A stretch of DNA of 64,000 nucleotides from Hyphomicrobiales bacterium (GTDB lineage: Bacteria > Pseudomonadota > Alphaproteobacteria > Rhizobiales > Aestuariivirgaceae): contig JANYLQ010000052.1 of assembly GCA_025363755.1 (NCBI GenBank), forward strand, positions 1 through 64,000, written 5' to 3'. The notes beneath the pieces were generated by a model that saw only the letters and a list, made by a program, of their open reading frames with translations, did not search any database and was not told where the DNA came from. Shown piece after piece: positions 1 through 64,000 of the stretch; the stretch's first letter is position 1; each line of letters opens with the position of its first letter. Both the position numbers and the translations under genes were made by a program.

Positions 1-429
1 CCGCCGAATATCAGCGCTATGATGGAGGCTTTCCACAATGGACTCAGCGCCGCCGAACAGGCAGACTCTCAATTCGCATATAGGGTTGCTTTCGTGCCTA
101 AAGTTGGCAACCGCGCGTCCAATTCCGACCTAGCTGTTGATTTCTTGAAACCCGACTCTGACGAGGCGAAAGAAATCAATCGTGTTCTACTCAAGGAGGT
201 AGACAAGAAGCGCTCCACGCCGACGCAGATCGTGCAAATTATGAACCATGAGGGTTTCCCAAAGTTCAAGATCAGCCATCACACCGAATTATGGCAGTCA
301 TTGGATGCAAAGGACGGCATGAAAAAATTCGGTTGTGCTGGTGACTACAAGGGAACTTGGGTGTGGTACGACTCTTGGATTGCCCGCGTTCGCGCACATT
401 GCCAAGAGCAGTTTGAAAAATACAGATGA
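1..429 (+). CDS. Hypothetical protein, 3' part only (5' end outside window)
   Basis: The reading frame is open from base 1 and stops at 427-429. ATG codons at 19 and 22 have no Shine-Dalgarno sequence, so the true start probably lies upstream of the window. The visible ~142 residues are soluble and charged, with no membrane segment. The last 70 residues have a compact aromatic-rich end (YKGTWVWYDSWIARVR, then HC) preceded by a TPTQIVQIMN segment. This recalls the C-terminus of uncharacterised proteins such as the DUF3644 group, but I cannot confirm the family and assign no function. It lies on the side of the tRNA-Arg gene where integrated elements sit, so it may be accessory cargo. Confidence 0.55.
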   Translation, partial: PPNISAMMEAFHNGLSAAEQADSQFAYRVAFVPKVGNRASNSDLAVDFLKPDSDEAKEINRVLLKEVDKKRSTPTQIVQIMNHEGFPKFKISHHTELWQSLDAKDGMKKFGCAGDYKGTWVWYDSWIARVRAHCQEQFEKYR

Positions 430-686
430 CAAGCCCAACCACGCAATCGGATCGCTACACCGCAAAGAAAAACTAGTTTCAGAGTGGGAGACTTTTGCTC
501 GAAGGTGCAAGCAGTGTGCAGGGGGCTTGGCATCGTGAGAAATACGTCAACTAGCGGCGTATCCTTCCTCGCTCTACATGCCCGCTGCCCTAAGATCAAG
601 AACTTCAGGTGAACAAATTCTCCGGACATTCTCCGGACAAGGCACTTTTTGCGGTGCAAAATATATGTCTAACTATTTGAAATCAT
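430..686. other. Gene-free stretch with an 11-bp tandem duplication
   Basis: No convincing gene is seen between the hypothetical gene and the tRNA. Open frames crossing it have no ribosome-binding site or recognisable product. The only structure I see is an exact tandem copy of TTCTCCGGACA at 618-628 and 629-639, about 50 bases from the tRNA 3' end. Confidence 0.5.
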
Positions 687-764
687 TGGCGCACCCGACA
701 GGATTCGAACCTGTGACCTCTGCCTTCGGAGGGCAGCGCTCTGATCCAGCTGAGCTACGGGTGC
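687..764 (-). tRNA. tRNA-Arg (anticodon CCG), CCA encoded
   Basis: On the minus strand the sequence folds as a complete cloverleaf. The acceptor stem is GCACCCG (764-758) pairing with CGGGTGC (697-691). The D arm is GCTC/GAGC. The anticodon stem is CTGCC/GGCAG with loop CTCCGAA, giving anticodon CCG, which reads CGG arginine codons. The T arm is ACAGG/CCTGT with loop TTCGAAT. The discriminator is G at 690, and the 3' CCA is encoded at 689-687. It is separated from the dioxygenase gene by about 40 bases. tRNA-Arg genes are common integration targets; the 3' end faces the left window edge. Confidence 0.97.
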
Positions 765-803
765 TATAGGCATGTCTATAGCTAACCAAAGACTGAACCG
801 CAA

Positions 804-1985
804 TCAGGTCAATTTCTTATTAGCTTGGGCGTCAAGTGCAGATTGAAACTTTTCCAGTGGCCAGTTTTCATCGAGCGCACGTTGCATCAAGGCGGCTTGA
901 GACTCTGGCGCCAAGCCGCCAATTGGCGGGTCGCGGTCTAAATTGGTTGGGAAGGCATAACCCTCGGCGCAGGCGGCAATGGCATTTCGCACCGAACGCA
1001 AATCCAATTTCAATTCCTGCAGAACAGGAAACAGCGAAGCACTCATCTCTGCACGGTCCATGGATTCCATGGCGCGGCCATAGGCTGATGAAACTTGCAA
1101 CAAATTTGCCATGCGGCGAACGTCCTTGGTGCGGTTTGTTCCGGCTGCATGAAACAGTGCTGGATTAAAAAATGCCATGTCACCTTTGGCCAGTGGCAGT
1201 TGAACATGATGTTCGGTGAAGTAGGTTTGAAACTCGGGCAGTGAATAAGCAAAATAACCGGGCGCATAAGTTTGGCTAAAGGGCAGATAAAGCGTTGGCC
1301 CGGTTTCAACTGGCATATCACAATGCGCTACTGCGCCTTGCAATGTGAGGGCGGGCGAAAGCAAATGCGCATGAGACGGAAATTCTGCAATCTGTGCGGC
1401 GGTCTGAAAACCCATATGATAATCGCGGTGCATGGATTGCGCTGATCCACCTGGGTTCACCACATTGACCTGCGACGTCACTTGATAGCCCAGCCCCAGC
1501 CAACTTTGAGAAACCATGGCAATCATATCATTTGCATAATATCGTGCAAAACAAGCAGGATCGCGCAAAGCTACTTTTTCAAGTGCATTCCAAATCCGGT
1601 CATTGGCGCCAGGCTTGGCAAAGTGGTCGCCAGCGCTTGTTCCAGCAGCATGTTGATCTTTGATAATGGCGTTGAAATTAGCGCTCATCATATCCAGTGC
1701 TTCCATATCGGCGGCCGCATTTTTAAAAACCACGATGCCCGGGCCAGTCATCAACACCTCAGCCCATTCGGCCATCACAGCTTTGCGTTCGTCATCATTG
1801 GCTGCCATTTTGCGAATTTCTACGCCATCATAGATTGGCACATTCTTCTCGATTGCAGCAGCCAGAGGATAGTCAGCCAGCTTCGCCTCGCGCGCAATTT
1901 CGCGTTTGAAATCTTCGAGGTTGCAGGACTGAGCATTGAGCCAAACACGGCTTGCTCTTTGGCTAATGATATTATTGTTCTTCAT
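804..1985 (-). CDS. Phytanoyl-CoA dioxygenase (PhyH) family protein
   Basis: A 393-residue predicted Fe(II)/2-oxoglutarate-dependent oxygenase. The metal triad is visible: H186 and D188 in MHRDYHMGF and a distal H279 in FHAAGTNRT, followed by R285, which in this family binds the 2-oxoglutarate carboxylate. I choose ATG at 1985 (AGAGAG about 8 bases upstream) over the in-frame GTG at 1994, which is too close to that site. The protein has no signal peptide or membrane segment. The substrate cannot be told from the sequence; family members hydroxylate fatty acyl-CoAs, small metabolites or natural products. It stands alone between the tRNA and a divergently transcribed acyltransferase gene. Confidence 0.85.
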   Translation of the reverse strand: MKNNNIISQRASRVWLNAQSCNLEDFKREIAREAKLADYPLAAAIEKNVPIYDGVEIRKMAANDDERKAVMAEWAEVLMTGPGIVVFKNAAADMEALDMMSANFNAIIKDQHAAGTSAGDHFAKPGANDRIWNALEKVALRDPACFARYYANDMIAMVSQSWLGLGYQVTSQVNVVNPGGSAQSMHRDYHMGFQTAAQIAEFPSHAHLLSPALTLQGAVAHCDMPVETGPTLYLPFSQTYAPGYFAYSLPEFQTYFTEHHVQLPLAKGDMAFFNPALFHAAGTNRTKDVRRMANLLQVSSAYGRAMESMDRAEMSASLFPVLQELKLDLRSVRNAIAACAEGYAFPTNLDRDPPIGGLAPESQAALMQRALDENWPLEKFQSALDAQANKKLT

Positions 1986-2184
1986 GTCTAGCACTCTCTG
2001 TGAGGCTTAACCTTAACACCTAAGCCCAAACAGAACCAATGTCGCATCTTCACTTCCTATCAATTAATCGCACAACAACCATAATTCGTCAAAGTGATGT
2101 GAGCTGAGCCAAACTGGCGCATTCCATGCGCTGTGACTGAGGCGGTTACACTTTCCGTACCGCTTTGGGACAGGCAGGTTGATC

Positions 2185-3246
2185 ATGGTTACCAAACCAT
2201 TAACGAATCGTATTGATTGGGTCGATTACGCAAAGGGCATATGTATTGTTCTGGTCGTAATGATGCATTCGACATTAGGTGTCGAAAAAGCAGCAGGCTC
2301 AATAAGCTGGCTTCACGGCTTTATCGACTGGGCCAGGCCATTCCGAATGCCCGACTTTTTTATGATTTCAGGTCTTTTCCTTGCCAGCAGCATCGATAAA
2401 CCATGGCGCGATTATCTCGATTCAAAGGTTTTTCATTTCCTTTATTTTTACGTACTGTGGCTCTTCTTGCAAACGATGTTCAAGGCCTGTTTGGTGTGCG
2501 GACTAGACGGCGCGATTGACGCGTCTAAAGTTTTCCTAACCGGTTTTATAGAACCTTTTGGCACACTTTGGTTCATCTATCTCTTACCAATCTTCTTTGT
2601 CACTGTAAAAGCGTTGCGTAAGGTACCACCGTTTATCATGTTTTTCGCTGGTGCGTTATTACTGTCGGCGCGCATTGATACAGGCTGGCTGTTGATTGAT
2701 GAATTCGCATCGCGCTTTGTCTATTTCTATGTCGGGTTTTGGTTAGCCAAATACATCTTTGCCTTCGCAGCAGAAATAGGTGCAAAACCCATCGCTGCTA
2801 TTTTTGCGGGTCTGGTGATCTGGGGTTTTGGCAATTACCAAATGGTTCAATCAGGCTTCAGCGTGCTGCCTGGATTCAGTCTTGTGCTCGGTTTAATCGG
2901 TGCCTGCGCAGTGGTGAGCACCGGCGTCCTCTTATCAAAATTTAAGGTGGCAGAAGCCCTTCGTTACTGTGGACAAAATTCAATTGTCATTTATCTCTCC
3001 TTCTTCTTGTTCATGGCAACATCACGCACGATTCTTTTGAAGCTGTTGCCACATTTTGATTTAGGCTTGATCTCTTTGATTGTTACAGCCTCAGGCGTCA
3101 TCGGCCCAATTCTACTCTTCTGGTTGACACGCAACACCAAGCTGTCTTTCTTATTCAAAAGACCTGCTTGGGCAAAGCTGGCAAAAACTTTAGAGCGGTG
3201 GCATAGTCCGCATTATGTCAAACAACTCCACATTAAAGCCCGGTGA
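2185..3246 (+). CDS. Acyltransferase 3 family membrane protein
   Basis: A 353-residue integral membrane protein with about ten hydrophobic segments. It opens with the acyltransferase-3 (OafA/YrhL-type) signature: RIDWVDYAKG, then a transmembrane stretch ending in MMHS with the conserved histidine at residue 28, followed by a conserved FRMPDFF arginine motif. Such proteins move acetyl or other acyl groups onto surface or membrane-exposed glycans. ATG 2185 has GGCAGG six bases upstream; a TTG at 2179 in the same frame is less likely. The 3' end overlaps the polA start by 32 bases, so the two are probably cotranscribed, although the functions look unrelated. The acceptor molecule is unknown. Confidence 0.85.
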   Translation: MVTKPLTNRIDWVDYAKGICIVLVVMMHSTLGVEKAAGSISWLHGFIDWARPFRMPDFFMISGLFLASSIDKPWRDYLDSKVFHFLYFYVLWLFLQTMFKACLVCGLDGAIDASKVFLTGFIEPFGTLWFIYLLPIFFVTVKALRKVPPFIMFFAGALLLSARIDTGWLLIDEFASRFVYFYVGFWLAKYIFAFAAEIGAKPIAAIFAGLVIWGFGNYQMVQSGFSVLPGFSLVLGLIGACAVVSTGVLLSKFKVAEALRYCGQNSIVIYLSFFLFMATSRTILLKLLPHFDLGLISLIVTASGVIGPILLFWLTRNTKLSFLFKRPAWAKLAKTLERWHSPHYVKQLHIKAR

Positions 3247-6136
3247 CCATCTCTATCTGATTGATGGTTCGGGCTATATTTTCCGCGCCTATCATGCCCT
3301 CCCGCCGCTTACCCGCAAGAGCGACGGCCTGCCTGTGGGTGCCGTTCAGGGCTTTTGCAATATGCTGTGGAAGCTTCTCAGTGAAACGCGCAGCGATAAA
3401 AAGCCAACGCATTTGGCGGTGATCTTTGATCACTCCAGCAAAACTTTTCGCAATGATTTTTATCCCGACTACAAAGCCCATAGACCAGAAGCGCCCGCCG
3501 ATTTGCGCCCGCAATTTGGCTTGATCCGCCAAGCCACTAGAGCTTTCAATGTGTCCTGCGTTGAAATGCAAAATTTTGAAGCCGATGATTTAATCGCCAC
3601 TTATACAAGACAGGCAGTTGAAGCAGGTGCCACCGTTCGCATTGTAACGTCAGATAAAGATTTGATGCAGCTGGTGAAACCCGGTGTGATGTTGCTTGAT
3701 ACAATGAAAGACAAAGAAATTTCCGACGCAGAAGTGTTCGAAAAATTTGGTGTCACTCCCGATAAGGTGATTGAAGTGCAAGCGCTGGCAGGCGATAGTG
3801 TTGACAATGTTCCAGGCGTTCCCGGAATTGGCTTAAAGACAGGCGCGGAACTGATCAATCTTTATGGCAATCTTGAAGTGCTTCTCGAAAAAGCCTCCGA
3901 GATCAAGCAAAACAAGCGCCGCGAAAACCTAATCGAATTTGCAGAGCAGGCACGCATTTCAAAACGCTTGGTCACCCTTGATCAACACGTGCCTATCAAG
4001 GAAACGCTTGATGAGTTCGCAGTCGATGTGCCCAAGGCCTCGCAAATTATCGGTTTTCTGAAGGCGCTCGAATTCTCAAGTTTCACACGCAAGATTGGCG
4101 CGGCACTATCGGCTGATGTCGATGAAATTGATGCCGTACCAGTCACTTTTGAGTTCTGGCCACCAGAGGGCAGCTTACCAGCAACGCCTGATAGACCAAA
4201 ATCTGAAATGCCGAACATGTTTGCGGGCCATAGGCAGGCAACTCTCGTTGACGAAGCGGCTTCCTTGGCTGCAATTCGTGCTATTCCGGTTAATCATGCC
4301 GACTATGAAACAGTCACTACGATAGTGGCTCTCGATAAATGGATCGCTGCGGCCTTTGAACAAGGCTTTGTCTGCATTGATACAGAAACTGATTCACTTG
4401 ACGCCATGCAGGCTAATATCGTTGGCGCGTCATTGGCTTTAGCCCCGGGCAAAGCATGTTACATTCCATTAGGACATAAAGGTGCAGGCGACGGTTTGTT
4501 TGCTGCTGGTTTGCATGAAGGTCAAATTCCGCTTGAACAAGCCCTGGCCAAATTAAAGTACCTCTTCGAAGCGCCCAGCGTGTTGAAGATCGGCCAAAAT
4601 TTAAAATATGATATGCTGTTACTCAAGAACTACGGCATCGACGTTGCACCACTTGATGACACAATGCTTCTGTCATACGTCACTGAGTCAGGCGATGTTG
4701 GCCATGGTATGGACGAATTGTCCCAGCGTCATCTAGGCCACAAACCCATCGCTTTCAAAGATGTGGCAGGCACCGGCAAATCAACGATCACCTTCGACCG
4801 CGTGGCAATTGACAAGGCCACAGCTTATGCCGCTGAAGATGCTGATATCACGCTTCGGTTGTGGATGGTGCTCAAACAAAAACTTTTACAAATGCACAAG
4901 GTGACTGTTTATGAAACACTGGAGCGCCCACTTGTACCGGTGCTCACTCAAATGGAATTTGAAGGTATTGAAGTTGACCGCAGTGTGTTGGCCAAACTCT
5001 CATCGGAGTTTGCCAACAAACAAGGCGTTGTGGAAATCGAAATTCACAAACTCGCAGGCCAAACATTCAACATTGGTTCACCCAAACAATTGGGCGAAAT
5101 TCTTTTTGATAAAATGGCGCTGCCCGGCGGTCGCAAAACCGCAACGGGTGCCTGGAGCACAGACTCCGACGCGCTCGATGATCTAGCGACGCAAGGTATC
5201 GTTCTGGCGCAACGCGTTCTGGATTGGCGGCAGCTCGCAAAACTGCGCTCGACCTACACCGACGCATTGCCCGAATTCATCAATCCGAAAACGGGCAGAG
5301 TGCACACGTCTTATGCGATGGCCTCCACCTCAACGGGCCGATTATCATCGACAGATCCAAACTTACAAAATATACCGGTACGCACTGATGATGGCCGCCG
5401 CATCCGCACAGCATTCGTTGCGCCCAAAGGCAAAAAGCTGATCAGCGCCGACTACAGCCAAATCGAATTGCGTGTGTTGGCCCATGTAGCTAATATTCCG
5501 CAGCTCACAAAAGCATTTGCCGATGGCCTCGATATTCACGCCATGACTGCGAGCGAAATGTTTGGCGTGCCGATTGAAGGCATGGAATCTTCCGTGCGCC
5601 GCCGCGCCAAAGCCATCAACTTCGGAATCATTTACGGCATCTCGGCATTTGGGCTGGCCAATCAACTCTCCATCAGCCGTGAAGAAGCAGGTGAATATAT
5701 CCGCACTTATTTCAAACGCTTCCCCGGCATCAAAGATTATATGGAATCAACCAAAGCTTTCGCTCGGGCAAACTCATATGTCGAAACCATTTTCGGGCGG
5801 CGCATGCATTTTCCGCGCATCAATTCTCCAAACCCATCAGAAAAAGCTTTCCTTGAACGCGCCTCGATCAACGCGCCCATCCAAGGTTCTGCCGCTGACA
5901 TCATCCGCCGCGCCATGGTGCGCATGATGCCTGCTTTGAGCAAAGCAGGGTTGAAATCCCGCATGCTTTTGCAGGTGCATGACGAATTGATTTTTGAATG
6001 TGATGAAGTTGAAGTCGCGGCAACCACCAAACTGGTAAAAACCATCATGGAAGAAGCGCCAGAGCCAGTGCTGAAATTGTCAGTGCCTTTAAGTGTGGAT
6101 GCAAGAGCCGCGAATAATTGGGATGAAGCGCATTGA
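3215..6136 (+). CDS. polA: DNA polymerase I
   Basis: A 973-residue three-domain polymerase acting in gap filling, Okazaki fragment maturation and excision repair. The N-terminal 5'-3' nuclease shows FEADDLIATY, TSDKDLMQL and GDSVDNVPGVPGIG (helix-hairpin-helix). The 3'-5' proofreading domain appears intact, with DTETDSLD starting near residue 389. The polymerase domain has motif A SADYSQIELR (D746), motif B RRRAKAINFGIIYG (about 794-807) and motif C VHDE (H922). It is full length for the family. The start at 3215 lies inside the end of the acyltransferase gene. It converges on an EamA transporter gene 30 bases away, with no clear terminator between them. Confidence 0.98.
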   Translation: MSNNSTLKPGDHLYLIDGSGYIFRAYHALPPLTRKSDGLPVGAVQGFCNMLWKLLSETRSDKKPTHLAVIFDHSSKTFRNDFYPDYKAHRPEAPADLRPQFGLIRQATRAFNVSCVEMQNFEADDLIATYTRQAVEAGATVRIVTSDKDLMQLVKPGVMLLDTMKDKEISDAEVFEKFGVTPDKVIEVQALAGDSVDNVPGVPGIGLKTGAELINLYGNLEVLLEKASEIKQNKRRENLIEFAEQARISKRLVTLDQHVPIKETLDEFAVDVPKASQIIGFLKALEFSSFTRKIGAALSADVDEIDAVPVTFEFWPPEGSLPATPDRPKSEMPNMFAGHRQATLVDEAASLAAIRAIPVNHADYETVTTIVALDKWIAAAFEQGFVCIDTETDSLDAMQANIVGASLALAPGKACYIPLGHKGAGDGLFAAGLHEGQIPLEQALAKLKYLFEAPSVLKIGQNLKYDMLLLKNYGIDVAPLDDTMLLSYVTESGDVGHGMDELSQRHLGHKPIAFKDVAGTGKSTITFDRVAIDKATAYAAEDADITLRLWMVLKQKLLQMHKVTVYETLERPLVPVLTQMEFEGIEVDRSVLAKLSSEFANKQGVVEIEIHKLAGQTFNIGSPKQLGEILFDKMALPGGRKTATGAWSTDSDALDDLATQGIVLAQRVLDWRQLAKLRSTYTDALPEFINPKTGRVHTSYAMASTSTGRLSSTDPNLQNIPVRTDDGRRIRTAFVAPKGKKLISADYSQIELRVLAHVANIPQLTKAFADGLDIHAMTASEMFGVPIEGMESSVRRRAKAINFGIIYGISAFGLANQLSISREEAGEYIRTYFKRFPGIKDYMESTKAFARANSYVETIFGRRMHFPRINSPNPSEKAFLERASINAPIQGSAADIIRRAMVRMMPALSKAGLKSRMLLQVHDELIFECDEVEVAATTKLVKTIMEEAPEPVLKLSVPLSVDARAANNWDEAH

Positions 6137-6166
6137 AGCGATTTTGATCGTGGCCAAGCATGCGCC

Positions 6167-7030
6167 CTAAGTAGAACCTAATACTGCGACACCGCCGCTA
6201 ATCATGGCAATGCCCACCCATTGCGAAACGGTGGTTTTTTCTTTCAACAAAATCATCGCCAGCAAAGTGGCAATGGCGCCATAAGCACTGATGCCCATAG
6301 AGCCGAATTCCTTATTGGGCAGCCGCCCCATATAGTTGATTCCAGAAACCGCAGCCACATCAAAAGCCCCCATCGCAAAAATACCAATCCAAGCCTCAGC
6401 GTTGATTTTTGCGACATGAGGTTTCTCGCGCATCACAAAAGGAATGAGAACCAAGGCCGCCGGAAAGCGTGACATGAAAGTGGCTTCAAACTCTCCCACA
6501 TGTGCGGCAAGTTTTTGGCCAAGAATAACAGAGCTGGCGAAAAATACCTCGGCCACCATGCAAGAAAAAATAAGCAGCGGAATCTTGCCCGGCTTGACCT
6601 CGCTCAAACCTCCGTCGGAAGGGCCAGTCCGCGCCACGACGATGGCGCCAGTGATAATCGCCAAGACGGCACACCATTGCAAAGCGTTGGGTTGCAATCC
6701 ATTGATCATGCCCCAGATGACCACCAAAGCAGGATAACCCGCCGTTGCTGGTCCGACGATGGAAACTGGTGCCAAACTGAAAGCAGTAAACAAGCTACTG
6801 ATCGCGAGGCCGTAAAGGATCCCCAATATGACTGCAAGTTGCAGCGTTGCTGTGTCCGCTTGTAGGATCGTGCCATTCCAAAGTACAATGCCCGCCAGCA
6901 GAGCTCCGCCCGCCAAAAGTGTGCCAATCGCCATACGAACAGGCCCCACATCGTTTGCAAAATTACGCGCCAGCAAATCATGCAAAGACCAGCATAATGC
7001 AGCAAACAAACCAAACATAACGGCCAGCAT
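6167..7030 (-). CDS. EamA/DMT family transporter
   Basis: A 287-residue membrane protein built as two EamA repeats of about five transmembrane helices each (residues ~1-130 and ~150-285), the layout of drug/metabolite transporters. The second half carries the typical FGSMGISAYGAIATLLAMILLKEKT ending seen as a run of small residues before a KEKT loop. ATG 7030 is preceded by GAGGTG at a good distance. Substrates of the family range from amino acids and nucleobases to toxins and cannot be predicted. It is divergent from the serine dehydratase gene; a role in moving related amino acids is possible but is only a neighbour-based guess. Confidence 0.87.
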   Translation of the reverse strand: MLAVMFGLFAALCWSLHDLLARNFANDVGPVRMAIGTLLAGGALLAGIVLWNGTILQADTATLQLAVILGILYGLAISSLFTAFSLAPVSIVGPATAGYPALVVIWGMINGLQPNALQWCAVLAIITGAIVVARTGPSDGGLSEVKPGKIPLLIFSCMVAEVFFASSVILGQKLAAHVGEFEATFMSRFPAALVLIPFVMREKPHVAKINAEAWIGIFAMGAFDVAAVSGINYMGRLPNKEFGSMGISAYGAIATLLAMILLKEKTTVSQWVGIAMISGGVAVLGST

Positions 7031-7146
7031 AAAAACACCTCTAATCCTGTGTTAGCAGCCAGTCACTCTTCTAGCCATGACGGTTTTGCATGTTTCCATG
7101 ACTGGAATTGACAAGTACTCCAAACCCATGCACCTATGCTCTATCC

Positions 7147-8511
7147 ATGTTTCTTTCAGTCTTTGATCTCTTTAAAATTGGCATTGGACCATCTTCGTCC
7201 CACACCATGGGGCCAATGGTGGCGGCCAAGCGTTTTTTAGATTTGGTGAAAGCCAATGATATAAACGCTGTAACAAGACTAACTGCAACCTTGCACGGCT
7301 CACTGGCGTTCACGGGCAAAGGCCATGGCAGCGACCGCGCTATTGTGCTGGGGCTTGCGGGTGAAACGCCGCAAGATATTGACCCTGACGATGTAGAAAC
7401 GATTTTGATAAAAATGAATGAGGTAAAGATTGGCGCACGCCGTTTTGCCTTTGATCAAACCAAAGACATTATCTTCGATTTCGGCCCAGCTCTCAAAGGC
7501 CATGCCAACGGCCTGGTGTTTCGTTTGCTAGGCGATACGGGCAATATATTGCTCGAAGAAACTTATTACTCCATCGGTGGCGGCTTCGTGATGACAGCAG
7601 CCGAACGCACTGGCATCAAGCTTGTTCCATCCACACGCGTTGTGCCTCACCCATTTAAGTCAGCGATGCAAATGTTAGAAATGGGTAAAGCATCAGGTCT
7701 CACAATAGCGCAAATGAAGCACGCTAACGAGATCACGTGCCTCAGCGAAGTCGAGTTAAACAACGGCCTCGACCACATCTGGTCCACCATGAATGCCTGC
7801 ATCAATCGCGGGCTCAAAACGCATGGCATCTTGCCGGGCGGTTTAAAAGTAAAACGCCGTGCGGCTGATATTTTCGTAAAGCTCAAATCAGAGTATCGCA
7901 ACAATCAAATTCAGCCACATCAAATCATGGATTTTCTTTCGGTTTATGGCATGGCTGTGAATGAAGAAAACGCGGCAGGCGGAAAAATTGTAACCGCTCC
8001 CACCAATGGCGCGGCAGGCGTAGTTCCGGCCGTGATCCGCTATTATCTGGATCACTGCGTGGGCGCAGATCAAATCGGCATCCGCACTTTTCTGTTGGCT
8101 GCTTCTGCCATCGGTGGAATTATTAAACACAATGCATCAATTTCTGGCGCTGAAGTGGGCTGCCAAGGAGAAGTGGGTTCCGCCTCTGCCATGGCCGCCG
8201 CTGGATTATGCGCTGCATTGGGCGGTACAAATGAGCAGGTCGAAAACGCGGCCGAGATTGCCCTTGAACATCACCTCGGCATGACCTGCGATCCCATCGG
8301 TGGCCTCGTGCAAGTGCCATGTATTGAGCGCAATGCCTTTGGTGCGGTCAAGGCCGTCACCGCTGCATCGCTTGCCTTGCGCGGCGATGGCCAACATTTG
8401 GTGCCACTCGATAATTGCATTGAGACAATGCGTCAGACCGGGCTCGACATGAATGAGCGCTACAAGGAAACCTCAACGGGCGGCTTGGCGGTCAATGTCG
8501 TTGAGTGTTAA
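7147..8511 (+). CDS. sdaA: L-serine ammonia-lyase (single-chain, iron-sulfur)
   Basis: A 454-residue serine dehydratase converting L-serine to pyruvate and ammonia. It contains the beta-type domain ([20 protein letters not shown] at the N-terminus) fused to the alpha-type domain. Candidate [4Fe-4S] ligands are C339 (GCQGEVGSA), C381 (MTCDPIGG) and C392 (VPCIERNA), the family pattern. I take ATG 7147 because family proteins begin there. A TTG at 7108 in frame is part of a TTGACA element and would add 13 unconserved residues. No Shine-Dalgarno precedes 7147, so the message may be leaderless. The stop overlaps the convergent hrpB stop by four bases. Confidence 0.95.
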
Positions 8512-10940
8512 CGTAAGCGGCGGGGTGCAACGGCGGTGGCTGTCAGCGGGTCTTCCGGCCAAAGATGTTTGGGATAACGCCCGCGCATATCTTTACGCAC
8601 ATCCGGATAAGCATTGATCCAGAAAGTTTCAAGCGACTGCGTAATCGCTACAGGCTTACCGCCGGGCGATAGCAACTCAATCTTCAACCGCGCCTTACCG
8701 CCAGCAATTTGCGGCGCAGTTTTCATGCCAAACATTTCCTGTAAGCGGACCCGCAAGACCGGATCACCTTCAACATCATAATCAATTTGGTAATGCCCGC
8801 CGCCCGGCACTTCCATGCGGACAGGGGCCAGCTTTTCGATTTTGGGTAACTTCTCGTGCGGAACCATGGCCCGCAAAATCGCCAACATATCCAACCGTTC
8901 CAAATGGTTTTTGCGCGAAATTCCTGCAAAATAAGGCACCAACCATTCCTGCAAACTGCCGAGCAATGTTGCGTCGGAGAAATCTGGCCATCCATCATCT
9001 GGTAACACTTGATACAAAAAACCAATCCGTGATCGGAACATTTTTGCTGCATCGGTCCAAGGCAGCGAACCCAATCCCATTGTCTTCACACCCTGCGCCA
9101 TGGCAGAGGCCATTGCATCAGGTTCTGGCGTTGCGAGCGGTCGCTCCTCCAAAACCAAAGCACCCAGCTTAATCGATCTTGATGCACTCACAGCATGCGC
9201 CTTCGCATCCCAGAATACGCTAGCGCATGTCACAACCTGATCTTTCAAATATTTCTCAATTTCAACGCGCGTTATCACAGCTGCCAGATGCACCTTGGCA
9301 TCAACGTGCGTGCCATCCAACAATCCAACCGCAATCCAATCGGCTTTTGCTAAGGGATCATGCCCGGCCACTACAGCGCCAGCACCCGACGCCATACGAA
9401 ATCGCCCCAGCGCCCCGCGCCGTTGCGCAATTCGGTCTGGATATGCCAACGCCAACAACACGCCATGTGAAACCTCGCCTACATCATCCTTGATCCCAGC
9501 CGAATCCTTGATCTGCCGTGCGACCTGCTTCATACGTTCGCGGGCACTCCCACGCACATGCATCAACCGCGTTTCCACATCAGCAGAAGTTTCGCGCGGC
9601 AAGCCATCTCGTTCTGAAATCATCGCAGCAATATCAGCGGCCATCGCACCCGCACCCAAAGCTTTACCCGCAATCACCATATGTGAAAGCCGCGGATGCA
9701 AGGGTAGCTTGGCCATTGCTTTGCCATGAGAAGTTATTGCGCCCGAGGAATCAAGTGCACCTAATTGCTTCAATACATCTCGCGCTTGCGCAAATGCAGC
9801 GGCAGGCGGGACTTCCAGCCATGGCACATCGCTTGTACCCCAAGCCGCGAGTTCTAAAACCAAAGGCGTTAAATCCGCAATGCGAATTTCAGGTTCATCA
9901 TGAAATGCCAAGGCCCGCATTTCAGATTCAGGCCACAGCCGGTAACACACTCCCGGGCCAACCCGACCAGCACGACCTTTGCGTTGTTCAGCCGAAGCCT
10001 GAGACACGCGAATCGTTTCAAGTGACGTCATGCCTGAAGCCGGATCAAAACGCGGCGTGCGTTTGAACCCGCAATCAATCACCGCCTCAACACCATCAAT
10101 GGTCAGCGATGTTTCAGCAATCGTCGTCGCCAAAACAATTTTGCGTCTGCCCACCTCAGAAGGTTTAATGGCCGCGTCCTGATCAGCCAATGTCATTGGC
10201 CCATAAAGCGGGCGCACATCAATATTGGCTGAAACATCGCCCAGCAACGCTTGTTCAACGCGGCGTATTTCACCTTCGCCCGGAAGGAAGACCAACAGAC
10301 TTCCCTTCACTTCACGCAAGGCTTGATGAATGGCCTTGACTGAATCAGCCACAACCGTTTGCCGCGAAGCTTTATCCAGATGTTGGATAGCCACGGGAAA
10401 CATGCGCCCCTTGGCATTCAAAACGGGTGCACCATCTAAAAATAGCGACAAACTTTCCGTATCCAGTGTCGCCGACATAATCAGAAATTTCAAATCGTCG
10501 CGAAGCCCACGCTGCACATCTAAACAAAGTGCCAGAGACAAATCTCCATCCAAATTGCGTTCATGAAATTCGTCGAAGATCACCAAGCCAACGTCTGAAA
10601 GTTCCGCATCCTGTTGCAAGCGCCGCAGCAAAATACCCTCAGTCACAACTTCAATGCGCGTAGCAGCCGATACCTTCCGCTCTAGTCGCACAGTGTAACC
10701 GACAGTCTCGCCCAGCTTCTCATTCAATGTCTGCGCCATGCGGGAAGCTGCCGCCCGCGCTGCCAAACGCCTGGGTTCAAGCATCACAATTTTTTTACCC
10801 GCAAGCCACGGCTCATCGAGCAAGGCCAAAGGCACACGGGTCGTTTTGCCCGCTCCGGGCTCGGCCACCAAAATGGCTGAAGGCCGCGAACGGAGTGCGG
10901 CCTTCAAATCCGGAATGATATCATCAACCGGAAAATTCAT
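8508..10940 (-). CDS. hrpB: ATP-dependent helicase HrpB (DEAH-box)
   Basis: An 810-residue DExH-box helicase. Motif I AEPGAGKTTRVP is at residues 26-37, motif II is DEFH, motif III SAT, and motif VI SAEQRKGRAGRVGPG. A helicase-associated HA2 region and the HrpB-specific C-terminal domain (LWPEDPLTA, then APRR near the end) follow. HrpB proteins are predicted RNA helicases; their physiological role is poorly defined. ATG 10940 overlaps the upstream kinase stop as ATGA, suggesting translational coupling; the TTG at 10958 is an unlikely start. Length matches the family. Confidence 0.95.
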   Translation of the reverse strand: MNFPVDDIIPDLKAALRSRPSAILVAEPGAGKTTRVPLALLDEPWLAGKKIVMLEPRRLAARAAASRMAQTLNEKLGETVGYTVRLERKVSAATRIEVVTEGILLRRLQQDAELSDVGLVIFDEFHERNLDGDLSLALCLDVQRGLRDDLKFLIMSATLDTESLSLFLDGAPVLNAKGRMFPVAIQHLDKASRQTVVADSVKAIHQALREVKGSLLVFLPGEGEIRRVEQALLGDVSANIDVRPLYGPMTLADQDAAIKPSEVGRRKIVLATTIAETSLTIDGVEAVIDCGFKRTPRFDPASGMTSLETIRVSQASAEQRKGRAGRVGPGVCYRLWPESEMRALAFHDEPEIRIADLTPLVLELAAWGTSDVPWLEVPPAAAFAQARDVLKQLGALDSSGAITSHGKAMAKLPLHPRLSHMVIAGKALGAGAMAADIAAMISERDGLPRETSADVETRLMHVRGSARERMKQVARQIKDSAGIKDDVGEVSHGVLLALAYPDRIAQRRGALGRFRMASGAGAVVAGHDPLAKADWIAVGLLDGTHVDAKVHLAAVITRVEIEKYLKDQVVTCASVFWDAKAHAVSASRSIKLGALVLEERPLATPEPDAMASAMAQGVKTMGLGSLPWTDAAKMFRSRIGFLYQVLPDDGWPDFSDATLLGSLQEWLVPYFAGISRKNHLERLDMLAILRAMVPHEKLPKIEKLAPVRMEVPGGGHYQIDYDVEGDPVLRVRLQEMFGMKTAPQIAGGKARLKIELLSPGGKPVAITQSLETFWINAYPDVRKDMRGRYPKHLWPEDPLTATAVAPRRLR

Positions 10941-11866
10941 TTCATTTCTTTTGACCAAGGCGGATCAGCGCCCGCGCGCGAGACGGTGACTGCCGCTGCC
11001 TTCATGGCAAACGCAGCCGCATTTTTCAAAGTTGCTTCATCGATCACAGCCAGCGCCTTCTTGGTCAACTTCTTTCTGCGTTCAAGATATGTCAGCAATC
11101 CAGCTGTGAAAGTATCCCCCGCACCCACAGTGTCAACCATTGCCACCTTTGGCACATCCAGCTTGAACGAGTAATCCTTGGTGTAAACTTCAACGCCGTC
11201 GCCGCCCTTGGTAATGGCTACAATCTTTACACCACGCTTCACCCAAGCCTTGCCAAAATTTGAAAGGCTTTTGGATTTGTTCATCCACAACACATCTTCA
11301 TCAGAAATTTTTACAATGTCAGCCATACTCATCATATTGAAAAGGCGCACCTGATGTTGCTTTCTTTTCCGCTTCGTAATTAAAGTGGCACGAATGTTGG
11401 GATCAATACAAATCACCCGTGATTTATGCTCTCGCTTGGCCAAAGCCTCATAAGTGCCACCGCATGGCTCGGGGATCAGGCTGATTGAACCGAAATGCAA
11501 AGCGGTTACCGCCTTGGGCAACTTCGGCATATCTTTCTTCAACAAATTGCGCGAGGCCGAAGCATCATCCACAAATGAATACCTTGCATGGCCACCCAAA
11601 AGTTTTACAAAGGCCAGCGTGGTGTGCAGCGCTTTGCGCTTTACATAACGCAAATCCACCTTCGATTCTTCCAAACCCTCAGCCAAACTATCGCCAAAGA
11701 AATCAGTGCTGATGCCACCAAAAAATCCGGTAGGCACGTCGAGTCGGCCCAGTGCAATGGCCGTATTATAAATCGAGCCGCCGTTAAACGGTTGATACAC
11801 AAATGCGCCATCTGAACCCTTACGGGGCAAAAAATCGATCAAAGCTTCGCCGCAACACAAAATCAT
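10937..11866 (-). CDS. PfkB-family carbohydrate kinase, probable fructokinase
   Basis: A 309-residue ribokinase-fold sugar kinase. The N-terminus MILCCGEALIDFLPR and the GGSIYNTAIALGRL substrate-side motif resemble bacterial fructokinases. The PfkB signature DTVGAGDTFTAGLL near residue 245 holds the catalytic aspartate and anion hole. The start is ATG 11866, preceded by GGAGAGGAA; the longer frame from 11914 adds residues outside the family. The likely reaction is fructose + ATP to fructose 6-phosphate, but other ketoses or nucleosides cannot be excluded. It is divergent from zwf across a 141-base gap with inverted repeats, which would let one regulator control sugar phosphorylation and the Entner-Doudoroff operon together. 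Confidence 0.88.
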   Translation of the reverse strand: MILCCGEALIDFLPRKGSDGAFVYQPFNGGSIYNTAIALGRLDVPTGFFGGISTDFFGDSLAEGLEESKVDLRYVKRKALHTTLAFVKLLGGHARYSFVDDASASRNLLKKDMPKLPKAVTALHFGSISLIPEPCGGTYEALAKREHKSRVICIDPNIRATLITKRKRKQHQVRLFNMMSMADIVKISDEDVLWMNKSKSLSNFGKAWVKRGVKIVAITKGGDGVEVYTKDYSFKLDVPKVAMVDTVGAGDTFTAGLLTYLERRKKLTKKALAVIDEATLKNAAAFAMKAAAVTVSRAGADPPWSKEMK

Positions 11867-11884
11867 GACATTTCCTCTCCAACG

Positions 11885-11941
11885 TTGCATAACAAACGCA
11901 TGGCGCCCATGCAATAAATCTCGCAGCCTGATTTATTGCAA
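11885..11941. promoter_or_regulatory. Nested inverted repeats between kinase gene and zwf
   Basis: The divergent gap holds three overlapping dyads. TGCAATAAATC (11910-11920) and GATTTATTGCA (11930-11940) are a perfect 11-bp inverted repeat with a 9-base spacer. GCATGG (11898-11903) and CCATGC (11907-11912) are perfect around a 3-base spacer. TTGCAT (11885-11890) pairs with ATGCAA (11909-11914). The block ATGCAA is shared, so the pairings exclude each other. This looks like operator DNA for a sugar-responsive repressor, or a folded leader of the kinase mRNA. The binding protein is unknown. Confidence 0.55.
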
Positions 11942-12007
11942 TGTAGTTTTCCACAGTGTAGAGCGTCATTTTGATTAGCGTACCTCAATTTCATTGGAGC
12001 AAGCTTT

Positions 12008-13489
12008 ATGACCGCCCGCCTTATTCCTGTTGATCCATTTGATATCGTTGTATTTGGCGCAACGGGGGATTTGGCCCAGCGCAAATTAATCCCTGCATTG
12101 TTCCACCGTGACGAACAAGGCCAAATTCCAGCTGAAGCACGCATCATCGGCACATCGCGCCGTGAGATGAGTGATGATGAATTCCGCAAATTCGCAACCA
12201 CGGCGCTGGAATTGTTTGTCGAAGAAAAACTGCGCACGCCAGAAATGATGCAAAAGTTTTTGGCTCGCTTTACTTATATCGCGGCAGAGGCCAGCAAAGA
12301 AGACGGTTGGTCAAAGCTTGATGAAGCGCTGGCGCAAAACCAAGACCGCATCCGCGTGTTCTATCTTGCAGTTGGCCCAGATCTGTTTGGCCCTATTTGT
12401 GAGCGCTTGGGCAACCATAAACTCGTTACCCCAAATTCGCGCGTGGTCGTTGAAAAGCCCTTGGGCAAAAGCGGTGAATCGGCACAAGCACTAAACGATG
12501 CAATCGGTAAAGTTTTTGCCGAGCCGATGATCTACCGCATTGATCATTACCTTGGCAAAGAAACAGTGCAGAATTTAATGGCTCTGCGCTTTGCTAATTC
12601 GCTGTTCGAACCTTTGTGGACTGCAGCCCATATTGATCATGTGCAAATCACAGTAGCTGAAACTTTGGGCGTTGAATCGCGCGCTGGTTACTATGATACC
12701 TCGGGTGCATTGCGCGATATGGTGCAGAACCACATTCTCCAGCTTTTGTGCTTAGTGGCGATGGAACCTCCAAGTTCGATGGATGCTGACGCTGTTCGCG
12801 ATGAAAAATTGAAGGTTTTGAAATCGCTCAAAACGCTAACGACTGATCAGCTAGAGACCAGCGTTGTGCGTGGACAATATCGCGCTGGTTCGACAGAAGC
12901 TGGCGCCGTAAAGGGATATCTCGAAGAACTTGGCAACCCCGAATCCAAAACCGAAACATTTGTGGCGATCAAAATTGAAATTGCCTCATGGCGTTGGAGT
13001 CAGGTTCCGTTTTATCTGCGCACCGGAAAGCGCCTCGCCCAGCGCGAGTCAGAGATTATGGTCGAATTCAAACCGGTTCCGATTAATGTATTCGCAAAAT
13101 CGGCAAGTAATTTGCAACCTAATCGTCTGGTCATTCGGTTGCAACCTGATGAAGGTGTCAAACTTTGGCTGAGTGTAAAGGAGCCCGGCCCCGGTGGAAT
13201 GCGGCTTAAAAATGTACCACTGGATATGAGTTTTGCTGAAGCTTTTAGCACAAGACAACCCGAAGCCTATGAACGCTTGCTGATGGACGTGGTGCGCGGC
13301 AACCCGACGCTGTTCATGCGCCGCGATGAAGTGGCCGCGGCTTGGAAATATATCGATCCTATTTTAGATCATTGGAAAGACACCACTGATGTTCCAAAAC
13401 CATACACATCGGGCACTTGGGGCCCCACGTCAGCAATTGCCTTAATCGAGCGCGATGGTCGCACTTGGTATGAAGGCCCAGACGCATGA
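12008..13489 (+). CDS. zwf: Glucose-6-phosphate 1-dehydrogenase
   Basis: A 493-residue NADP(NAD)-dependent enzyme oxidising glucose 6-phosphate to 6-phosphogluconolactone, entry step of the Entner-Doudoroff and pentose phosphate routes. The nucleotide site GATGDLA is at residues 17-23. The substrate signature RIDHYLGKE is at 177-185, with H180 and K184 in the expected positions. GGAGC eight bases before the ATG is the ribosome site. The pgl start overlaps the stop (ATGA). It is first of four genes, zwf-pgl-edd-eda, all overlapping by 1-4 bases, so expression is likely as one message under the dyad-rich promoter region upstream. Confidence 0.98.
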   Translation: MTARLIPVDPFDIVVFGATGDLAQRKLIPALFHRDEQGQIPAEARIIGTSRREMSDDEFRKFATTALELFVEEKLRTPEMMQKFLARFTYIAAEASKEDGWSKLDEALAQNQDRIRVFYLAVGPDLFGPICERLGNHKLVTPNSRVVVEKPLGKSGESAQALNDAIGKVFAEPMIYRIDHYLGKETVQNLMALRFANSLFEPLWTAAHIDHVQITVAETLGVESRAGYYDTSGALRDMVQNHILQLLCLVAMEPPSSMDADAVRDEKLKVLKSLKTLTTDQLETSVVRGQYRAGSTEAGAVKGYLEELGNPESKTETFVAIKIEIASWRWSQVPFYLRTGKRLAQRESEIMVEFKPVPINVFAKSASNLQPNRLVIRLQPDEGVKLWLSVKEPGPGGMRLKNVPLDMSFAEAFSTRQPEAYERLLMDVVRGNPTLFMRRDEVAAAWKYIDPILDHWKDTTDVPKPYTSGTWGPTSAIALIERDGRTWYEGPDA

Positions 13490-14142
13490 TCGCGAAGAAG
13501 CGGAATTTTGCAATAGGCGCAGTGTTGGCAGAAACATTGGCCAATGATGTTGCAAATTGGCTGCGACAAGCAATTGCAATTAAGGGCAGCGCAGTCGTTG
13601 CGGTCTCAGGCGGCACAACACCCAAACCATTCTTCGCGGCACTTTCAAAACAAAAGTTAGATTGGTCAAAAATCACCATAACTTTGGTCGACGAACGCCA
13701 AGTACCAGAAGACAATCCGCGCTCTAATGCAAGATTGGTGCGTGATAGTCTGTGGTGCAATAATGCGGCAGACGCACAATTTGTGCCACTTTATCTCAAT
13801 CCGTTTATCAACCAACTTGCACCATTTGATGTGGCTATACTGGGCATGGGCAATGATGGCCACACAGCATCATTTTTCCCCGACGGAGATAATCTGGCCA
13901 AGGCCATTGATAAGGCTAATTCGGATGCTGTGATTGCTATGAACGCGCCAGCGGCGGGAGAGCCACGTTTGACTTTCACTTTACAGCGTTTACTAGCTGC
14001 AGAACATTTGTGCCTTCATATTCAAGGCAATGATAAAATGAAAGTCCTCGAAAAAGCATTAGCTGGCGTCGACGAACTTGAAATGCCGGTGCGCGCCGTG
14101 CTTCATTCTACCAAACCACTTGATTTGTATTGGTGTCCATAA
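13486..14142 (+). CDS. pgl: 6-phosphogluconolactonase
   Basis: A 218-residue soluble protein of the glucosamine-6-phosphate isomerase/6-phosphogluconolactonase family (DevB type). It has the phosphate-binding loop [13 protein letters not shown], the [15 protein letters not shown] motif, and [14 protein letters not shown] holding the catalytic aspartate and histidine. It hydrolyses the lactone made by Zwf. It overlaps zwf by four bases, and its TAA stop shares one base with the edd start, so stoichiometric translation with its neighbours is likely. Length is normal for the family. Confidence 0.96.
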
Positions 14143-15968
14143 TGTCCGTACACAGAACAGTTTCAGCCGTCACCAAAAAGATCATTTTGCGTAGCAAGGC
14201 GAGCCGCAAAAATTATTTAGAAAAAATCGAACGCGCCATTAATCGCCAACCAAAGCGCAAGTCTTTAGGCTGTGCAAATATTGCGCATGGTTTTGCTGCT
14301 TGTGGAGCGGGCGACAAAAACGCATTGCGTAACGGCTCCGGCCCCAATCTCGCAATTGTCACATCCTATAATGACATGCTATCAGCCCATCAGCCCTTTG
14401 AATTCTATCCTGATCTCATCCGCCAAGCCGCCCGCGATGCAGGCGGCACAGCGCAAGTGGCAGGCGGCGTTCCCGCCATGTGCGACGGCGTGACCCAAGG
14501 CGAAACCGGAATGGAACTCTCGCTTTTCTCACGCGATGTCATTGCTATGTCGACGGCCATAGCACTCAGCCATCAGATGTTTGATGCAAGCGTATATTTG
14601 GGTGTCTGCGATAAAATAGTGCCAGGCCTCATCATCGGTGCATTGGCATTCGGCCATTTGCCAGCCGTTTTCATCCCCGCTGGCCCCATGACATCTGGTT
14701 TGCCCAATGAGGAAAAAGGTAAAATCCGGCAGCTCTATGCGCAAGGCAAAGTCGGACGCGAGGCGCTGCTTGAAGCGGAAAGCCAAGCCTATCACGGCCC
14801 CGGCACTTGCACATTTTACGGCACCGCCAATTCCAATCAGATGTTAATGGAAATCATGGGCCTGCATTTGCCCGGTTCCACTTTTGTGAACCCCGGTACG
14901 CAACTCCGAGATGAAATCACCAAGGCTTCAACCAAACAGGCTATGAGCATTTCAGCACTTGGCAATCAATACACACCGATCGGAAAAATTTACGATGAGA
15001 AAGCTGTGGTGAATGGAGTTGTTGGGCTTCTCGCAACAGGCGGTTCCACCAACCATACCATGCACGTAGTTGCCATGGCCGCTGCGGCGGGTATTGCACT
15101 GACTTGGGATGATCTAGCCGAGCTTTCGAAAGTGATCCCGCTGCTCACGCGCATCTATCCAAACGGCAAAGCAGACGTGAACCATTTTAACGCGGCAGGT
15201 GGCATGGGTTTTTTGATCCGTGAATTGCTGAATGCCGGATTGTTGCACGAGGATGTGACAACAATAATGGGCGCTGGCCTTTCAGGCTATACGCGGGAAC
15301 CCGGCCTCGACGATGCTGGCGGACTAACCTGGCGTGACGCTGTAAAAACGTCAGGAGACACATCAGTTTTGCGCGGTGTCGCAGAACCCTTCCAAGCCAC
15401 AGGCGGGCTCAATGTTCTCGAAGGCCCGCTTGGTCGCGCCGTCATTAAGTCATCGTCGATCCCTGGAGACCGCCACATCATCCAAGCGCCATGTCGGATT
15501 TTCCACTGCCAAGAGGATTTGGCAGCTGCTTTCAAAGCAGATGAACTCAATAGAGATGTGATCGCGGTTGTCCGCTTCCAAGGCCCCAAAGCCAATGGCA
15601 TGCCAGAGTTACACCGCATGACACCACCACTGGCAGTGCTGCAAGAACGCGGCTTCCGCGTAGCGCTGGTCACTGATGGTCGAATGTCGGGCGCATCAGG
15701 CAAAGTGCCAGCCGCCATCCATGTTACACCGGAAGCCGCAGATGGCGGGCCAATCGCTCGACTTATGGATGGAGATGTGATCCGCATTGATGCGACTAAA
15801 GGCACTATGGACGTTTTGGTGGATGCGATGGAATTTGGCAACCGACCACTGGCAACTAAAGACATGTCCGACAATGAACAAGGCACTGGCCGTGAACTCT
15901 TCGCTGCTTTCCGCAATCTCGCAGGCCGCGCTGATCAAGGTGCATCAATATTTGGGATGATAGAATGA
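14142..15968 (+). CDS. edd: Phosphogluconate dehydratase
   Basis: A 608-residue IlvD/Edd-family dehydratase turning 6-phosphogluconate into 2-keto-3-deoxy-6-phosphogluconate, the committed Entner-Doudoroff step. Cysteines at C114 (MCDGVTQG), C156 (GVCDKIVPG) and C223 ([12 protein letters not shown]) match the iron-sulfur ligand positions of the family. The C-terminal [12 protein letters not shown] motif is present. The start is the ATG at 14142 overlapping the pgl stop (TAATG); a TTG at 14130 in the same frame is less likely. The eda start overlaps the stop (ATGA). Edd is distinguished from dihydroxyacid dehydratase by this operon and by its N-terminal section. Confidence 0.97.
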
Positions 15969-16603
15969 CAAAAGATTTGCAAAAGGGACTCGAAGCCGCG
16001 TTGAAGCGCGCGCCAGTTGTGCCTGTAATGGTGATTGAGAATTTGAAAGATGCCGTGCCATTAGCCCGTGCGCTGGTCAAAGGTGGTCTGCCCGTACTCG
16101 AAATTACGCTGCGCACAGATGTAGCGTTGGATTGTATGAAAGCTATTAAGGCTGAAGTTGAAGGCGCAATCGTTGGTGCGGGCACAGTGCTCACCCCACA
16201 ACAGCTCCGCTCATGCGCAAAATTAGAATTAGCCTTTGCAGTTTCCCCCGGTGCAACAGGTCAGCTTTTAGGTGCTGCTGAAGATTTTGATATCGCCTTG
16301 TTGCCCGGCGGCGTCACCGCTTCGGAATGCATGGCACTAATGGAATGGGGCTACTTGATCCAAAAATTCTTCCCCGCAGAACCCGCAGGCGGAACCAAAT
16401 ATTTGTCATCCCTCGCATCACCATTGCCGCAAATAAAATTCTGCCCCACAGGCGGTATCACACCAGAACTCGCTCCATCTTATTTGAAGCTCAGCAATGT
16501 CATCACCATTGGTGGCTCGTGGATGGCACCAAAGAATTTGGTCAGTGAAGGTAGATGGGACGAGATTGAAAGATTGGCGAGAGCCGCAGCGGAACTAAGA
16601 TAA
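15965..16603 (+). CDS. eda: 2-dehydro-3-deoxy-phosphogluconate (KDPG) aldolase
   Basis: A 212-residue class I aldolase cleaving KDPG to pyruvate and glyceraldehyde 3-phosphate. It shows VPVMVIENL, the EITLRT glutamate motif and the Schiff-base lysine K134 in LIQKFFPAE. The phosphate-binding CPTGGITPE and IGGSWMAP motifs follow. It is the last gene of zwf-pgl-edd-eda and overlaps edd by four bases. Its stop abuts the stop of the convergent DUF599 gene with no spacer, and I see no hairpin terminator there. Confidence 0.97.
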
Positions 16604-17326
16604 TTATCCTTCAATGCCTTCTTCAATCATCGCATTCACATAACGCTCAATCGCCAGCGCTTCAGTCGAAAGCCCTTGGCGATAATACAACAGCACGCTC
16701 AACCCTAAAGTCGTGACGATCGACACAACAGGCCCAGCAAATAAAAATAATCCGGCAACCGCAAAATAAAATCCGCGTGTGCCGTTGTTCATGCTCTTCA
16801 ATGATTCAGTCAGCACCGTGGCTGTTTGGGCCACCATCACTTGGGCCTGCGGCGTGGCAGCGGGCGCTTCATCAAGTGCACCAATCATCGCTAACGTATA
16901 GGCCAGTTTGCGCAGTGCATAAGTAAGCGAGAAAAAACTGATCGCCATAATCGCGGTTATTGCTGCAAAATTGACTGTGAATAATGGCAAACTGATCGGC
17001 GGAAAAAATGCCATTTGTGTAAGGGAAGCATGAACATGGTTGATGCTCGCAAGCGTGCCAACGAGACCAGCCAAAACGATCAATGAACCAGAACCAAAAA
17101 ACGACATTGCATTTGACACTTGCCCCAATAAAATAGCGTCAAAAACCCGGCTTTCGCGTTTTGAATGCATCAACATCCGCATCCATTTCAAACGCACCAC
17201 ATGAAGCTGTGCATTTAAAGTGCCGCGTCCTAAAAGCCGCAAAATAGGCCCGTAGAGCCACCACATGATAAAGACCAGCGCCACAGCGAAGAGATGCAGA
17301 AAATCAAAATCATAAGGAAGATTCAT
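16604..17326 (-). CDS. DUF599 family membrane protein
   Basis: A 240-residue protein with four or five hydrophobic helices (near residues 7-25, 75-95, 105-130 and 185-215). The N-terminus contains LFAVALVFIMWWLYGP, and the central region SFFGSGSLIVLAGLVGTLAS fits the uncharacterised DUF599 family. The function is unknown. Its start overlaps the prfC stop by four bases (ATGA), so it is probably translated from the same message; whether it has any link to translation termination cannot be told. Confidence 0.8.
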   Translation of the reverse strand: MNLPYDFDFLHLFAVALVFIMWWLYGPILRLLGRGTLNAQLHVVRLKWMRMLMHSKRESRVFDAILLGQVSNAMSFFGSGSLIVLAGLVGTLASINHVHASLTQMAFFPPISLPLFTVNFAAITAIMAISFFSLTYALRKLAYTLAMIGALDEAPAATPQAQVMVAQTATVLTESLKSMNNGTRGFYFAVAGLFLFAGPVVSIVTTLGLSVLLYYRQGLSTEALAIERYVNAMIEEGIEG

Positions 17327-18900
17327 GCGTGAATTTCCTTGATCGTTTCAGCTTTTATGCCGGGCGTGCGCTCTAACGCATAATTTAAATTGAAAGCCGA
17401 TGAAGCCATAAATACAGGTGCACCATCAAGATCATGTGCAATGGCCGAGCGATTTGCATCTTGAAACCCATCCATCGTTTTTGTGTCTTCACAAAAAATC
17501 CAGCGCAAAATTTCAAAGCGCGTCGTTTCAAATTCCACAGGTACCGTATACTCGTTTTTCAAACGATCGGCCAAAACATCAAGCTGCAACGCGCCAACCA
17601 CGCCGACAATTGCCCCAGATCCATCAATGGGAGTAAACAACTGAACCACACCTTCTTCGGCCAGTTCTTCCAAAGCGCCTTTGAGCTTCTTGGCCTTCAT
17701 CGGATCACCCAACCGCACCCGCCGCAGAATTTCCGGCGCAAAACTTGGCACACCTGTAAATACAATATCCTCACCCTCGGTAAGCGTGTCACCGATGCGC
17801 AACACGCCATGGTTGGGAATACCCACCACATCGCCTGCAAATGCCTCTTCTGCGAGTGAGCGGTCCTGCGCAAAGAAAAACTGAGGCGCATTCAAAGCCA
17901 ATGATTTTCCGGTGCGAACAATTTTAACCCGCATACCGCGCGTCAGCTTGCCCGATGCCACGCGCATAAATGCAATACGGTCACGGTGGTTGGGATCCAT
18001 ATTAGCTTGAATCTTGAACACCACACCTGTGAGCTTCGGCTCAATGGCTTTCACCACACGTTGCCGTGATTTTTGGTCGCGTGGTGGCGGTGCATAAGCA
18101 ATCAACGCATCGAGCAAATCGCGCACACCGAAATTCTTAATCGCAGAGCCAAAATAAACCAGAGAAAGGTGACCTTCCAAAAAAGAGGTGCTGTCAAAAG
18201 CATGACCCGCCATTTGCTGCAACGATAACTCTTCGCGAAAATGTGCTGCAGCAGCAGGCGGCAACAATTTATCAATCGCCGGATCATCAGGCCCCGAAAC
18301 ATTTTCACCAGCGGGATCGCCATCAATGCGGCGAATGCGCTGATTGATCAAATCATAAGTGCCAGCAAAAGTTTTGCCGATACCAATCGGCCAAACCATG
18401 GGAACGACAGTCAAAGCCAAACCTTTTTCGATCTCATCGAGCAAGTTCAATGGCTCCTGCGCTTCGCGGTCAAACTTATTGATGAAAGTAATAATCGGAA
18501 TGTCGCGCATGCGGCAAATTTCAAACAGTTTGCGCGTGCGGTCTTCAATACCCTTGGCCCCATCGATCACCATGACTGCAGCGTCCACAGCCGTCAGAGT
18601 GCGATAGGTATCTTCCGAGAAGTCTTCATGGCCCGGCGTATCCAGCAGATTGAACACGCGATTATTATACTCAAATGTCATCACGGAAGTGACCACAGAA
18701 ATACCGCGCGCCCGCTCAATGCTCATCCAGTCGGAGCGCGTACGCCTTCGGTCGCCCTTGGCGCGCACTTGTCCTGCCAGCTGAATGGCGCCACCGAAAA
18801 GCAAAAGCTTTTCAGTTAAAGTGGTTTTACCAGCGTCAGGATGCGAAATAATCGCGAACGTGCGTCTGCGGGCGGCTTCAGTTTCAATATCGAGTGTCAC
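17323..18900 (-). CDS. prfC: Peptide chain release factor 3 (RF3)
   Basis: A 525-residue translational GTPase that recycles RF1/RF2 after termination. G motifs are all present: G1 SHPDAGKTT, switch RARGISVVTSV, G3 DTPGHEDF and G4 NKFDRE. The EF-Tu-like domain II and the RF3-specific C-terminal domain follow. I set the start at GTG 18900 because RF3 proteins begin just before EAARRRTFAIISHP; the longer frame from a TTG at 18939 adds 13 unconserved residues. It is divergent from glk across 111 bases and overlaps the DUF599 gene downstream. Confidence 0.96.
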   Translation of the reverse strand: MTLDIETEAARRRTFAIISHPDAGKTTLTEKLLLFGGAIQLAGQVRAKGDRRRTRSDWMSIERARGISVVTSVMTFEYNNRVFNLLDTPGHEDFSEDTYRTLTAVDAAVMVIDGAKGIEDRTRKLFEICRMRDIPIITFINKFDREAQEPLNLLDEIEKGLALTVVPMVWPIGIGKTFAGTYDLINQRIRRIDGDPAGENVSGPDDPAIDKLLPPAAAAHFREELSLQQMAGHAFDSTSFLEGHLSLVYFGSAIKNFGVRDLLDALIAYAPPPRDQKSRQRVVKAIEPKLTGVVFKIQANMDPNHRDRIAFMRVASGKLTRGMRVKIVRTGKSLALNAPQFFFAQDRSLAEEAFAGDVVGIPNHGVLRIGDTLTEGEDIVFTGVPSFAPEILRRVRLGDPMKAKKLKGALEELAEEGVVQLFTPIDGSGAIVGVVGALQLDVLADRLKNEYTVPVEFETTRFEILRWIFCEDTKTMDGFQDANRSAIAHDLDGAPVFMASSAFNLNYALERTPGIKAETIKEIHA

Positions 18901-19011
18901 GAATAGGGCCTTTAAGGTTCGGGCCACTCCTAGCCGCAAGTCCCCAAACAGTCCAGCGTGGCGGTTGCCCTTTTGAGTGACATGTGGCAGTGAGAGCTAA
19001 GGGCAAAAAAT

Positions 19012-19953
19012 ATGACTGATCTCAATTTAGTAGGTGATATAGGGGGCACAAATTCGCGCTTTGGCTTGGTGGCCAATGGCTCGAAAGAGGTTACCCGTGT
19101 CGAAACATTAAAGAATGATGGCTTTTCAGGGCTTGAAGCCGCCATCAGCCATTATCTGAAAAATCAGGGTATTATGTCCCTGCAATCGGCCGCCGTGGCC
19201 GTTGCCGCACCGGTAGATCGCGAAGTTATCCGCCTCACCAATCGCGACTGGAGCTTCAGCACGGCTTCCCTTCAAACGGCGGCCAATTCAAATCACTTCC
19301 GTCTGTTGAACGATTATGAGGCTTTGGCGTTGTCCTTGCCGCATCTCGCTCCTGAAGATTTAGCGCAAATTGGTGGAACATCACCCAAGCCAAACGCCTT
19401 GAAAGTCGTGCTTGGCCCTGGCACAGGTTTGGGTATGGCGATGTTGGCCCCGCTTCCGCAGGGCGGCTGGATGGCGCTGCCTGGAGAAGGGGGGCAAATT
19501 ACATTACCTGTCGTCACCAAAGAAGAAATGGTTTTGCGCGACGCATTGGTGGGCAGCAGCAAATTTTGTGAAGTTGAATGGGTGCTTACCGGCCCCGGGC
19601 TTTTCCAGCTTTATAAAATCATATCGGGCACGCCCAAATTGAAAACACCAGAAGATGTATTGCAGGCTGCCATTTTAGGAACAGACCTTGCCGCCGTAAA
19701 AGCACTTAAACATTTCATCACATTCCTGGCGCGATTGAGTGGCGACTTTGCCATGGGGCTTCAGGCTCATGGCGGCATCTATCTCGCAGGTGGCATAGCG
19801 CCATCTATAGTCAAACAACTTCAATCAGGCACTTTCCGAAAAACTTTTGATGATCACGGTCGCATAGCCGAAGTCATTCACAAAATTCCGGTCTATGTCA
19901 TCATGGATAGATTTCCAGCCTTCAAGGGCTGCGTGGCGGCCCTTAAATCATGA
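19012..19953 (+). CDS. glk: Glucokinase
   Basis: A 313-residue ATP-dependent glucokinase of the Glk (non-ROK) family. The N-terminal phosphate loop GDIGGTNSRFGL is at residues 8-19. LLNDYEALAL holds the catalytic aspartate region, and LGPGTGLGMA plus PGEGGQI shape the active site. It makes glucose 6-phosphate, the substrate of Zwf encoded 6 kb upstream. It is first of a three-gene set glk-pncA-EamA with 4-base overlaps, divergent from prfC. Length is typical. Confidence 0.95.
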   Translation: MTDLNLVGDIGGTNSRFGLVANGSKEVTRVETLKNDGFSGLEAAISHYLKNQGIMSLQSAAVAVAAPVDREVIRLTNRDWSFSTASLQTAANSNHFRLLNDYEALALSLPHLAPEDLAQIGGTSPKPNALKVVLGPGTGLGMAMLAPLPQGGWMALPGEGGQITLPVVTKEEMVLRDALVGSSKFCEVEWVLTGPGLFQLYKIISGTPKLKTPEDVLQAAILGTDLAAVKALKHFITFLARLSGDFAMGLQAHGGIYLAGGIAPSIVKQLQSGTFRKTFDDHGRIAEVIHKIPVYVIMDRFPAFKGCVAALKS

Positions 19954-20549
19954 CCAAAACTGTTTTACTTATTGTGGATATGCAAAATGATTTTTGCCCA
20001 GGCGGAAGGCTTGCCGTCAAAGGCGGAGAGGAGATCGCATCGCTGATCAATATTATGGCCCGCCAACACGAACATGTGGTGTTAACACAAGATTGGCACC
20101 CACTCGGCCACTCATCATTTGCGTCCCAACACCCCGGCCATGAGCCATTCACCCAGGTCGAAATGCCGTACGGCATGCAAACCCTATGGCCTGATCATTG
20201 CGTTATCGGGTCTAAGGGCGCTGATTTTCATTACACGCTCGACGTCCCTCACGCTGAAGCCATCATCCGCAAAGGGTTTCGCAAATCCATTGATAGCTAT
20301 TCCGCATTTTTTGAAAATGACCACACTACGCCAACCGGCCTTGGTGGTTATTTGAAAGAGCGTGGATTTACAAATGTGACCTGCGTTGGTTTGGCGTTTG
20401 ATTATTGTGTACGTTACTCAGCTGAGGATGCCAAAGTACTGGGCTTCGAAGTGGAAGTGGTCGAACGCGCAACAAGGGCCATCGATTTGGCAGGCACGGC
20501 AGAATTCACGCGTCAGTCGTTTCGCGAGCGCGGCATCATTCTAAAGTGA
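19950..20549 (+). CDS. pncA: Nicotinamidase
   Basis: A 199-residue cysteine hydrolase of the isochorismatase fold that deamidates nicotinamide to nicotinate for NAD salvage, and would also hydrolyse pyrazinamide. The catalytic triad is D10 (IVDMQNDF), K108 (IIRKGF) and C153 (LAFDYCV). The metal site is D48, H50 (TQDWH) and H83. IDSYSAFFEN is the usual signature. It overlaps glk (ATGA) and its stop overlaps the GTG start of the transporter gene. Operon linkage with glucokinase is unusual by function, though both are cofactor- or phosphorylation-linked housekeeping steps. Confidence 0.96.
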   Translation: MTKTVLLIVDMQNDFCPGGRLAVKGGEEIASLINIMARQHEHVVLTQDWHPLGHSSFASQHPGHEPFTQVEMPYGMQTLWPDHCVIGSKGADFHYTLDVPHAEAIIRKGFRKSIDSYSAFFENDHTTPTGLGGYLKERGFTNVTCVGLAFDYCVRYSAEDAKVLGFEVEVVERATRAIDLAGTAEFTRQSFRERGIILK

Positions 20550-21409
20550 ATCAAAACACAAGCCGCGGTATTGGCTTATTCATTGCTTCACAATTTGTAG
20601 GTTCGCTTGTCGATACTCCAGCGAAATATTTACTATCGCATGGTGTCGCTCTTAGCATGGTAGTATTTTTTCGATATGCGATCGCCTTTAGCATTCTCTA
20701 TGCGGTTTTTATTGCAAAACGCGAAATGCCAAAACGCAGCCAACATATCAGATTGAATGTCCTGCGCGGTTTACTTCTTACATCTTCGACATTCTTGAAT
20801 TTCTACTCTCTGGCCCAAATGCCTTTGGCTGTGGTGATGAGCATCAACTTCGCGGCGCCCCTCATCTCATGCGCGCTCGCACCTTTTTTGCTGGGTGAAA
20901 AAGTAGGCCCGCGCCGCTGGGCTGCGGTTGTTGTGGGTTTCATCGGCGTATTGATCGTCATGCGACCCGGTGGCGCGGCCTTTCAACTGGCTATGTCCAC
21001 ATCACTGGCCAACGCATTGGTTATCGCGCTCTATCAAATTTTCACCAGACGAGCAGGTGCTGGGGATGATCCTGAAACGGGCCTAACATGGGTTTTTGGG
21101 GTCGGGAGCATTATAACGGCTTGCATCGTGCCTTTCCATTGGCAAACTCCAGCGCTCAATCTTTGGCCGATCATCCTTCTGATGGGTTCATGCGGCCTCG
21201 TCACCCATTTGATTATCTCGCAGGCATTGCGACTTGCACCTGCATCACTGCTTGCACCCTTCATTTATCTGAACATCATCTGGATCACGATTTTTGGCAT
21301 CGTAATCTTTGGTGATTGGCCAGACCAATGGACCGTGTTGGGCAGCACGATCATTATTGCGTCTGGCATTTATGTGTGGTGGCGAGAGCGATTAAACGCT
21401 CAAGTCTAA
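20546..21409 (+). CDS. EamA/DMT family transporter
   Basis: A 287-residue protein with ten predicted transmembrane helices in two EamA halves. The first half ends near VVGFIGVLIVMRPG, typical of the family, and the second near STIIIASGIYVWWRER. It starts with GTG at 20546 inside the pncA stop, so translation is probably coupled. The substrate is unknown; it could export or import something related to nicotinate or sugars, but only position suggests this. It converges on the aldehyde dehydrogenase gene 16 bases away. Confidence 0.87.
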   Translation: MNQNTSRGIGLFIASQFVGSLVDTPAKYLLSHGVALSMVVFFRYAIAFSILYAVFIAKREMPKRSQHIRLNVLRGLLLTSSTFLNFYSLAQMPLAVVMSINFAAPLISCALAPFLLGEKVGPRRWAAVVVGFIGVLIVMRPGGAAFQLAMSTSLANALVIALYQIFTRRAGAGDDPETGLTWVFGVGSIITACIVPFHWQTPALNLWPIILLMGSCGLVTHLIISQALRLAPASLLAPFIYLNIIWITIFGIVIFGDWPDQWTVLGSTIIIASGIYVWWRERLNAQV

Positions 21410-21425
21410 AAGGAAGGGTACGTGC

Positions 21426-22865
21426 TCAACCAGCCGACTGATAGGACGTTTTTACCGACGTGTAGAACTCAGCTGCAAACCGCCCTTGCTCGCGCGAACC
21501 CATGCTTGACCCTTTACGCCCGCCAAATGGCACATGATAATCAACACCTGCTGTTGGCAAATTCACCATAACCATGCCAGCCTGAGACTTGCGCCTGAAG
21601 TCGGACGCGAATTTGAGCGAGCCTGTATAAATACCCGAAGACAAACCAAATTTCGTGTCATTGGCCACCGCTAACGCTTCATCATAGCTATCAACCTTGA
21701 TCACAGTGGCCACAGGCCCAAACACTTCTTCCTGGTTTATGCGCATATTATTTTTGGTGTTCACAAACAGAGCGGGGGATAAATAATGCCCCTTGGTATC
21801 TCGGTTTAGACGCTCGCCGCCCCAAGCAAGCTCAGCACCTTCATCACGGCCAATTTGAATATATTTTTCATCTTGGGCCAATTGTGATGCATCAACTACA
21901 GGGCCGATCTGCGTGCCATCTTTCAACGCATGATCAACTTTCAGGGCTTTCAAAGCGGTGATCGTCTTCTCAACAAACGCATCATGAATTTTGGCATGCA
22001 CAATCAAACGTGATGAAGCTGTGCAACGCTGACCGGTTTGAAAAAATGCACCATCAACTGCGCCTGCAACCGCAGCATCGAGGTTGGCATCATCCATCAC
22101 CACCAGTGGATTTTTGCCGCCCATCTCAACTTGAAACTTGGCACCGCGCGAAGCACAAGCCATCGCAACCTTGGCTCCCGTCTCGACCGAACCCGTAAAC
22201 GAAATGGCATTCACATCACGCGAATCTAAAAGCGTCTGCCCAACCACTGAGCCACGCCCCATCACCAGATTGAATACGCCCTTTGGCAAACCAGCGCGCG
22301 AAATAATTTCAGCCAACATCCAAGCCGTTCCCGGAACCAAATCTGCTGGTTTAAAAACAACACAATTTCCATAAGCTAAGGCAGGCGCAATCTTCCAGGC
22401 CGGAATAGCAATCGGAAAATTCCATGGCGCAATCAAACCGACCACCCCTACAGGTTCACGCGTTATTGTCACATCAACTCCGGGCCGCACAGATGAAAGT
22501 GCCGTTCCTTCAACGCGCAGTGTTTCTTGCGCAAAGAATTTAAAAATTTGCGCGGCGCGTGTTGTCTCAGCAACGCCATTGCCAAGTGGTTTTCCTTCTT
22601 CGCGGGCCAACATGCGGCCAATTTCATCTTTGCGAGTCAGAAGCTCCACGCCGATCATTTCTAAGGCATCAGCACGCTGTTGCGGCGAGGTCATGCTCCA
22701 AGCAGGAAACGCAGCTTTGGCTGCGGCAATTGCCTCTTCCGTTTGCGCCTTATCAGATTGAGTATATTCTCCAACGACATCGCTCACATCAGACGGGTTA
22801 ATATCTATCGTAATCCCGGAACCCACGACCCAAGCTCCGTTGATAAAATTCCTTTGCACAGACAT
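21426..22865 (-). CDS. Aldehyde dehydrogenase family protein
   Basis: A 479-residue NAD(P)-dependent aldehyde dehydrogenase. It has the APWNFPIAIPAWKIAPAL cofactor motif, the general base in EMGGKNP (E near residue 254) and the nucleophilic cysteine in GQRCTASSR (near 288). Features such as EEGKPLGNGVAE and the AGVDYHVPFGGRKGSS end resemble 2-oxoglutarate semialdehyde (2,5-dioxovalerate) dehydrogenases of sugar-acid catabolism, but succinate- or glutarate-semialdehyde activity is also possible. The ATG is preceded by GGGAG. It follows a DMT transporter gene on the same strand with a 57-base gap, possibly one transcript. Confidence 0.9.
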   Translation of the reverse strand: MSVQRNFINGAWVVGSGITIDINPSDVSDVVGEYTQSDKAQTEEAIAAAKAAFPAWSMTSPQQRADALEMIGVELLTRKDEIGRMLAREEGKPLGNGVAETTRAAQIFKFFAQETLRVEGTALSSVRPGVDVTITREPVGVVGLIAPWNFPIAIPAWKIAPALAYGNCVVFKPADLVPGTAWMLAEIISRAGLPKGVFNLVMGRGSVVGQTLLDSRDVNAISFTGSVETGAKVAMACASRGAKFQVEMGGKNPLVVMDDANLDAAVAGAVDGAFFQTGQRCTASSRLIVHAKIHDAFVEKTITALKALKVDHALKDGTQIGPVVDASQLAQDEKYIQIGRDEGAELAWGGERLNRDTKGHYLSPALFVNTKNNMRINQEEVFGPVATVIKVDSYDEALAVANDTKFGLSSGIYTGSLKFASDFRRKSQAGMVMVNLPTAGVDYHVPFGGRKGSSMGSREQGRFAAEFYTSVKTSYQSAG

Positions 22866-22922
22866 TTCGTTCTCCCATTCAAGCGTCGCTATTTATCATA
22901 CAATAAGCCTGAAGCAATCGCC

Positions 22923-23762
22923 TTAAGCGCGCAAGGCCATTGCACCCGCGACGACCAAGACACCACCACCAACGCGTTGCCACGTCAGCGGTTCCTTCAG
23001 AAGCTTGGCCGACATTGCAATTGCAAATAGGATACTGGTTTCGCGTAATGCAGCCACCATCGCAATGGGAGCAATACTCATCGCATAGATTACAATCCAA
23101 TAGGCGCTGCCTGATGCTAGAGCACCCGCAATCCCGCTGCGCCAATGGGGCGTAACATCGTTAATAATTCTTTGTCCTCTGAGATAAAGGCCTGTCGCAA
23201 GCATAAACGTGCCATCAAGAATAAACACCAAGCCTGTGTAACCGGAAGCTGAATCTGAAACCCTGCCACCCAACCCATCAACAATCGTGTACAGCCCAAT
23301 AAACATTGAAGTACCAAGAGCAAAAGCGATTGTAGTTCGGTCGAGTTTGGCTGCGAGTGTGGGAGAAATGGCGATCAGCCAAATACCAGCCACCAATACG
23401 ATAATTCCCGCAAAGGTCATCGTTGAAACCGGGTCATGTGCAAAAAGCGTAGCAGCACCAAGTGTCAGCAGCGGAGCAGTGCCACGCGCAACAGGATAGA
23501 CTAATCCAAGCTCACCAGTCTTATAGCTGCGCGCCAAAAACAGATTGTATGCTGTGTGTAGAACGCCGGAAACCACTGCATAGGGCCAACTTGATGCAGA
23601 TGGGAAGGTAAAGAACAACAACATGAAGAGCCCCATCAGCCCCATCAGTGTTTGCAATAAAAACATCGCCAGAAATCGATCAAGGTTGAACTTGACCAGA
23701 ACATTCCAAGAGGCGTGCAGAAACGCAGCCAGAATTACGATCAGAAAAAGAGAGATGCTCAA
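22923..23762 (-). CDS. EamA/DMT family transporter
   Basis: A 279-residue protein with about ten hydrophobic helices and two EamA-type repeats. It begins LFLIVILAAFLHASWNVLVK, where HASWN is a common family start. I see no ATG near the N-terminus; TTG 23762 is the best start although no clear ribosome site precedes it. It lies upstream of the aldehyde dehydrogenase gene on the same strand, so it may carry the substrate or product of that pathway. It is the third EamA transporter in 17 kb, and the three are not close copies of each other. Confidence 0.84.
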   Translation of the reverse strand: MSISLFLIVILAAFLHASWNVLVKFNLDRFLAMFLLQTLMGLMGLFMLLFFTFPSASSWPYAVVSGVLHTAYNLFLARSYKTGELGLVYPVARGTAPLLTLGAATLFAHDPVSTMTFAGIIVLVAGIWLIAISPTLAAKLDRTTIAFALGTSMFIGLYTIVDGLGGRVSDSASGYTGLVFILDGTFMLATGLYLRGQRIINDVTPHWRSGIAGALASGSAYWIVIYAMSIAPIAMVAALRETSILFAIAMSAKLLKEPLTWQRVGGGVLVVAGAMALRA

Positions 23763-23811
23763 GTGATAAAAACCAGTTCGTCCTGAACAAAGGTATTAGA
23801 GCCTTCGGTGC

Positions 23812-23848
23812 AAATGATAAGGGCCACATGTCATAAAACATGTGGCCC
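23812..23848 (-). terminator. Probable rho-independent terminator of the TadG/TadE operon
   Basis: GGGCCACATGT (23821-23831) and ACATGTGGCCC (23838-23848) form a perfect 11-bp stem with a 6-base loop. Read on the minus strand it lies 20 bases after the TadG stop and is followed by TTATCATTTG, a modest T-rich tail. On the plus strand it is followed by AAAACGAC, so termination is expected mainly for minus-strand transcripts. Confidence 0.7.
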
Positions 23849-23868
23849 AAAACGACTTTAGAATATTT

Positions 23869-24462
23869 TTACGTACAAGCTGTGCCTGCTGCAACCGTTG
23901 TTGCATAACAATCCAAAGTGAGAGATGAACGGGGGCGTACAGAAATAGCTTGGCTAAGGTTGAACGACGCAGCGCCCATGATTGAAGTGCCCATAAAGCT
24001 GGCAACTGTTGAATTATAAGTTGCACACACCCGTGCAATGATCACGTCATTACTGGCCGTCATAAGGCTAGACATACCAACAGTGCTGGGCGCCGCGCCG
24101 CAGCTTGGGCCTTTGTTATTTCCAGTTTTCCACATTTGAACGATGGTACCGCTTGAATTGGTACGGAAATCAAAAATTTCAACACGAACGTCGGCCGATT
24201 GCACTGGCTGCATGATAACATATGCTGCGTTGTATTGATCAGCAATTGTGCCACCGAGAACGTTCGTTTTTTGTTGGCCAACAAGGTCAGCCATCGTCGC
24301 AGCTGCAGAAACGACGCGGCGATTCATCGAAATCAATCCGGTCACATCGACAAGTCCAAAATAGACCAACAACATGAAAGGCATAACGAAAGCAAATTCG
24401 ATTGCCGCAGCACCTTCATCTCGCAAAATTATGTTTTTGCGCGTGAATAATTTTTTTAACAT
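23869..24462 (-). CDS. TadG-like pilus assembly protein
   Basis: A 197-residue TadE/TadG-type pseudopilin-like protein. After a short basic N-terminus comes GAAAIEFAFVMPFMLLVYFG, with the glutamate five residues into the hydrophobic stretch as in prepilin-like TadE/TadG sequences. The rest is extracytoplasmic, with cysteines near the C-terminus (LDCYATTVAAGTACT). ATG 24462 has GAGGA six bases upstream and lies 8 bases after the stop of the preceding TadE-like gene; the frame extended to 24477 is unlikely. Partner of the Flp pilus machinery encoded divergently. Short for a TadG, so it could equally be called a second TadE. Confidence 0.85.
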   Translation of the reverse strand: MLKKLFTRKNIILRDEGAAAIEFAFVMPFMLLVYFGLVDVTGLISMNRRVVSAAATMADLVGQQKTNVLGGTIADQYNAAYVIMQPVQSADVRVEIFDFRTNSSGTIVQMWKTGNNKGPSCGAAPSTVGMSSLMTASNDVIIARVCATYNSTVASFMGTSIMGAASFNLSQAISVRPRSSLTLDCYATTVAAGTACT

Positions 24463-24470
24463 GTCAGTCC

Positions 24471-25049
24471 TCAGCACGCTGTGCCACCACTCGAAGGATA
24501 AGGTTCAGTTTGGAACATGGCAAAGCCAACAAGACGTCTCGTTGTTCCGCTTTGAACATTGCCCATATAATTCATCAACGGCATCATGAAATGCCAGTCA
24601 TAGGTCGCGACCAGCGAAGAAGGGCAGGTTGGCGCACCCAGTTTATATGCAGTTGGATTTGTAGTACCGTCATCTTTTACGCCAATGTTCACAAAGCTTG
24701 GCATATTTGCCGCTAGTTGCGCCCAAGTTGTATAAGAATTGGCGTAAACTGTAAGCCCTGAATTGCAATTGGCGACGAGCGATGCATTTTGACAAATTAA
24801 AGTCTTAAAATCCGCAGACGTTTTAGAGCCTCCTTGGGCTTGTCCTGTACGCGCCGTACGAGCAGCTTCTTGAACTGCCGCTTGTAACCCGAATTCGGTA
24901 AACATCATGGCACCAGTTTCTATAATAACACCAAGCAACGCAAAAAACGGAAAAGCAACCATGGCAAATTCAATTGCTGTCGCACCCTTTTCCGAGTTCT
25001 GATAGCGCTTGGTTGCACCCAGTAATCGTGACTTAATTTTTCCTAACAC
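24471..25049 (-). CDS. TadE-like minor pilin
   Basis: A 192-residue protein with a basic leader, then GATAIEFAMVAFPFFALLGV, the TadE signature in which the E follows a processing-like G/A site, and a 160-residue periplasmic part with several cysteines. The start is GTG 25049 with GGGAG upstream. It is followed at 9 bases by the TadG-like gene. TadE-like pseudopilins are processed by the prepilin peptidase (CpaA, encoded at 25885) and needed for Flp pilus biogenesis. Confidence 0.87.
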   Translation of the reverse strand: MLGKIKSRLLGATKRYQNSEKGATAIEFAMVAFPFFALLGVIIETGAMMFTEFGLQAAVQEAARTARTGQAQGGSKTSADFKTLICQNASLVANCNSGLTVYANSYTTWAQLAANMPSFVNIGVKDDGTTNPTAYKLGAPTCPSSLVATYDWHFMMPLMNYMGNVQSGTTRRLVGFAMFQTEPYPSSGGTAC

Positions 25050-25175
25050 GGGTTTCTCCCTTGGTGTTTCAACAGAAACTGACCAGTCAATTAATTAAAA
25101 CTGTTACCAGCGAGTCGTTGCGTTAGGTTGAAGGGGATCAATAAATTTTTATCTAATACTAATTTTCACAAAGCT

Positions 25176-25685
25176 TTATTGTGGTTGGGCCGTACTCGGT
25201 GCTACGTCGGTCGATTTATTGGATGTAGCTAAGCCATATTTTAACACGTGCATTGAAACCATGTTTTTATAGCTTTCGTATTCGTCGCCTGGAATAATGG
25301 CGCGTTGGCAAACTGGATCGCAAGAATAGGTAAAACGACTGGCGCGGGCGGTAGGATTGGTCACAGCTGAATATATGGCCACGTCATTATTGGTACCGTG
25401 AATAACCGTCACGTCAAAGTTGGCCAATTGATTGCCGTTCGGATCGAGAATGATAACATTAGTGTCGCCAAAGGCCCGACCATGCATAAATACTTGTTTT
25501 CCGTTCACTGAAACGTCGGCAATGGATGGGTTTCCTACGACAACTGTTCCGGGTTCTGAAGAAAGTGCAATCATCTGCGTCTGGTCAGTCTGTATCGCGA
25601 CGGGTGATCCGGCAATCGCGGCTCCGTCAGCTAAAACAATAAGGGCGCAGAGCGCTGTGCCAAACAGAACACCAAATTTAGACAT
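25176..25685 (-). CDS. Stand-alone CpaC N-terminal-domain protein (pilus assembly)
   Basis: A 169-residue exported protein. A signal peptide spans about residues 1-25 (ends in AAIAGSP). The next 80 residues (from QTQMIALSSEPGTVVVGN to NQLANFDVTVIHG) match the small domain that opens CpaC/RcpA secretins, with the VGNPSIADV and GDTNVIILD motifs also present in CpaC in this window. The C-terminal part has a YSCDPVCQ cysteine pair. There is no secretin channel domain. ATG 25685 follows GAGGTG; the frame from 25697 is longer without support. It heads the minus-strand TadE/TadG set and faces cpaA across 199 bases. Confidence 0.82.
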   Translation of the reverse strand: MSKFGVLFGTALCALIVLADGAAIAGSPVAIQTDQTQMIALSSEPGTVVVGNPSIADVSVNGKQVFMHGRAFGDTNVIILDPNGNQLANFDVTVIHGTNNDVAIYSAVTNPTARASRFTYSCDPVCQRAIIPGDEYESYKNMVSMHVLKYGLATSNKSTDVAPSTAQPQ

Positions 25686-25884
25686 AAGACACCTCAAACC
25701 ACAAAATCATAAAACTTAACGACACTTCTAACTGATCAATGGTGAAGTTTCGGTTACCGACAGCTAGTCACAAAAATTCTGTAAAGTTACTCTCAAGGTT
25801 AACCCCCTCTTTACGCAACTCGTGTGAATGTGCCTGCAGACGCTACGCGCACAAAGCTGTGCGCATTGAAAGACTGAGTAAAAA

Positions 25885-26400
25885 ATGTTGCACACACTCT
25901 CTATATCAATGCTGCCTGTATTGCTGATTATTGCTGCAGCGGGGGATGTTTTGTCGTTTCGCATTCCGAATTGGCTTACATTAGCCACAGCAGTGTTATT
26001 TTTTCCAATGGCTTTCTTCACAGGCATGCCGATAGCTGAATTTGGAATGCATATCTTAGCAGGTGTGGTTCTGTTTGCGGCGGGCTTTTTGTTTTTCCAA
26101 TTTGGATTATTCGGGGGTGGCGACGCAAAGCTTATGGCCGCAGCAGGCTTGTGGTTCGGCACCAGTCAAACTTTGCCATTTCTATTTGCCACCGCGATTG
26201 CCGGCGGCGGTTTGGCCTTGTTTGTGGGTGTGTGGTCTATGTTGCTTATGACTTGGGAAATCTACGGTAGCGGCGAAAGCTTGGGAACTTTGGGTCAGAA
26301 GATTCGCGCGATGAAACCTAATGTTCCATATGGCCTTGCATTCGCAATCGGCGGCATTTTGGCTTTCCGCGAAACATGGTGGGTCACTGGTTTGGTATGA
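25885..26400 (+). CDS. cpaA: Prepilin peptidase CpaA (TadV)
   Basis: A 171-residue A24-family membrane aspartyl protease with about five hydrophobic helices. The two catalytic aspartates are D21 (AAAGDVLSFRIPN) and D80 (GGGDAKLM). It lacks the methyltransferase domain of PilD, as expected for CpaA/TadV. It would cleave leaders of Flp pilin and the TadE/TadG-like proteins. It is first gene of the plus-strand cpa operon. The Flp pilin gene normally just upstream is not there. Confidence 0.94.
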   Translation: MLHTLSISMLPVLLIIAAAGDVLSFRIPNWLTLATAVLFFPMAFFTGMPIAEFGMHILAGVVLFAAGFLFFQFGLFGGGDAKLMAAAGLWFGTSQTLPFLFATAIAGGGLALFVGVWSMLLMTWEIYGSGESLGTLGQKIRAMKPNVPYGLAFAIGGILAFRETWWVTGLV

Positions 26401-26412
26401 TTTTAATGGGTT

Positions 26413-26444
26413 GGAACGGTCATTAACCTAAATTTGACCATTCC
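26413..26444. promoter_or_regulatory. Inverted repeat with CtrA-like half sites before cpaB
   Basis: GGAACGGTCA (26413-26422) and TGACCATTCC (26435-26444) form an inverted repeat matching at 9 of 10 positions with a 12-base spacer. The spacer and right arm contain TTAA (26423-26426), seven bases, then TTGAC (26434-26438), one mismatch from the CtrA box TTAA-N7-TTAAC. It may be an operator controlling cpaB onwards; there is no T-run to make it a terminator. Confidence 0.4.
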
Positions 26445-26498
26445 GTCACAAGGTTAAATTTCTGTTGTGCCTGAGGCACGGGTTTGGGGATTAATACG

Positions 26499-27332
26499 AT
26501 GAGTAAAATGCGTATCATTATGTTTGCTTTGGCAATTGGATCGGCAGTCGTAGCTGGTCTTTTGGCGAAGGGTGTCATTGGTAAGAAGCAAGAAGTAAAG
26601 CTTGAAGAGGTCAACACGGTCAAAATGACTGAAGTTCTTGTGGCAGCTAAAGACTTGTTGATGGGCGACAAATTGGCGAGCGGCACATTGGTCTGGAAAA
26701 GCTGGCCAGCAGATGGCGTTCTTCCAACGATGATCACGAAAGACGCCAAACCCGACGCGACCCAAGAATATGCGAGCGCCCGCGCCCGCCTTCCGATCTA
26801 TCAAGGCGAAACGATTTTTGATAAGAAAATTTTGCTTCCCGGCAAAGGTGGATTCATGAGTTCGATTTTGCCAAAAGGCATGCGCGCTCTGTCGATTGCT
26901 ATTCCGACGCGCCTATCAGCCGGCGGCTTTATTCTCCCTGATGACCGCGTCGATGTGATTTTGACCAGAAAGCCTGGCCAGGCTGGAAACACGCAAACTG
27001 TAAAAAGTGAAACTGTTATTACCAATGTACGCGTCTTGGCAGTGAATCAAGTGTTTCGCCAAGCAAGCGAAGGTGACTCAGTCACTGTAGAAAAAGGTGA
27101 GACTGCGACAATCGAGCTGACGCCTCATCAAACCGAAATCTTGGCGATGGTCGAATCCTCAGGTGAGCTGTCTCTCGCACTGCGTTCCATCGCTGAAAAC
27201 GACGGCAAGAAGATTGAAGAAATTGTGCCAGTTTTGGCTGAAAAATATCAAGAAGACGGTCGTGGCAAGCGTGTGAGTAACGACACACTATATGTGCGCT
27301 ACGGCGTTGAATCTTATGCGTCTGTGAAGTGA
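26499..27332 (+). CDS. cpaB: Flp pilus assembly protein CpaB (RcpC)
   Basis: A 277-residue protein with one N-terminal membrane anchor (IIMFALAIGSAVVAGLLAKG). A SAF-type domain follows (VLVAAKDLLMGDKLASGTL), then an RcpC/CpaB domain (GMRALSIAIPTRLSAGGFILPDDRVDVI region). It acts in the periplasm with the CpaC secretin. ATG 26499 has GGGGA at a normal distance; the longer frame from a TTG at 26484 includes that ribosome site and is rejected. cpaC follows after 10 bases. Confidence 0.94.
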   Translation: MSKMRIIMFALAIGSAVVAGLLAKGVIGKKQEVKLEEVNTVKMTEVLVAAKDLLMGDKLASGTLVWKSWPADGVLPTMITKDAKPDATQEYASARARLPIYQGETIFDKKILLPGKGGFMSSILPKGMRALSIAIPTRLSAGGFILPDDRVDVILTRKPGQAGNTQTVKSETVITNVRVLAVNQVFRQASEGDSVTVEKGETATIELTPHQTEILAMVESSGELSLALRSIAENDGKKIEEIVPVLAEKYQEDGRGKRVSNDTLYVRYGVESYASVK

Positions 27333-27342
27333 GAGTGTAGTG

Positions 27343-28779
27343 ATGAAAAATGCATTTAAAAAGTCTTGGAACCCTGGTGCTGCGATGAAAATCTCGGCCT
27401 GTGCGTCAGCTCTTCTTGCTTCATTCTTGGTGTTTTCGCCGTTATTGCTGAACGCTGCAAAGGCCACAGATATGTCCGTCGCAAACGCTTCGGGCCCAGC
27501 TGAAACAGGCCGCTTTTTGCGCATCGGTCTGGGGAAATCTATGATCGTGCATTTGCCAGCTGATGCAAAAGACGTCCTTGTGGGCAATACGGACACAGTC
27601 GATGCTGTTGTGCGCTCTAAGAACGTAGCTTATCTTTTTGCCAAAAGCACTGGCCAAACCAATGTGTTCTTTCTGGACGCTAACGGCCAACAGATCATGA
27701 GCCTCGACATTGAAGTTGCGCTTGACCCAACGGCACTACAAAATCTGATCCGTCGCACTCTGCCCGGCACTCGTATCAAGGTAGACGCCGAGGATCGCAA
27801 CATTGTCCTCACTGGCATGGCAATGAATGCTTTGGAGGCAAAAACCGCAGTCGATCTTGCAAAAAACATTGCAGTTGGCGGGGCCGATACGAAAGTTGTC
27901 GATGCCATACAGATTGCTGGTGAAGACCAGGTTATGCTGCAAGTCAAAGTCGTTGAAATTCAGCGCGATGTATTAAAACAATTCGGCATTAACTTCAAAG
28001 CGTTGCTCAGCATTGGTGGATTTGCATTCAATCTTTCAACTGTTAATCCCTTCAGTAGCAACCCAATTAGCACGGATAATGCTGCAGGCCTTTCAGGTGT
28101 TTCCGGAGCGAGCAATTTTTCGGGTGTGGTTCGCGCCATGGAAAGTGATGGTCTTTTGCGGACTTTGGCCGAACCAAACTTGACTGCGGTTTCCGGACAG
28201 CCTGCAACATTCTTGGCTGGCGGCGAATTTCCTTTCCAAGTTTGCAGCACGGTTCAAGGTCTCAGAACATGTACTCTTGAATTTAAGAAATACGGTATCG
28301 GTCTTAATTTTACGCCTATTGTTTTAAATCAAGGCCGTATCAATTTGAAAATTCATACCGAGGTGAGTGAACTCAGCACCGTGACCAGTGGTGACTTTAG
28401 CATCCCATCTTTGCTCAAGCGCGAAGCTGATACCACACTTGAAATGCCAGACGGTGGCTCAATGATGCTGGCAGGTTTGATTCGCGAATCGACACGTCAA
28501 ACTATTAACGGAACCCCAGGTCTCAAAAAGCTGCCAATCCTTGGCGCACTTTTCCGGAGCCGCGATTTTATCAACAACCAAACAGAATTGGTGGTCATGG
28601 TCACTCCGCACATCGTTCGCAGCGTTGCCCAAAAGCAACTGCAGTCACCAGATAAGAATTTCGCGCCCGCTTCGGATCGTCAAACCATTCTCTTGGGCCG
28701 GTTGAACAAAGTCTACGGCGCAAATGGTAAGGCTCCTCAGGGAACTTACCAGGGCAATGTTGGCTATATCGTTGAGTAG
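27343..28779 (+). CDS. cpaC: Flp pilus secretin CpaC (RcpA)
   Basis: A 478-residue outer-membrane secretin. A signal peptide covers about the first 42 residues. A short pilus-specific N domain (IVHLPADAKDVLVGN) comes next, then a BON-like stretch, and the secretin domain ending in LPILGALFRSRDFINNQTELVVMVTPHIV, which is the conserved C-terminal signature. It forms the pilus exit channel. ATG 27343 is preferred to the adjacent GTG 27340; GAGAG lies just upstream. Its N domain is paralogous to the stand-alone protein at 25176. Confidence 0.95.
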   Translation: MKNAFKKSWNPGAAMKISACASALLASFLVFSPLLLNAAKATDMSVANASGPAETGRFLRIGLGKSMIVHLPADAKDVLVGNTDTVDAVVRSKNVAYLFAKSTGQTNVFFLDANGQQIMSLDIEVALDPTALQNLIRRTLPGTRIKVDAEDRNIVLTGMAMNALEAKTAVDLAKNIAVGGADTKVVDAIQIAGEDQVMLQVKVVEIQRDVLKQFGINFKALLSIGGFAFNLSTVNPFSSNPISTDNAAGLSGVSGASNFSGVVRAMESDGLLRTLAEPNLTAVSGQPATFLAGGEFPFQVCSTVQGLRTCTLEFKKYGIGLNFTPIVLNQGRINLKIHTEVSELSTVTSGDFSIPSLLKREADTTLEMPDGGSMMLAGLIRESTRQTINGTPGLKKLPILGALFRSRDFINNQTELVVMVTPHIVRSVAQKQLQSPDKNFAPASDRQTILLGRLNKVYGANGKAPQGTYQGNVGYIVE

Positions 28780-28797
28780 AGTGGAGCGTAACCCATC

Positions 28798-29484
28798 ATG
28801 GTAAATTCAAAAATGTATAAGTCTCGTTATGCTAAACTCAGCTTGGTCCTGATATTGGCCTCAATGCTCAGCGGTTGTAAAACCCTCGATTCAGCATTGG
28901 AAGATGATTACAGGCAGCCCTATGGTGGCTCAGATCGTCATCCGCTCACAGTCGTAAAAGCACCCATCACGATGGTCGTGTCAAGCGCCCAAGGAACTCT
29001 ACAGCCACCACAAGTTGATGCGGTCAATTCATTCGTGCATCAAGCGCTTCAAGCCGGAGTGACACCCATCACTATTGCTCAACCGAGCGGTGGCGGCGGG
29101 TCTGCCCGTGTTGCCAGTGAGATCGCAAGTCTCATGGTTCAACAGGGCGTTCCTAGGGCTTATGTGCGCTTTGCCAACTACAAAGCTGGGCCATCCTCGC
29201 CAGTGAGGCTGTCTTATGTTTCCGCCTACGGTCAGTCACTGAACTGTGGTCAATGGCCCGACGACGCCACCGACACGGAAGAAAATATGCTGACGTCAAA
29301 CCATGGTTGTGCTGTGCAGGCCAATATTGCTGCCATGGTTGCCAATCCAGAAACTTTGACCGTTCCAAACACGGTGACGCCTATTTCGGGTGCACCGAGG
29401 GTCGCCGCAATAGGTGTATATGCTGGAGGCGCTGCAGTAGCAGGGTCAACTGCAACCTCAGCAACAACTTCAGCAACACCGTAA
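28798..29484 (+). CDS. cpaD: Pilus assembly lipoprotein CpaD
   Basis: A 228-residue CpaD-family protein. The N-terminal hydrophobic segment ends in a lipobox-like MLSGC (C27), indicating a lipoprotein. The body has the CpaD features RQPYGGSDRHPLTV, ASEIASLMVQQGVPRAYVRF, and NCGQWPDD plus SNHGCAVQANIAAMVANP with its two cysteines. It helps place or stabilise the secretin. The C-terminal 25 residues are low complexity (A, T, S, G). It sits 18 bases after cpaC. Confidence 0.92.
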   Translation: MVNSKMYKSRYAKLSLVLILASMLSGCKTLDSALEDDYRQPYGGSDRHPLTVVKAPITMVVSSAQGTLQPPQVDAVNSFVHQALQAGVTPITIAQPSGGGGSARVASEIASLMVQQGVPRAYVRFANYKAGPSSPVRLSYVSAYGQSLNCGQWPDDATDTEENMLTSNHGCAVQANIAAMVANPETLTVPNTVTPISGAPRVAAIGVYAGGAAVAGSTATSATTSATP

Positions 29485-29539
29485 TTTTCTAACTATTTGT
29501 AACCCAACAAGCCGATCGATCAAGATCAGGAAAAAAGAA

Positions 29540-30808
29540 ATGAATACCGACAATACTGCCCCTCAAATATCAATGTCGCACGAGAGCAATTTAATTGTGA
29601 ACGTGCCGCGCATCAACATCGGGGTCTTTTGCGATAATCAGCAAACCGGTGAAACCGTTCAGGCTGCTAGTATTGATCGGCGCATGTCGAAAGCTCATAC
29701 CACAATTCAGTTAGGCGGCATTGCATCGGCAGCTCAGGTCTATCAAGGCGAGGCCACACCTAATGTTGTTGTGGTTGAATCACACGGTGATCGCGCGCAG
29801 ATCATGGCAGAGCTAGCGAGCTTCGCCGAAGTTTGCCAGCCCAATACGAAAGTTATCGTGATTGGCCACGTCAACGATGTGATTCTCTACCGCGAGTTAA
29901 TCAAGAACGGCGTGAGCGAATATCTGGTTGCACCGATTAACGCGATGCAATTCATTGAAACAATCGCTCATCTATATAGTGATCCAAAAGCGATTCCGCT
30001 TGGCCGCATTGTTGCCTTCGTTGGCTCTAAAGGCGGCGTGGGGTCATCGACGATTGCTCATAACGTGGCATGGGCTATTTCGCAGCGCCTGAATATCGAA
30101 ACTGTTATCACGGATCTTGATCTACCATTTGGCACATCAGCTTTGAACTTCAATCAAGATGCAGGCGGCGGCATCTATGAAGCTCTAGGACAACCAGATC
30201 GTATTGACGGAACTCTGGTTGATCGCTTGATGACCAAACTAGGTAATAAGTTGAGCTTGCTCAATGGCCCTAGTGGCATTGATCGCGAAATAAATTTCGA
30301 TGCGCATGCGGTAGAGACAGTGCTTAATGTTGTGCGCCATTCTGCCCCCATGATCGCGGTGGACGTGCCAAACATCTGGGCACCATGGGTTAAACAAACA
30401 TTGTTAGGTGCAGATGAAGTGATCATCACGGCGACGCCTGAATTGCCATCACTGCGCAATGCCAAAAATCTGATTGATATGCTAAAAGCCGGAAGGCCAC
30501 ATGATAATCATCCACGCTTGATCCTCAATCAAGTTGGCGTGCCAAAGCGACCCGAAATTCCACCAGCTGATTTTGGCAAAGCAATTGGTGTTGAACCAAG
30601 CGTCATCATTCCTCATGATCCGCAAAGCTTTGGCCTCGCTCAAGGCAATGGCCAAATGCTGTTTGAAGTCGCGCCGAAGTCTAAGTCGGCAGAGACGTTG
30701 AATGAATTGGCAGAGATCATCGCTGGCGCGCGCCCGAAATCTGTCAAAGCAGCGAAATTTGATCTCTCCAGCATAATGAAAAATTTTTCGATGAAGAAGA
30801 AGAAGTAA
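29540..30808 (+). CDS. cpaE: Pilus assembly ATPase-like protein CpaE (TadZ)
   Basis: A 422-residue protein with an N-terminal receiver-like domain (residues ~27-140) and a MinD/ParA-like domain. The deviant Walker A is GSKGGVGSST with the signature lysine K164 kept but the second lysine replaced by serine, a known trait of CpaE/TadZ proteins. TadZ localises the Tad apparatus, often to a cell pole. Its C-terminus ends in a lysine run (MKKKK). It is 55 bases after cpaD and 12 before cpaF. Confidence 0.94.
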   Translation: MNTDNTAPQISMSHESNLIVNVPRINIGVFCDNQQTGETVQAASIDRRMSKAHTTIQLGGIASAAQVYQGEATPNVVVVESHGDRAQIMAELASFAEVCQPNTKVIVIGHVNDVILYRELIKNGVSEYLVAPINAMQFIETIAHLYSDPKAIPLGRIVAFVGSKGGVGSSTIAHNVAWAISQRLNIETVITDLDLPFGTSALNFNQDAGGGIYEALGQPDRIDGTLVDRLMTKLGNKLSLLNGPSGIDREINFDAHAVETVLNVVRHSAPMIAVDVPNIWAPWVKQTLLGADEVIITATPELPSLRNAKNLIDMLKAGRPHDNHPRLILNQVGVPKRPEIPPADFGKAIGVEPSVIIPHDPQSFGLAQGNGQMLFEVAPKSKSAETLNELAEIIAGARPKSVKAAKFDLSSIMKNFSMKKKK

Positions 30809-30820
30809 GGAATACCTAGA

Positions 30821-32323
30821 ATGTTCGGCAAAAAGACAGAAGCAGGCGGATCGGGTCCGGTCACCTTGCCACCAGGCCCAGCAGCACTTGCGCACGCAGC
30901 AGCGGCCTCTCCGCTTGGCAAAGCCATACCTGATTTGAAACCAGCGGGCGCACCAATCGCAGCCGCCGCTGGCCAGCCCGCAAGGCCTGCCGCAGTGGTT
31001 GTTGAAAAGCCTCAGGTCGAACACAAGCACAAATCAGAATCTTACTACGATATCAAAAGCACAATCTTTAATGCGCTGATCGATGCCATTGACCTCACTC
31101 AGCTGGGCCAACTCGACCGTGATGCTGCGCGTGACGAAATTCGTGACATTGTCAACGAAATCATCGCACTCAAAGATGTGGTGATGTCAATTGCCGAGCA
31201 GGAAGAACTGCTCGAAGATATTTGTAACGACGTGCTGGGCTATGGCCCATTGGAGCCCTTACTTGCGCGTGATGACATCGCCGATATTATGGTCAACGGT
31301 GCAGCGCATGTGTTCATCGAAGTCGATGGCAAGATGCAAAAAACCGGCGTTCGTTTCCGCGACAACGGTCAGCTGTTGAACATCTGCCAACGTATCGTGA
31401 GCCAGGTTGGCCGCCGCGTTGATGAAGCAAGCCCGATCTGCGACGCGCGTTTGCCAGATGGCTCGCGTGTCAACGTTATCGCTCCACCGCTTTCAATCGA
31501 TGGCTGTGCGTTGACCATTCGTAAATTTAAGAAAGATCGTTTGCGCTTGCCAGATTTGGTGAAGTTCAAGTCAATTACCCCTGAGGGCGCAACAGTTCTT
31601 GAAATTGTAGGCCGCGTCCGTTGCAACACATTGATTTCAGGTGGCACAGGTTCAGGCAAAACGACTTTGCTGAATTGTTTGACGGGTTATATAGACTCCG
31701 ATGAACGCATCATCACCTGCGAAGACGCAGCTGAACTTCAACTACAACAGCCACACGTCGTGCGCCTTGAAACCAGGCCTCCAAATTTGGAAGGCGAAGG
31801 TGCCATCACCATGCGCGAATTGGTGAAGAACTGTTTGCGTATGCGCCCTGAACGCATCATTGTCGGCGAAGTCCGTGGACCTGAAGCGTTCGATTTGCTT
31901 CAGGCCATGAACACAGGCCATGACGGCTCCATGGGCACGCTGCACGCCAACTCTCCACGTGAAGCAATCTCGCGTTTGGAATCCATGATCACGATGGGTG
32001 GTTTCTCGCTTCCATCAAAAACAATTAAGGAAATGATCGTGGGTTCAATCGATGTGATTGTACAAGCCACGCGTCTGCGTGACGGTTCGCGTAAGATCAC
32101 CCACATCACCGAAGTGGTTGGCATGGAAGGCGATGTGATCATCACACAAGATTTGTTTATCTATGACATTTCCGGTGAAGACGCCAATGGCAAGATCGTT
32201 GGTAAACATCGTTCAACCGGCATTGCGCGCCCTCATTTCTGGGATCGTGCACGCTATTACAACGAAGAACGACGTTTGGCTGAAGCACTTGAAAAAGCTG
32301 AAGACCGCACGGCAAAAGATTGA
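30821..32323 (+). CDS. cpaF: Flp pilus secretion ATPase CpaF (TadA)
   Basis: A 500-residue type II/IV secretion ATPase. An Ala/Pro-rich N-terminal tail of about 60 residues precedes the all-helical region and the RecA-like core. Walker A GGTGSGKT is at 274-281. [20 protein letters not shown] is the Asp box, and [29 protein letters not shown] combines Walker B and the His box. It powers Flp pilus assembly and probably retraction at the inner membrane together with TadB and TadC. Confidence 0.97.
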
Positions 32324-32343
32324 TAAAGAACGGATACTAAAAA

Positions 32344-33357
32344 ATGTTTTTTGGCGAAGATCTATCTTCCACTGCTTTCACCATTATGGTCTCTTTGGCT
32401 GTGGGTGGATTAGCTATTGCCATCCTGTTTCCATTCTTTTCGAATAATAACAGCGCTAACCGCGTGAAAGCAATTTCGACAGGTAAAAAAACTGAGTCGT
32501 TCGGAAGTTCCATTCGCTCTCGGCTGTCGGAAGATACTAAAGATACTCGCCGCCGCCAAATTCAAGATTCATTGAAACAGGTAGGCAAACAAGAAAAAGA
32601 ACTGAAAAAAAGACGCAACAGTCTGCGCGTCAATCTTGAACAAGCAGGCCTTGAAATCTCTGTGAAGGCTTACTGGGTTTCAGCTTGCATATTGGGTGCC
32701 GGCTTGGCGGCGCTCTCATTTGTTGTCTATCCAAATATATTCGTGGTTACAGCGGTTTTGTTTGTTGGGATATTCGGCCTTCCACGTTGGATATTGAAAA
32801 ATATGCGCACCCGCCGCCAGAATATTTTCTTGAATGATTTTGCCGATGCGCTTGACGTCATGACGCGCGGCCTGAAGTCCGGCCTTCCTGTGACCGAAGC
32901 CATGAAAATCATCGCGACCGAATCTGGTCCTCCTGTGGGACCCGAATTTGCTGAAGTTGTCGAAGGCCAGCGCCTTGGCATTTCACTTGAGCAAGGCATT
33001 GAGCGTATGGTGGAACGCATCCCATTGCCCGAGGTTAACTTCCTTGCCATTGTGATGGCCATTCAATCTAAAACCGGCGGCAATTTATCTGAAGCCCTCG
33101 GCAATCTTTCGCGGGTGCTTCGTGACCGCAAGAAGATGAAACAGAAGGTTCAGTCTGTGAGCCAAGAAGCAAAGTCTTCAGCCGCCATCATTGGTTCTTT
33201 GCCATTCGTCCTGATGGGCGCGCTCACAATGTTGAACCCAACCTATCTAAGTCCACTTTTCAACACCCAGATGGGCCACATCCTTTTAATAGGCAGTGGC
33301 ATATGGATGACCACGGGCGTGTTAGTAATGCGTAAAATGATCAATTTCCAAATCTAA
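32344..33357 (+). CDS. tadB: Flp pilus inner-membrane platform protein TadB
   Basis: A 337-residue T2SS-F domain protein with one N-terminal helix, a charged cytoplasmic linker (residues ~45-100, rich in K, R, E), a pair of helices near 105-145, and the GspF-like core DALDVMTRGLKSGLPVTEAMKII. C-terminal helices follow. With TadC it forms the platform engaged by CpaF. It is 20 bases after cpaF and 33 before tadC. Confidence 0.94.
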   Translation: MFFGEDLSSTAFTIMVSLAVGGLAIAILFPFFSNNNSANRVKAISTGKKTESFGSSIRSRLSEDTKDTRRRQIQDSLKQVGKQEKELKKRRNSLRVNLEQAGLEISVKAYWVSACILGAGLAALSFVVYPNIFVVTAVLFVGIFGLPRWILKNMRTRRQNIFLNDFADALDVMTRGLKSGLPVTEAMKIIATESGPPVGPEFAEVVEGQRLGISLEQGIERMVERIPLPEVNFLAIVMAIQSKTGGNLSEALGNLSRVLRDRKKMKQKVQSVSQEAKSSAAIIGSLPFVLMGALTMLNPTYLSPLFNTQMGHILLIGSGIWMTTGVLVMRKMINFQI

Positions 33358-33390
33358 TCGGAAATTTAGAATTCGATTTAAGGTAAGAAT

Positions 33391-34359
33391 ATGAACTTTG
33401 TAGCCGCTCTCTTTCAGATTGAAACTCTCGTGATGATTTTTGCGGGATTGGCAGTCTTTGGAACCATCCTAACGGTTACAGCGCCTTTTTTTGAAAACGA
33501 CAAACTTCAAGCCCGCGCGAAGGTGGTCGCATCCGAACGCGACCGTTTGAAAGCCCAGCAAAAAGCCAGCTTTGCCAATACCGAAGTACGTTTGCGCGAA
33601 AAAGTGAAGCCGAGCGCCTACACGCAAATTGTGGATGGGCTTAATCTGCGTAAAATTTTTGAGTCAGAAGAATCACGCATTAAATTGCGCCAAGCCGGAT
33701 TCAGAACAGAAAAGCATTTGATGACATTTCTGGCGATGCGCATCATCTCTCCAATTTTCATTGGTCTTGCTTCGTTTATTTACACTTCGACCGTGGTTGC
33801 CGAAAAAGTTCCGCCAAATCTGCGCCTTACCACAGCGATGATGGGTCTCGTTATCGGCTTCTACCTTCCTTCACTCGTTGTAAAAAACTTTGCGAAAAAA
33901 CGCCAAGCCTCGATCAAGAAGTCTTGGTCTGACGCACTTGATCTTTTGCTAATCTGCGTTGAATCTGGAATGGCTCTAGAGCCTGCCATGGGCCGCGTTG
34001 GCAAAGAAATAGGCAGTCAATCAGTGCCGCTTGCTGAAGAAATGGCTTTGACGGTTGCCGAACTTTCGTTTTTGGGCGATCGCCGCAAGGCCCTTGATAA
34101 TTTGAGCAAACGCACTGGTCTTGAAACCGTTCGCTCGGTCGTCACCAGTTTGATCCAGTCTGAACGTTACGGCACACCTCTGGGTTCTGCGTTGCGTGTT
34201 TTGGCCCAAGAAAACCGGAACGACCGGATGGCCGAAGCTGAAAAGAAGGCCGCGGCCCTCCCACCAAAGCTGACCGTTCCGATGATTCTGTTCTTCTTGC
34301 CTGTTATTTTTGTGATCATCTTAGGTCCAGCAGGCATCACTGTGACCGGAACAAAGTAA
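33391..34359 (+). CDS. tadC: Flp pilus inner-membrane platform protein TadC
   Basis: A 322-residue T2SS-F domain protein, partner of TadB. It has helices at the N-terminus, a middle pair, the core SDALDLLLICVESGMALEPAMGRV, and a final hydrophobic segment (LFFLPVIFVIILGPAGI). The family ends here, and the TAA at 34357 fits. The last 193 bases also encode, on the opposite strand, the C-terminal extension of the neighbouring glycosyltransferase. It is the last pilus gene; tadD is not found after it. Confidence 0.94.
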   Translation: MNFVAALFQIETLVMIFAGLAVFGTILTVTAPFFENDKLQARAKVVASERDRLKAQQKASFANTEVRLREKVKPSAYTQIVDGLNLRKIFESEESRIKLRQAGFRTEKHLMTFLAMRIISPIFIGLASFIYTSTVVAEKVPPNLRLTTAMMGLVIGFYLPSLVVKNFAKKRQASIKKSWSDALDLLLICVESGMALEPAMGRVGKEIGSQSVPLAEEMALTVAELSFLGDRRKALDNLSKRTGLETVRSVVTSLIQSERYGTPLGSALRVLAQENRNDRMAEAEKKAAALPPKLTVPMILFFLPVIFVIILGPAGITVTGTK

Positions 34360-36068
34360 GGTTTGGAAACCGCAGTGAGCGTTGAAATTCCGTGCTTTGT
34401 TTTATTCCAATGAAATGGCGCCACAATAAATTGCCAAAGTGAAAGCCATCCGGCAACGCCCATAAGCAACCAATAAAGGGGCATCGTTAAAAGGACGCCC
34501 CACCAAATTTCGCCGTTTCGTTTGCAAGCCAGATATCCAGCATAGAGAGAAGTCCCATATCCAACGAGGCTAACAACGACACTCATCCCCGCTATGACAG
34601 TCGCAAAAATTGAATGGCTAAACGGCGTCTGCCAGTTTTGCCACAGTTGATAACAGATCAAACAATTAAAAATCGGATGAACGACCGACGAAAATATAGT
34701 CCCGAAACATGTAACTTGAAATGCCCATATACCGTCCCAACCAATTTCCCAGGGCAATGCAGATGGACGCCGCATATGCACCAACCAAGTCTGCAAAAAA
34801 CCTTTGAACCATCGCGCCCGCTGCGAAATCCAGTTTCCAAATTCTGTATTCGCTTCTTCAAAAGTCTTACTATCTAAAATCTGAGTCAGATATCCCATTC
34901 TGGCCAGTCGAAGCCCCAAATCTGCGTCTTCTGTTACATTATATGCGTCCCAAGCCCCGACATCGCGGAGAATTCTTATACGAAAATGATTTGACGTTCC
35001 CCCTAGTGGCAGAGGCATGCCCTCACGTGCAAGACAGGGTAGGATAGATTGAAATAGCACCGCATATTCAATAGCAAACTGACGGGTTATCCAATTTTCA
35101 TTGGCGTTATAGAAAGTAAGTTCAGCCTGAAGACAAGCGAGATTATGTGGCCCACTAGCAAATGCCGCTGCTGCTTTGCGCAACTGGTCTGGTTCTGGAA
35201 TGTCTTCTGCGTCATAAATTGTCAGCAATTCTCCGCGTGAAAACTGTAAAGCATAATTCAAAGCGCGCGGTTTGGTTTGAGGGTTGCCAGATGGCACAAC
35301 GATAACTTCGAAATGATTTGGCAATTCGAGCGCGGCAATCGCACGGTGCATAGCGATGTCATTTTCCTCAAGGATTAGTTTTATATCGAGCAAATGGTGC
35401 GGGTAATCCAACTGGTTTAGCGCCGCGAGCAACTGCTGGAGAACAGTCGTTTCACGAAACAATGGTACCAAGACTGAATAGACCGGAAGCTGATTGTCTT
35501 TAAGTTTTCGCGGGGTGGTCTTGCGCTTCTGGCCTGAACTCATAACACACATGAGGCGCAAAGCTACAACACCCAAAAAGAATAACGAGAAGAAAAAACT
35601 CGTGAAGGCAAAACTGACCTCCAACGGAAGACTGGTCAAGGCTAGAAAATAGAACACAATCAAAATTCCAAACCAGAATATTTGCGCAGGCATAAATCTG
35701 CGATGCGCGGAAAAACTTGGCTTTTTATATTTTAGATTCTCAGTCGCATACCCAAGAAGTTCTTTTCCAAGATAACGTTTCACACCAACTTGAAATTGTT
35801 TGGCATCAATACGCGCTACAGGTTTAAGATTATTCGCTTGTGCCCGTTCAAGAGGCGCGCCTTCAACTGCAGCAAAAAGTGTGCAATCTGGAAGCCAAGC
35901 AACAGGAAGTAATTTTTGCCGCAGTGCAAGTTTTTTCTCGGCCGGGCTGAGGCGGGCAAAAATTGAACCGAGCAACCGGTTAGGAAGTTCCGGCAAATCA
36001 TTTGCATCGCCGGTTAACTCTACAATTCTCGACCCTTCTGATGTGGTCAACTGATAAATTACTGACAA
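34167..36068 (-). CDS. Membrane glycosyltransferase, family 2, with C-terminal overlap into tadC
   Basis: A 633-residue inner-membrane GT2 enzyme of the cellulose-synthase-like type. The N-terminal ~115 residues are soluble and resemble the small domain found before some such enzymes. Two helices follow, then the GT-A domain: VYSVLVPLFRE, the metal-binding YDAED, the TEDADLG acceptor motif and QRARWFKG. Four C-terminal helices come next. The start is TTG 36068 with strong GAGGGG five bases upstream. Family proteins end near FHWNKTKHG; here about 64 further residues are translated antisense through tadC. The product is probably an exopolysaccharide or a glycan made near the pilus; the sugar is unknown. 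Confidence 0.86.
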   Translation of the reverse strand: MSVIYQLTTSEGSRIVELTGDANDLPELPNRLLGSIFARLSPAEKKLALRQKLLPVAWLPDCTLFAAVEGAPLERAQANNLKPVARIDAKQFQVGVKRYLGKELLGYATENLKYKKPSFSAHRRFMPAQIFWFGILIVFYFLALTSLPLEVSFAFTSFFFSLFFLGVVALRLMCVMSSGQKRKTTPRKLKDNQLPVYSVLVPLFRETTVLQQLLAALNQLDYPHHLLDIKLILEENDIAMHRAIAALELPNHFEVIVVPSGNPQTKPRALNYALQFSRGELLTIYDAEDIPEPDQLRKAAAAFASGPHNLACLQAELTFYNANENWITRQFAIEYAVLFQSILPCLAREGMPLPLGGTSNHFRIRILRDVGAWDAYNVTEDADLGLRLARMGYLTQILDSKTFEEANTEFGNWISQRARWFKGFLQTWLVHMRRPSALPWEIGWDGIWAFQVTCFGTIFSSVVHPIFNCLICYQLWQNWQTPFSHSIFATVIAGMSVVVSLVGYGTSLYAGYLACKRNGEIWWGVLLTMPLYWLLMGVAGWLSLWQFIVAPFHWNKTKHGISTLTAVSKPYFVPVTVMPAGPKMITKITGKKNRIIGTVSFGGRAAAFFSASAIRSFRFSWAKTRNAEPRGVP

Positions 36069-36136
36069 GTTAGCCCCTCTATGCGATGATCTCTACGCAG
36101 TTCCCGCCTTCAAATTTAAAACTGAGGAAATTCATC

Positions 36137-36991
36137 GTGAGTACTATTCGTAAAGTGTATTATCTCGCGATAATTCTTTCTCTAGTTGTATTTAATTTTA
36201 CCACTGAATCTTTAGCTGCAAATAATAATCCTGTTTTTCCACTTTTTCGTCATATCGATTCAGGCGCCGTCGCACCTTTGGAAATGCCAACTGGCCCCGT
36301 CAAATTTCTGACTGATATTGAGTTTCCGCCTTTCAGTTTCCAAACCGCAGAAGGTGCCATGACAGGCATTTCTGTTGACTTGGCGGTTGCAGCTTGCGCC
36401 GAACTCAAAATTACCTGCCAGTTTATCCCCAAGCATTTTGCCGAACTTCTTCCAGCTCTGAAAAATCATGAGGGCGATGCCATCTTAGCCGGTGTGCGGT
36501 TGAGCCCCGATGTGCTTAAACTCGCTTCAGCCACAAGGCCTTATTTCTTTTCTTCTGCTCGCTTTATAACGCGCACGGGCATGCCTTTTAGCCAGCCTGA
36601 TGTGAAAGCGCTGGCTGGCCGTCGCCTTGGCTATGTGAAAGGGACAAGTCATGCGGCTTTTCTCGAAAGATATTATGAAAGAGCAGCGCTTACACCTTTC
36701 AATGATGAAAATGCACTACTTGAATCGTTGCGAACGGCCGCAATCGATGCGGCTTTTACGGATAGTATGCACGCGTCATTTTGGCTGAAAGGTTCAAATG
36801 CAAGGGGGTGTTGCGTTATGTTGGGCGAAAGCTTTGTGGACCGTTCGAGTTTTTCAAAAAGCATGAGTATGCTGGTGAACTTGGACCAACCGAATTTGCG
36901 CGAAGCCTTAGATTACGCACTCGACAGACTTGAGGAAAAAAACATCAGCGCGAAAATCTTCGCGCGCTATTTACCTGATAGTCCTTTTTAG
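36137..36991 (+). CDS. Extracellular solute-binding protein, family 3 (orphan)
   Basis: A 284-residue periplasmic protein. A signal peptide of about 27 residues ends at ESLAA. The SBP-bac-3 fold follows, with FLTDIEFPPFSF, GAMTGISVDLAVAACAELK and the GRRLGYVKGTSHAAFLE hinge motif, typical of polar amino acid binding proteins. GTG 36137 is preferred because GAGGAAA lies 7 bases upstream and it places the signal peptide correctly; the ATG at 36086 has no ribosome site. No permease or ATPase genes are near, so the protein may serve a distant transporter or act as a sensor. It is divergent from the glycosyltransferase gene and its stop overlaps the pyrD stop. Confidence 0.85.
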   Translation: MSTIRKVYYLAIILSLVVFNFTTESLAANNNPVFPLFRHIDSGAVAPLEMPTGPVKFLTDIEFPPFSFQTAEGAMTGISVDLAVAACAELKITCQFIPKHFAELLPALKNHEGDAILAGVRLSPDVLKLASATRPYFFSSARFITRTGMPFSQPDVKALAGRRLGYVKGTSHAAFLERYYERAALTPFNDENALLESLRTAAIDAAFTDSMHASFWLKGSNARGCCVMLGESFVDRSSFSKSMSMLVNLDQPNLREALDYALDRLEEKNISAKIFARYLPDSPF

Positions 36992-38031
36992 CGCCCAACA
37001 GAGTCATCGAGATGCTTAAAACCACTTGACGCCAATTTTCGCTCAAGCCCCGTGCAAATATCTGAGACCAAAGATGGGCCCTTATAAACCAGCGCCGAGT
37101 AAATTTGGATCAGAGAGGCCCCAGCTCGAATTTTAGCCCAAGCCGTTTCAACATCTGATACGCCACCCACGCCGATCAACGGAATTTTGCCCGCTGTCAT
37201 TTTATAAAACAGCGCCAATTGCAGGGTTGATAGATCAAACAACGGCTTTCCCGAAAGCCCACCCATTTCTGTGGCGTGCGGTGATTTCAAATTGGGCCGT
37301 GAAATAGTAGTATTTGAAACAATCACCGAGTCTACAGCCTCAATCCCGCAGACATCCGCCACATCCTGTAAGTCTGCCTCTGCCAAATCAGGCGCGATTT
37401 TCAGAAACATCGGCAATCCCACTTTGCGTTTGGAATTAAGCGCTGAAAGCAATTTTAACAACTCTTCACGTCCCTGCATGTTGCGAAGCCCCGGCGTGTT
37501 AGGCGAAGAAATATTGATCGTCACATAACTTGCGATATCTCGAAATGCTTCAATGCCGGAAACATAATCAGCAATGCGGTCGCTCGAATCCTTGTTGGCT
37601 CCAACATTCACACCAACAATACCGCCTCTGTTGCGCCGGGCTTCCAAGCGGCGCAACACAGCTTGCTGGCCATCATTGTTAAAGCCCATACGGTTGATGA
37701 CGGCTTGATCTTCAACCAAGCGAAAGAGCCGTGGCTTATCATTGCCAATTTGCGCACGCGGCGTGACAGTGCCGATTTCCACAAAACCAAACCCTTGGCC
37801 CAACATGGCGTCAGGCACTTCAGCATTTTTATCAAAACCGGGTGCCAGACCTAAGGGGTTAGCAAATGTGAGGCCGAATAATTTTGTTTCCAGCCTCGTA
37901 GATTTAATCGGACCGCGACCGCCGCCTAACCCAGCCTTCAAAGAGCTTATGGTCAGACCATGTGCTTGTTCGGCGTCCATCTTGTGCAAGAACGGTTTGG
38001 CCAGCGCAAAACCAAGATCAGCAAGTCCCAT
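36988..38031 (-). CDS. pyrD: Dihydroorotate dehydrogenase (quinone)
   Basis: A 347-residue class 2 enzyme of pyrimidine synthesis, membrane-associated and quinone-linked. It has an N-terminal amphipathic helix (LADLGFALAKPFLHKMDAE), then FANPLGLAPGFDKNAEV and VEIGTVTPRAQIGN. The catalytic-serine motif NISSPNTPGLR and the FMN-phosphate motif LIGVGGVSD complete it. ATG 38031 overlaps the DUF952 stop by one base (TAATG), so the 20-residue upstream extension is rejected. Confidence 0.97.
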   Translation of the reverse strand: MGLADLGFALAKPFLHKMDAEQAHGLTISSLKAGLGGGRGPIKSTRLETKLFGLTFANPLGLAPGFDKNAEVPDAMLGQGFGFVEIGTVTPRAQIGNDKPRLFRLVEDQAVINRMGFNNDGQQAVLRRLEARRNRGGIVGVNVGANKDSSDRIADYVSGIEAFRDIASYVTINISSPNTPGLRNMQGREELLKLLSALNSKRKVGLPMFLKIAPDLAEADLQDVADVCGIEAVDSVIVSNTTISRPNLKSPHATEMGGLSGKPLFDLSTLQLALFYKMTAGKIPLIGVGGVSDVETAWAKIRAGASLIQIYSALVYKGPSLVSDICTGLERKLASSGFKHLDDSVGR

Positions 38032-38372
38032 TAATGAAACTCCGCAGGAAATGTATGGGCAGCACCATCCCAAGGTAGAGGTTTGGCCCAAATAATTTGA
38101 GTAGGATCAATCACACCGTAAACATGCGGAAACAATTGCCCGCCGCGCGAGGCCTCCCATTTTAAATAATCAGCAATCACAGATTCATCAATTGCCACGA
38201 GCAATAAATTTTCAACCCCTGCAAAATGAAATCGCGCGGTTTCTTTCGCCTGGGCGCCCGTTGAGAGATGAATATATCCATCAGTCAAATCAATCGCAGC
38301 GCCTTTGAATACGCCTGCATCCAAAGCCCGTTCCCAGGCCGCCGCATCAATAATCTTGTAAAGAATTGTCAA
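38031..38372 (-). CDS. DUF952 family protein
   Basis: A 113-residue soluble protein of the DUF952 family. It has the opening ILYKIIDAAAWERA, the family motif DGYIHLSTGAQAKETARFHF, and the end motif FPHVYGVID. No ATG exists near the N-terminus. I choose TTG 38372, giving MTILYK, because GAGG lies six bases upstream; another TTG at 38384 lacks a site. The function is unknown. Its stop overlaps the pyrD start, so the two genes are translationally coupled, an arrangement often seen in alphaproteobacteria. Confidence 0.87.
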   Translation of the reverse strand: MTILYKIIDAAAWERALDAGVFKGAAIDLTDGYIHLSTGAQAKETARFHFAGVENLLLVAIDESVIADYLKWEASRGGQLFPHVYGVIDPTQIIWAKPLPWDGAAHTFPAEFH

Positions 38373-38484
38373 ATCCAACCTCAAAAATAATTTATATCGG
38401 TCCCATGCTTTAAGCTGGACAAATCTTTGCGCAAGAGGTATTGCTTCCTAATTGAGGCAAAAACAATACTGCGGAGGATAAATC

Positions 38485-39120
38485 ATGTTTTCACACAAGC
38501 AAGTTTGGGCGGCAATTGACACCATTGCCGAACGTTACGGCTTTTCAGCATCAGGCTTGGCCAAAAAGTCTGGCTTAGACCCAACATCATTTAATCCGTC
38601 CAAACGCATAGGCCCAGATGGCAGACCGCGTTGGCCCACCATGGAAAGCATCGCCCGGGTTTTGAACGCTGCTGGCGCACCGGTTGAAGAATTTATGGAT
38701 TTGCTGTCTGGCCGCAAGGGCCAAGCCCCTAGGTTGAAGCAAATCCCCATGCTGGGTTTTGCCAAAGCGGGTAAGGGCGGCTTTTTTGATGATTCAGGTT
38801 TCCCCTCCGGCAATGGCTGGGAAGAAATCGACGTTCCCGGTGTGACCGATACCACAGCCTACGGCCTCGAAATCACCGGTAACTCCATGGAACCCGTTTA
38901 CCGCGAAGGCGACACTATCATCGTCTCACCCGGCGCCACAGTGAGGAAGGGTGACCGCGTTGTGGTGCGCACATCTGATGGCCAAGTGATGTGTAAAATC
39001 ATGCAGCGCCAGACGGCACGCACACTGGAACTGGCGTCATTCAATGCTGCACATGAGACCAAGACGCTGGATATGAAGGACGTGGACTGGATGGCGCGGA
39101 TCGTGTGGGCGAGCCAGTAA
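38485..39120 (+). CDS. S24-family (LexA/CI-like) helix-turn-helix regulator
   Basis: A 211-residue regulator. Residues ~5-72 form an XRE-like DNA-binding domain (GLAKKSGLDPTSFNPSKR recognition region). Residues ~85-210 form a peptidase S24 domain with nucleophile S134 (TGNSMEPVY) and general base K171 (MCKIMQ). An Ala-Gly pair at 95-96 (AKAGKGG) lies where self-cleavage occurs in LexA. GGAGG precedes the ATG at a normal distance. It could respond to DNA damage through RecA or simply use the domain for dimerisation. No prophage genes are near, so it looks chromosomal. Confidence 0.9.
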   Translation: MFSHKQVWAAIDTIAERYGFSASGLAKKSGLDPTSFNPSKRIGPDGRPRWPTMESIARVLNAAGAPVEEFMDLLSGRKGQAPRLKQIPMLGFAKAGKGGFFDDSGFPSGNGWEEIDVPGVTDTTAYGLEITGNSMEPVYREGDTIIVSPGATVRKGDRVVVRTSDGQVMCKIMQRQTARTLELASFNAAHETKTLDMKDVDWMARIVWASQ

Positions 39121-39166
39121 AAATATATTTCCTATAATAGGACACAAAACATAATTTTGCCTTATT

Positions 39167-39189
39167 CTTCCTGCATCTTGTGCAGGAAG
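39167..39189. other. Perfect 9-bp hairpin between convergent genes
   Basis: CTTCCTGCA (39167-39175) and TGCAGGAAG (39181-39189) pair around a 5-base loop in the 156-base gap between the S24 regulator and the lysR-type gene. Neither strand has a T-run after the stem, so it is a weak terminator candidate. The right arm overlaps AAGGAGA (39187-39193), which is spaced correctly for an ATG at 39200. The same gap contains the palindrome CCTATAATAGG at 39131-39141. Confidence 0.4.
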
Positions 39190-39276
39190 GAGAACGTGAA
39201 TGCTGGTTTTGTTACAGATTTGGTTTGCGATGATCGCGATTTTGAAAAATGCTCAGGCTAAATTCCTGGCATTCAA

Positions 39277-40230
39277 CTATCGGTTCGAATCAGCCTTTTC
39301 CTCGCGTGAAGTTTCAGCACCGTTTAAACTGCAAACGTCGCGCGCCACGCCCCTCACCCACGCTAGCACTTTATCGCTGCTGCGCACGTGGCTCCACACA
39401 AGTGTGGGATTGAGATTTACGTTTTTAAGTGGTGGTGGGCGGTGGGTGAGGTTGAATTCTTTGGCAAAACGTTTGGCGAAATTCTCGGAAATTGTGGTCA
39501 CCATATCGCTGGCCGAAACTGCGGCTAGCGCCGCCATGAAATGCGGTGTGGTGAGCGCTATGCGGCGCGTCACGCCATGCAGGGCGAGTTGTGCATCAAG
39601 TTCGGAAATGCCGTCGCCCATAATGCCAATGCTGACATGGTTGAAACGGCTGTAATCTTGCACCGTCCATTGCTGGTTTTCAGCAGGGTGACCGCGGCGC
39701 ATGACTAAAGCCAGCCGGTCTTGCCCCAAGCTTTCGCTTTCAACACCGGGCGGCAAAGGCGTTGTGGAAAGTGCGAACGCAAAATCCAGTGAGCCATTTT
39801 CCATGCGTTGCATGAGATCGCTTGAATAGGGCTCCATTGAAATATCAATGCCTGGTGCCTCTATGGCCAGTCGCGCCATTAATGCAGGTGCATAAAGTAT
39901 TGTTTGTAAATCCGTTGCGGCAAAGCGAATGCGGCGTTGCACAAGAATGGGATCGAAAATCGGTTCCGCAAAAACACTTGTCACATCTTGTAAAGCCACC
40001 TGCACGCGCAAGAGCAGACCTTCAGCTTTCGGCGATAGTGCAAAGCCGCCTGAAACCCGCACCAATAATCGATCTTCAAAAAGGTCGCGCAAACGTTGCA
40101 AAGCGCGGCTCATGGCGGGTTGGCTGAGGCCGGCATCGACAGCGGCTTGCGAAACATTGCGCCTGCGTAGCAGAGCCTCAAGGGCCGGCAACAGGTTCAG
40201 GTCAACACCGTGTAAATTCACTTCACGCAT
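39277..40230 (-). CDS. LysR-family transcriptional regulator
   Basis: A 317-residue regulator. The N-terminal winged HTH spans residues ~5-65 (LLPALEALLRRRNVSQAAVDAGLSQPAMSRALQRLR region), followed by a helical linker and a periplasmic-binding-like effector domain. The HTH style, starting VDLNLLPALEALL, is that of the NodD/LinR-like branch. It is divergent from the epimerase-like gene across 72 bases, the standard layout for a regulator and its target. A palindrome next to its own start codon suggests autoregulation. The inducer is unknown. Confidence 0.93.
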   Translation of the reverse strand: MREVNLHGVDLNLLPALEALLRRRNVSQAAVDAGLSQPAMSRALQRLRDLFEDRLLVRVSGGFALSPKAEGLLLRVQVALQDVTSVFAEPIFDPILVQRRIRFAATDLQTILYAPALMARLAIEAPGIDISMEPYSSDLMQRMENGSLDFAFALSTTPLPPGVESESLGQDRLALVMRRGHPAENQQWTVQDYSRFNHVSIGIMGDGISELDAQLALHGVTRRIALTTPHFMAALAAVSASDMVTTISENFAKRFAKEFNLTHRPPPLKNVNLNPTLVWSHVRSSDKVLAWVRGVARDVCSLNGAETSREEKADSNR

Positions 40231-40250
40231 ATATAAGATAATATCTATGC
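40227..40250. promoter_or_regulatory. Candidate LysR-type operator
   Basis: AGATAATATCT (40236-40246) is a perfect 11-base palindrome, flanked by GCATA (40227-40231) and TATGC (40246-40250) as an outer inverted repeat. It covers the start codon of the LysR gene (40228-40230) and lies about 55 bases before the epimerase-like start, suiting autorepression and divergent activation. Confidence 0.45.
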
Positions 40251-40302
40251 ATTTGTGGTATAGTCAAGAGCGCATTAAGTTTGCCTCATCAACAGGAGAA
40301 AA

Positions 40303-41238
40303 ATGATGAACAGCAATATTTTGGTTTTGGGTTATGGCGCGGTGGGCAAGGCCACGGTGGCAAGGTTACTGGCCGAAGGCCACAAGGTAACAGTTGCACA
40401 ACGCAGCAGGCCCAAGGATTTGCCACCAGAAGCGCAATTCATAACCTGCGATGTGTTGGATTTGGTTTCACTTAATGAGGCAACGAAAAATGCTCCTCAG
40501 ATTGTTGTGGCGTTAGGCTTTAAGTATGACGGAAAAGTATGGCGCGACGTTTGGCCCCGCGCGATGGCCAATTTAATCGAATCCTGCACTCAAGGCGGCC
40601 AGCGCATCGTCTTTATTGACAATCTATATATGTACGGTCCGCAGACCACGCCGTTGCGCGAAGATATGCCCTTGTCGAATTATGGTGCAAAACCCGCGAT
40701 CCGCGCTGACGTGACCAAGCTTTGGATGGCCGCTGCCGCCGCAGGACAAATCAAAATTGCAGCTTTGCGGGCTCCTGATTTTTATGGCCCGCATGTTGAA
40801 CTTTCACTTTGGGGGCCAGAAAGCTTGGGCGCTATTGCAAAAGGCAAAGCAGGCCGCATTCCCATGCCACTTAATATTCCGCATGACTTTGCCTATGTGC
40901 CAGATATTGCCCGCGCTGTCGTGACTTTGCTCAACGCACCTGATGATGCTTACGGGCAAGCTTGGCATGTGCCTGTAGCGCCAACGCGCACTGCAAAAGA
41001 GTTAATCAATATCGCTGAACAACACCTGGGTCGCAAAGTGAAAGTCTCATCTGTGTCGCCACTGATGTTGAAGCTGTTGGGCCTGTTCATTCCGTTCATC
41101 CGCGAATTCAATGAAATGAGTTTTAATTTCGACAAGCCCTATCACGTGGACGCAAGCAAGTTCAGCAAGCGCTTCTGGTCTGATGCCACAATCTTTGAAG
41201 TGGGTGTTGGAGCGACAGTGGACAGTTTTAAGGCTTAG
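40303..41238 (+). CDS. NAD(P)-dependent epimerase/dehydratase-like protein
   Basis: A 311-residue extended short-chain dehydrogenase. The Rossmann motif is [15 protein letters not shown] near residue 8, giving GxGxxG as in atypical members. The catalytic YxxxK is not in the canonical place; a tyrosine in DNLYMYGP and the [15 protein letters not shown] region replace it, so a non-enzymatic or reductase-like role is possible. Two ATGs (40303, 40306) follow AGGAG. It is divergent from the LysR gene, its probable regulator, and converges on lysS. Substrate unknown; relatives include nucleoside-diphosphate-sugar epimerases. Confidence 0.8.
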
Positions 41239-42850
41239 CCAACTCACCCTTCAGCGCCTTGTCAATTAATCCCCGCGTATTCCCCAAACCATAAAGCGCA
41301 GCAAACGATCCAAACCGTGGCCCACGTTCTTCGCCTAGTAACACTTGATACAGCATGTTGAACCACGTCTGGCCCACGCCGATGGTGCCATCTTTCTGCG
41401 TCACTGTGTAGGGTTCGCGCCGACCTATGTCGTACACTTTCTGCTGAATAGCTTCTGGTGTTGAGCCTTCAGGCAATTCTGCAAGAGCGGCATTGAGGTC
41501 AGTGAGTGCCTGTGCCTCATCCTCCGTACACGGACGATAGACCTTGTTGGGCTTTATGAAATCGAGATAATAGCGAATGGCATAGCCAACCATCTTGTCT
41601 AAGCGCGGATGGGTGCTGGCGTCCATTTCCGGCATGTAGCGCTTGAGGAAAGCCCAGAGTACCGACTTATCTTCGGTATTGGCGACCGATACCAAGTTGA
41701 GCAACAAGGCGAATGTCACACCGCCGGTTTCGGGCTTGGGCGGGTTGCCGCCATGAATATGCCACACCGGATTCATCAACTGGTCTTTGGGTTCGGTCTG
41801 CTTCAGGTAGCCGCCCAAATGCTGCGCATATTCATCAACCGCTCGCGGGATCACATCAAAGAACAATTTCTTGGCTTCGCGTGGGCGGTTATACATATAG
41901 AGGGAAAGTGAATCTGGATCAGCGTAGGTGAGCCACTCATCAATGGTGAGGCCATTGCCTTTAGATTTTGAAATCTTCTGACCTTTATCATCCAAGAATA
42001 ATTCATAAACATAATGCTCAGGCGCAATGCCGCCCAGAATTTCGCAATTGCGATCATAAATGGGTGCGTTGGATTGATGGTCCTTGCCGAACATTTCAAA
42101 ATCCACGCCTAAAGCTGCAAAGCGCATTCCGAAATCCGGCTTCCATTGCAGCTTGGTGCGGCCACCGCGCACATCGACTGTTGTTTCGGTTCCGTCTTCA
42201 TCATTGAAAGTGATGGTGCCTTTCTTGGCATCAATCGCCTTCATCGGCACATAAAGCACACGGCCTGAAATCGGCGAGATGGGTAGGAAGGGGGAGTAAG
42301 TGGCTTGGCGTTCTTCGCCAAGGCTGGGCAACATAACACCCATGATGTCATCATATTTTTCCAACGCGCGGATGAGCATGTCGTCATATTTGCCGGACTT
42401 GTAATAGTCCGTGGCCGAGCCGAATTCATATTGAAAACCGAACGTATCCAAGAAGCGGCGCAGCATCGCATTGTTGTGGTGGCCAAAACTTTCGTAATCG
42501 CCACCAAAGGGATTAGGCACCGATGTGAGGGGCTTGTGTAAATGCGGCTCAAGGAAAGATTTATCCGGCACATTATCCGGAATCTTCCGCATGCCGTCCA
42601 TGTCATCAGAAAACACCAGCAAACGGGTCGGCACATCAGACATGAGCTCAAAAGCACGGCGCACCATGGTGGTACGCGAGACTTCGCCAAACGTGCCGAT
42701 ATGCGGCAGACCTGACGGGCCATAACCCGTTTCAAACAAAACCGATTTCTGCCCAGACTTCTCCACCCGTTTTAAAATCTTCCGTGCTTCTTCAAAAGGC
42801 CAAGCCTTTGATTCTAAAGCGGCAGCGCGAAGTGCGGGAGAGACGGTCAT
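41228..42850 (-). CDS. lysS: Lysyl-tRNA synthetase, class I
   Basis: A 540-residue class I lysine-tRNA ligase (LysK type), the form used by archaea and many alphaproteobacteria. The HIGH-like PSGLPHIGT has its histidine at residue 50. KISKSKGNG, the KMSKS equivalent, is near 291. [17 protein letters not shown] is typical of the family. ATG 42850 gives the family-like start [21 protein letters not shown]; a TTG at 42910 would add 20 unconserved residues. No class II enzyme is seen in the window. Divergent from the DinG-like helicase gene. Confidence 0.96.
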
Positions 42851-42935
42851 TTCAGTTTTCCAGATAAAGTGTTGAGCGGCCTCTTTAGGCAGCGTGTGGA
42901 CTGTGGTCAATCGTGAGATTCGCCCCTATTAAGGC

Positions 42936-45770
42936 GTGGTGAACGCCCATGACCATAAATTCGTGCCCCCACCCACCGCCATCGGCTTGGGGTTAGGTGC
43001 TATTGTGTCTGGTGAGAAGCTGGGGGCCGCAGCGGCTTTGGCGAGACTGTCGGCTTCGCCACATCTCATTTGCCATTCGCATTTCTTGATCGAGCGACTG
43101 GGGGCATCTGCTTCAGCGCCCAAAAGCCTGATCCGTGCGGCAAGAGAACAGCGTCACTTCGATGTGGCTGAACTGTTTGCTTTTGTTGTCCCCGCCCGTA
43201 TCGCAACGCCCACACCTCTAGGCTTGGCGAGGTCATTGGCTGTTGAGCAATTGGCGAGCGACAGCGAAACCCTGCATGCGGTGGTGGATGATTTGTTGAT
43301 GCGTCTTTCCAACAAAAATTATCCGTTGCTGCGTGAGGCTGCTGAACTCGCCACATTTTTGGCGCGGGCCAATTGGCCTTGGGCAAAGCCAGTTATGGCC
43401 GCGTTGTTGACAGCCAATCCCAAGATGGATGTTGGTGGTTTTGCAACGGGCCTTAACGTGTGGGACCGCATTGAAGAATGGGAAGACGATGGCAGCCGAG
43501 CACCAGGCACACAGGAGGCCATTAGCGGTAATGATGCCAAGCGCTTCTTGGCGGAAATTCTGGGCAGTGATTCCGAAACCCGCGCGAGCCAAAGTGATTA
43601 CGCTGCCATGGCCACTCATGCGTTTGAACCACGCGACAGGAAAGACATCAATAATATTTTGCTCGCCGAAGCAGGCACGGGACTTGGCAAAACGCTGGGT
43701 TATTTGGCGCCATCATATTTATGGGCGCGCAAGAACAACGCACCGGTGTGGATCTCGACTTATACAAAAAATTTGCAGCGCCAGCTTGATCAGGAAACGG
43801 CGCGACTGGTGCAAGACCCGGCAGAGCGCCGCGAGAGCATTGTGATCCGCAAAGGCCGCGAGAACTATGCATGCTTGCTCAATATGCAGGAAGTGTTTGG
43901 ACGATTGACAGGCGCCAATGCACGCTCTGCTCTGCTCGCGGCATTAATTGCGCGGTGGGCCAGATTCTCACGTGATGGCGATATTGTCGGCGGTGATTTT
44001 CCGTCTTGGCTTTTGTCATTGTTCCAAGATGTTTCAATTGACGGCGAAGGGCGAGGCCTCACACCATCGGCGCTTGGATTGACTGACAGGCGCGGCGAAT
44101 GCATCTATGCGGGTTGCACGCATTACAAACGCTGCTTCATAGAGCGCTCAGTGCGGGCTGGGCGCAATGCGGATATTGTGATTGCCAATCATGCGCTGGT
44201 TTTGCACCAAGCGGCAATTGACCAAGCCATCGGCGTGGCCACAACACCAGATGAAGAAGCCGCACCTGGCGGCATCAGGCGGATTGTGTTTGATGAAGGC
44301 CATCATTTATTCGACGCAGCTGACAGTGCATTCTCAGGGCACTTGACGGCTATGGAAGCATCAGAACTGCGCCGCTGGCTGCGTGGGCCAGAAACAGAGC
44401 GTCGTCGTGGGCGGGGCCTTTCTGAACGCATTGGTGATCTGGTGACGGATCAAGACAACGCTGAAAAATTACTTCACCAAATATTGCGCGCGGCCACTGC
44501 GCTGCCAGGCCCTGGCTGGACACGGCGCATTCAAAGTGGTCAGCCTGAAGGTTCGGCAGAAGATTTTTTAACACTCGTGCGCCAGCAGGTTTTAGCGCGG
44601 TCGGAAGCTTCCAACAGTAATTCATTGGAGACTGATTGTTTGCCATTGGTGGATAAACTCTCGGATGCTGTTGCTGATCTATTATCTGCTTTGATGGATC
44701 TCAAAAAGCCAATGTCGGCGCTCGCCAATGTGTTGCTCAAAAAGCTTGATGATGAAGCATCAGAACTCAACACCAATGACCGTGGCCGCATTGAAAGTTT
44801 GGCGCGTTCATTAAAGCGCCGTGGCGAACTTGTGGTGGGTGGCTGGATTTCAATGCTCAATCATTTGCTGGAAAGCCCTGATGCGTTGTTTGTCGATTGG
44901 TTTTCAATTGATCAAAGTTTTGGCCGCGAGGCGGATGTGGGCCTGCACAGCCACTGGATTGATCCAACTGTGCCGCTGGCCAACACCGTGTTGCGTTCAG
45001 CCGATGGCATCATCGTAACCTCTGCCACGCTCAAAGACCGCCCGCCCGACGTGCCCGATGATTGGACCAATGCCGAGATGCGCACGGGTGCCATTCATCT
45101 GCCCTATCCCGTCAAACGCGCCGGCTATGACTCGCCCTTTGACTATAAAAAAATTAGCCGCGTGATTGTGGTGACCGATGTGAACCGCGAGGACATGGAC
45201 CAGATTGCCGCCGCCTACCGCGAGCTGTTTGTTGCATCAGGTGGCGGCGGACTTGGTCTTTTCACGGCTATTGCAAGATTGCGCGCCGTGCATAAACGCA
45301 TCGCTCAACCGCTGGCTAAAATCGGCCTGCCACTTTATGCCCAACACGTTGACCCAATGGATACAGGCACACTCGTCGATATGTTCCGCGCCGAGCGGGA
45401 TGCATGTTTGCTCGGAACTGATGCCGTGCGTGATGGTGTGGATGTGCCCGGAGATTCACTGCGGTTGATCGTTCTTGACCGTGTGCCGTGGTCAACACCG
45501 ACGATTTTGGAACGCGCCCGGTCGGAAGCGTTTGGTGGCAATGCCTATAAAGATATGTCGGTGCGTTTAAAATTGCGCCAAGCTTTTGGCCGCTTGATCA
45601 GGCGCGAGGGAGACCGTGGTTGCTTTGTTATTCTTGATCCACGCTTGGCCACCCGTTTCACGACCGCCTTTCCGCCCGGCATTCAGATTGACCGATTGGG
45701 ACTGGTGGATGCAATTGACATCGTAAAATCTTTCACACCAAAACTGGACAAGATGGCGCGCGACCATTAG
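42936..45770 (+). CDS. DinG/XPD-like ATP-dependent DNA helicase with Fe-S cluster
   Basis: A 944-residue superfamily 2 helicase. An N-terminal region of ~240 residues has no motif I recognise. Walker A AEAGTGLGKT is at 245-254 and the DEGH box at 452. Four cysteines, C313, C389, C394 and C400 (CIYAGCTHYKRC), sit between them as in the iron-sulfur domain of DinG/XPD. VTSATL and the C-terminal GRLIRREGDRG motif VI follow. It should unwind DNA 5'-3', clearing R-loops, G-quadruplexes or damaged forks. It starts 28 bases before the TerB-like gene, heading a four-gene set with the Lhr-type helicase and PdeM. Confidence 0.92.
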   Translation: MVNAHDHKFVPPPTAIGLGLGAIVSGEKLGAAAALARLSASPHLICHSHFLIERLGASASAPKSLIRAAREQRHFDVAELFAFVVPARIATPTPLGLARSLAVEQLASDSETLHAVVDDLLMRLSNKNYPLLREAAELATFLARANWPWAKPVMAALLTANPKMDVGGFATGLNVWDRIEEWEDDGSRAPGTQEAISGNDAKRFLAEILGSDSETRASQSDYAAMATHAFEPRDRKDINNILLAEAGTGLGKTLGYLAPSYLWARKNNAPVWISTYTKNLQRQLDQETARLVQDPAERRESIVIRKGRENYACLLNMQEVFGRLTGANARSALLAALIARWARFSRDGDIVGGDFPSWLLSLFQDVSIDGEGRGLTPSALGLTDRRGECIYAGCTHYKRCFIERSVRAGRNADIVIANHALVLHQAAIDQAIGVATTPDEEAAPGGIRRIVFDEGHHLFDAADSAFSGHLTAMEASELRRWLRGPETERRRGRGLSERIGDLVTDQDNAEKLLHQILRAATALPGPGWTRRIQSGQPEGSAEDFLTLVRQQVLARSEASNSNSLETDCLPLVDKLSDAVADLLSALMDLKKPMSALANVLLKKLDDEASELNTNDRGRIESLARSLKRRGELVVGGWISMLNHLLESPDALFVDWFSIDQSFGREADVGLHSHWIDPTVPLANTVLRSADGIIVTSATLKDRPPDVPDDWTNAEMRTGAIHLPYPVKRAGYDSPFDYKKISRVIVVTDVNREDMDQIAAAYRELFVASGGGGLGLFTAIARLRAVHKRIAQPLAKIGLPLYAQHVDPMDTGTLVDMFRAERDACLLGTDAVRDGVDVPGDSLRLIVLDRVPWSTPTILERARSEAFGGNAYKDMSVRLKLRQAFGRLIRREGDRGCFVILDPRLATRFTTAFPPGIQIDRLGLVDAIDIVKSFTPKLDKMARDH

Positions 45771-45798
45771 GTTTTATCTCTAACGCAAGGAACTAAAA

Positions 45799-46212
45799 AT
45801 GCCCGGCACGATCTCTAATCAACAAGCCTTAATTTATGTCATGGTCATGATGTCCGCCGTCGAAGGTCGCATCAGTACCGATGAGTTGCAGGAAATTGAA
45901 TTGCTGCTGCGCACCTTGCCAGCTTTTAAATCTTTTGATCGTTCAAGGCTGGTGACTGTTGTGCAGGAATGCAGCGATATTTTGCAAAATGAAGAGGGCA
46001 TGACCACGGTGTTGGGGTTGGTGAACAATCAACTGCCCGCGCGCTTCAAAGAAACCGCTTATGCGTTGGCTGTTGAAGTGGCGGCTGCGGATTTGGTCGT
46101 GGGGCGTGAGGAATTGCGTTTCTTGGCTATTCTGCGCGATGCTTTGGGCTTAGATAAACTGGTCACGGCGGCAATTGAGCGTTCGGCGATTGCAAGATAT
46201 CAGGCGGTGTGA
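45799..46212 (+). CDS. TerB-family protein
   Basis: A 137-residue all-helical protein matching the TerB fold: an N-terminal helix with YVMVMMSAVEGRISTDELQEIELLL and a second acidic copy, YALAVEVAAADLVVGREELRFLAIL. Acidic positions in both repeats are where TerB proteins bind metal. It has no membrane segment. AAGGA precedes the ATG, and its stop overlaps the GTG start of the Lhr-type helicase (GTGA). TerB domains occur in tellurite resistance and phage-defence contexts; its role between two helicases is unknown. Confidence 0.88.
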   Translation: MPGTISNQQALIYVMVMMSAVEGRISTDELQEIELLLRTLPAFKSFDRSRLVTVVQECSDILQNEEGMTTVLGLVNNQLPARFKETAYALAVEVAAADLVVGREELRFLAILRDALGLDKLVTAAIERSAIARYQAV

Positions 46213-48683
46213 ACGCAATTCTCCCTTCTACTTTTACCAATTGGTTCGCCTCACGCGGCTGGGAACCCCGTGCGCACCAACTGCAAATGTTGGCGCATGG
46301 CCTCGACAATGAAAGCGCTTTGCTTATATCGCCCACGGGCGGCGGCAAAACTTTGGCGGGCTTTCTGCCGACACTCGTTGATCTCGAACACCCACATAAA
46401 AATCATGGCATACACACACTTTATATTTCGCCACTGAAAGCGCTGGCGGTTGATATCGCTCGCAATCTCGAAGCGCCGATCAATGAAATGAAACTGCCGA
46501 TCACAGTTGAAACTCGAACAGGCGATACGCCGCATTCGAGGCGGCAGCGTCAACGCATCAACCCGCCTGATATTTTGATCACCACGCCCGAGCAGATGAC
46601 GCTTCTGATCGCTGATCCCACCGCAGCGCATTTGATGAAAAATTTGAAGGCCGTGATCATCGATGAACTTCATTCCATTGTCTCGTCAAAGCGCGGCGTA
46701 CTTTTATCACTTGCTTTGAGCAGGTTACGCACCCATGCTCCAAACGCACGCTTCACAGGATTATCCGCTACCGTGGCTGACCCTGATGCATTGCGAAGTT
46801 GGCTTGCGCCTGCAAACAAGCCGCCCGTGCCGCTGGTTCTAGGCACAGCAGGTGCGCCGCCTGATATTCATATTCTGGAATCTGCAGAACGCGTTCCATG
46901 GAGCGGGCACAAAGCGCTTTATGCTATCCCTGAGATTTATGCCGAGATCAAAAAAGCTAAAATGGCCTTGGTGTTTGTTAATACCCGCAGCCAAGCCGAG
47001 ATGGTGTTTCAGGAATTATGGAACGCCAATGAAGATCATCTACCCATAGCGCTCCACCACGGCTCGCTCGATGTTAGCCAGCGCCGTAAGGTCGAAGCGG
47101 CCATGGCGGACAATAAACTCAAAGCTGTGGTTTGCACCTCAACACTGGATTTAGGCATTGACTGGGGCGACGTTGATTTGGTCATCCATGTGGGCGCACC
47201 CAAAGGCTCAAGCCGCTTGCTGCAGCGTATTGGCCGCGCCAACCACCGCTTGGACGAAGCCAGCAACGCCATTTTGGTGCCCTCCAATCGCTTTGAAGTT
47301 TTAGAGTGCGAAGCCGCCCGAGCTGCCGCCAAAGAAAACGCTCAAGACACCGAATATCCGATGGTGATGAAGCTCGATGTTTTGGCCCAGCACATCATGG
47401 CCTGCGCGTGTTCGGGGGCATTCTTTGCCGACGACCTCTACAACGAAATTATCACCGCCTTCACCTACCGCAAGCTCACGCGGGAACGCTTTGATCAAGC
47501 TTTGGATTATGTGGCCACTGGTGGATATGCCCTGAGAGCCTATGAACGCTATGCCAAATTAAAGTTGGATATTGCGGGTAAATACCGCCTCGCCCACCCG
47601 ATGTTAGCAACACGCTACAAAATGAATATGGGCACAATTGTTGCTGATGAAATGCTGAAGGTCAGGCTCGCTTCTGTCAAAAACCGCACGGGCAAGCGAA
47701 CTGTCACGGGTGGCCGTGTGTTGGGTGAACTGGAAGAGTATTTTTTAAGTCAACTGGCCATCGGCAATACGTTTCTTTTCGGTGGCGAAGTTTTAAAATT
47801 TGAAGGCCTGGATGAATTTGGCGCATTGGCTTCAAAAACCCATGGCCGCGACCCGATGATCCCATCCTATGCTGGCGGCAAATTTCCACTCTCTACTTAT
47901 TTGGCCGAGCGCGTACGCGGGCTGCTGGCGGATAAATCTAAATGGCAACATCTGCCAGCCCAAGTAAAAGACTGGCTGAATACGCAAAGCTGGGCATCGG
48001 CAATCCCGCGCGCCGATCAGATGTTGGTCGAAACTTTCCCACGTGCTGATAAGCATTATATGGTCTGCTACCCCTTCGAGGGCCGCCTTGCACAACAGAC
48101 ATTGGGCATGCTGCTCACGCGCCGTCTTGAACGCTGGGGTGCAAAGCCCATGGGCTTTGTGTCATCGGAATATGCGCTGGTGATCTGGTGTCTTGGTGAT
48201 GTGTCAGCAATGATCAAACAGGGCCGCCTCTCACTCGCCAAACTATTCGACGAAGACATGTTGGGTGATGATCTTGAAGCCTGGCTTGCCGAATCCAATT
48301 TGATGAAACGCAGCTTCCGCTATTGCGCTATTATTGCAGGGCTGATTGAACGAAACTTCCCAGGCAAAGAAAAAACCGCAAGGCAAGTGACCGTCAACAC
48401 TGATTTGATTTACGACGCGCTTCGCACCCATCAGCCTGATCACCTGCTATTACGTGCCGCATGGGATGATGCCGCTGATGGCTTGATTGATATTCACAGA
48501 TTGGCCGCCATGTTGAAACGTATCAAAAACCAAATCCTCCACAAAGCCTTGGAACGCGTCTCACCACTGGCTGTTCCGGTACTGCTTGAGATTGGCCGCG
48601 AATCAATTTACGGCGAAGCCGATGATGCCCTTCTCGCCGAAGCCGCTGATAAACTTGAAGCCGAGGCCACCAGCCTTGTCTAG
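46209..48683 (+). CDS. Ligase-associated DEXH-box helicase (Lhr-like)
   Basis: An 824-residue helicase of the bacterial Lhr subgroup linked to ATP-dependent DNA ligase, exonuclease and PdeM in DNA-damage operons. Motif I SPTGGGKT is at 39-46, DELH at 152-155 (IDELHSI), STLDLGIDWGD and QRIGRANHR are motifs V and VI. A winged-helix region and the Lhr C-terminal beta domain follow. It starts with GTG inside the TerB stop and overlaps the pdeM start. The partner ligase and exonuclease genes are not in this window. Confidence 0.93.
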   Translation: MNAILPSTFTNWFASRGWEPRAHQLQMLAHGLDNESALLISPTGGGKTLAGFLPTLVDLEHPHKNHGIHTLYISPLKALAVDIARNLEAPINEMKLPITVETRTGDTPHSRRQRQRINPPDILITTPEQMTLLIADPTAAHLMKNLKAVIIDELHSIVSSKRGVLLSLALSRLRTHAPNARFTGLSATVADPDALRSWLAPANKPPVPLVLGTAGAPPDIHILESAERVPWSGHKALYAIPEIYAEIKKAKMALVFVNTRSQAEMVFQELWNANEDHLPIALHHGSLDVSQRRKVEAAMADNKLKAVVCTSTLDLGIDWGDVDLVIHVGAPKGSSRLLQRIGRANHRLDEASNAILVPSNRFEVLECEAARAAAKENAQDTEYPMVMKLDVLAQHIMACACSGAFFADDLYNEIITAFTYRKLTRERFDQALDYVATGGYALRAYERYAKLKLDIAGKYRLAHPMLATRYKMNMGTIVADEMLKVRLASVKNRTGKRTVTGGRVLGELEEYFLSQLAIGNTFLFGGEVLKFEGLDEFGALASKTHGRDPMIPSYAGGKFPLSTYLAERVRGLLADKSKWQHLPAQVKDWLNTQSWASAIPRADQMLVETFPRADKHYMVCYPFEGRLAQQTLGMLLTRRLERWGAKPMGFVSSEYALVIWCLGDVSAMIKQGRLSLAKLFDEDMLGDDLEAWLAESNLMKRSFRYCAIIAGLIERNFPGKEKTARQVTVNTDLIYDALRTHQPDHLLLRAAWDDAADGLIDIHRLAAMLKRIKNQILHKALERVSPLAVPVLLEIGRESIYGEADDALLAEAADKLEAEATSLV

Positions 48684-49347
48684 GCAGCATAAAATTATGC
48701 TTGGCGGCTTGGAGCTTTTGCCGCATCTTTCGGGCGCACTTTATGTGCCCGCATATGAAACCTTGATCATTTCCGATTTACATTTGGAGCAAGGCACCAG
48801 TCTCGCGCGGCGCGGTATCCATGTGCCACCCTTTGATACAGCAGTCACACTTGACGTGCTTGACGCAACACTCAGCACCACACACGCAAAGCGTCTAATT
48901 TTTCTTGGCGATAGTTTTCATGATACGCAAGGCGAAGAACGTTTAGATGAAACTCATCTCAGTCGCTTGCGCATCATCACCAATCAGTATGAAACCTTGT
49001 GGATCATAGGCAACCACGATCCACATCCGCCGCAATCCTTGGGCGGACATGGTGCCGAAACAATCGCATTAGGCCCGCTCACCTTGCGCCATGAGCCAGC
49101 CAAGAAATTGAAAAACGAAATCGAAATTGCAGGCCATCTTCATCCCGGTTGTGGTCTAAGCCTGCGGGGGCGACGGGTTCGGGGTAAATGCTTTATAGCG
49201 GATCAAACAAGATTGATCATGCCGGCTTTTGGTGCTTACACGGGCGGGCTTTCAATAAATTCAGATGCCTTCAAAGGTCTTTTTGATTTTGAGCAAACCA
49301 AAATTTGGATGATTGGAAAAAGCAGTTTGCACCGCTTTTCCCTTTGA
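48676..49347 (+). CDS. pdeM: Ligase-associated DNA damage response endonuclease PdeM
   Basis: A ~223-residue calcineurin-type metallophosphoesterase. Metal motifs are visible: ISDLHLEQG (D-x-H), FLGDSFHD (GD), IGNHDPH (GNHD) and GHLHPG (GHxH). I choose TTG 48676 because the first beta strand (SRQHKIMLGG) belongs to the family and GAGG lies 9 bases upstream; ATG 48697 would remove part of it, and starts further up lie deep in the helicase gene. It overlaps the helicase by 8 bases. It converges on the PodJ-like gene 5 bases away. Confidence 0.9.
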   Translation: MSRQHKIMLGGLELLPHLSGALYVPAYETLIISDLHLEQGTSLARRGIHVPPFDTAVTLDVLDATLSTTHAKRLIFLGDSFHDTQGEERLDETHLSRLRIITNQYETLWIIGNHDPHPPQSLGGHGAETIALGPLTLRHEPAKKLKNEIEIAGHLHPGCGLSLRGRRVRGKCFIADQTRLIMPAFGAYTGGLSINSDAFKGLFDFEQTKIWMIGKSSLHRFSL

Positions 49348-49352
49348 TAATT

Positions 49353-52300
49353 TTAGCCCGTCTTCGATTCCATGGCAGCAATCAGTTCAGGCGTAATTTG
49401 CCCTGTCACCTTCATGCCTTGTTGAAGTTGAAATAACCGAACAGCGTTTGAAGTGCGCCCGCCTAATTTTCCATCGGCTTCACCAATATTATAGCCAAGC
49501 TGATCTAAAAGACCTTGTGCTTTACCGATTATGTTTTGTGGCGCAGCCGAAGCATTTTGTTGTGGTGCTGCATTAGCGCCCTTCCAAGTGGTATCATTGA
49601 CTGCAACGACATTGGCAATATCAGGCGCCTTTTCCGGTGCCCAAGTTTTCAGCCGCGCTTCAATCGCCTTGACTGAGTCGGGTGGCAATGATTTTGCCAG
49701 TGCATCAGCATGTGTCTTGGCGTCTTGGTCGCCTTGCGCGGCTGCCGCATCATACCAGAACAGAGCTTCGGCCAAATTCACCTTGGTACCCATTCCGCGT
49801 TCAGTCAAAACCGCCAAATTGAACTGGCTGTCTTTCAGACCATGCTGCGCAGCAAGCATGAACCATTTAAATGCGCGCGGATAATCAGGAGCACCAGCAT
49901 CATTGCCTGCAGAAATAACAGCGGCATTATGCATGGCTTTCACATTGCCAAGGGCTGCAGCACGCTCATACCAAGACAGTGCAGCTTGCATATTTTTTTC
50001 AACGCCCGTGCCGCGCTCATAAAGTGTGGCCATGCGGTATTGCGCCGGGGCTAAACCCGTAACGGCGGCTCGCCCATACCAATAGGCAGCCTTGGCGGCA
50101 TCAGGTGCTACATTCTCACCATTGAGATAACGTGTCGCAATGACAAACTGTGCATTGGCGTCACCTGAAGATGCGGCTTTGCGTAAACTGTCATTGCCGA
50201 CTGCGATATCAAGGACGGTTGGTGCTACGGATTTGGATGCAGCAGCGGCTGGAAGTGATCCTGTTAGAATTGGATCAACTTCTGGACTTGTGCCGTTTTC
50301 GCTATGCTGCTGCGGTGTCGCGGCGGCAGCTGGAGTCTGTTCAAGCGGGGCTGGTTCCACAGCCTGCGGAGCGGGCACAGGTTGGGCGGTCGTGCTAGCG
50401 TCTGGTGCAATTGCTGCAGGTGCAATTGGTGCAGGGGCAGCTTGAGGTACAGGTTGAACGGGTTGCTCAATCGCAACAGGTTCGGCCATTGGTGCAACAG
50501 CTTGCTGTCCCATCATGTTTTTGGTCACATAGAATGCAACCAAGCTCAAGGCCAAAAGCCCTGACAGGATCAATGTGCGGCGGCTGCCAGTCACATTGCT
50601 ATTAGCAGGCTTAATTTCGGGCGGTATTTTCAATTCGCCAGGAAGTGCTGCATTCGCAGGAGCCTTAGCACTCTTCTTGAAAGGCATTCTAAAGCTCAGT
50701 AGTTTTTTCGAGCCGTGATCAGTCTTTTTGTGAGCGCCGGGCGTTAGACCAGAAAGGATATTTTTCTGGCCACCGCTAGCGGCCTGTGCAGCTTTACGCG
50801 CTGCAGCGATAAAGTCATCGGGTGCAGCAGGGCTGGCCTGCGCCTCGCCTGCGCCACGCGCGGCTTCGATGACGGCATCAAAGGGATTGTGACCAGCAAA
50901 ACCAGCAAATGACGCATCATTAAAAGGGTTATCGCCTGGATTGGGGTAAACATTTTCAGGTTCAACTTGAGTCGCTGTGAACTCGGGCGGTGTTGCTACA
51001 CTTTCAACAAAAATGCTTGGGTTAGGATCAACGGCGGCGGTCTGGAACGGGTCGTTATCAAAAACAGATGCAACCGGGGCTGCAGCCTGTGCAACGCGCT
51101 GGCCAATTGCAGCAGTTTCAAGTTCGTTGAGTTTAGCTACAATTTGTTCAAGCGTTTCATGAACTGCTTCAAGTGTTTCTTGATTGCGTTGATCGGCCCC
51201 ATGAGAAGCCTCACGCACTGCTTTAAGGCCTTCTTCCAGAGCTACAATTTCCGGAGAACCAGCAACAGAAACAAGGCCTTGCGGCTGATGGCTCATCACT
51301 TGTTGGCCCATGCGGTTTGCGGCATCTTCCGCCACTTGCTTGGTCCAATCGCGGTTTTGTTCCATTGAGTCGTAAAGCTGGGCGATGGCCCGTTCAATGG
51401 TTTCGAGATGCGAAAGTTGATGTTCGGTCTTGCTCAAACGGTCATTGACCACGGCCAAATGATGGACAAGTTCACCGCTGTTCTGCGACGCTGGGTTTTG
51501 CGTATTTAGTGCTTGCTCTAAGCGGTGATCAAGTTCGGCCATGCGCCGTTCAAGTTCATTAAACTGCGGCAATTCCCGCGCTTGGGCCTGAGTCTGTTCC
51601 AGCTTTTGCGTAATGTCGATAAGGCGGCGGTCCATATCCGCCAGGGGCCGTGTATCTGGGCCTTGTGCAACACGGGTGGAAAGCTGTTCAACCGCTACAC
51701 GAAGGGCCGTCACGTCACGGTCAGAGGCAGTGCCCTTGCTGGCATCATCAATACGTGAATTTAGTTTTTCAATCTCGCCACGGAAGCGCTGAATTTCGGC
51801 AGGGCTGGTGGAACTGGCTACCATTGAAGTTTGTGCTTCGCGGAGCAGACCAAGAATGCGCTGCTCAATGACACGAAGTTCTGCTTGGCTGGCCTGCACG
51901 GCTTGGGTTTGGGCTTTATGTGCCAGTGACTCAGCTGTATCCCGCACATTTTCAATACGGCCCGCAAGATCATCAAGTTCGCGGCGCAATAAATCAGGAA
52001 GGCCAACAACGGGTTGGCTCTGGCTTTGATCGATGCGCTGTGCAAGTTCAGACAAACGATTTTCAAGGGCTGAGAAAGCAGGCGCTTGGCGGAGCACCTG
52101 CTCGTTATTTGTATTTGACGCCCGCGTTGACATATCGCCAATGCGGTCTTGTAATGATTTCAGATTATCGCGTGTGCGCTTTTCTGAAACTTCCAAATGC
52201 TCAACAATATTACGCACGGCTTTTTCAAGCGCCAAGAAGCCAGGTGATTCTTCTGGCTTAGGCGTTACGACTGGTTGGGCGCGTTGAAATTGCCGACCTA

Positions 52301-52700
52301 AAAGGGCCAGTCGCTCATTAACAGCGGTGAATGCCTCAACGGTCTGGCGTTCATTACTTTCAACGCGGCTGAGAATTCGCGCAAAGTTACCATTTTCTTC
52401 TTGCGGCGGCGAAACATAACGCGGCGCAGTTTCAGTTTCACGCATTGCCAAACGTGAAAGCTGTTCGGCAATATCTTCAAGACGTGTGGCCGCACGTTCA
52501 ATCGGATGGGTTGAAATCCGGCCAGCAATCACCTTATCTGAAGACGCAGCTGTTTCAGAAGCAGGAGCTTCAGCCTGTTCATTGATTGCAGAGTTCAGCC
52601 ATTCCCCCAAAGTCATGCCCGAGCGGCGCGCCGCTGTTTTGGCAATCTCGCGCAATTCAGGCTCAACACCCTTAACGCTCCATGGAATTCCTGGCTTCAT
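49353..52700 (-). CDS. PodJ-like polarity protein: coiled coil, TM, Sel1 repeats, peptidoglycan-binding domain
   Basis: A 1115-residue bitopic protein. The N-terminus PWSVKGVEPELREIAKTAARRSG with LGEWLN is a short conserved domain of this family. Residues ~60-560 are mostly heptad-like coiled coil. A Pro/Ala-rich stretch surrounds one transmembrane helix near 708-727 (LILSGLLALSLVAFYV). The periplasmic part has about four Sel1/TPR-like repeats (~843-993) and a C-terminal peptidoglycan-binding domain (~1053-1110). This order matches PodJ of Caulobacter and its rhizobial homologues, which organise a cell pole. I prefer ATG 52700 (GGAGAG upstream) to ATG 52772, whose GGGGA is only one base away. 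Confidence 0.88.
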   Translation of the reverse strand: MKPGIPWSVKGVEPELREIAKTAARRSGMTLGEWLNSAINEQAEAPASETAASSDKVIAGRISTHPIERAATRLEDIAEQLSRLAMRETETAPRYVSPPQEENGNFARILSRVESNERQTVEAFTAVNERLALLGRQFQRAQPVVTPKPEESPGFLALEKAVRNIVEHLEVSEKRTRDNLKSLQDRIGDMSTRASNTNNEQVLRQAPAFSALENRLSELAQRIDQSQSQPVVGLPDLLRRELDDLAGRIENVRDTAESLAHKAQTQAVQASQAELRVIEQRILGLLREAQTSMVASSTSPAEIQRFRGEIEKLNSRIDDASKGTASDRDVTALRVAVEQLSTRVAQGPDTRPLADMDRRLIDITQKLEQTQAQARELPQFNELERRMAELDHRLEQALNTQNPASQNSGELVHHLAVVNDRLSKTEHQLSHLETIERAIAQLYDSMEQNRDWTKQVAEDAANRMGQQVMSHQPQGLVSVAGSPEIVALEEGLKAVREASHGADQRNQETLEAVHETLEQIVAKLNELETAAIGQRVAQAAAPVASVFDNDPFQTAAVDPNPSIFVESVATPPEFTATQVEPENVYPNPGDNPFNDASFAGFAGHNPFDAVIEAARGAGEAQASPAAPDDFIAAARKAAQAASGGQKNILSGLTPGAHKKTDHGSKKLLSFRMPFKKSAKAPANAALPGELKIPPEIKPANSNVTGSRRTLILSGLLALSLVAFYVTKNMMGQQAVAPMAEPVAIEQPVQPVPQAAPAPIAPAAIAPDASTTAQPVPAPQAVEPAPLEQTPAAAATPQQHSENGTSPEVDPILTGSLPAAAASKSVAPTVLDIAVGNDSLRKAASSGDANAQFVIATRYLNGENVAPDAAKAAYWYGRAAVTGLAPAQYRMATLYERGTGVEKNMQAALSWYERAAALGNVKAMHNAAVISAGNDAGAPDYPRAFKWFMLAAQHGLKDSQFNLAVLTERGMGTKVNLAEALFWYDAAAAQGDQDAKTHADALAKSLPPDSVKAIEARLKTWAPEKAPDIANVVAVNDTTWKGANAAPQQNASAAPQNIIGKAQGLLDQLGYNIGEADGKLGGRTSNAVRLFQLQQGMKVTGQITPELIAAMESKTG

Positions 52701-52783
52701 CGACTTTAACTCTCCGGCGTGAGAAGAGGGTGGTTGTTCAATAGACAAATCACCCGCAACACGGTTTTTCATTCCCCAGAGTG

Positions 52784-52914
52784 TTTTGACTTTTCAAAGA
52801 AAAGTCAAAAGCGCGCTAAGGTATTATTTTCGATCAACTTTGCTGACTTGTGACGAAGTCGTCAAAAGTCAGGTTGATCTAGTTGTTAACTTTCTTGGTA
52901 AATTTTGAGTTAAC
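52784..52914. promoter_or_regulatory. PodJ-like gene/nudC divergent region with 12-bp dyad and CtrA-like site
   Basis: TTTTGACTTTTC (52784-52795) and GAAAAGTCAAAA (52799-52810) are a perfect 12-bp inverted repeat with a 3-base spacer, upstream of the PodJ-like gene. Further up, TAAA (52899-52902), seven bases, then TTAAC (52910-52914) differs at one position from the CtrA box TTAA-N7-TTAAC. GTTAAC occurs twice (52885-52890, 52909-52914), 24 bases apart. Confidence 0.45.
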
Positions 52915-52972
52915 CTGTTGATGTTTTTTGCCAAATGACCATAACCACTGTATATTTAGGGCTTAATCCGAA

Positions 52973-53827
52973 ATGACCCGTCTTGCCTTTGTTTCTTCGC
53001 CTCTCAACCGCAATGCCAATAATCGCGCAAATGCCGACTATATTGCAAAGCGTCGCAACGATTCGACCACCCATGTCGTGCAAATTGCAGGCGATGCAGT
53101 TCGCATGGAAAATGACAGGCTTTTTACATCAAATGACACCCCTGAAATGGGTGCAATTTATCTGGGCGAAGACCCCAAAGGCCAGAGCTGGTTTGCCCGC
53201 GAAATTGAACCTAACGAGGCCCTCATTCCGATCCGTTCTTTAATGATTGAGGGGGGTCTCACTCAGGAAAGATTATCGATCTTGGCGCAAGCCCGCAGCA
53301 TATTGCACTGGCATTCATCGCATGGCTTTTGTGCAAAATGCGGTGCCAAATCGTTAATGGCGGATGCTGGATACAAGCGTGTGTGCCCGGTCTGTAAAAC
53401 CGAGCATTTCCCACGAACCGATCCCGTCGTCATCATGGCGGTGCGCCACCGGAATCAAATTTTGTTAGGTCGACAAGCAAGCTGGCCACCAAATATGTTC
53501 TCGGCTCTGGCTGGCTTTATGGAACCGGGCGAAACCATTGAACAAGCGGTGGCCCGCGAAGTTTTGGAAGAAGCGGGCATTGAAGTTGGCGCGGTTTCAT
53601 ATGTTACCACCCAGCCCTGGCCTTTTCCCTCAAGCCTGATGATCGGCATGATCGCTGAAGCAACAACAACAGAGATCAAGCTTGACCCAGCTGAACTCGA
53701 AGAAGCCCGCTGGTTCACTCGCGGCGATCTCGAAATGATGCTGGCTGGAACCCACCCTGAAGGCCTTTACGCCTCAAGGCCTCAAGCAATTGCCCACGCC
53801 GTGGTGACAGCAGCGCTTAACACATAA
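52973..53827 (+). CDS. nudC: NAD(+) diphosphatase / Nudix hydrolase NudC
   Basis: A 284-residue Nudix enzyme splitting NADH to NMNH and AMP, and in E. coli also removing NAD caps from RNA. The zinc ribbon CAKCG...CPVC is at about residues 118-142. The Nudix box GFMEPGETIEQAVAREVLEEAG is seen as GFMEPGE, REVLEEAG with spacing intact. The NudC-specific TTQPWPFPSSLM follows. The ATG at 52973 lacks a strong ribosome site. Divergent from the PodJ-like gene; xylB follows after 105 bases. Confidence 0.94.
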   Translation: MTRLAFVSSPLNRNANNRANADYIAKRRNDSTTHVVQIAGDAVRMENDRLFTSNDTPEMGAIYLGEDPKGQSWFAREIEPNEALIPIRSLMIEGGLTQERLSILAQARSILHWHSSHGFCAKCGAKSLMADAGYKRVCPVCKTEHFPRTDPVVIMAVRHRNQILLGRQASWPPNMFSALAGFMEPGETIEQAVAREVLEEAGIEVGAVSYVTTQPWPFPSSLMIGMIAEATTTEIKLDPAELEEARWFTRGDLEMMLAGTHPEGLYASRPQAIAHAVVTAALNT

Positions 53828-53898
53828 CGATTTACTTCGCCCTCCAAAATAAATGGTTGAAACAGCTTGCCAACACCTTGGCAAAGTCGAAAAAATGG

Positions 53899-53922
53899 TC
53901 AATTGTATTGTCTGACAATTGA
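53899..53922. promoter_or_regulatory. Candidate operator at the xylB ribosome site
   Basis: TCAATTGT (53899-53906) and ACAATTGA (53915-53922) form a perfect 8-bp inverted repeat with 8-base spacer. Nested in it is the 13-base palindrome ATTGTCTGACAAT (53907-53919). It ends on the GAGG ribosome site of xylB, 11 bases before the ATG, so a bound repressor would block the pentose operon. The regulator is not encoded nearby. Confidence 0.55.
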
Positions 53923-53932
53923 GGCACCCAAC

Positions 53933-55387
53933 ATGTATCTTGGATTAGATTTCGGCACATCGAGTGTCAAAGGCGTGTTGATCGACGCCAAACAGAAGAT
54001 CATTGCCACGGCGTCATCGCCTCTGAAAGTTTCGAGGCCTCACCCCGGTTGGTCAGAGCAAAACCCTGAACATTGGTGGAAAGCTGCCAACTTGGTTGTG
54101 GCCCAACTGCGCAAAGCCAAACCCAAAGCCATAGCGCAAGTGGCTGGCATCGGCATGTCGGGCCAACAACATGGCGCAACACTGCTTGATAAAAGCGGCA
54201 AAGTCCTCAGACCTTGCATTCTCTGGAATGACGCGCGCAGCTTTGAGGAATGCAAAGATATTTTAGCCACTTGCCCAGAGGCAATGGACATTACGGGTAA
54301 TATTCCGCTGGCTGGCTTTACCGCGCCAAAGCTGCTCTGGGTGCGCAAACATGAGCGCAAAATATTTGATCAAGTCGCCAAAGTTCTATTGCCAAAAGAT
54401 TACATTCGCTTTCGCATGACGGGGACTTATGGTTCCGACATGTCGGACGCGAGTGGCACTTATTGGCTTGATGTTGCAAACCGCAAATGGTCTGACCGCA
54501 TGCTGACCGCAACTCATATGCGCCGCGACCAGATGCCGGAACTTTTTGAAGGCACAGATGCAACAGGCCAAATAACACCCGCCCTCGCAAAAGCGTGGGG
54601 CATGCCACTCCGCCCTGTTGTTGCAGGTGGGGGTGGCGATAATGCTGCGGCGGCAGTTGGCATTGGCGCTGTGAAAGATGGCCAAGCCCTGATTTCCATC
54701 GGAACATCGGGCGTCATGTTTGTGTCTAACGATAAATACAGCCCCAATGCTGGCAAAGCGGTTCACGCCTTCTGCCATGCTGTGCCGAATACCTGGCATC
54801 AAATGGGCGTTATTCTCTCTGCCACCGACAGTCTCGAATGGCTTGCAGGTTTACTCAAAACGCCTGCACCTAAACTCACTGCCGCCTTGGGTAAAAAACT
54901 TGAAGGCCCATCTTCGGCGTTGTTCCTTCCTTATCTCTCGGGCGAACGCACGCCCGTCGGCGACGCGCAAATTCGCGGCGCGTTCTTAGGCCTTGCTCAC
55001 GAAACCAGTGAAAAGGAAATGACCCATGCTGTAATGGACGGCGTGGCTTTTGCCTTCCGCGACTCTCTCGAAGCATTGAAAGATGCAGGCACAAACGTCA
55101 CGCGCGTGATGGCTGTAGGCGGCGGCACGCATTCAGAACTCTGGCTCAAAGTTATCGCTACCGTTTTGGGTGTGCCCGTTGATCTGCCGGTGGCCGGCGA
55201 TGTAGGCGGCGCTTTCGGCGGCGCACGCATGGCGCTGATGGCAGCCACGGGTGCATCCTATAAAACCATATGCACCGCGCCCAAAGTGGCCAAAACAATT
55301 TTACCAGATTCGAAAATCAAAGCTGCCTATGAAGCAGCCTACAAAAATTACACAAAAATCTATCCAGCTATCAAGGACATCAAATGA
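53933..55387 (+). CDS. xylB: Xylulokinase
   Basis: A 484-residue FGGY-family kinase phosphorylating D-xylulose to xylulose 5-phosphate. N-terminal [16 protein letters not shown] binds phosphate. [15 protein letters not shown] is the xylulokinase-type substrate motif, with LWNDARS following. The ATP-side [14 protein letters not shown] and [13 protein letters not shown] motifs are in the second half. ATG 53933 has GAGG 8 bases upstream; the in-frame extension to 53867 crosses the operator dyad and is rejected. It overlaps xylA by four bases (ATGA). Confidence 0.95.
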
Positions 55388-56691
55388 AATTTTATTCAAT
55401 CACCGACCCCATTAAATACGCTGGCCCAACATCCACAAATCCGCTGAGCTATCGCTGGTACAACCCCGATCAAAAAGTCATGGGTAAAACCATGCGCGAT
55501 CATTTGCGCTTTGCTGTGTGTTATTGGCACACACTGTGCTGGCCGGGTGGTGACCCATTTGGTGGTGAAACATTCAACCGCGAATGGCACCATATGGCCG
55601 ACCCAATGAAGGCTGCTGGCGTGAAAGCCGATGTGATGTTCGAAACGTTGCGCATCTTGGACATTGATTATTTTTCCTTCCACGATCTCGACATCGCGCC
55701 GGAAGGAAACTCGTTGCAAGAATTTAATGCGAATGTCACGGGCATCGCCAAAATTCTTGAAAAACAAATGGCCAAGCACAATAAGAAACTGCTTTGGGGC
55801 ACGGCAAATATGTTCTCTAACCGCCGATTTATGGCGGGTGCGGCAACCAATCCAGACCCAGATGTATTTGCTTATTGCGCAGCACAAGTGAAACATTGCC
55901 TCGACGTGACCAAAGATTTGGGCGGCGAAAATTATGTGATGTGGGGCGGCCGCGAGGGTTATGAAACCTTGATCAACACCAAGATCGGCCACGAGTTAAA
56001 ACAAGCAGGCCGCTTCTTGTCACTGGTTGTCGATTACAAACATAAGATTGGTTTCAAAGGCCCGATCCTCATCGAACCAAAGCCCAAGGAACCATCGACC
56101 CATCAATATGATTATGACGTGGCCACGATTTACGGCCTGCTCAAATCATACGGGCTTGAGAATGATGTGAAGATGAACATCGAGCAAAATCATGCCATTC
56201 TCGCAGGCCATACTTTCGAGCATGAAATCGCACTCGCCTCGGCGCTCGGCATTTTTGGTTCGTTGGATCTCAATCGCGGTGGCTATCAAGTGGGCTGGGA
56301 CACGGACCAGTTTGCGATGAATGTGCCAGAACTCACGCTGATGATGATTGAAGTTATTCGCGCTGGCGGCTTTACTACTGGCGGCATGAATTTCGACGCG
56401 AAGATTCGTCGCCAATCACTTGACCCCGATGATTTGCTTTATGCTCATGTGGCTTCGATGGATGCGTGCGCGCAAGCCTTGCTCAACGCTGCAAAAATTA
56501 TCGAAGACGGCAAGCTCGATGCGGCAGTGAATAAGCGCTATGCCAAATGGAGCGAACCCACTAACCAAGCTATGTTGGAAAAAGGTGCAAGCTTAGAGGC
56601 CATCGCCGCGCGCGTGCACAAAGATAAAATCGAACCCCAACCCAAATCCGGCCGCCAAGAATATCTGGAAGGTCTGCTCAATAATATCTGA
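55384..56691 (+). CDS. xylA: Xylose isomerase
   Basis: A 435-residue class II metal-dependent isomerase converting D-xylose to D-xylulose. [10 protein letters not shown] contains the ring-opening histidine. [15 protein letters not shown] and [17 protein letters not shown] supply metal-binding glutamates, with [17 protein letters not shown] and the C-terminal [11 protein letters not shown] following. Overlap with xylB and an 11-base gap to the next gene show one operon. This means xylose uses the isomerase route rather than the Weimberg pathway, at least from these genes. Confidence 0.97.
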
Positions 56692-56702
56692 GGGAAAACA
56701 TC

Positions 56703-57878
56703 ATGGCCATTGAAGGCAGCAAAAACCAAAAGCATTCGGGCCGCATCCGCTATGGCATGGTGGGCGGCGGGCAGGGCGCGTTTATCGGCGCTGTTCACCG
56801 CATCGCCGCGCGCATTGATGATAAATATGAATTTGTGGCGGGCGCGCTTTCGGCTGATCCGGCCAAAGCAAAAGCATCGGGCCAAGAATTGGGCCTCTCC
56901 TCCGACCGCATTTATTCCGATTTCCAAATCATGGCAAAGGCCGAAGCCAAACGTGCCGATGGCATCGAAGCTGTGTCCATTGTCACGCCCAACCACATGC
57001 ATTATCCGGTGGCCAAGGCCTTCATCGAAGCTGGCATTCATGTGATCTGCGACAAGCCGCTGTCGCTGAACTTGAAGGAAGGCAAGGCACTGGCTGCATT
57101 GCTGAAGAAGAACCCGAAAGTCATCTTCGCCTTGACCCATAATTATTCAGGCTATCCGATGATCCGTCATGCTCAAGCGATGGTTCAGGCAGGAGAGCTC
57201 GGCGATATCCGCTTGGTGCAGGGTGAGTATCCACAAGATTGGCTAGCCACTGATTTGGAAAAGACAGGCCAAAAACAAGCTGCATGGCGCACCGATCCAA
57301 AGCGCTCAGGCGCTGGTGGTTGCGTGGGCGATATCGGCACACATACTTATCAACTCGGCTGTTTTGTGTCAGGCTTAGAGGCCACAGAACTTTCCGCTGA
57401 ACTCACCAGCTTTGTGAAAGGCCGCAAGCTTGATGATGATGTGGACGTGCGCCTGCATTATAAAGGTGGTGCCAAAGGCCACATCTGGGCGTCCCAAGTG
57501 GCCGTGGGCCATGAGAATGGTTTGAAGCTCAGGGTTTATGGCACCAAGGGTGGCCTTGAATGGGTGCAGGCTGATCCAAACTATCTGTGGTTCACACCAC
57601 TGGGCGGCGAGAAGCGCTTGATCACCAGAGGTGGTGCTGGCAGCGGCCCCTCATCCGCAAGAGTTACAAGAGTTCCCCCCGGCCATCCCGAAGGCTATCT
57701 CGAAGGCTTTGCCAACATCTACACTGAAGTGGCCAGAGCCATTGAAGCCAAACGTGCTGGCAAAAAGTTGGACAAAGAAGTCCAATTCCCCGGCATCGCA
57801 GACGGCGTTGCGGGCATGGCGTTTATCGAAGCTTGTGTGAAGTCATCGGCAAAGAATGGGAAGTGGATCAAGGTTTGA
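56703..57878 (+). CDS. Gfo/Idh/MocA family oxidoreductase
   Basis: A 391-residue NAD(P)-dependent dehydrogenase. The N-terminal Rossmann motif GMVGGGQGAFIGAVHR is near residue 16. The CDKPLSLNLKEGKAL motif has the conserved lysine of the EKP type. GGCVGDIGTHTYQL with D and H forms the active site in the C-terminal domain. GAGGG precedes the ATG. Position right after xylA suggests a sugar or inositol-type substrate linked to pentose use, but the exact reaction cannot be named. Confidence 0.9.
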   Translation: MAIEGSKNQKHSGRIRYGMVGGGQGAFIGAVHRIAARIDDKYEFVAGALSADPAKAKASGQELGLSSDRIYSDFQIMAKAEAKRADGIEAVSIVTPNHMHYPVAKAFIEAGIHVICDKPLSLNLKEGKALAALLKKNPKVIFALTHNYSGYPMIRHAQAMVQAGELGDIRLVQGEYPQDWLATDLEKTGQKQAAWRTDPKRSGAGGCVGDIGTHTYQLGCFVSGLEATELSAELTSFVKGRKLDDDVDVRLHYKGGAKGHIWASQVAVGHENGLKLRVYGTKGGLEWVQADPNYLWFTPLGGEKRLITRGGAGSGPSSARVTRVPPGHPEGYLEGFANIYTEVARAIEAKRAGKKLDKEVQFPGIADGVAGMAFIEACVKSSAKNGKWIKV

Positions 57879-57951
57879 GCGTCGGGTTACTGCCGTATAA
57901 GTTTCGGCATCCCCGCTTCACCTTCTCTAAATTTCCCTCTACAAGGGCGTC

Positions 57952-58623
57952 ATGAAAACCCGGCCACTGATAATCTCCCCTTCCATCCTCGCATCCGATT
58001 TCTCAAAACTTGGTGACGAAGTGATCGCCGCCGATAAAGGCGGGGCCGATTGGATTCACATTGACGTGATGGATGGGCATTTTGTGCCGAACATCACATT
58101 TGGTGCACCGGTCATGCAATCAATCCGCAAGTGCACAACAAAACCCTTCGATGTGCATTTGATGATTTCGCCCGCTGATCCTTACCTTGCACAATTTGCT
58201 GCAGCAGGTGCGGACTTGATCTCCGTCCACGCCGAGGCTGGCCCGCATCTTGATCGTTCGCTGCAAGCCATCAAAGCACTGGGCAATAAGGCAGGCGTGG
58301 CAATTAATCCGGCAACGCCGCTTTCGGTGATTGAGCATGTGATTGATCGGCTCGATCTTATATTGATCATGACGGTGAACCCCGGCTTTGGCGGGCAGAC
58401 TTTCATTCCCGCCATGCTTGATAAAATCCGCGCCGCTAAAGCGCTGGTCGGTGGTCGCAATATTGATATTGAAGTCGATGGTGGTGTAACCGCAGAAAAT
58501 GCAGGTGCAATCTATCGGGCAGGTGCCAATGCGATGGTTGCAGGTTCCAGCATTTTTAAAGGCAATGATTATGCCGCCAACATCAAAGCGCTGCGCGTGG
58601 CCGCAACATCAATCTCAGCATGA
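57952..58623 (+). CDS. rpe: Ribulose-phosphate 3-epimerase
   Basis: A 223-residue TIM-barrel enzyme interconverting ribulose 5-phosphate and xylulose 5-phosphate. [15 protein letters not shown], the metal and catalytic motif [32 protein letters not shown] and [11 protein letters not shown] are all present. It connects xylulose 5-phosphate made by XylB to the pentose phosphate pool. It is 73 bases after the oxidoreductase gene and overlaps the next hydrolase (ATGA). Confidence 0.97.
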
Positions 58624-59507
58624 GCGACAAATACCCCACAGTGAAGGACGAAGGCATCCGCCGTTTCTTGATGGAAGGCGAAAAGCTTTATCCGGCTGAC
58701 GCAGTAAATTTCACCATGGAACAGCAGCGGGCTTTCTATGACGAGTTCTGCGCGCATTTTGATTATCCGCATCCCGCCGACGTCACCACATTTGATTTCA
58801 AAGTTGGTGAAATTCCCTGCCGTACTTACAAACCCGTATTCCCAAAAGCCAAACTACTTTATCTCCACGGCGGTGGCTATATAGTTGGCGGTATTGCGAG
58901 TCATGATTCAATTTGCGCTGAGATTGCGGGTCATGCAGAGGTCAAAGTGACAGCTGTTGAATATCGCTTGGCTCCCGAACACCCATTTCCCGCAGCTTTT
59001 GATGATTGCTGGGCGGTGCTGAATCATTTAGGACACTGCATCGTCGCGGGCGATAGTGCGGGCGGAAATATGACCGCGGCTTTGTGCCTGAAATCGCGCG
59101 ATGTGGATGGCCCTAAAATCAAAGCGCAAATCCTGATCTATCCCGGCCTCGGTGGTGATATGACCACGGGCTCATATCTTACTCAAGCAAACGCTCCAGG
59201 CCTGACGACGAAGGACGTGATTTTTTACCGCGACACCTACAAAGGCAGTCCCAATAAATATGCTGAGCCATTGCGCGAAACCAATTACGCCAATCTGCCG
59301 CCCGCCTTCATGGTCGCCGCTTGTCTTGATCCGCTGCATGATGACTGCATGAACTATGCAGCAAAACTCAAAGCCGCAGGCGTTGAGGCACAATTGCGTG
59401 ATGAACCACTTTTGATCCATGCTTTCCTCCGCGCCCGCCATATGAGCCAACCTGCCGCAGATTCTTTTGCAAGCATTATTGCAGCAATCAAGCGTTTTGC
59501 GGCATAA
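58620..59507 (+). CDS. Alpha/beta hydrolase (HSL-type esterase)
   Basis: A 295-residue soluble hydrolase of the hormone-sensitive-lipase group. The oxyanion motif LHGGGY, the nucleophile elbow GDSAGGN, an aspartate in CLDPLHDD and a histidine in LLIHAFL make a complete triad. [13 protein letters not shown] is typical. Its start overlaps the rpe stop (ATGA). Substrates of this group are short-chain esters; linkage to pentose genes might mean deacylation of esterified (for example acetylated) sugars, which is an inference from position only. Confidence 0.9.
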
Positions 59508-59514
59508 GGACACC

Positions 59515-61533
59515 ATGACGATCAAAACGATTACCAAATTTCTGCGCAAAACCAAATTTGTTGAAAACTTTTGGATCACCATGTCTGATGGGGTAAAGCT
59601 TTCCGCCAGCATGCACATTCCTGAAGATGCATCCAGAAACAAAGTGCCAGCGTTGCTTGAATATTTACCTTACCGTAAGCGTGATGGGACGCATGTGCGC
59701 GATGCGTTGACCCATCCTTACCTTGCAGGCCATGGCTATGCATCAGTGCGCGTTGATATGCGAGGCTCAGGCGATTCCGAAGGCGTTATGCTGGATGAAT
59801 ACACCAGGCAAGAACAAGATGATGCCTTAGAGGTCATCGCTTGGTTGGCCAAACAAAAATGGTGTACTGGAAAAGTGGGAATGTTCGGTATTTCTTGGGG
59901 CGGGTTTAATGCGCTGCAAGTGGCCGCGCGCCAACCTGAAGCTTTAAAAGCGATCGTCACCATTTGCTCGACGGATGATCGCTACGAAGACGACATTCAT
60001 TACAAGGGCGGTACGTTGCTGAATGAGAATTTGGGCTGGGCTGCCACCATGCTGGCTTATTCTTCGCGCCCGCCTGATCCAAAAATCGTTGGCACCAAGT
60101 GGAAAAAAATGTGGATGGAGCGTCTAAAGAATGAGCCATTTCTGTTGATCCCATGGTTGCAACATCCGCACCGCGATGCCTATTGGAAACACGGATCGGT
60201 GAATGAGGATTTCGGTAAAATTACAGCAGCAGCATTGGTCGTTGGCGGTTGGAATGATGCTTATTCAAATGCGATCCCACGTTTGATGCGCGGCCTCCGT
60301 GCGCCCCGCAAAGCCATTATCGGCCCGTGGGTGCATAAATATCCGCATTTTGCATCACCCGAACCCAAAATTGGCTTCTTACAAGAAATGCTGCGCTGGT
60401 GGGATTTCTATTTGAAAGACATCAACTCGAAAGTAACTGATGATCCCGATTACAGATACTACGTGATGGATGCCTATAAGCCCGGAAAATTCCCCAAGGA
60501 AATTCCAGGCCGCTGGGTCAGCGATCCCTATTGGGGTTACGGCAATGTCGAAACCAAAACCTTCCAACTCTCATCACAGGGCATTTCCGCTGAGGCAGGC
60601 ACTGAAAAAATGCTGTCGATTACTTCAAAGCAAACCACAGGCTTTGACGGCGGTGAATATTGCATCATCTGGATGGGCCCGGAATTTCCGGGCGACCAAG
60701 TCAAAGACGATGCTCAATCGATATGCTTCGACAGCCCCGTGCTGAGCGCTGATATGGATATCGTGGGTCAACCCACCATCGATCTGGAATTCATGGTTGA
60801 TAAGCCCGTGGCGCATGTGGCCATCCGCCTGAATGATGTGTGGCCTTCAGGCGAGGTCAGCCGCATCAGCTATCATTTGCAAAACTTGTGCATGCGCGAC
60901 AGCCGCGAATACCCAACGCCGCTGGAAGCTTACAAACGCTACACCATGAAAATTAAATTAGATGACATTGCATGGCGCATTCCAAAAGGACATAAGTTGC
61001 GGGTGTCGATTTCAACAAGCTACTTCCCAATGATGTGGCCTGTGGCTGAACCGGTGCGGCTTAACGTGTTTGCTGGAAAATCTTCGCTCAGCCTGCCGAT
61101 TAGAAAACCTGTGGCTGATGAAAAGAAGGTTGAGTTTAGCCCCGCCGAGGCCGCAAGTCCTGTGACGCAAAAGGAAACCAAGAAGCCGTTTCATAAGCGT
61201 GATGTGACGGTAAACAAGAAAACTGGCGAAACAAAACTCTCAATCATTGATGATTTTGGCACCCAAGAGATTAAACCCCATGGCATGGTAATCTGGGGAA
61301 CTGGTCGCGAGAATTATTCTATTATGCCCGATGATCCTTTATCCGCAAAAATGGAAACCCATTGGACGGAAGGTCGCAAACGCGGCAAATGGGAATGCCG
61401 CACTGAAACCTTTGGTCGCTTGACTGCCACTAAAACCCATTGGATTGTTTGGGGCAAAATTGATGCCTTTGAGGGCAAAAAACTGCTATTCACCAAAGAG
61501 TTTAACGAAACCATTGAACGGAAGCTCCAGTGA
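59515..61533 (+). CDS. CocE/NonD family hydrolase (X-Pro dipeptidyl-peptidase-like)
   Basis: A 672-residue protein. The alpha/beta hydrolase domain has RVDMRGSGDSEG, the serine elbow GISWGGFNALQ and the surrounding helical cap. The C-terminal jelly-roll domain of the PepX type starts near residue 400, with FMVDKPVAHVAIRLNDVWPSG and RISYHLQN. ATG 59515 follows AAGGA; the frame extended to 59467 lies in the upstream gene. There is no signal peptide. Family members cleave esters (cocaine esterase), beta-lactam intermediates or peptides; the substrate is unknown. The TGA stop forms part of the downstream RpoE-type promoter. Confidence 0.9.
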   Translation: MTIKTITKFLRKTKFVENFWITMSDGVKLSASMHIPEDASRNKVPALLEYLPYRKRDGTHVRDALTHPYLAGHGYASVRVDMRGSGDSEGVMLDEYTRQEQDDALEVIAWLAKQKWCTGKVGMFGISWGGFNALQVAARQPEALKAIVTICSTDDRYEDDIHYKGGTLLNENLGWAATMLAYSSRPPDPKIVGTKWKKMWMERLKNEPFLLIPWLQHPHRDAYWKHGSVNEDFGKITAAALVVGGWNDAYSNAIPRLMRGLRAPRKAIIGPWVHKYPHFASPEPKIGFLQEMLRWWDFYLKDINSKVTDDPDYRYYVMDAYKPGKFPKEIPGRWVSDPYWGYGNVETKTFQLSSQGISAEAGTEKMLSITSKQTTGFDGGEYCIIWMGPEFPGDQVKDDAQSICFDSPVLSADMDIVGQPTIDLEFMVDKPVAHVAIRLNDVWPSGEVSRISYHLQNLCMRDSREYPTPLEAYKRYTMKIKLDDIAWRIPKGHKLRVSISTSYFPMMWPVAEPVRLNVFAGKSSLSLPIRKPVADEKKVEFSPAEAASPVTQKETKKPFHKRDVTVNKKTGETKLSIIDDFGTQEIKPHGMVIWGTGRENYSIMPDDPLSAKMETHWTEGRKRGKWECRTETFGRLTATKTHWIVWGKIDAFEGKKLLFTKEFNETIERKLQ

Positions 61534-61560
61534 TCCGCATTGTTACATTTTCCGTAAAAG
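61531..61560 (+). promoter_or_regulatory. RpoE (ECF, ChrR-controlled) promoter of rpoE-chrR
   Basis: TGATCC at 61531-61536, exactly 18 bases, then TAAAA at 61555-61559. In Rhodobacter sphaeroides the RpoE of the RpoE-ChrR pair uses a TGATCC -35 with a TA-rich -10 at this spacing and drives its own gene. The -35 element uses the stop codon of the CocE-type gene. The transcript should begin near 61566, about 20-40 bases before the sigma start. Confidence 0.8.
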
Positions 61561-61587
61561 CACAGGGAATAAACTGGTTGAACGGCT

Positions 61588-62181
61588 GTGTCATTCGTAA
61601 CACTTTCCATGACTGAAACTTCGGTGCCAAACGCGCGAGGTGATCAATTCGTTGATTTTTTGACGCGGGTCGCCGCGTCGAAGGATCGCGCAGCATTTGC
61701 ATCATTATTTGATCATTTTGCCCCACGCGTTAAAAGTTTCATGATGCGTAAGGGTTCAAACCCCGAACAAGCCGAAGACTTGGTGCAGGAAACCATGATC
61801 GCCGTCTGGTCAAAGGCAGCGATGTTTTCAACCGAAAAAGGCTCGGTATCGACCTGGATTTTTACAATTGCCCGCAATTTACGCATCGACAAGTTGCGCC
61901 GTGAGCGATCTCAGCTTTATACAGATTTGGAAGATTTCGACGCGCCAGACTTGAGCACAGGGGCGGAAGAAGCTTTGGGTCGTTCACAGGAAGATAACCA
62001 AGTTTCCTTGGCTTTGGCGCAAATTCCAGCAGAACAGCGTGATTTATTGATCCTTTCGTTTGTCGAGGACGTACCTCAATCAGAGATAGCTTTACGGCTT
62101 GGAATCCCGCTCGGCACAGTTAAATCTCGCATGCGTTTAGGTTATCAGCGACTGCGCAAACTTTTGGAGACAATGAATTGA
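61588..62181 (+). CDS. rpoE: ECF sigma factor, RpoE (ChrR-partnered)
   Basis: A 197-residue extracytoplasmic-function sigma factor. Region 2 includes EQAEDLVQETMIAVWSKA, and region 4 includes IPAEQRDLLILSFVEDVPQSEIALRLGIPLGTVKSRM. It lacks regions 1 and 3 as expected. The start is either GTG 61588 or ATG 61609; neither has a clear ribosome site, and family proteins do not settle it. It overlaps chrR by four bases. In R. sphaeroides this pair governs the singlet-oxygen response. An autoregulatory promoter lies directly upstream. Confidence 0.94.
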   Translation: MSFVTLSMTETSVPNARGDQFVDFLTRVAASKDRAAFASLFDHFAPRVKSFMMRKGSNPEQAEDLVQETMIAVWSKAAMFSTEKGSVSTWIFTIARNLRIDKLRRERSQLYTDLEDFDAPDLSTGAEEALGRSQEDNQVSLALAQIPAEQRDLLILSFVEDVPQSEIALRLGIPLGTVKSRMRLGYQRLRKLLETMN

Positions 62182-62825
62182 ATATTTCTCATCATCTTGA
62201 TGATGCCACTCTTTTGGCTTTTGCTGCAGGCACCGTGGGTGAAGCGCATGGCATATTAGTAGCTTCGCATCTGGCAATGTGCCCAACCTGCCGCAACGCA
62301 TTGCGCAAGGCTGAGGGCTTGGGTGGCGGTATTCTTGAATCTCAGGCTGGACAAGCCGTTTCAGACGTTTGCCGCGCTGCGACTTTGGCGAGCCTTGATG
62401 CGGTGATTGCGCCTAAAGAGACTTATAAGCCAAAGAGCGATTTGCCATTGGCTCTGGCCCGCATCATGGGTGATGTTAACTTGGCCGATATTCATTGGCA
62501 TAAAAGGGCGCCGGGCGTTTCAGTGTTTGACGTACCCTTGTCAAAAGGGTCAAAAACCAAGCTGAAGCTTGTGAAGCTTGGCAAAGGCCGAACTATGCCA
62601 GAGCACGGTCATGGTGGAGAAGAGCTCACTCTGATCTTGAAGGGCTCTTATCATGATAAAATGGGACGCTTCTCACCTGGTGATGTAGCCGATTTAGACG
62701 CTGAAATTGAACATCAACCAATCGTCGATTCTGATGAAGATTGCATCTGCGTTATAGCATTCGAAACGCGTGCAATTTACAAAACAATTTTGGCAAAACT
62801 GGTGCAGCCTTTTGTTGGTATTTAA
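62178..62825 (+). CDS. chrR: ChrR-type zinc anti-sigma factor
   Basis: A 215-residue anti-sigma factor. The N-terminal zinc-binding ZAS domain has H6, H31, C35 and C38 (HLAMCPTC), the same numbering as in R. sphaeroides ChrR. The C-terminal cupin domain has H143, H145 (PEHGHGGEE), E149 and H179, matching the second metal site needed there for the singlet-oxygen response. It binds RpoE and holds it inactive until the stress. ATG overlaps the rpoE stop. Its TAA overlaps the stop of the convergent pip gene by 4 bases. Confidence 0.95.
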   Translation: MNISHHLDDATLLAFAAGTVGEAHGILVASHLAMCPTCRNALRKAEGLGGGILESQAGQAVSDVCRAATLASLDAVIAPKETYKPKSDLPLALARIMGDVNLADIHWHKRAPGVSVFDVPLSKGSKTKLKLVKLGKGRTMPEHGHGGEELTLILKGSYHDKMGRFSPGDVADLDAEIEHQPIVDSDEDCICVIAFETRAIYKTILAKLVQPFVGI

Positions 62826-63775
62826 CCAATAAAAGAATTCGTTGCCCTCACTAAAGCATCAACCATTCCCGGCTCGCTTCCGGCGTGACCAGCATCGGGC
62901 ACTATAACAAAATTTGCTTTCGGCCATTCTTTGCTGAGAGCATAAGCGGTATCTGGCGGCGTGATCACATCGTAACGCCCTTGTACAATGGCGCCCGGAA
63001 TATCAGCGAGTAAATGCGCATTGCGCAACAGCTGATCATCAGCTTCTAAAAAACCCTTATTGATAAAATAGTGACATTCAATACTGGCAAAGGCGATTGC
63101 AAAATGATCGTTGCCAAATTGCACAACACGCTCAGGATTAGGAAGCAACGAAGACACAGCGCCTTCCCATTGGCTCCATGCGCGCGCACATGCCAATTTC
63201 ACAACTTCATCATCACCCGTTAAACGCTTGTGATAGGCCGAAACAAAATCACCTCGCTCATCCTCAGGAATTGGACGCACATAATCTTCCCAAAACTCTG
63301 GAAACAACATGGAAGCGCCAAATTGGTAAAGCCAATCAACTTCCTTTTTGCGCACGGTAAAAATCCCGCGCACGATCAATTCTGTCACCCGCTTCGAATT
63401 AGTTTCGGCATAAGCCAAAGCTAATGTCGATCCCCACGACCCTCCGAAAACTTGCCACTGCTCAATGCCTAAATGATCCCTCAATCTTTCTATGTCGGAA
63501 ACCAAGTCCCAAGTGGTGTTTTCTTCCAGCAAAGCATATGGCGTCGATGCTCCACACCCGCGCTGGTCAAACAATATGATCCGGTAAGCAGCAGGATTGT
63601 GAAACCGCCGTAGGTTTGGAGAAATGCCACCGCCCGGCCCGCCATGCAAAATCACAACGGGCTTTCCAGCAGGGTTTCCACACTCTTCAAAGTAGATTTC
63701 ATGTAAATCTGAAACGCGAATACGACCGCGCACATAAGGTTGCAGTTCTGGAAAAAAAGGTAAACGATCAATCAT
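62822..63775 (-). CDS. pip: Prolyl iminopeptidase
   Basis: A 317-residue S33 alpha/beta hydrolase releasing N-terminal proline from peptides. LHGGPGGGISP forms the oxyanion hole. FDQRGCGAS is the family signature, and GGSWGSTLALAYAE holds the serine nucleophile. GRYDVITP (aspartate) and DAGHAG (histidine) complete the triad. It is cytoplasmic and full length. It converges on chrR and is divergent from mscL. Confidence 0.95.
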   Translation of the reverse strand: MIDRLPFFPELQPYVRGRIRVSDLHEIYFEECGNPAGKPVVILHGGPGGGISPNLRRFHNPAAYRIILFDQRGCGASTPYALLEENTTWDLVSDIERLRDHLGIEQWQVFGGSWGSTLALAYAETNSKRVTELIVRGIFTVRKKEVDWLYQFGASMLFPEFWEDYVRPIPEDERGDFVSAYHKRLTGDDEVVKLACARAWSQWEGAVSSLLPNPERVVQFGNDHFAIAFASIECHYFINKGFLEADDQLLRNAHLLADIPGAIVQGRYDVITPPDTAYALSKEWPKANFVIVPDAGHAGSEPGMVDALVRATNSFIG

Positions 63776-63801
63776 AACACTGAAATTAGGGCTAAGTCGT
63801 T

Positions 63802-63839
63802 GTTTGGGCTAGCCCCAAACATGGTTAACCCTTACTTAA
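63802..63839. promoter_or_regulatory. Hairpin and CtrA-like box in the pip-mscL gap
   Basis: GTTTGGG (63802-63808) pairs with CCCAAAC (63814-63820) around the palindromic core GGGCTAGCCC. Directly after it, TTAA (63825-63828), seven bases, TTAA (63836-63839) gives both half sites of the CtrA box TTAA-N7-TTAAC, with T in place of the last C. It lies 50 bases upstream of pip and 100 before mscL. Confidence 0.45.
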
Positions 63840-63938
63840 TATTAGCTTTTGATTTTGGTAACGTTCGTCTAAAGGGCCCCCCAGCGCTTACTCTGACAGG
63901 GGATGTCAGGGCGCCATATATTGTGGGGGACTAAACCT

Positions 63939-64000
63939 ATGTGGAATGAATTTAAAAACTTTGCGTTTAAAGGCAATGCTTTCGATCTAGCTATCGGCGT
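63939..64000 (+). CDS. mscL: Large-conductance mechanosensitive channel MscL, 5' end only
   Basis: The ATG at 63939 follows GGGGGA at a good distance and opens a frame running off the window. The 20 complete codons read MWNEFKNFAFKGNAFDLAIG, the N-terminal amphipathic helix of MscL (EFK.FA.KGN..DLA.G in the family). MscL is a homopentameric inner-membrane channel that opens under hypo-osmotic shock. Only about one seventh of the gene is here. Confidence 0.88.
   Translation, partial: MWNEFKNFAFKGNAFDLAIG

Follow-up and report, generated by a model that had tools for sequence, protein, structure and literature searches.

A DinG-like helicase gene and a TerB gene ahead of the Lhr-PdeM pair in a Hyphomicrobiales genome

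Four genes encoding a DinG-like Fe-S helicase, a TerB-domain protein, an Lhr-core helicase and the phosphoesterase PdeM lie head to tail in the genome of a Hyphomicrobiales bacterium, and the question they raise is whether they form a single functional unit or stand together for some other reason. In the 64,000-nucleotide stretch of DNA that was analysed (the window), open reading frames place all four genes on the plus strand as the initial annotation had described, and the 28-base gap it gave between the DinG-like and TerB genes, together with a GTGA common to the TerB stop and the Lhr start, proved accurate (Table 1). The spacing in the window is tight enough for one transcript, and the four genes may be co-transcribed. 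(Note that prediction in this DNA returned one promoter-like site, on the minus strand, compared to 5.0 in shuffled sequences, and seven terminator-like sites compared to 9.5 in shuffles.) Two gene starts deserve comment. The PdeM gene probably begins at ATG 48697, which is 13 bases past the Lhr stop, rather than at TTG 48586 as in the mechanical list of open reading frames (the TIGR04123 match begins at 48703), and the DinG-like gene more likely begins at GTG 42939 than at 42936, because the 97% sister genome G003 has an ATG at the same place.

Table 1. Features of the four-gene locus and its flanks, in window coordinates
Feature	Position	Strand	Evidence
LysS, lysyl-tRNA synthetase class I (context only)	41228..42910	-	family profile search
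DinG-like XPD/DinG-family SF2 helicase, 944 aa	42936..45770	+	ORF; Helicase_C_2; cysteines; structure match
TerB-domain protein, 137 aa, all-helical	45799..46212	+	PF05099; structure match; acidic positions
GTGA overlap of TerB stop and Lhr GTG start	46209..46212	+	ORF coordinates
Lhr-core DEXH helicase of the ligase-associated set, 824 aa	46209..48683	+	TIGR04121; DEAD_assoc, WH_Lhr
PdeM phosphoesterase of the ligase-associated set	48697..49347	+	TIGR04123; start ATG 48697
Sel1-repeat/peptidoglycan-binding protein, convergent to PdeM (context only)	49353..52772	-	family profile search

The four proteins and the rest of the repair set

The DinG-like protein matches Helicase_C_2 with 77.4 bits, and five DinG/YoaA-type NCBIfam models match it below their cut-offs. 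The four Fe-S cluster cysteines (C313, C389, C394 and C400) are kept in all 42 aligned DinG-like members, in which the Walker A motif GTGxGKT, the DEAH-type box DEGH and the motif VI QxxGRLxR are likewise invariant. Structure comparison aligned the protein with E. coli DinG (6fws; Z 35.8, rmsd 5.4, 620 residues aligned) and with S. aureus DinG (8zef; Z 30.4, rmsd 9.6, 745 residues aligned, spanning 4-936). By its sequence features the protein thus belongs to the DinG/XPD family, with a putative 5'-3' helicase activity. In a search for an N-terminal exonuclease, none of 25 of the 26 Pfam families matched across the 42 members was of RNase_T type, and the 42-member alignment held no conserved set of DEDD-type residues, DEDD being an exonuclease motif, in this part of the protein; an active N-terminal exonuclease was therefore rejected. 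One of the 42 members has a weak match (E 0.059) to RVT_3, which we take to be an RNase-H-like family, and we provisionally take the N-terminus as a degenerate exonuclease-like domain.

The TerB protein scores above the Pfam cut-off, but weakly (PF05099, 26.9 bits compared to 24.4). A structure model of seven helices (pLDDT 86) resembles 2ou3, a COG3793 tellurite resistance protein (Z 11.7, rmsd 3.7, 122 residues aligned), and 2h5n (Z 9.8); a sequence search of the PDB gave no match at E<=0.01. The acidic positions that had been pointed out in this protein (D/E22, E29, D98, E104 and E105) are present in 12 of 12 aligned rows. Such paired acidic positions of TerB bind metal according to the TerB literature. 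The score and the modelled fold place the window protein in the TerB family, with metal binding putative. Other Ter genes were absent among the six proteins scanned (LysS, DinG, TerB, Lhr, PdeM and the Sel1 protein).

Lhr and PdeM were correctly recognised as members of the known ligase-associated set, of which they make up the helicase-phosphoesterase half, with 1099 bits to TIGR04121 (cut-off 850) and 207 bits to TIGR04123 (cut-off 150), respectively. The initial annotation had also reported the ligase and exonuclease of this set as missing, which is true of the window and untrue of the genome. In particular, contig C1 carries an exonuclease gene at 9371-10345 (TIGR04122, 447 bits) whose end is overlapped by a ligase gene (TIGR04120, 727 bits), both over the curated cut-offs. 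The helicase and PdeM genes adjoin one another on contig C15, so that the set is not in one cluster. A passage in PMC8301817 gives Lhr and PdeM as adjacent in 276 of the 319 genomes that carry bacterial Lhr-core genes, and one in PMC10140301 calls the set "typically" an operon; we took a single cluster as usual for the set, not as required.

Gene order within the genus

We compared the junction in 37 genomes of the genus, with classes assigned by eye from a locus table and contig extents. In 21 of these, a MATE transporter gene on the opposite strand (PF01554; the single copy scanned scored 108 bits) separates DinG/TerB from Lhr, with the MATE placement in G006 deduced from a pair of contigs, each ending inside the gene. 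The MATE gene is gone and the genes run head to tail in only eight genomes; DinG/TerB and Lhr-PdeM lie apart in six (in G008 as judged from 1.5 kb of flank), and two were left unassigned. Among the 37 genomes, the GTGA overlap was seen only in the window's genome and in G003. Moreover, the gap between TerB and Lhr in one joined relative, G031, retains a decayed MATE gene, consisting of a 49-residue N-terminal piece at 69% identity and, as judged by eye, a C-terminal end with internal stops. In the other seven joined genomes no MATE remnant could be separated from Lhr antisense. (Because some of the reading frames used as queries extend past the start of the MATE gene, most matches in the remnant search are to the antisense strand of the Lhr start.) The array also takes in unrelated genes: an FMN-reductase gene (PF03358) lies between DinG and TerB, or replaces TerB, in six genomes; TerB absences in fragmented genomes may be assembly gaps, as in G026, whose contig ends inside DinG.

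The joined state takes five changes on the DinG tree, over which it is scattered, and thus the head-to-tail state recurs or was repeatedly lost. The tree was built quickly and its outgroup branches are long, and a count of changes on it cannot by itself separate gain from loss.

We think it probable that the array comprises two functionally separate gene pairs, DinG-TerB and Lhr-PdeM, brought side by side by loss of the MATE gene between them. Most of the genus has the MATE gene between the pairs, in opposite orientation; its loss would have left the four-gene array, and in the window itself, where no remnant was told apart, the deletion would have set the Lhr start onto the TerB stop. This reading is weakened by the scatter of the joined state over the tree, which could also be explained by selection for co-expression, as well as by the seven joined genomes in which no remnant could be separated and by the above-chance co-occurrence of DinG, TerB and Lhr in the class sample described below.

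Neighbourhoods across the class and competing readings

Outside the genus we used a class sample of 385 genomes, with positions drawn from 149 of 168 TerB genomes, 149 of 211 DinG genomes and 128 of 132 Lhr genomes; distances exclude the window's own genome and three below-cut-off Lhr rows (G068, G202 and G382). A phylum sample comprised 259 genomes, and a set of named loci comprised the best 80 of at least 594 stretches, many of them cut by contig ends.

That DinG and TerB are genuine neighbours was borne out well beyond this genome. They lie within 5 kb of each other in 82 of 111 placed genomes, TerB being downstream of DinG on the same strand in all 82 (at 63-259 bases in 58), and both are present in 143 of the 385 genomes (odds ratio 12.5). 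DinG, TerB and Lhr all co-occur above chance in the class sample, and among Lhr-positive genomes the DinG-TerB association shrinks (odds ratio 3.5, p 0.014). Where the named loci have no LysS within 5 kb, TerB is still at most 5 kb from DinG in 7 of 19. The steady order, the co-occurrence and this persistence speak for DinG-TerB as a real two-gene unit across Alphaproteobacteria, in which TerB would serve the helicase specifically, as its regulator or loading partner, and the link to Lhr-PdeM would be incidental. However, LysS, which is unrelated in role, is an equally steady neighbour of DinG: it lies divergently within 3.5 kb of DinG in 45 of the 80 loci, and TerB within 3.5 kb in 37 (the best 80 of at least 594). 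Inherited gene order could therefore explain the proximity of DinG and TerB. In many relatives LysS lies next to DinG or TerB, transcribed divergently, and the neighbourhood of LysS and TerB is common to other families of the order; proximity of TerB showed no significant association with LysS, in either direction, in the named loci. Losses also run both ways, with DinG absent from 25 of 168 TerB genomes and TerB from 68 of 211 DinG genomes, and among the 24 genomes of the order from outside the genus TerB was found in 22 and DinG in three. Finally, an opposite-strand transporter gene (PF03547 in the three scanned) intervenes between DinG and TerB in five named loci, and the DinG-TerB gaps listed are all positive, so no fusion was seen. 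On this balance we give a dedicated DinG-TerB unit tentative credence, short of an even chance. (Such a unit is compatible with two pairs joined by gene loss, differing in the weight given to TerB.)

DinG-TerB is a widespread but unexplained neighbourhood, and none of the papers listed in literature searches of open-licence PMC articles describes it. A bolder version, which we think rather improbable, is that it represents an undescribed alphaproteobacterial helicase-partner pair whose TerB member gates the Fe-S helicase by metal or redox state, and that the recurrent joining to Lhr-PdeM in the genus reflects selected joint expression of two damage-handling helicases.

The initial annotation had put forward all four genes as one module that replaces the ligase and exonuclease. 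A single repair or stress module brought together by selection, with TerB and DinG preparing substrates for Lhr-PdeM, would fit the 28-base gap, the GTGA overlap and the 13-base gap, all in one direction, as well as the five changes on the genus tree; nevertheless, the expected conservation of TerB and DinG beside Lhr and PdeM fails outside the genus, where 0 of 87 placed class-sample genomes have TerB within 1 kb of Lhr and 1 of 86 has DinG as near, with the two genes on opposite strands. (Lhr falls inside the stretch in 4 of the best 80 of at least 594 loci, many of which are cut by contig ends.) Conservation mostly fails inside the genus too, given the 21 genomes with the MATE gene between and the six with the pairs apart. 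Moreover, of the eight joined genomes, three lack a TerB match (G013, G022 and G033), DinG in G002 lies 3.5 kb from TerB, and G028 has a 97-codon reading frame between TerB and Lhr. Joining is also the automatic result of losing the single gene between. The exonuclease-ligase pair is present elsewhere in the genome. The module as proposed is not supported, and we consider a selected four-gene unit very unlikely.

A defence role, hinted at from the pairing of TerB with helicases, found no support, as TerB matches no PADLOC model of TerB-carrying systems. PADLOC models do match both helicases, the DinG-like protein through typeIV_DinG (a generic DinG model, 321 bits) and Lhr through SngC (233 bits) and BrxH (235 bits), and a passage in PMC10250203 describes Shango as combining a TerB-like protein with a helicase. 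An antiphage system related to Shango (TerB, ATPase, DEAD/DEAH helicase) is nonetheless the remotest of the readings, since Lhr is far nearer the TIGR04121 repair equivalog, 0 of 12 TerB rows match the PADLOC Shango models at E<=10 (HMMER filters dropping most weak matches), no third ATPase occurs among the six scanned proteins, and LysS and TerB are neighbours in other families of the order. As for the CasDinG of Type IV CRISPR, the DinG-like protein scores 47 bits to the csf4 NCBIfam model, compared to a cut-off of 400, and the six proteins scanned at the locus include no csf family.

SOS control of these genes was also considered and rejected. The alphaproteobacterial LexA box is GTTC-N7-GTTC. 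The plus strand of the window holds no exact copy, and its reverse complement occurs twice, at 600 and 23688, far from the four genes. Among relatives, 9 of 36 genus-set loci (two of the 36 being from other families) have the box close to the DinG start, and these nine matches were rejected as LexA sites because they coincide with a purine-rich stretch just ahead of the start of a divergent dienelactone-hydrolase gene (PF01738). The named loci carry it near the DinG start in 4 of 80, compared to 0 of 80 for a control stretch taken from within DinG; the boxes in loci L099 and L139 look plausible.

For two separate pairs juxtaposed by gene loss, the biochemical roles may be sketched as follows. 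The DinG-like helicase would most likely unwind problem structures that arise from replication-transcription conflicts or damage, and TerB may be an accessory, perhaps responsive to a metal or ligand, that is dispensable in many lineages. The Lhr-core helicase would open damaged duplex, PdeM would cut single strands, and repair would be completed by the exonuclease and ligase encoded on contig C1. The tempting reading of the four genes as a new repair or defence module is corrected, and the locus illustrates how two gene sets may come to resemble one operon once a single intervening gene is lost. A DinG-like helicase and TerB stay adjacent across much of Alphaproteobacteria, and a genetic link between them, if true, would tie TerB to a definite partner.

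Comparison with known systems

With Shango the locus has in common a TerB-like protein and an SngC-matching helicase; it differs in having no further ATPase among the scanned proteins, a TerB unmatched to Shango models and an Lhr that is a repair equivalog. The TerB protein has a modelled fold like those solved for its family (PF05099; COG3793) in 2ou3 and 2h5n, and differs in standing alone beside DinG or LysS. The DinG-like protein has the helicase core, four cysteines, Walker A motif and DEAH-type box of the DinG/XPD Fe-S SF2 helicases from E. coli and S. aureus, whereas it falls under the cut-offs of all five DinG/YoaA-type models that match it. Finally, all four members of the ligase-associated (LHR) set, TIGR04120, TIGR04121, TIGR04122 and TIGR04123, are present in this genome with Lhr and PdeM adjacent, the difference being that the set is split into two loci and that the helicase-PdeM locus has DinG-TerB upstream.

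Layout of the array and its junction within the genus

The initial annotation had placed genes for a DinG-like Fe-S helicase, a TerB protein, an Lhr-core helicase (Lhr) and a phosphoesterase (PdeM) in one array. The ORF listing and the junction sequence bear out their positions on the plus strand and the GTGA at 46209-46212 that is common to the TerB stop and the GTG start of Lhr. PdeM most likely starts 13 bases past the Lhr stop.

Features of the array in the window, of the ligase-associated genes on contig C1 of the same genome, and of FMN-reductase loci in related genomes
Feature	Position	Strand	Evidence
DinG-like gene	end 45770	+	ORF; Helicase_C_2 in protein
TerB	start 45799	+	PF05099, 26.9 bits (cut-off 24.4)
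Lhr	GTG start in 46209-46212	+	TIGR04121, 1099 bits
PdeM	start most likely 48697	+	TIGR04123, 207 bits
Exonuclease of ligase-associated set	C1:9371-10345		TIGR04122, 447 bits
ATP-dependent ligase, matching family	C1, overlaps exonuclease end		TIGR04120, 727 bits
NADPH-dependent FMN reductase, one part of genus (locus/genome)	L043/G020, L045/G027, L046/G036, L047/G021, L061/G033, L062/G022		PF03358

Junction states were read from tblastn maps of 37 genomes of the same genus. In 21 of these, an opposite-strand gene for a MATE transporter (PF01554 in the one copy scanned) separates the DinG-TerB pair from the Lhr-PdeM pair; this count includes G006, on the ground that its two contigs each end inside the MATE gene. 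The MATE gene is absent and the pairs are joined head to tail in eight genomes, namely the window genome (G000), its 97% sister G003, G002, G013, G022 (as judged from its two contigs, each of which stops within an FMN-reductase gene), G028, G031 and G033. The pairs lie apart in six others (G005, G008, G010, G016, G017 and G023), in all of which except G016 the MATE gene still adjoins Lhr, and G001 and G026 were assigned to no class. Among the eight joined genomes the GTGA overlap occurs only in the window species and G003; genome searches gave no TerB match in G013, G022 and G033, TerB lies 3.5 kb from DinG in G002, and a 97-codon ORF separates TerB from Lhr in G028. In six genomes of the genus an FMN-reductase gene separates DinG from TerB or takes the place of TerB. 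Mapped onto a quickly built DinG tree, the head-to-tail arrangement requires five changes.

In G031 (locus L048, approximately 6808-7250) the 0.5 kb that separates TerB from Lhr retains an N-terminal piece of the MATE gene (49 residues, 69% identity) and a C-terminal end that by eye contains internal stops, the middle being missing. The survival of both ends, with stops inside and the middle gone, argues that the MATE gene decayed in place in this genome. This remnant supports the reading that the four-gene module is, in all likelihood, a local juxtaposition of two gene pairs through gene loss.

We also searched a class sample of 385 genomes, including the window genome, for TerB, DinG and Lhr (168, 211 and 132 positives, respectively). 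Among genomes with listed positions, the window genome excluded, none of 87 has TerB and Lhr within 1 kb of each other; DinG and Lhr are that close in one of 86 (G338), on opposite strands. With the pairs joined in 8 of the 37 genus genomes, the four genes are not one conserved unit. For DinG relatives, 80 named loci were compared, the best of at least 594 stretches and many of them cut short by contig ends; the sequence retrieved includes Lhr in four. (The named loci are mostly alphaproteobacterial; L077 and L148 are labelled Proteobacteria only, and L103 and L106 are Candidatus Marinimicrobia bins.) The array consists of ordinary parts with an unusual junction.

Ligase-associated partners

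Ligase and exonuclease, initially annotated as missing, are indeed absent from the window but are both present on contig C1 of the same genome (3.23 Mb, 64 contigs), so that the ligase-associated set is complete and divided between two loci. In a survey of 61 genomes, the helicase was over cut-off in 51 and the exonuclease in 33, all of which fall within the 51 (two lists compared by eye). That 18 relatives, some with incomplete assemblies, have the helicase over cut-off and no exonuclease seen suggests that the helicase and PdeM may be able to work alone. One study reports that bacterial Lhr-core genes have a gene for a metallophosphoesterase nearby in 276 of 319 genomes (PMC8301817), and two others describe a LigB operon that includes an Lhr helicase and nucleases, its precise role being unknown (PMC10140301, PMC10799422).

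The DinG-TerB neighbourhood

Adjacency of DinG and TerB is far wider than the four-gene array, and it is this neighbourhood that deserves follow-up. Among 111 class-sample genomes with positions for both genes, TerB lies 63-259 bases downstream of DinG on the same strand in 58 and farther out yet within 5 kb in 24 more, all downstream and on the same strand; the genes are farther apart on one contig in nine and on different contigs in 20. Co-occurrence is strong in the class sample (odds ratio 12.5), with an odds ratio of 3.5 (p 0.014) in Lhr-positive genomes only. The TerB subfamily was found in 31 of 259 genomes of a phylum sample, every one of them assigned to the window's own class. Searches of the open-licence literature turned up no DinG-TerB link among the papers listed.

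The association is tempered by another frequent neighbour and by independent losses. Of the 80 named loci, 45 have LysS, an unrelated class I lysyl-tRNA synthetase gene, in divergent orientation no more than 3.5 kb from DinG, and 37 have TerB downstream within that distance. Among 45 loci having 5 kb on each side, 7 of the 19 that lack a nearby LysS have TerB close to DinG, versus 16 of the 26 that have one, a difference that is not significant. The class sample holds 25 TerB genomes without DinG and 68 DinG genomes without TerB; the two genes are lost independently of each other. In the 24 non-genus genomes of the order, TerB occurs in 22, often beside LysS, and DinG in three. DinG and TerB are separated by an opposite-strand gene for membrane transport in five of the named loci (L092, L097, L102, L121 and L129; PF03547 in each of the three scanned).

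In two loci (L099 and L139) a GTTC-N7-GTTC sequence resembling the alphaproteobacterial LexA box precedes the DinG match by approximately 190 bases. Reverse-complement copies (GAAC-N7-GAAC) at 600 and 23688 of the window are possible LexA boxes of minus-strand genes.

The model of the DinG-like protein (pLDDT 89) aligns with E. coli DinG at Z 35.8. It also aligns loosely (rmsd 9.6), across residues 4-936, with S. aureus DinG, described by the depositors of that structure as a 3'-5' exonuclease. The four cysteines, the Walker A motif and DEGH show no variation among 42 relatives. The DEDD motif is an exonuclease catalytic motif; in the N-terminal part D76 and E79 are kept and no DEDD-type set is conserved in the 42-relative alignment, which argues that residues 1-190 are probably a degenerate exonuclease-like domain without catalytic residues. 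Note that the DinG-like gene has an in-frame stop in G032 and G035 and two split matches in G026 and G033, which could be assembly error or decay. The TerB model (pLDDT 86) matches solved TerB-like proteins (2ou3, Z 11.7), and its acidic positions are conserved in all 12 aligned rows. TerB is proposed in PMC7824862 to be a ligand-sensing component of Ter systems.

Comparison with defence systems

The initial annotation had likened the coupling of TerB to helicases to stress or defence systems. In the Shango system a DEAD/DEAH helicase is combined with an ATPase and a TerB-like protein (PMC10250203); according to a table in one review, TerB occurs in both Shango and Bunzi (PMC10952713). The PADLOC model typeIV_DinG matches the DinG-like helicase (321 bits), and Lhr matches BrxH (235 bits) and SngC; these helicase models are broad. 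A defence role, and with it a Shango-like reading, is not supported: TerB had no match to the Shango models in PADLOC (12 rows, E<=10, with HMMER filters that discard most weak matches); Shango has an ATPase, whereas the six proteins scanned at the window locus include no third ATPase; and Lhr scores 233 bits against SngC of Shango versus 1099 bits against the repair equivalog TIGR04121.
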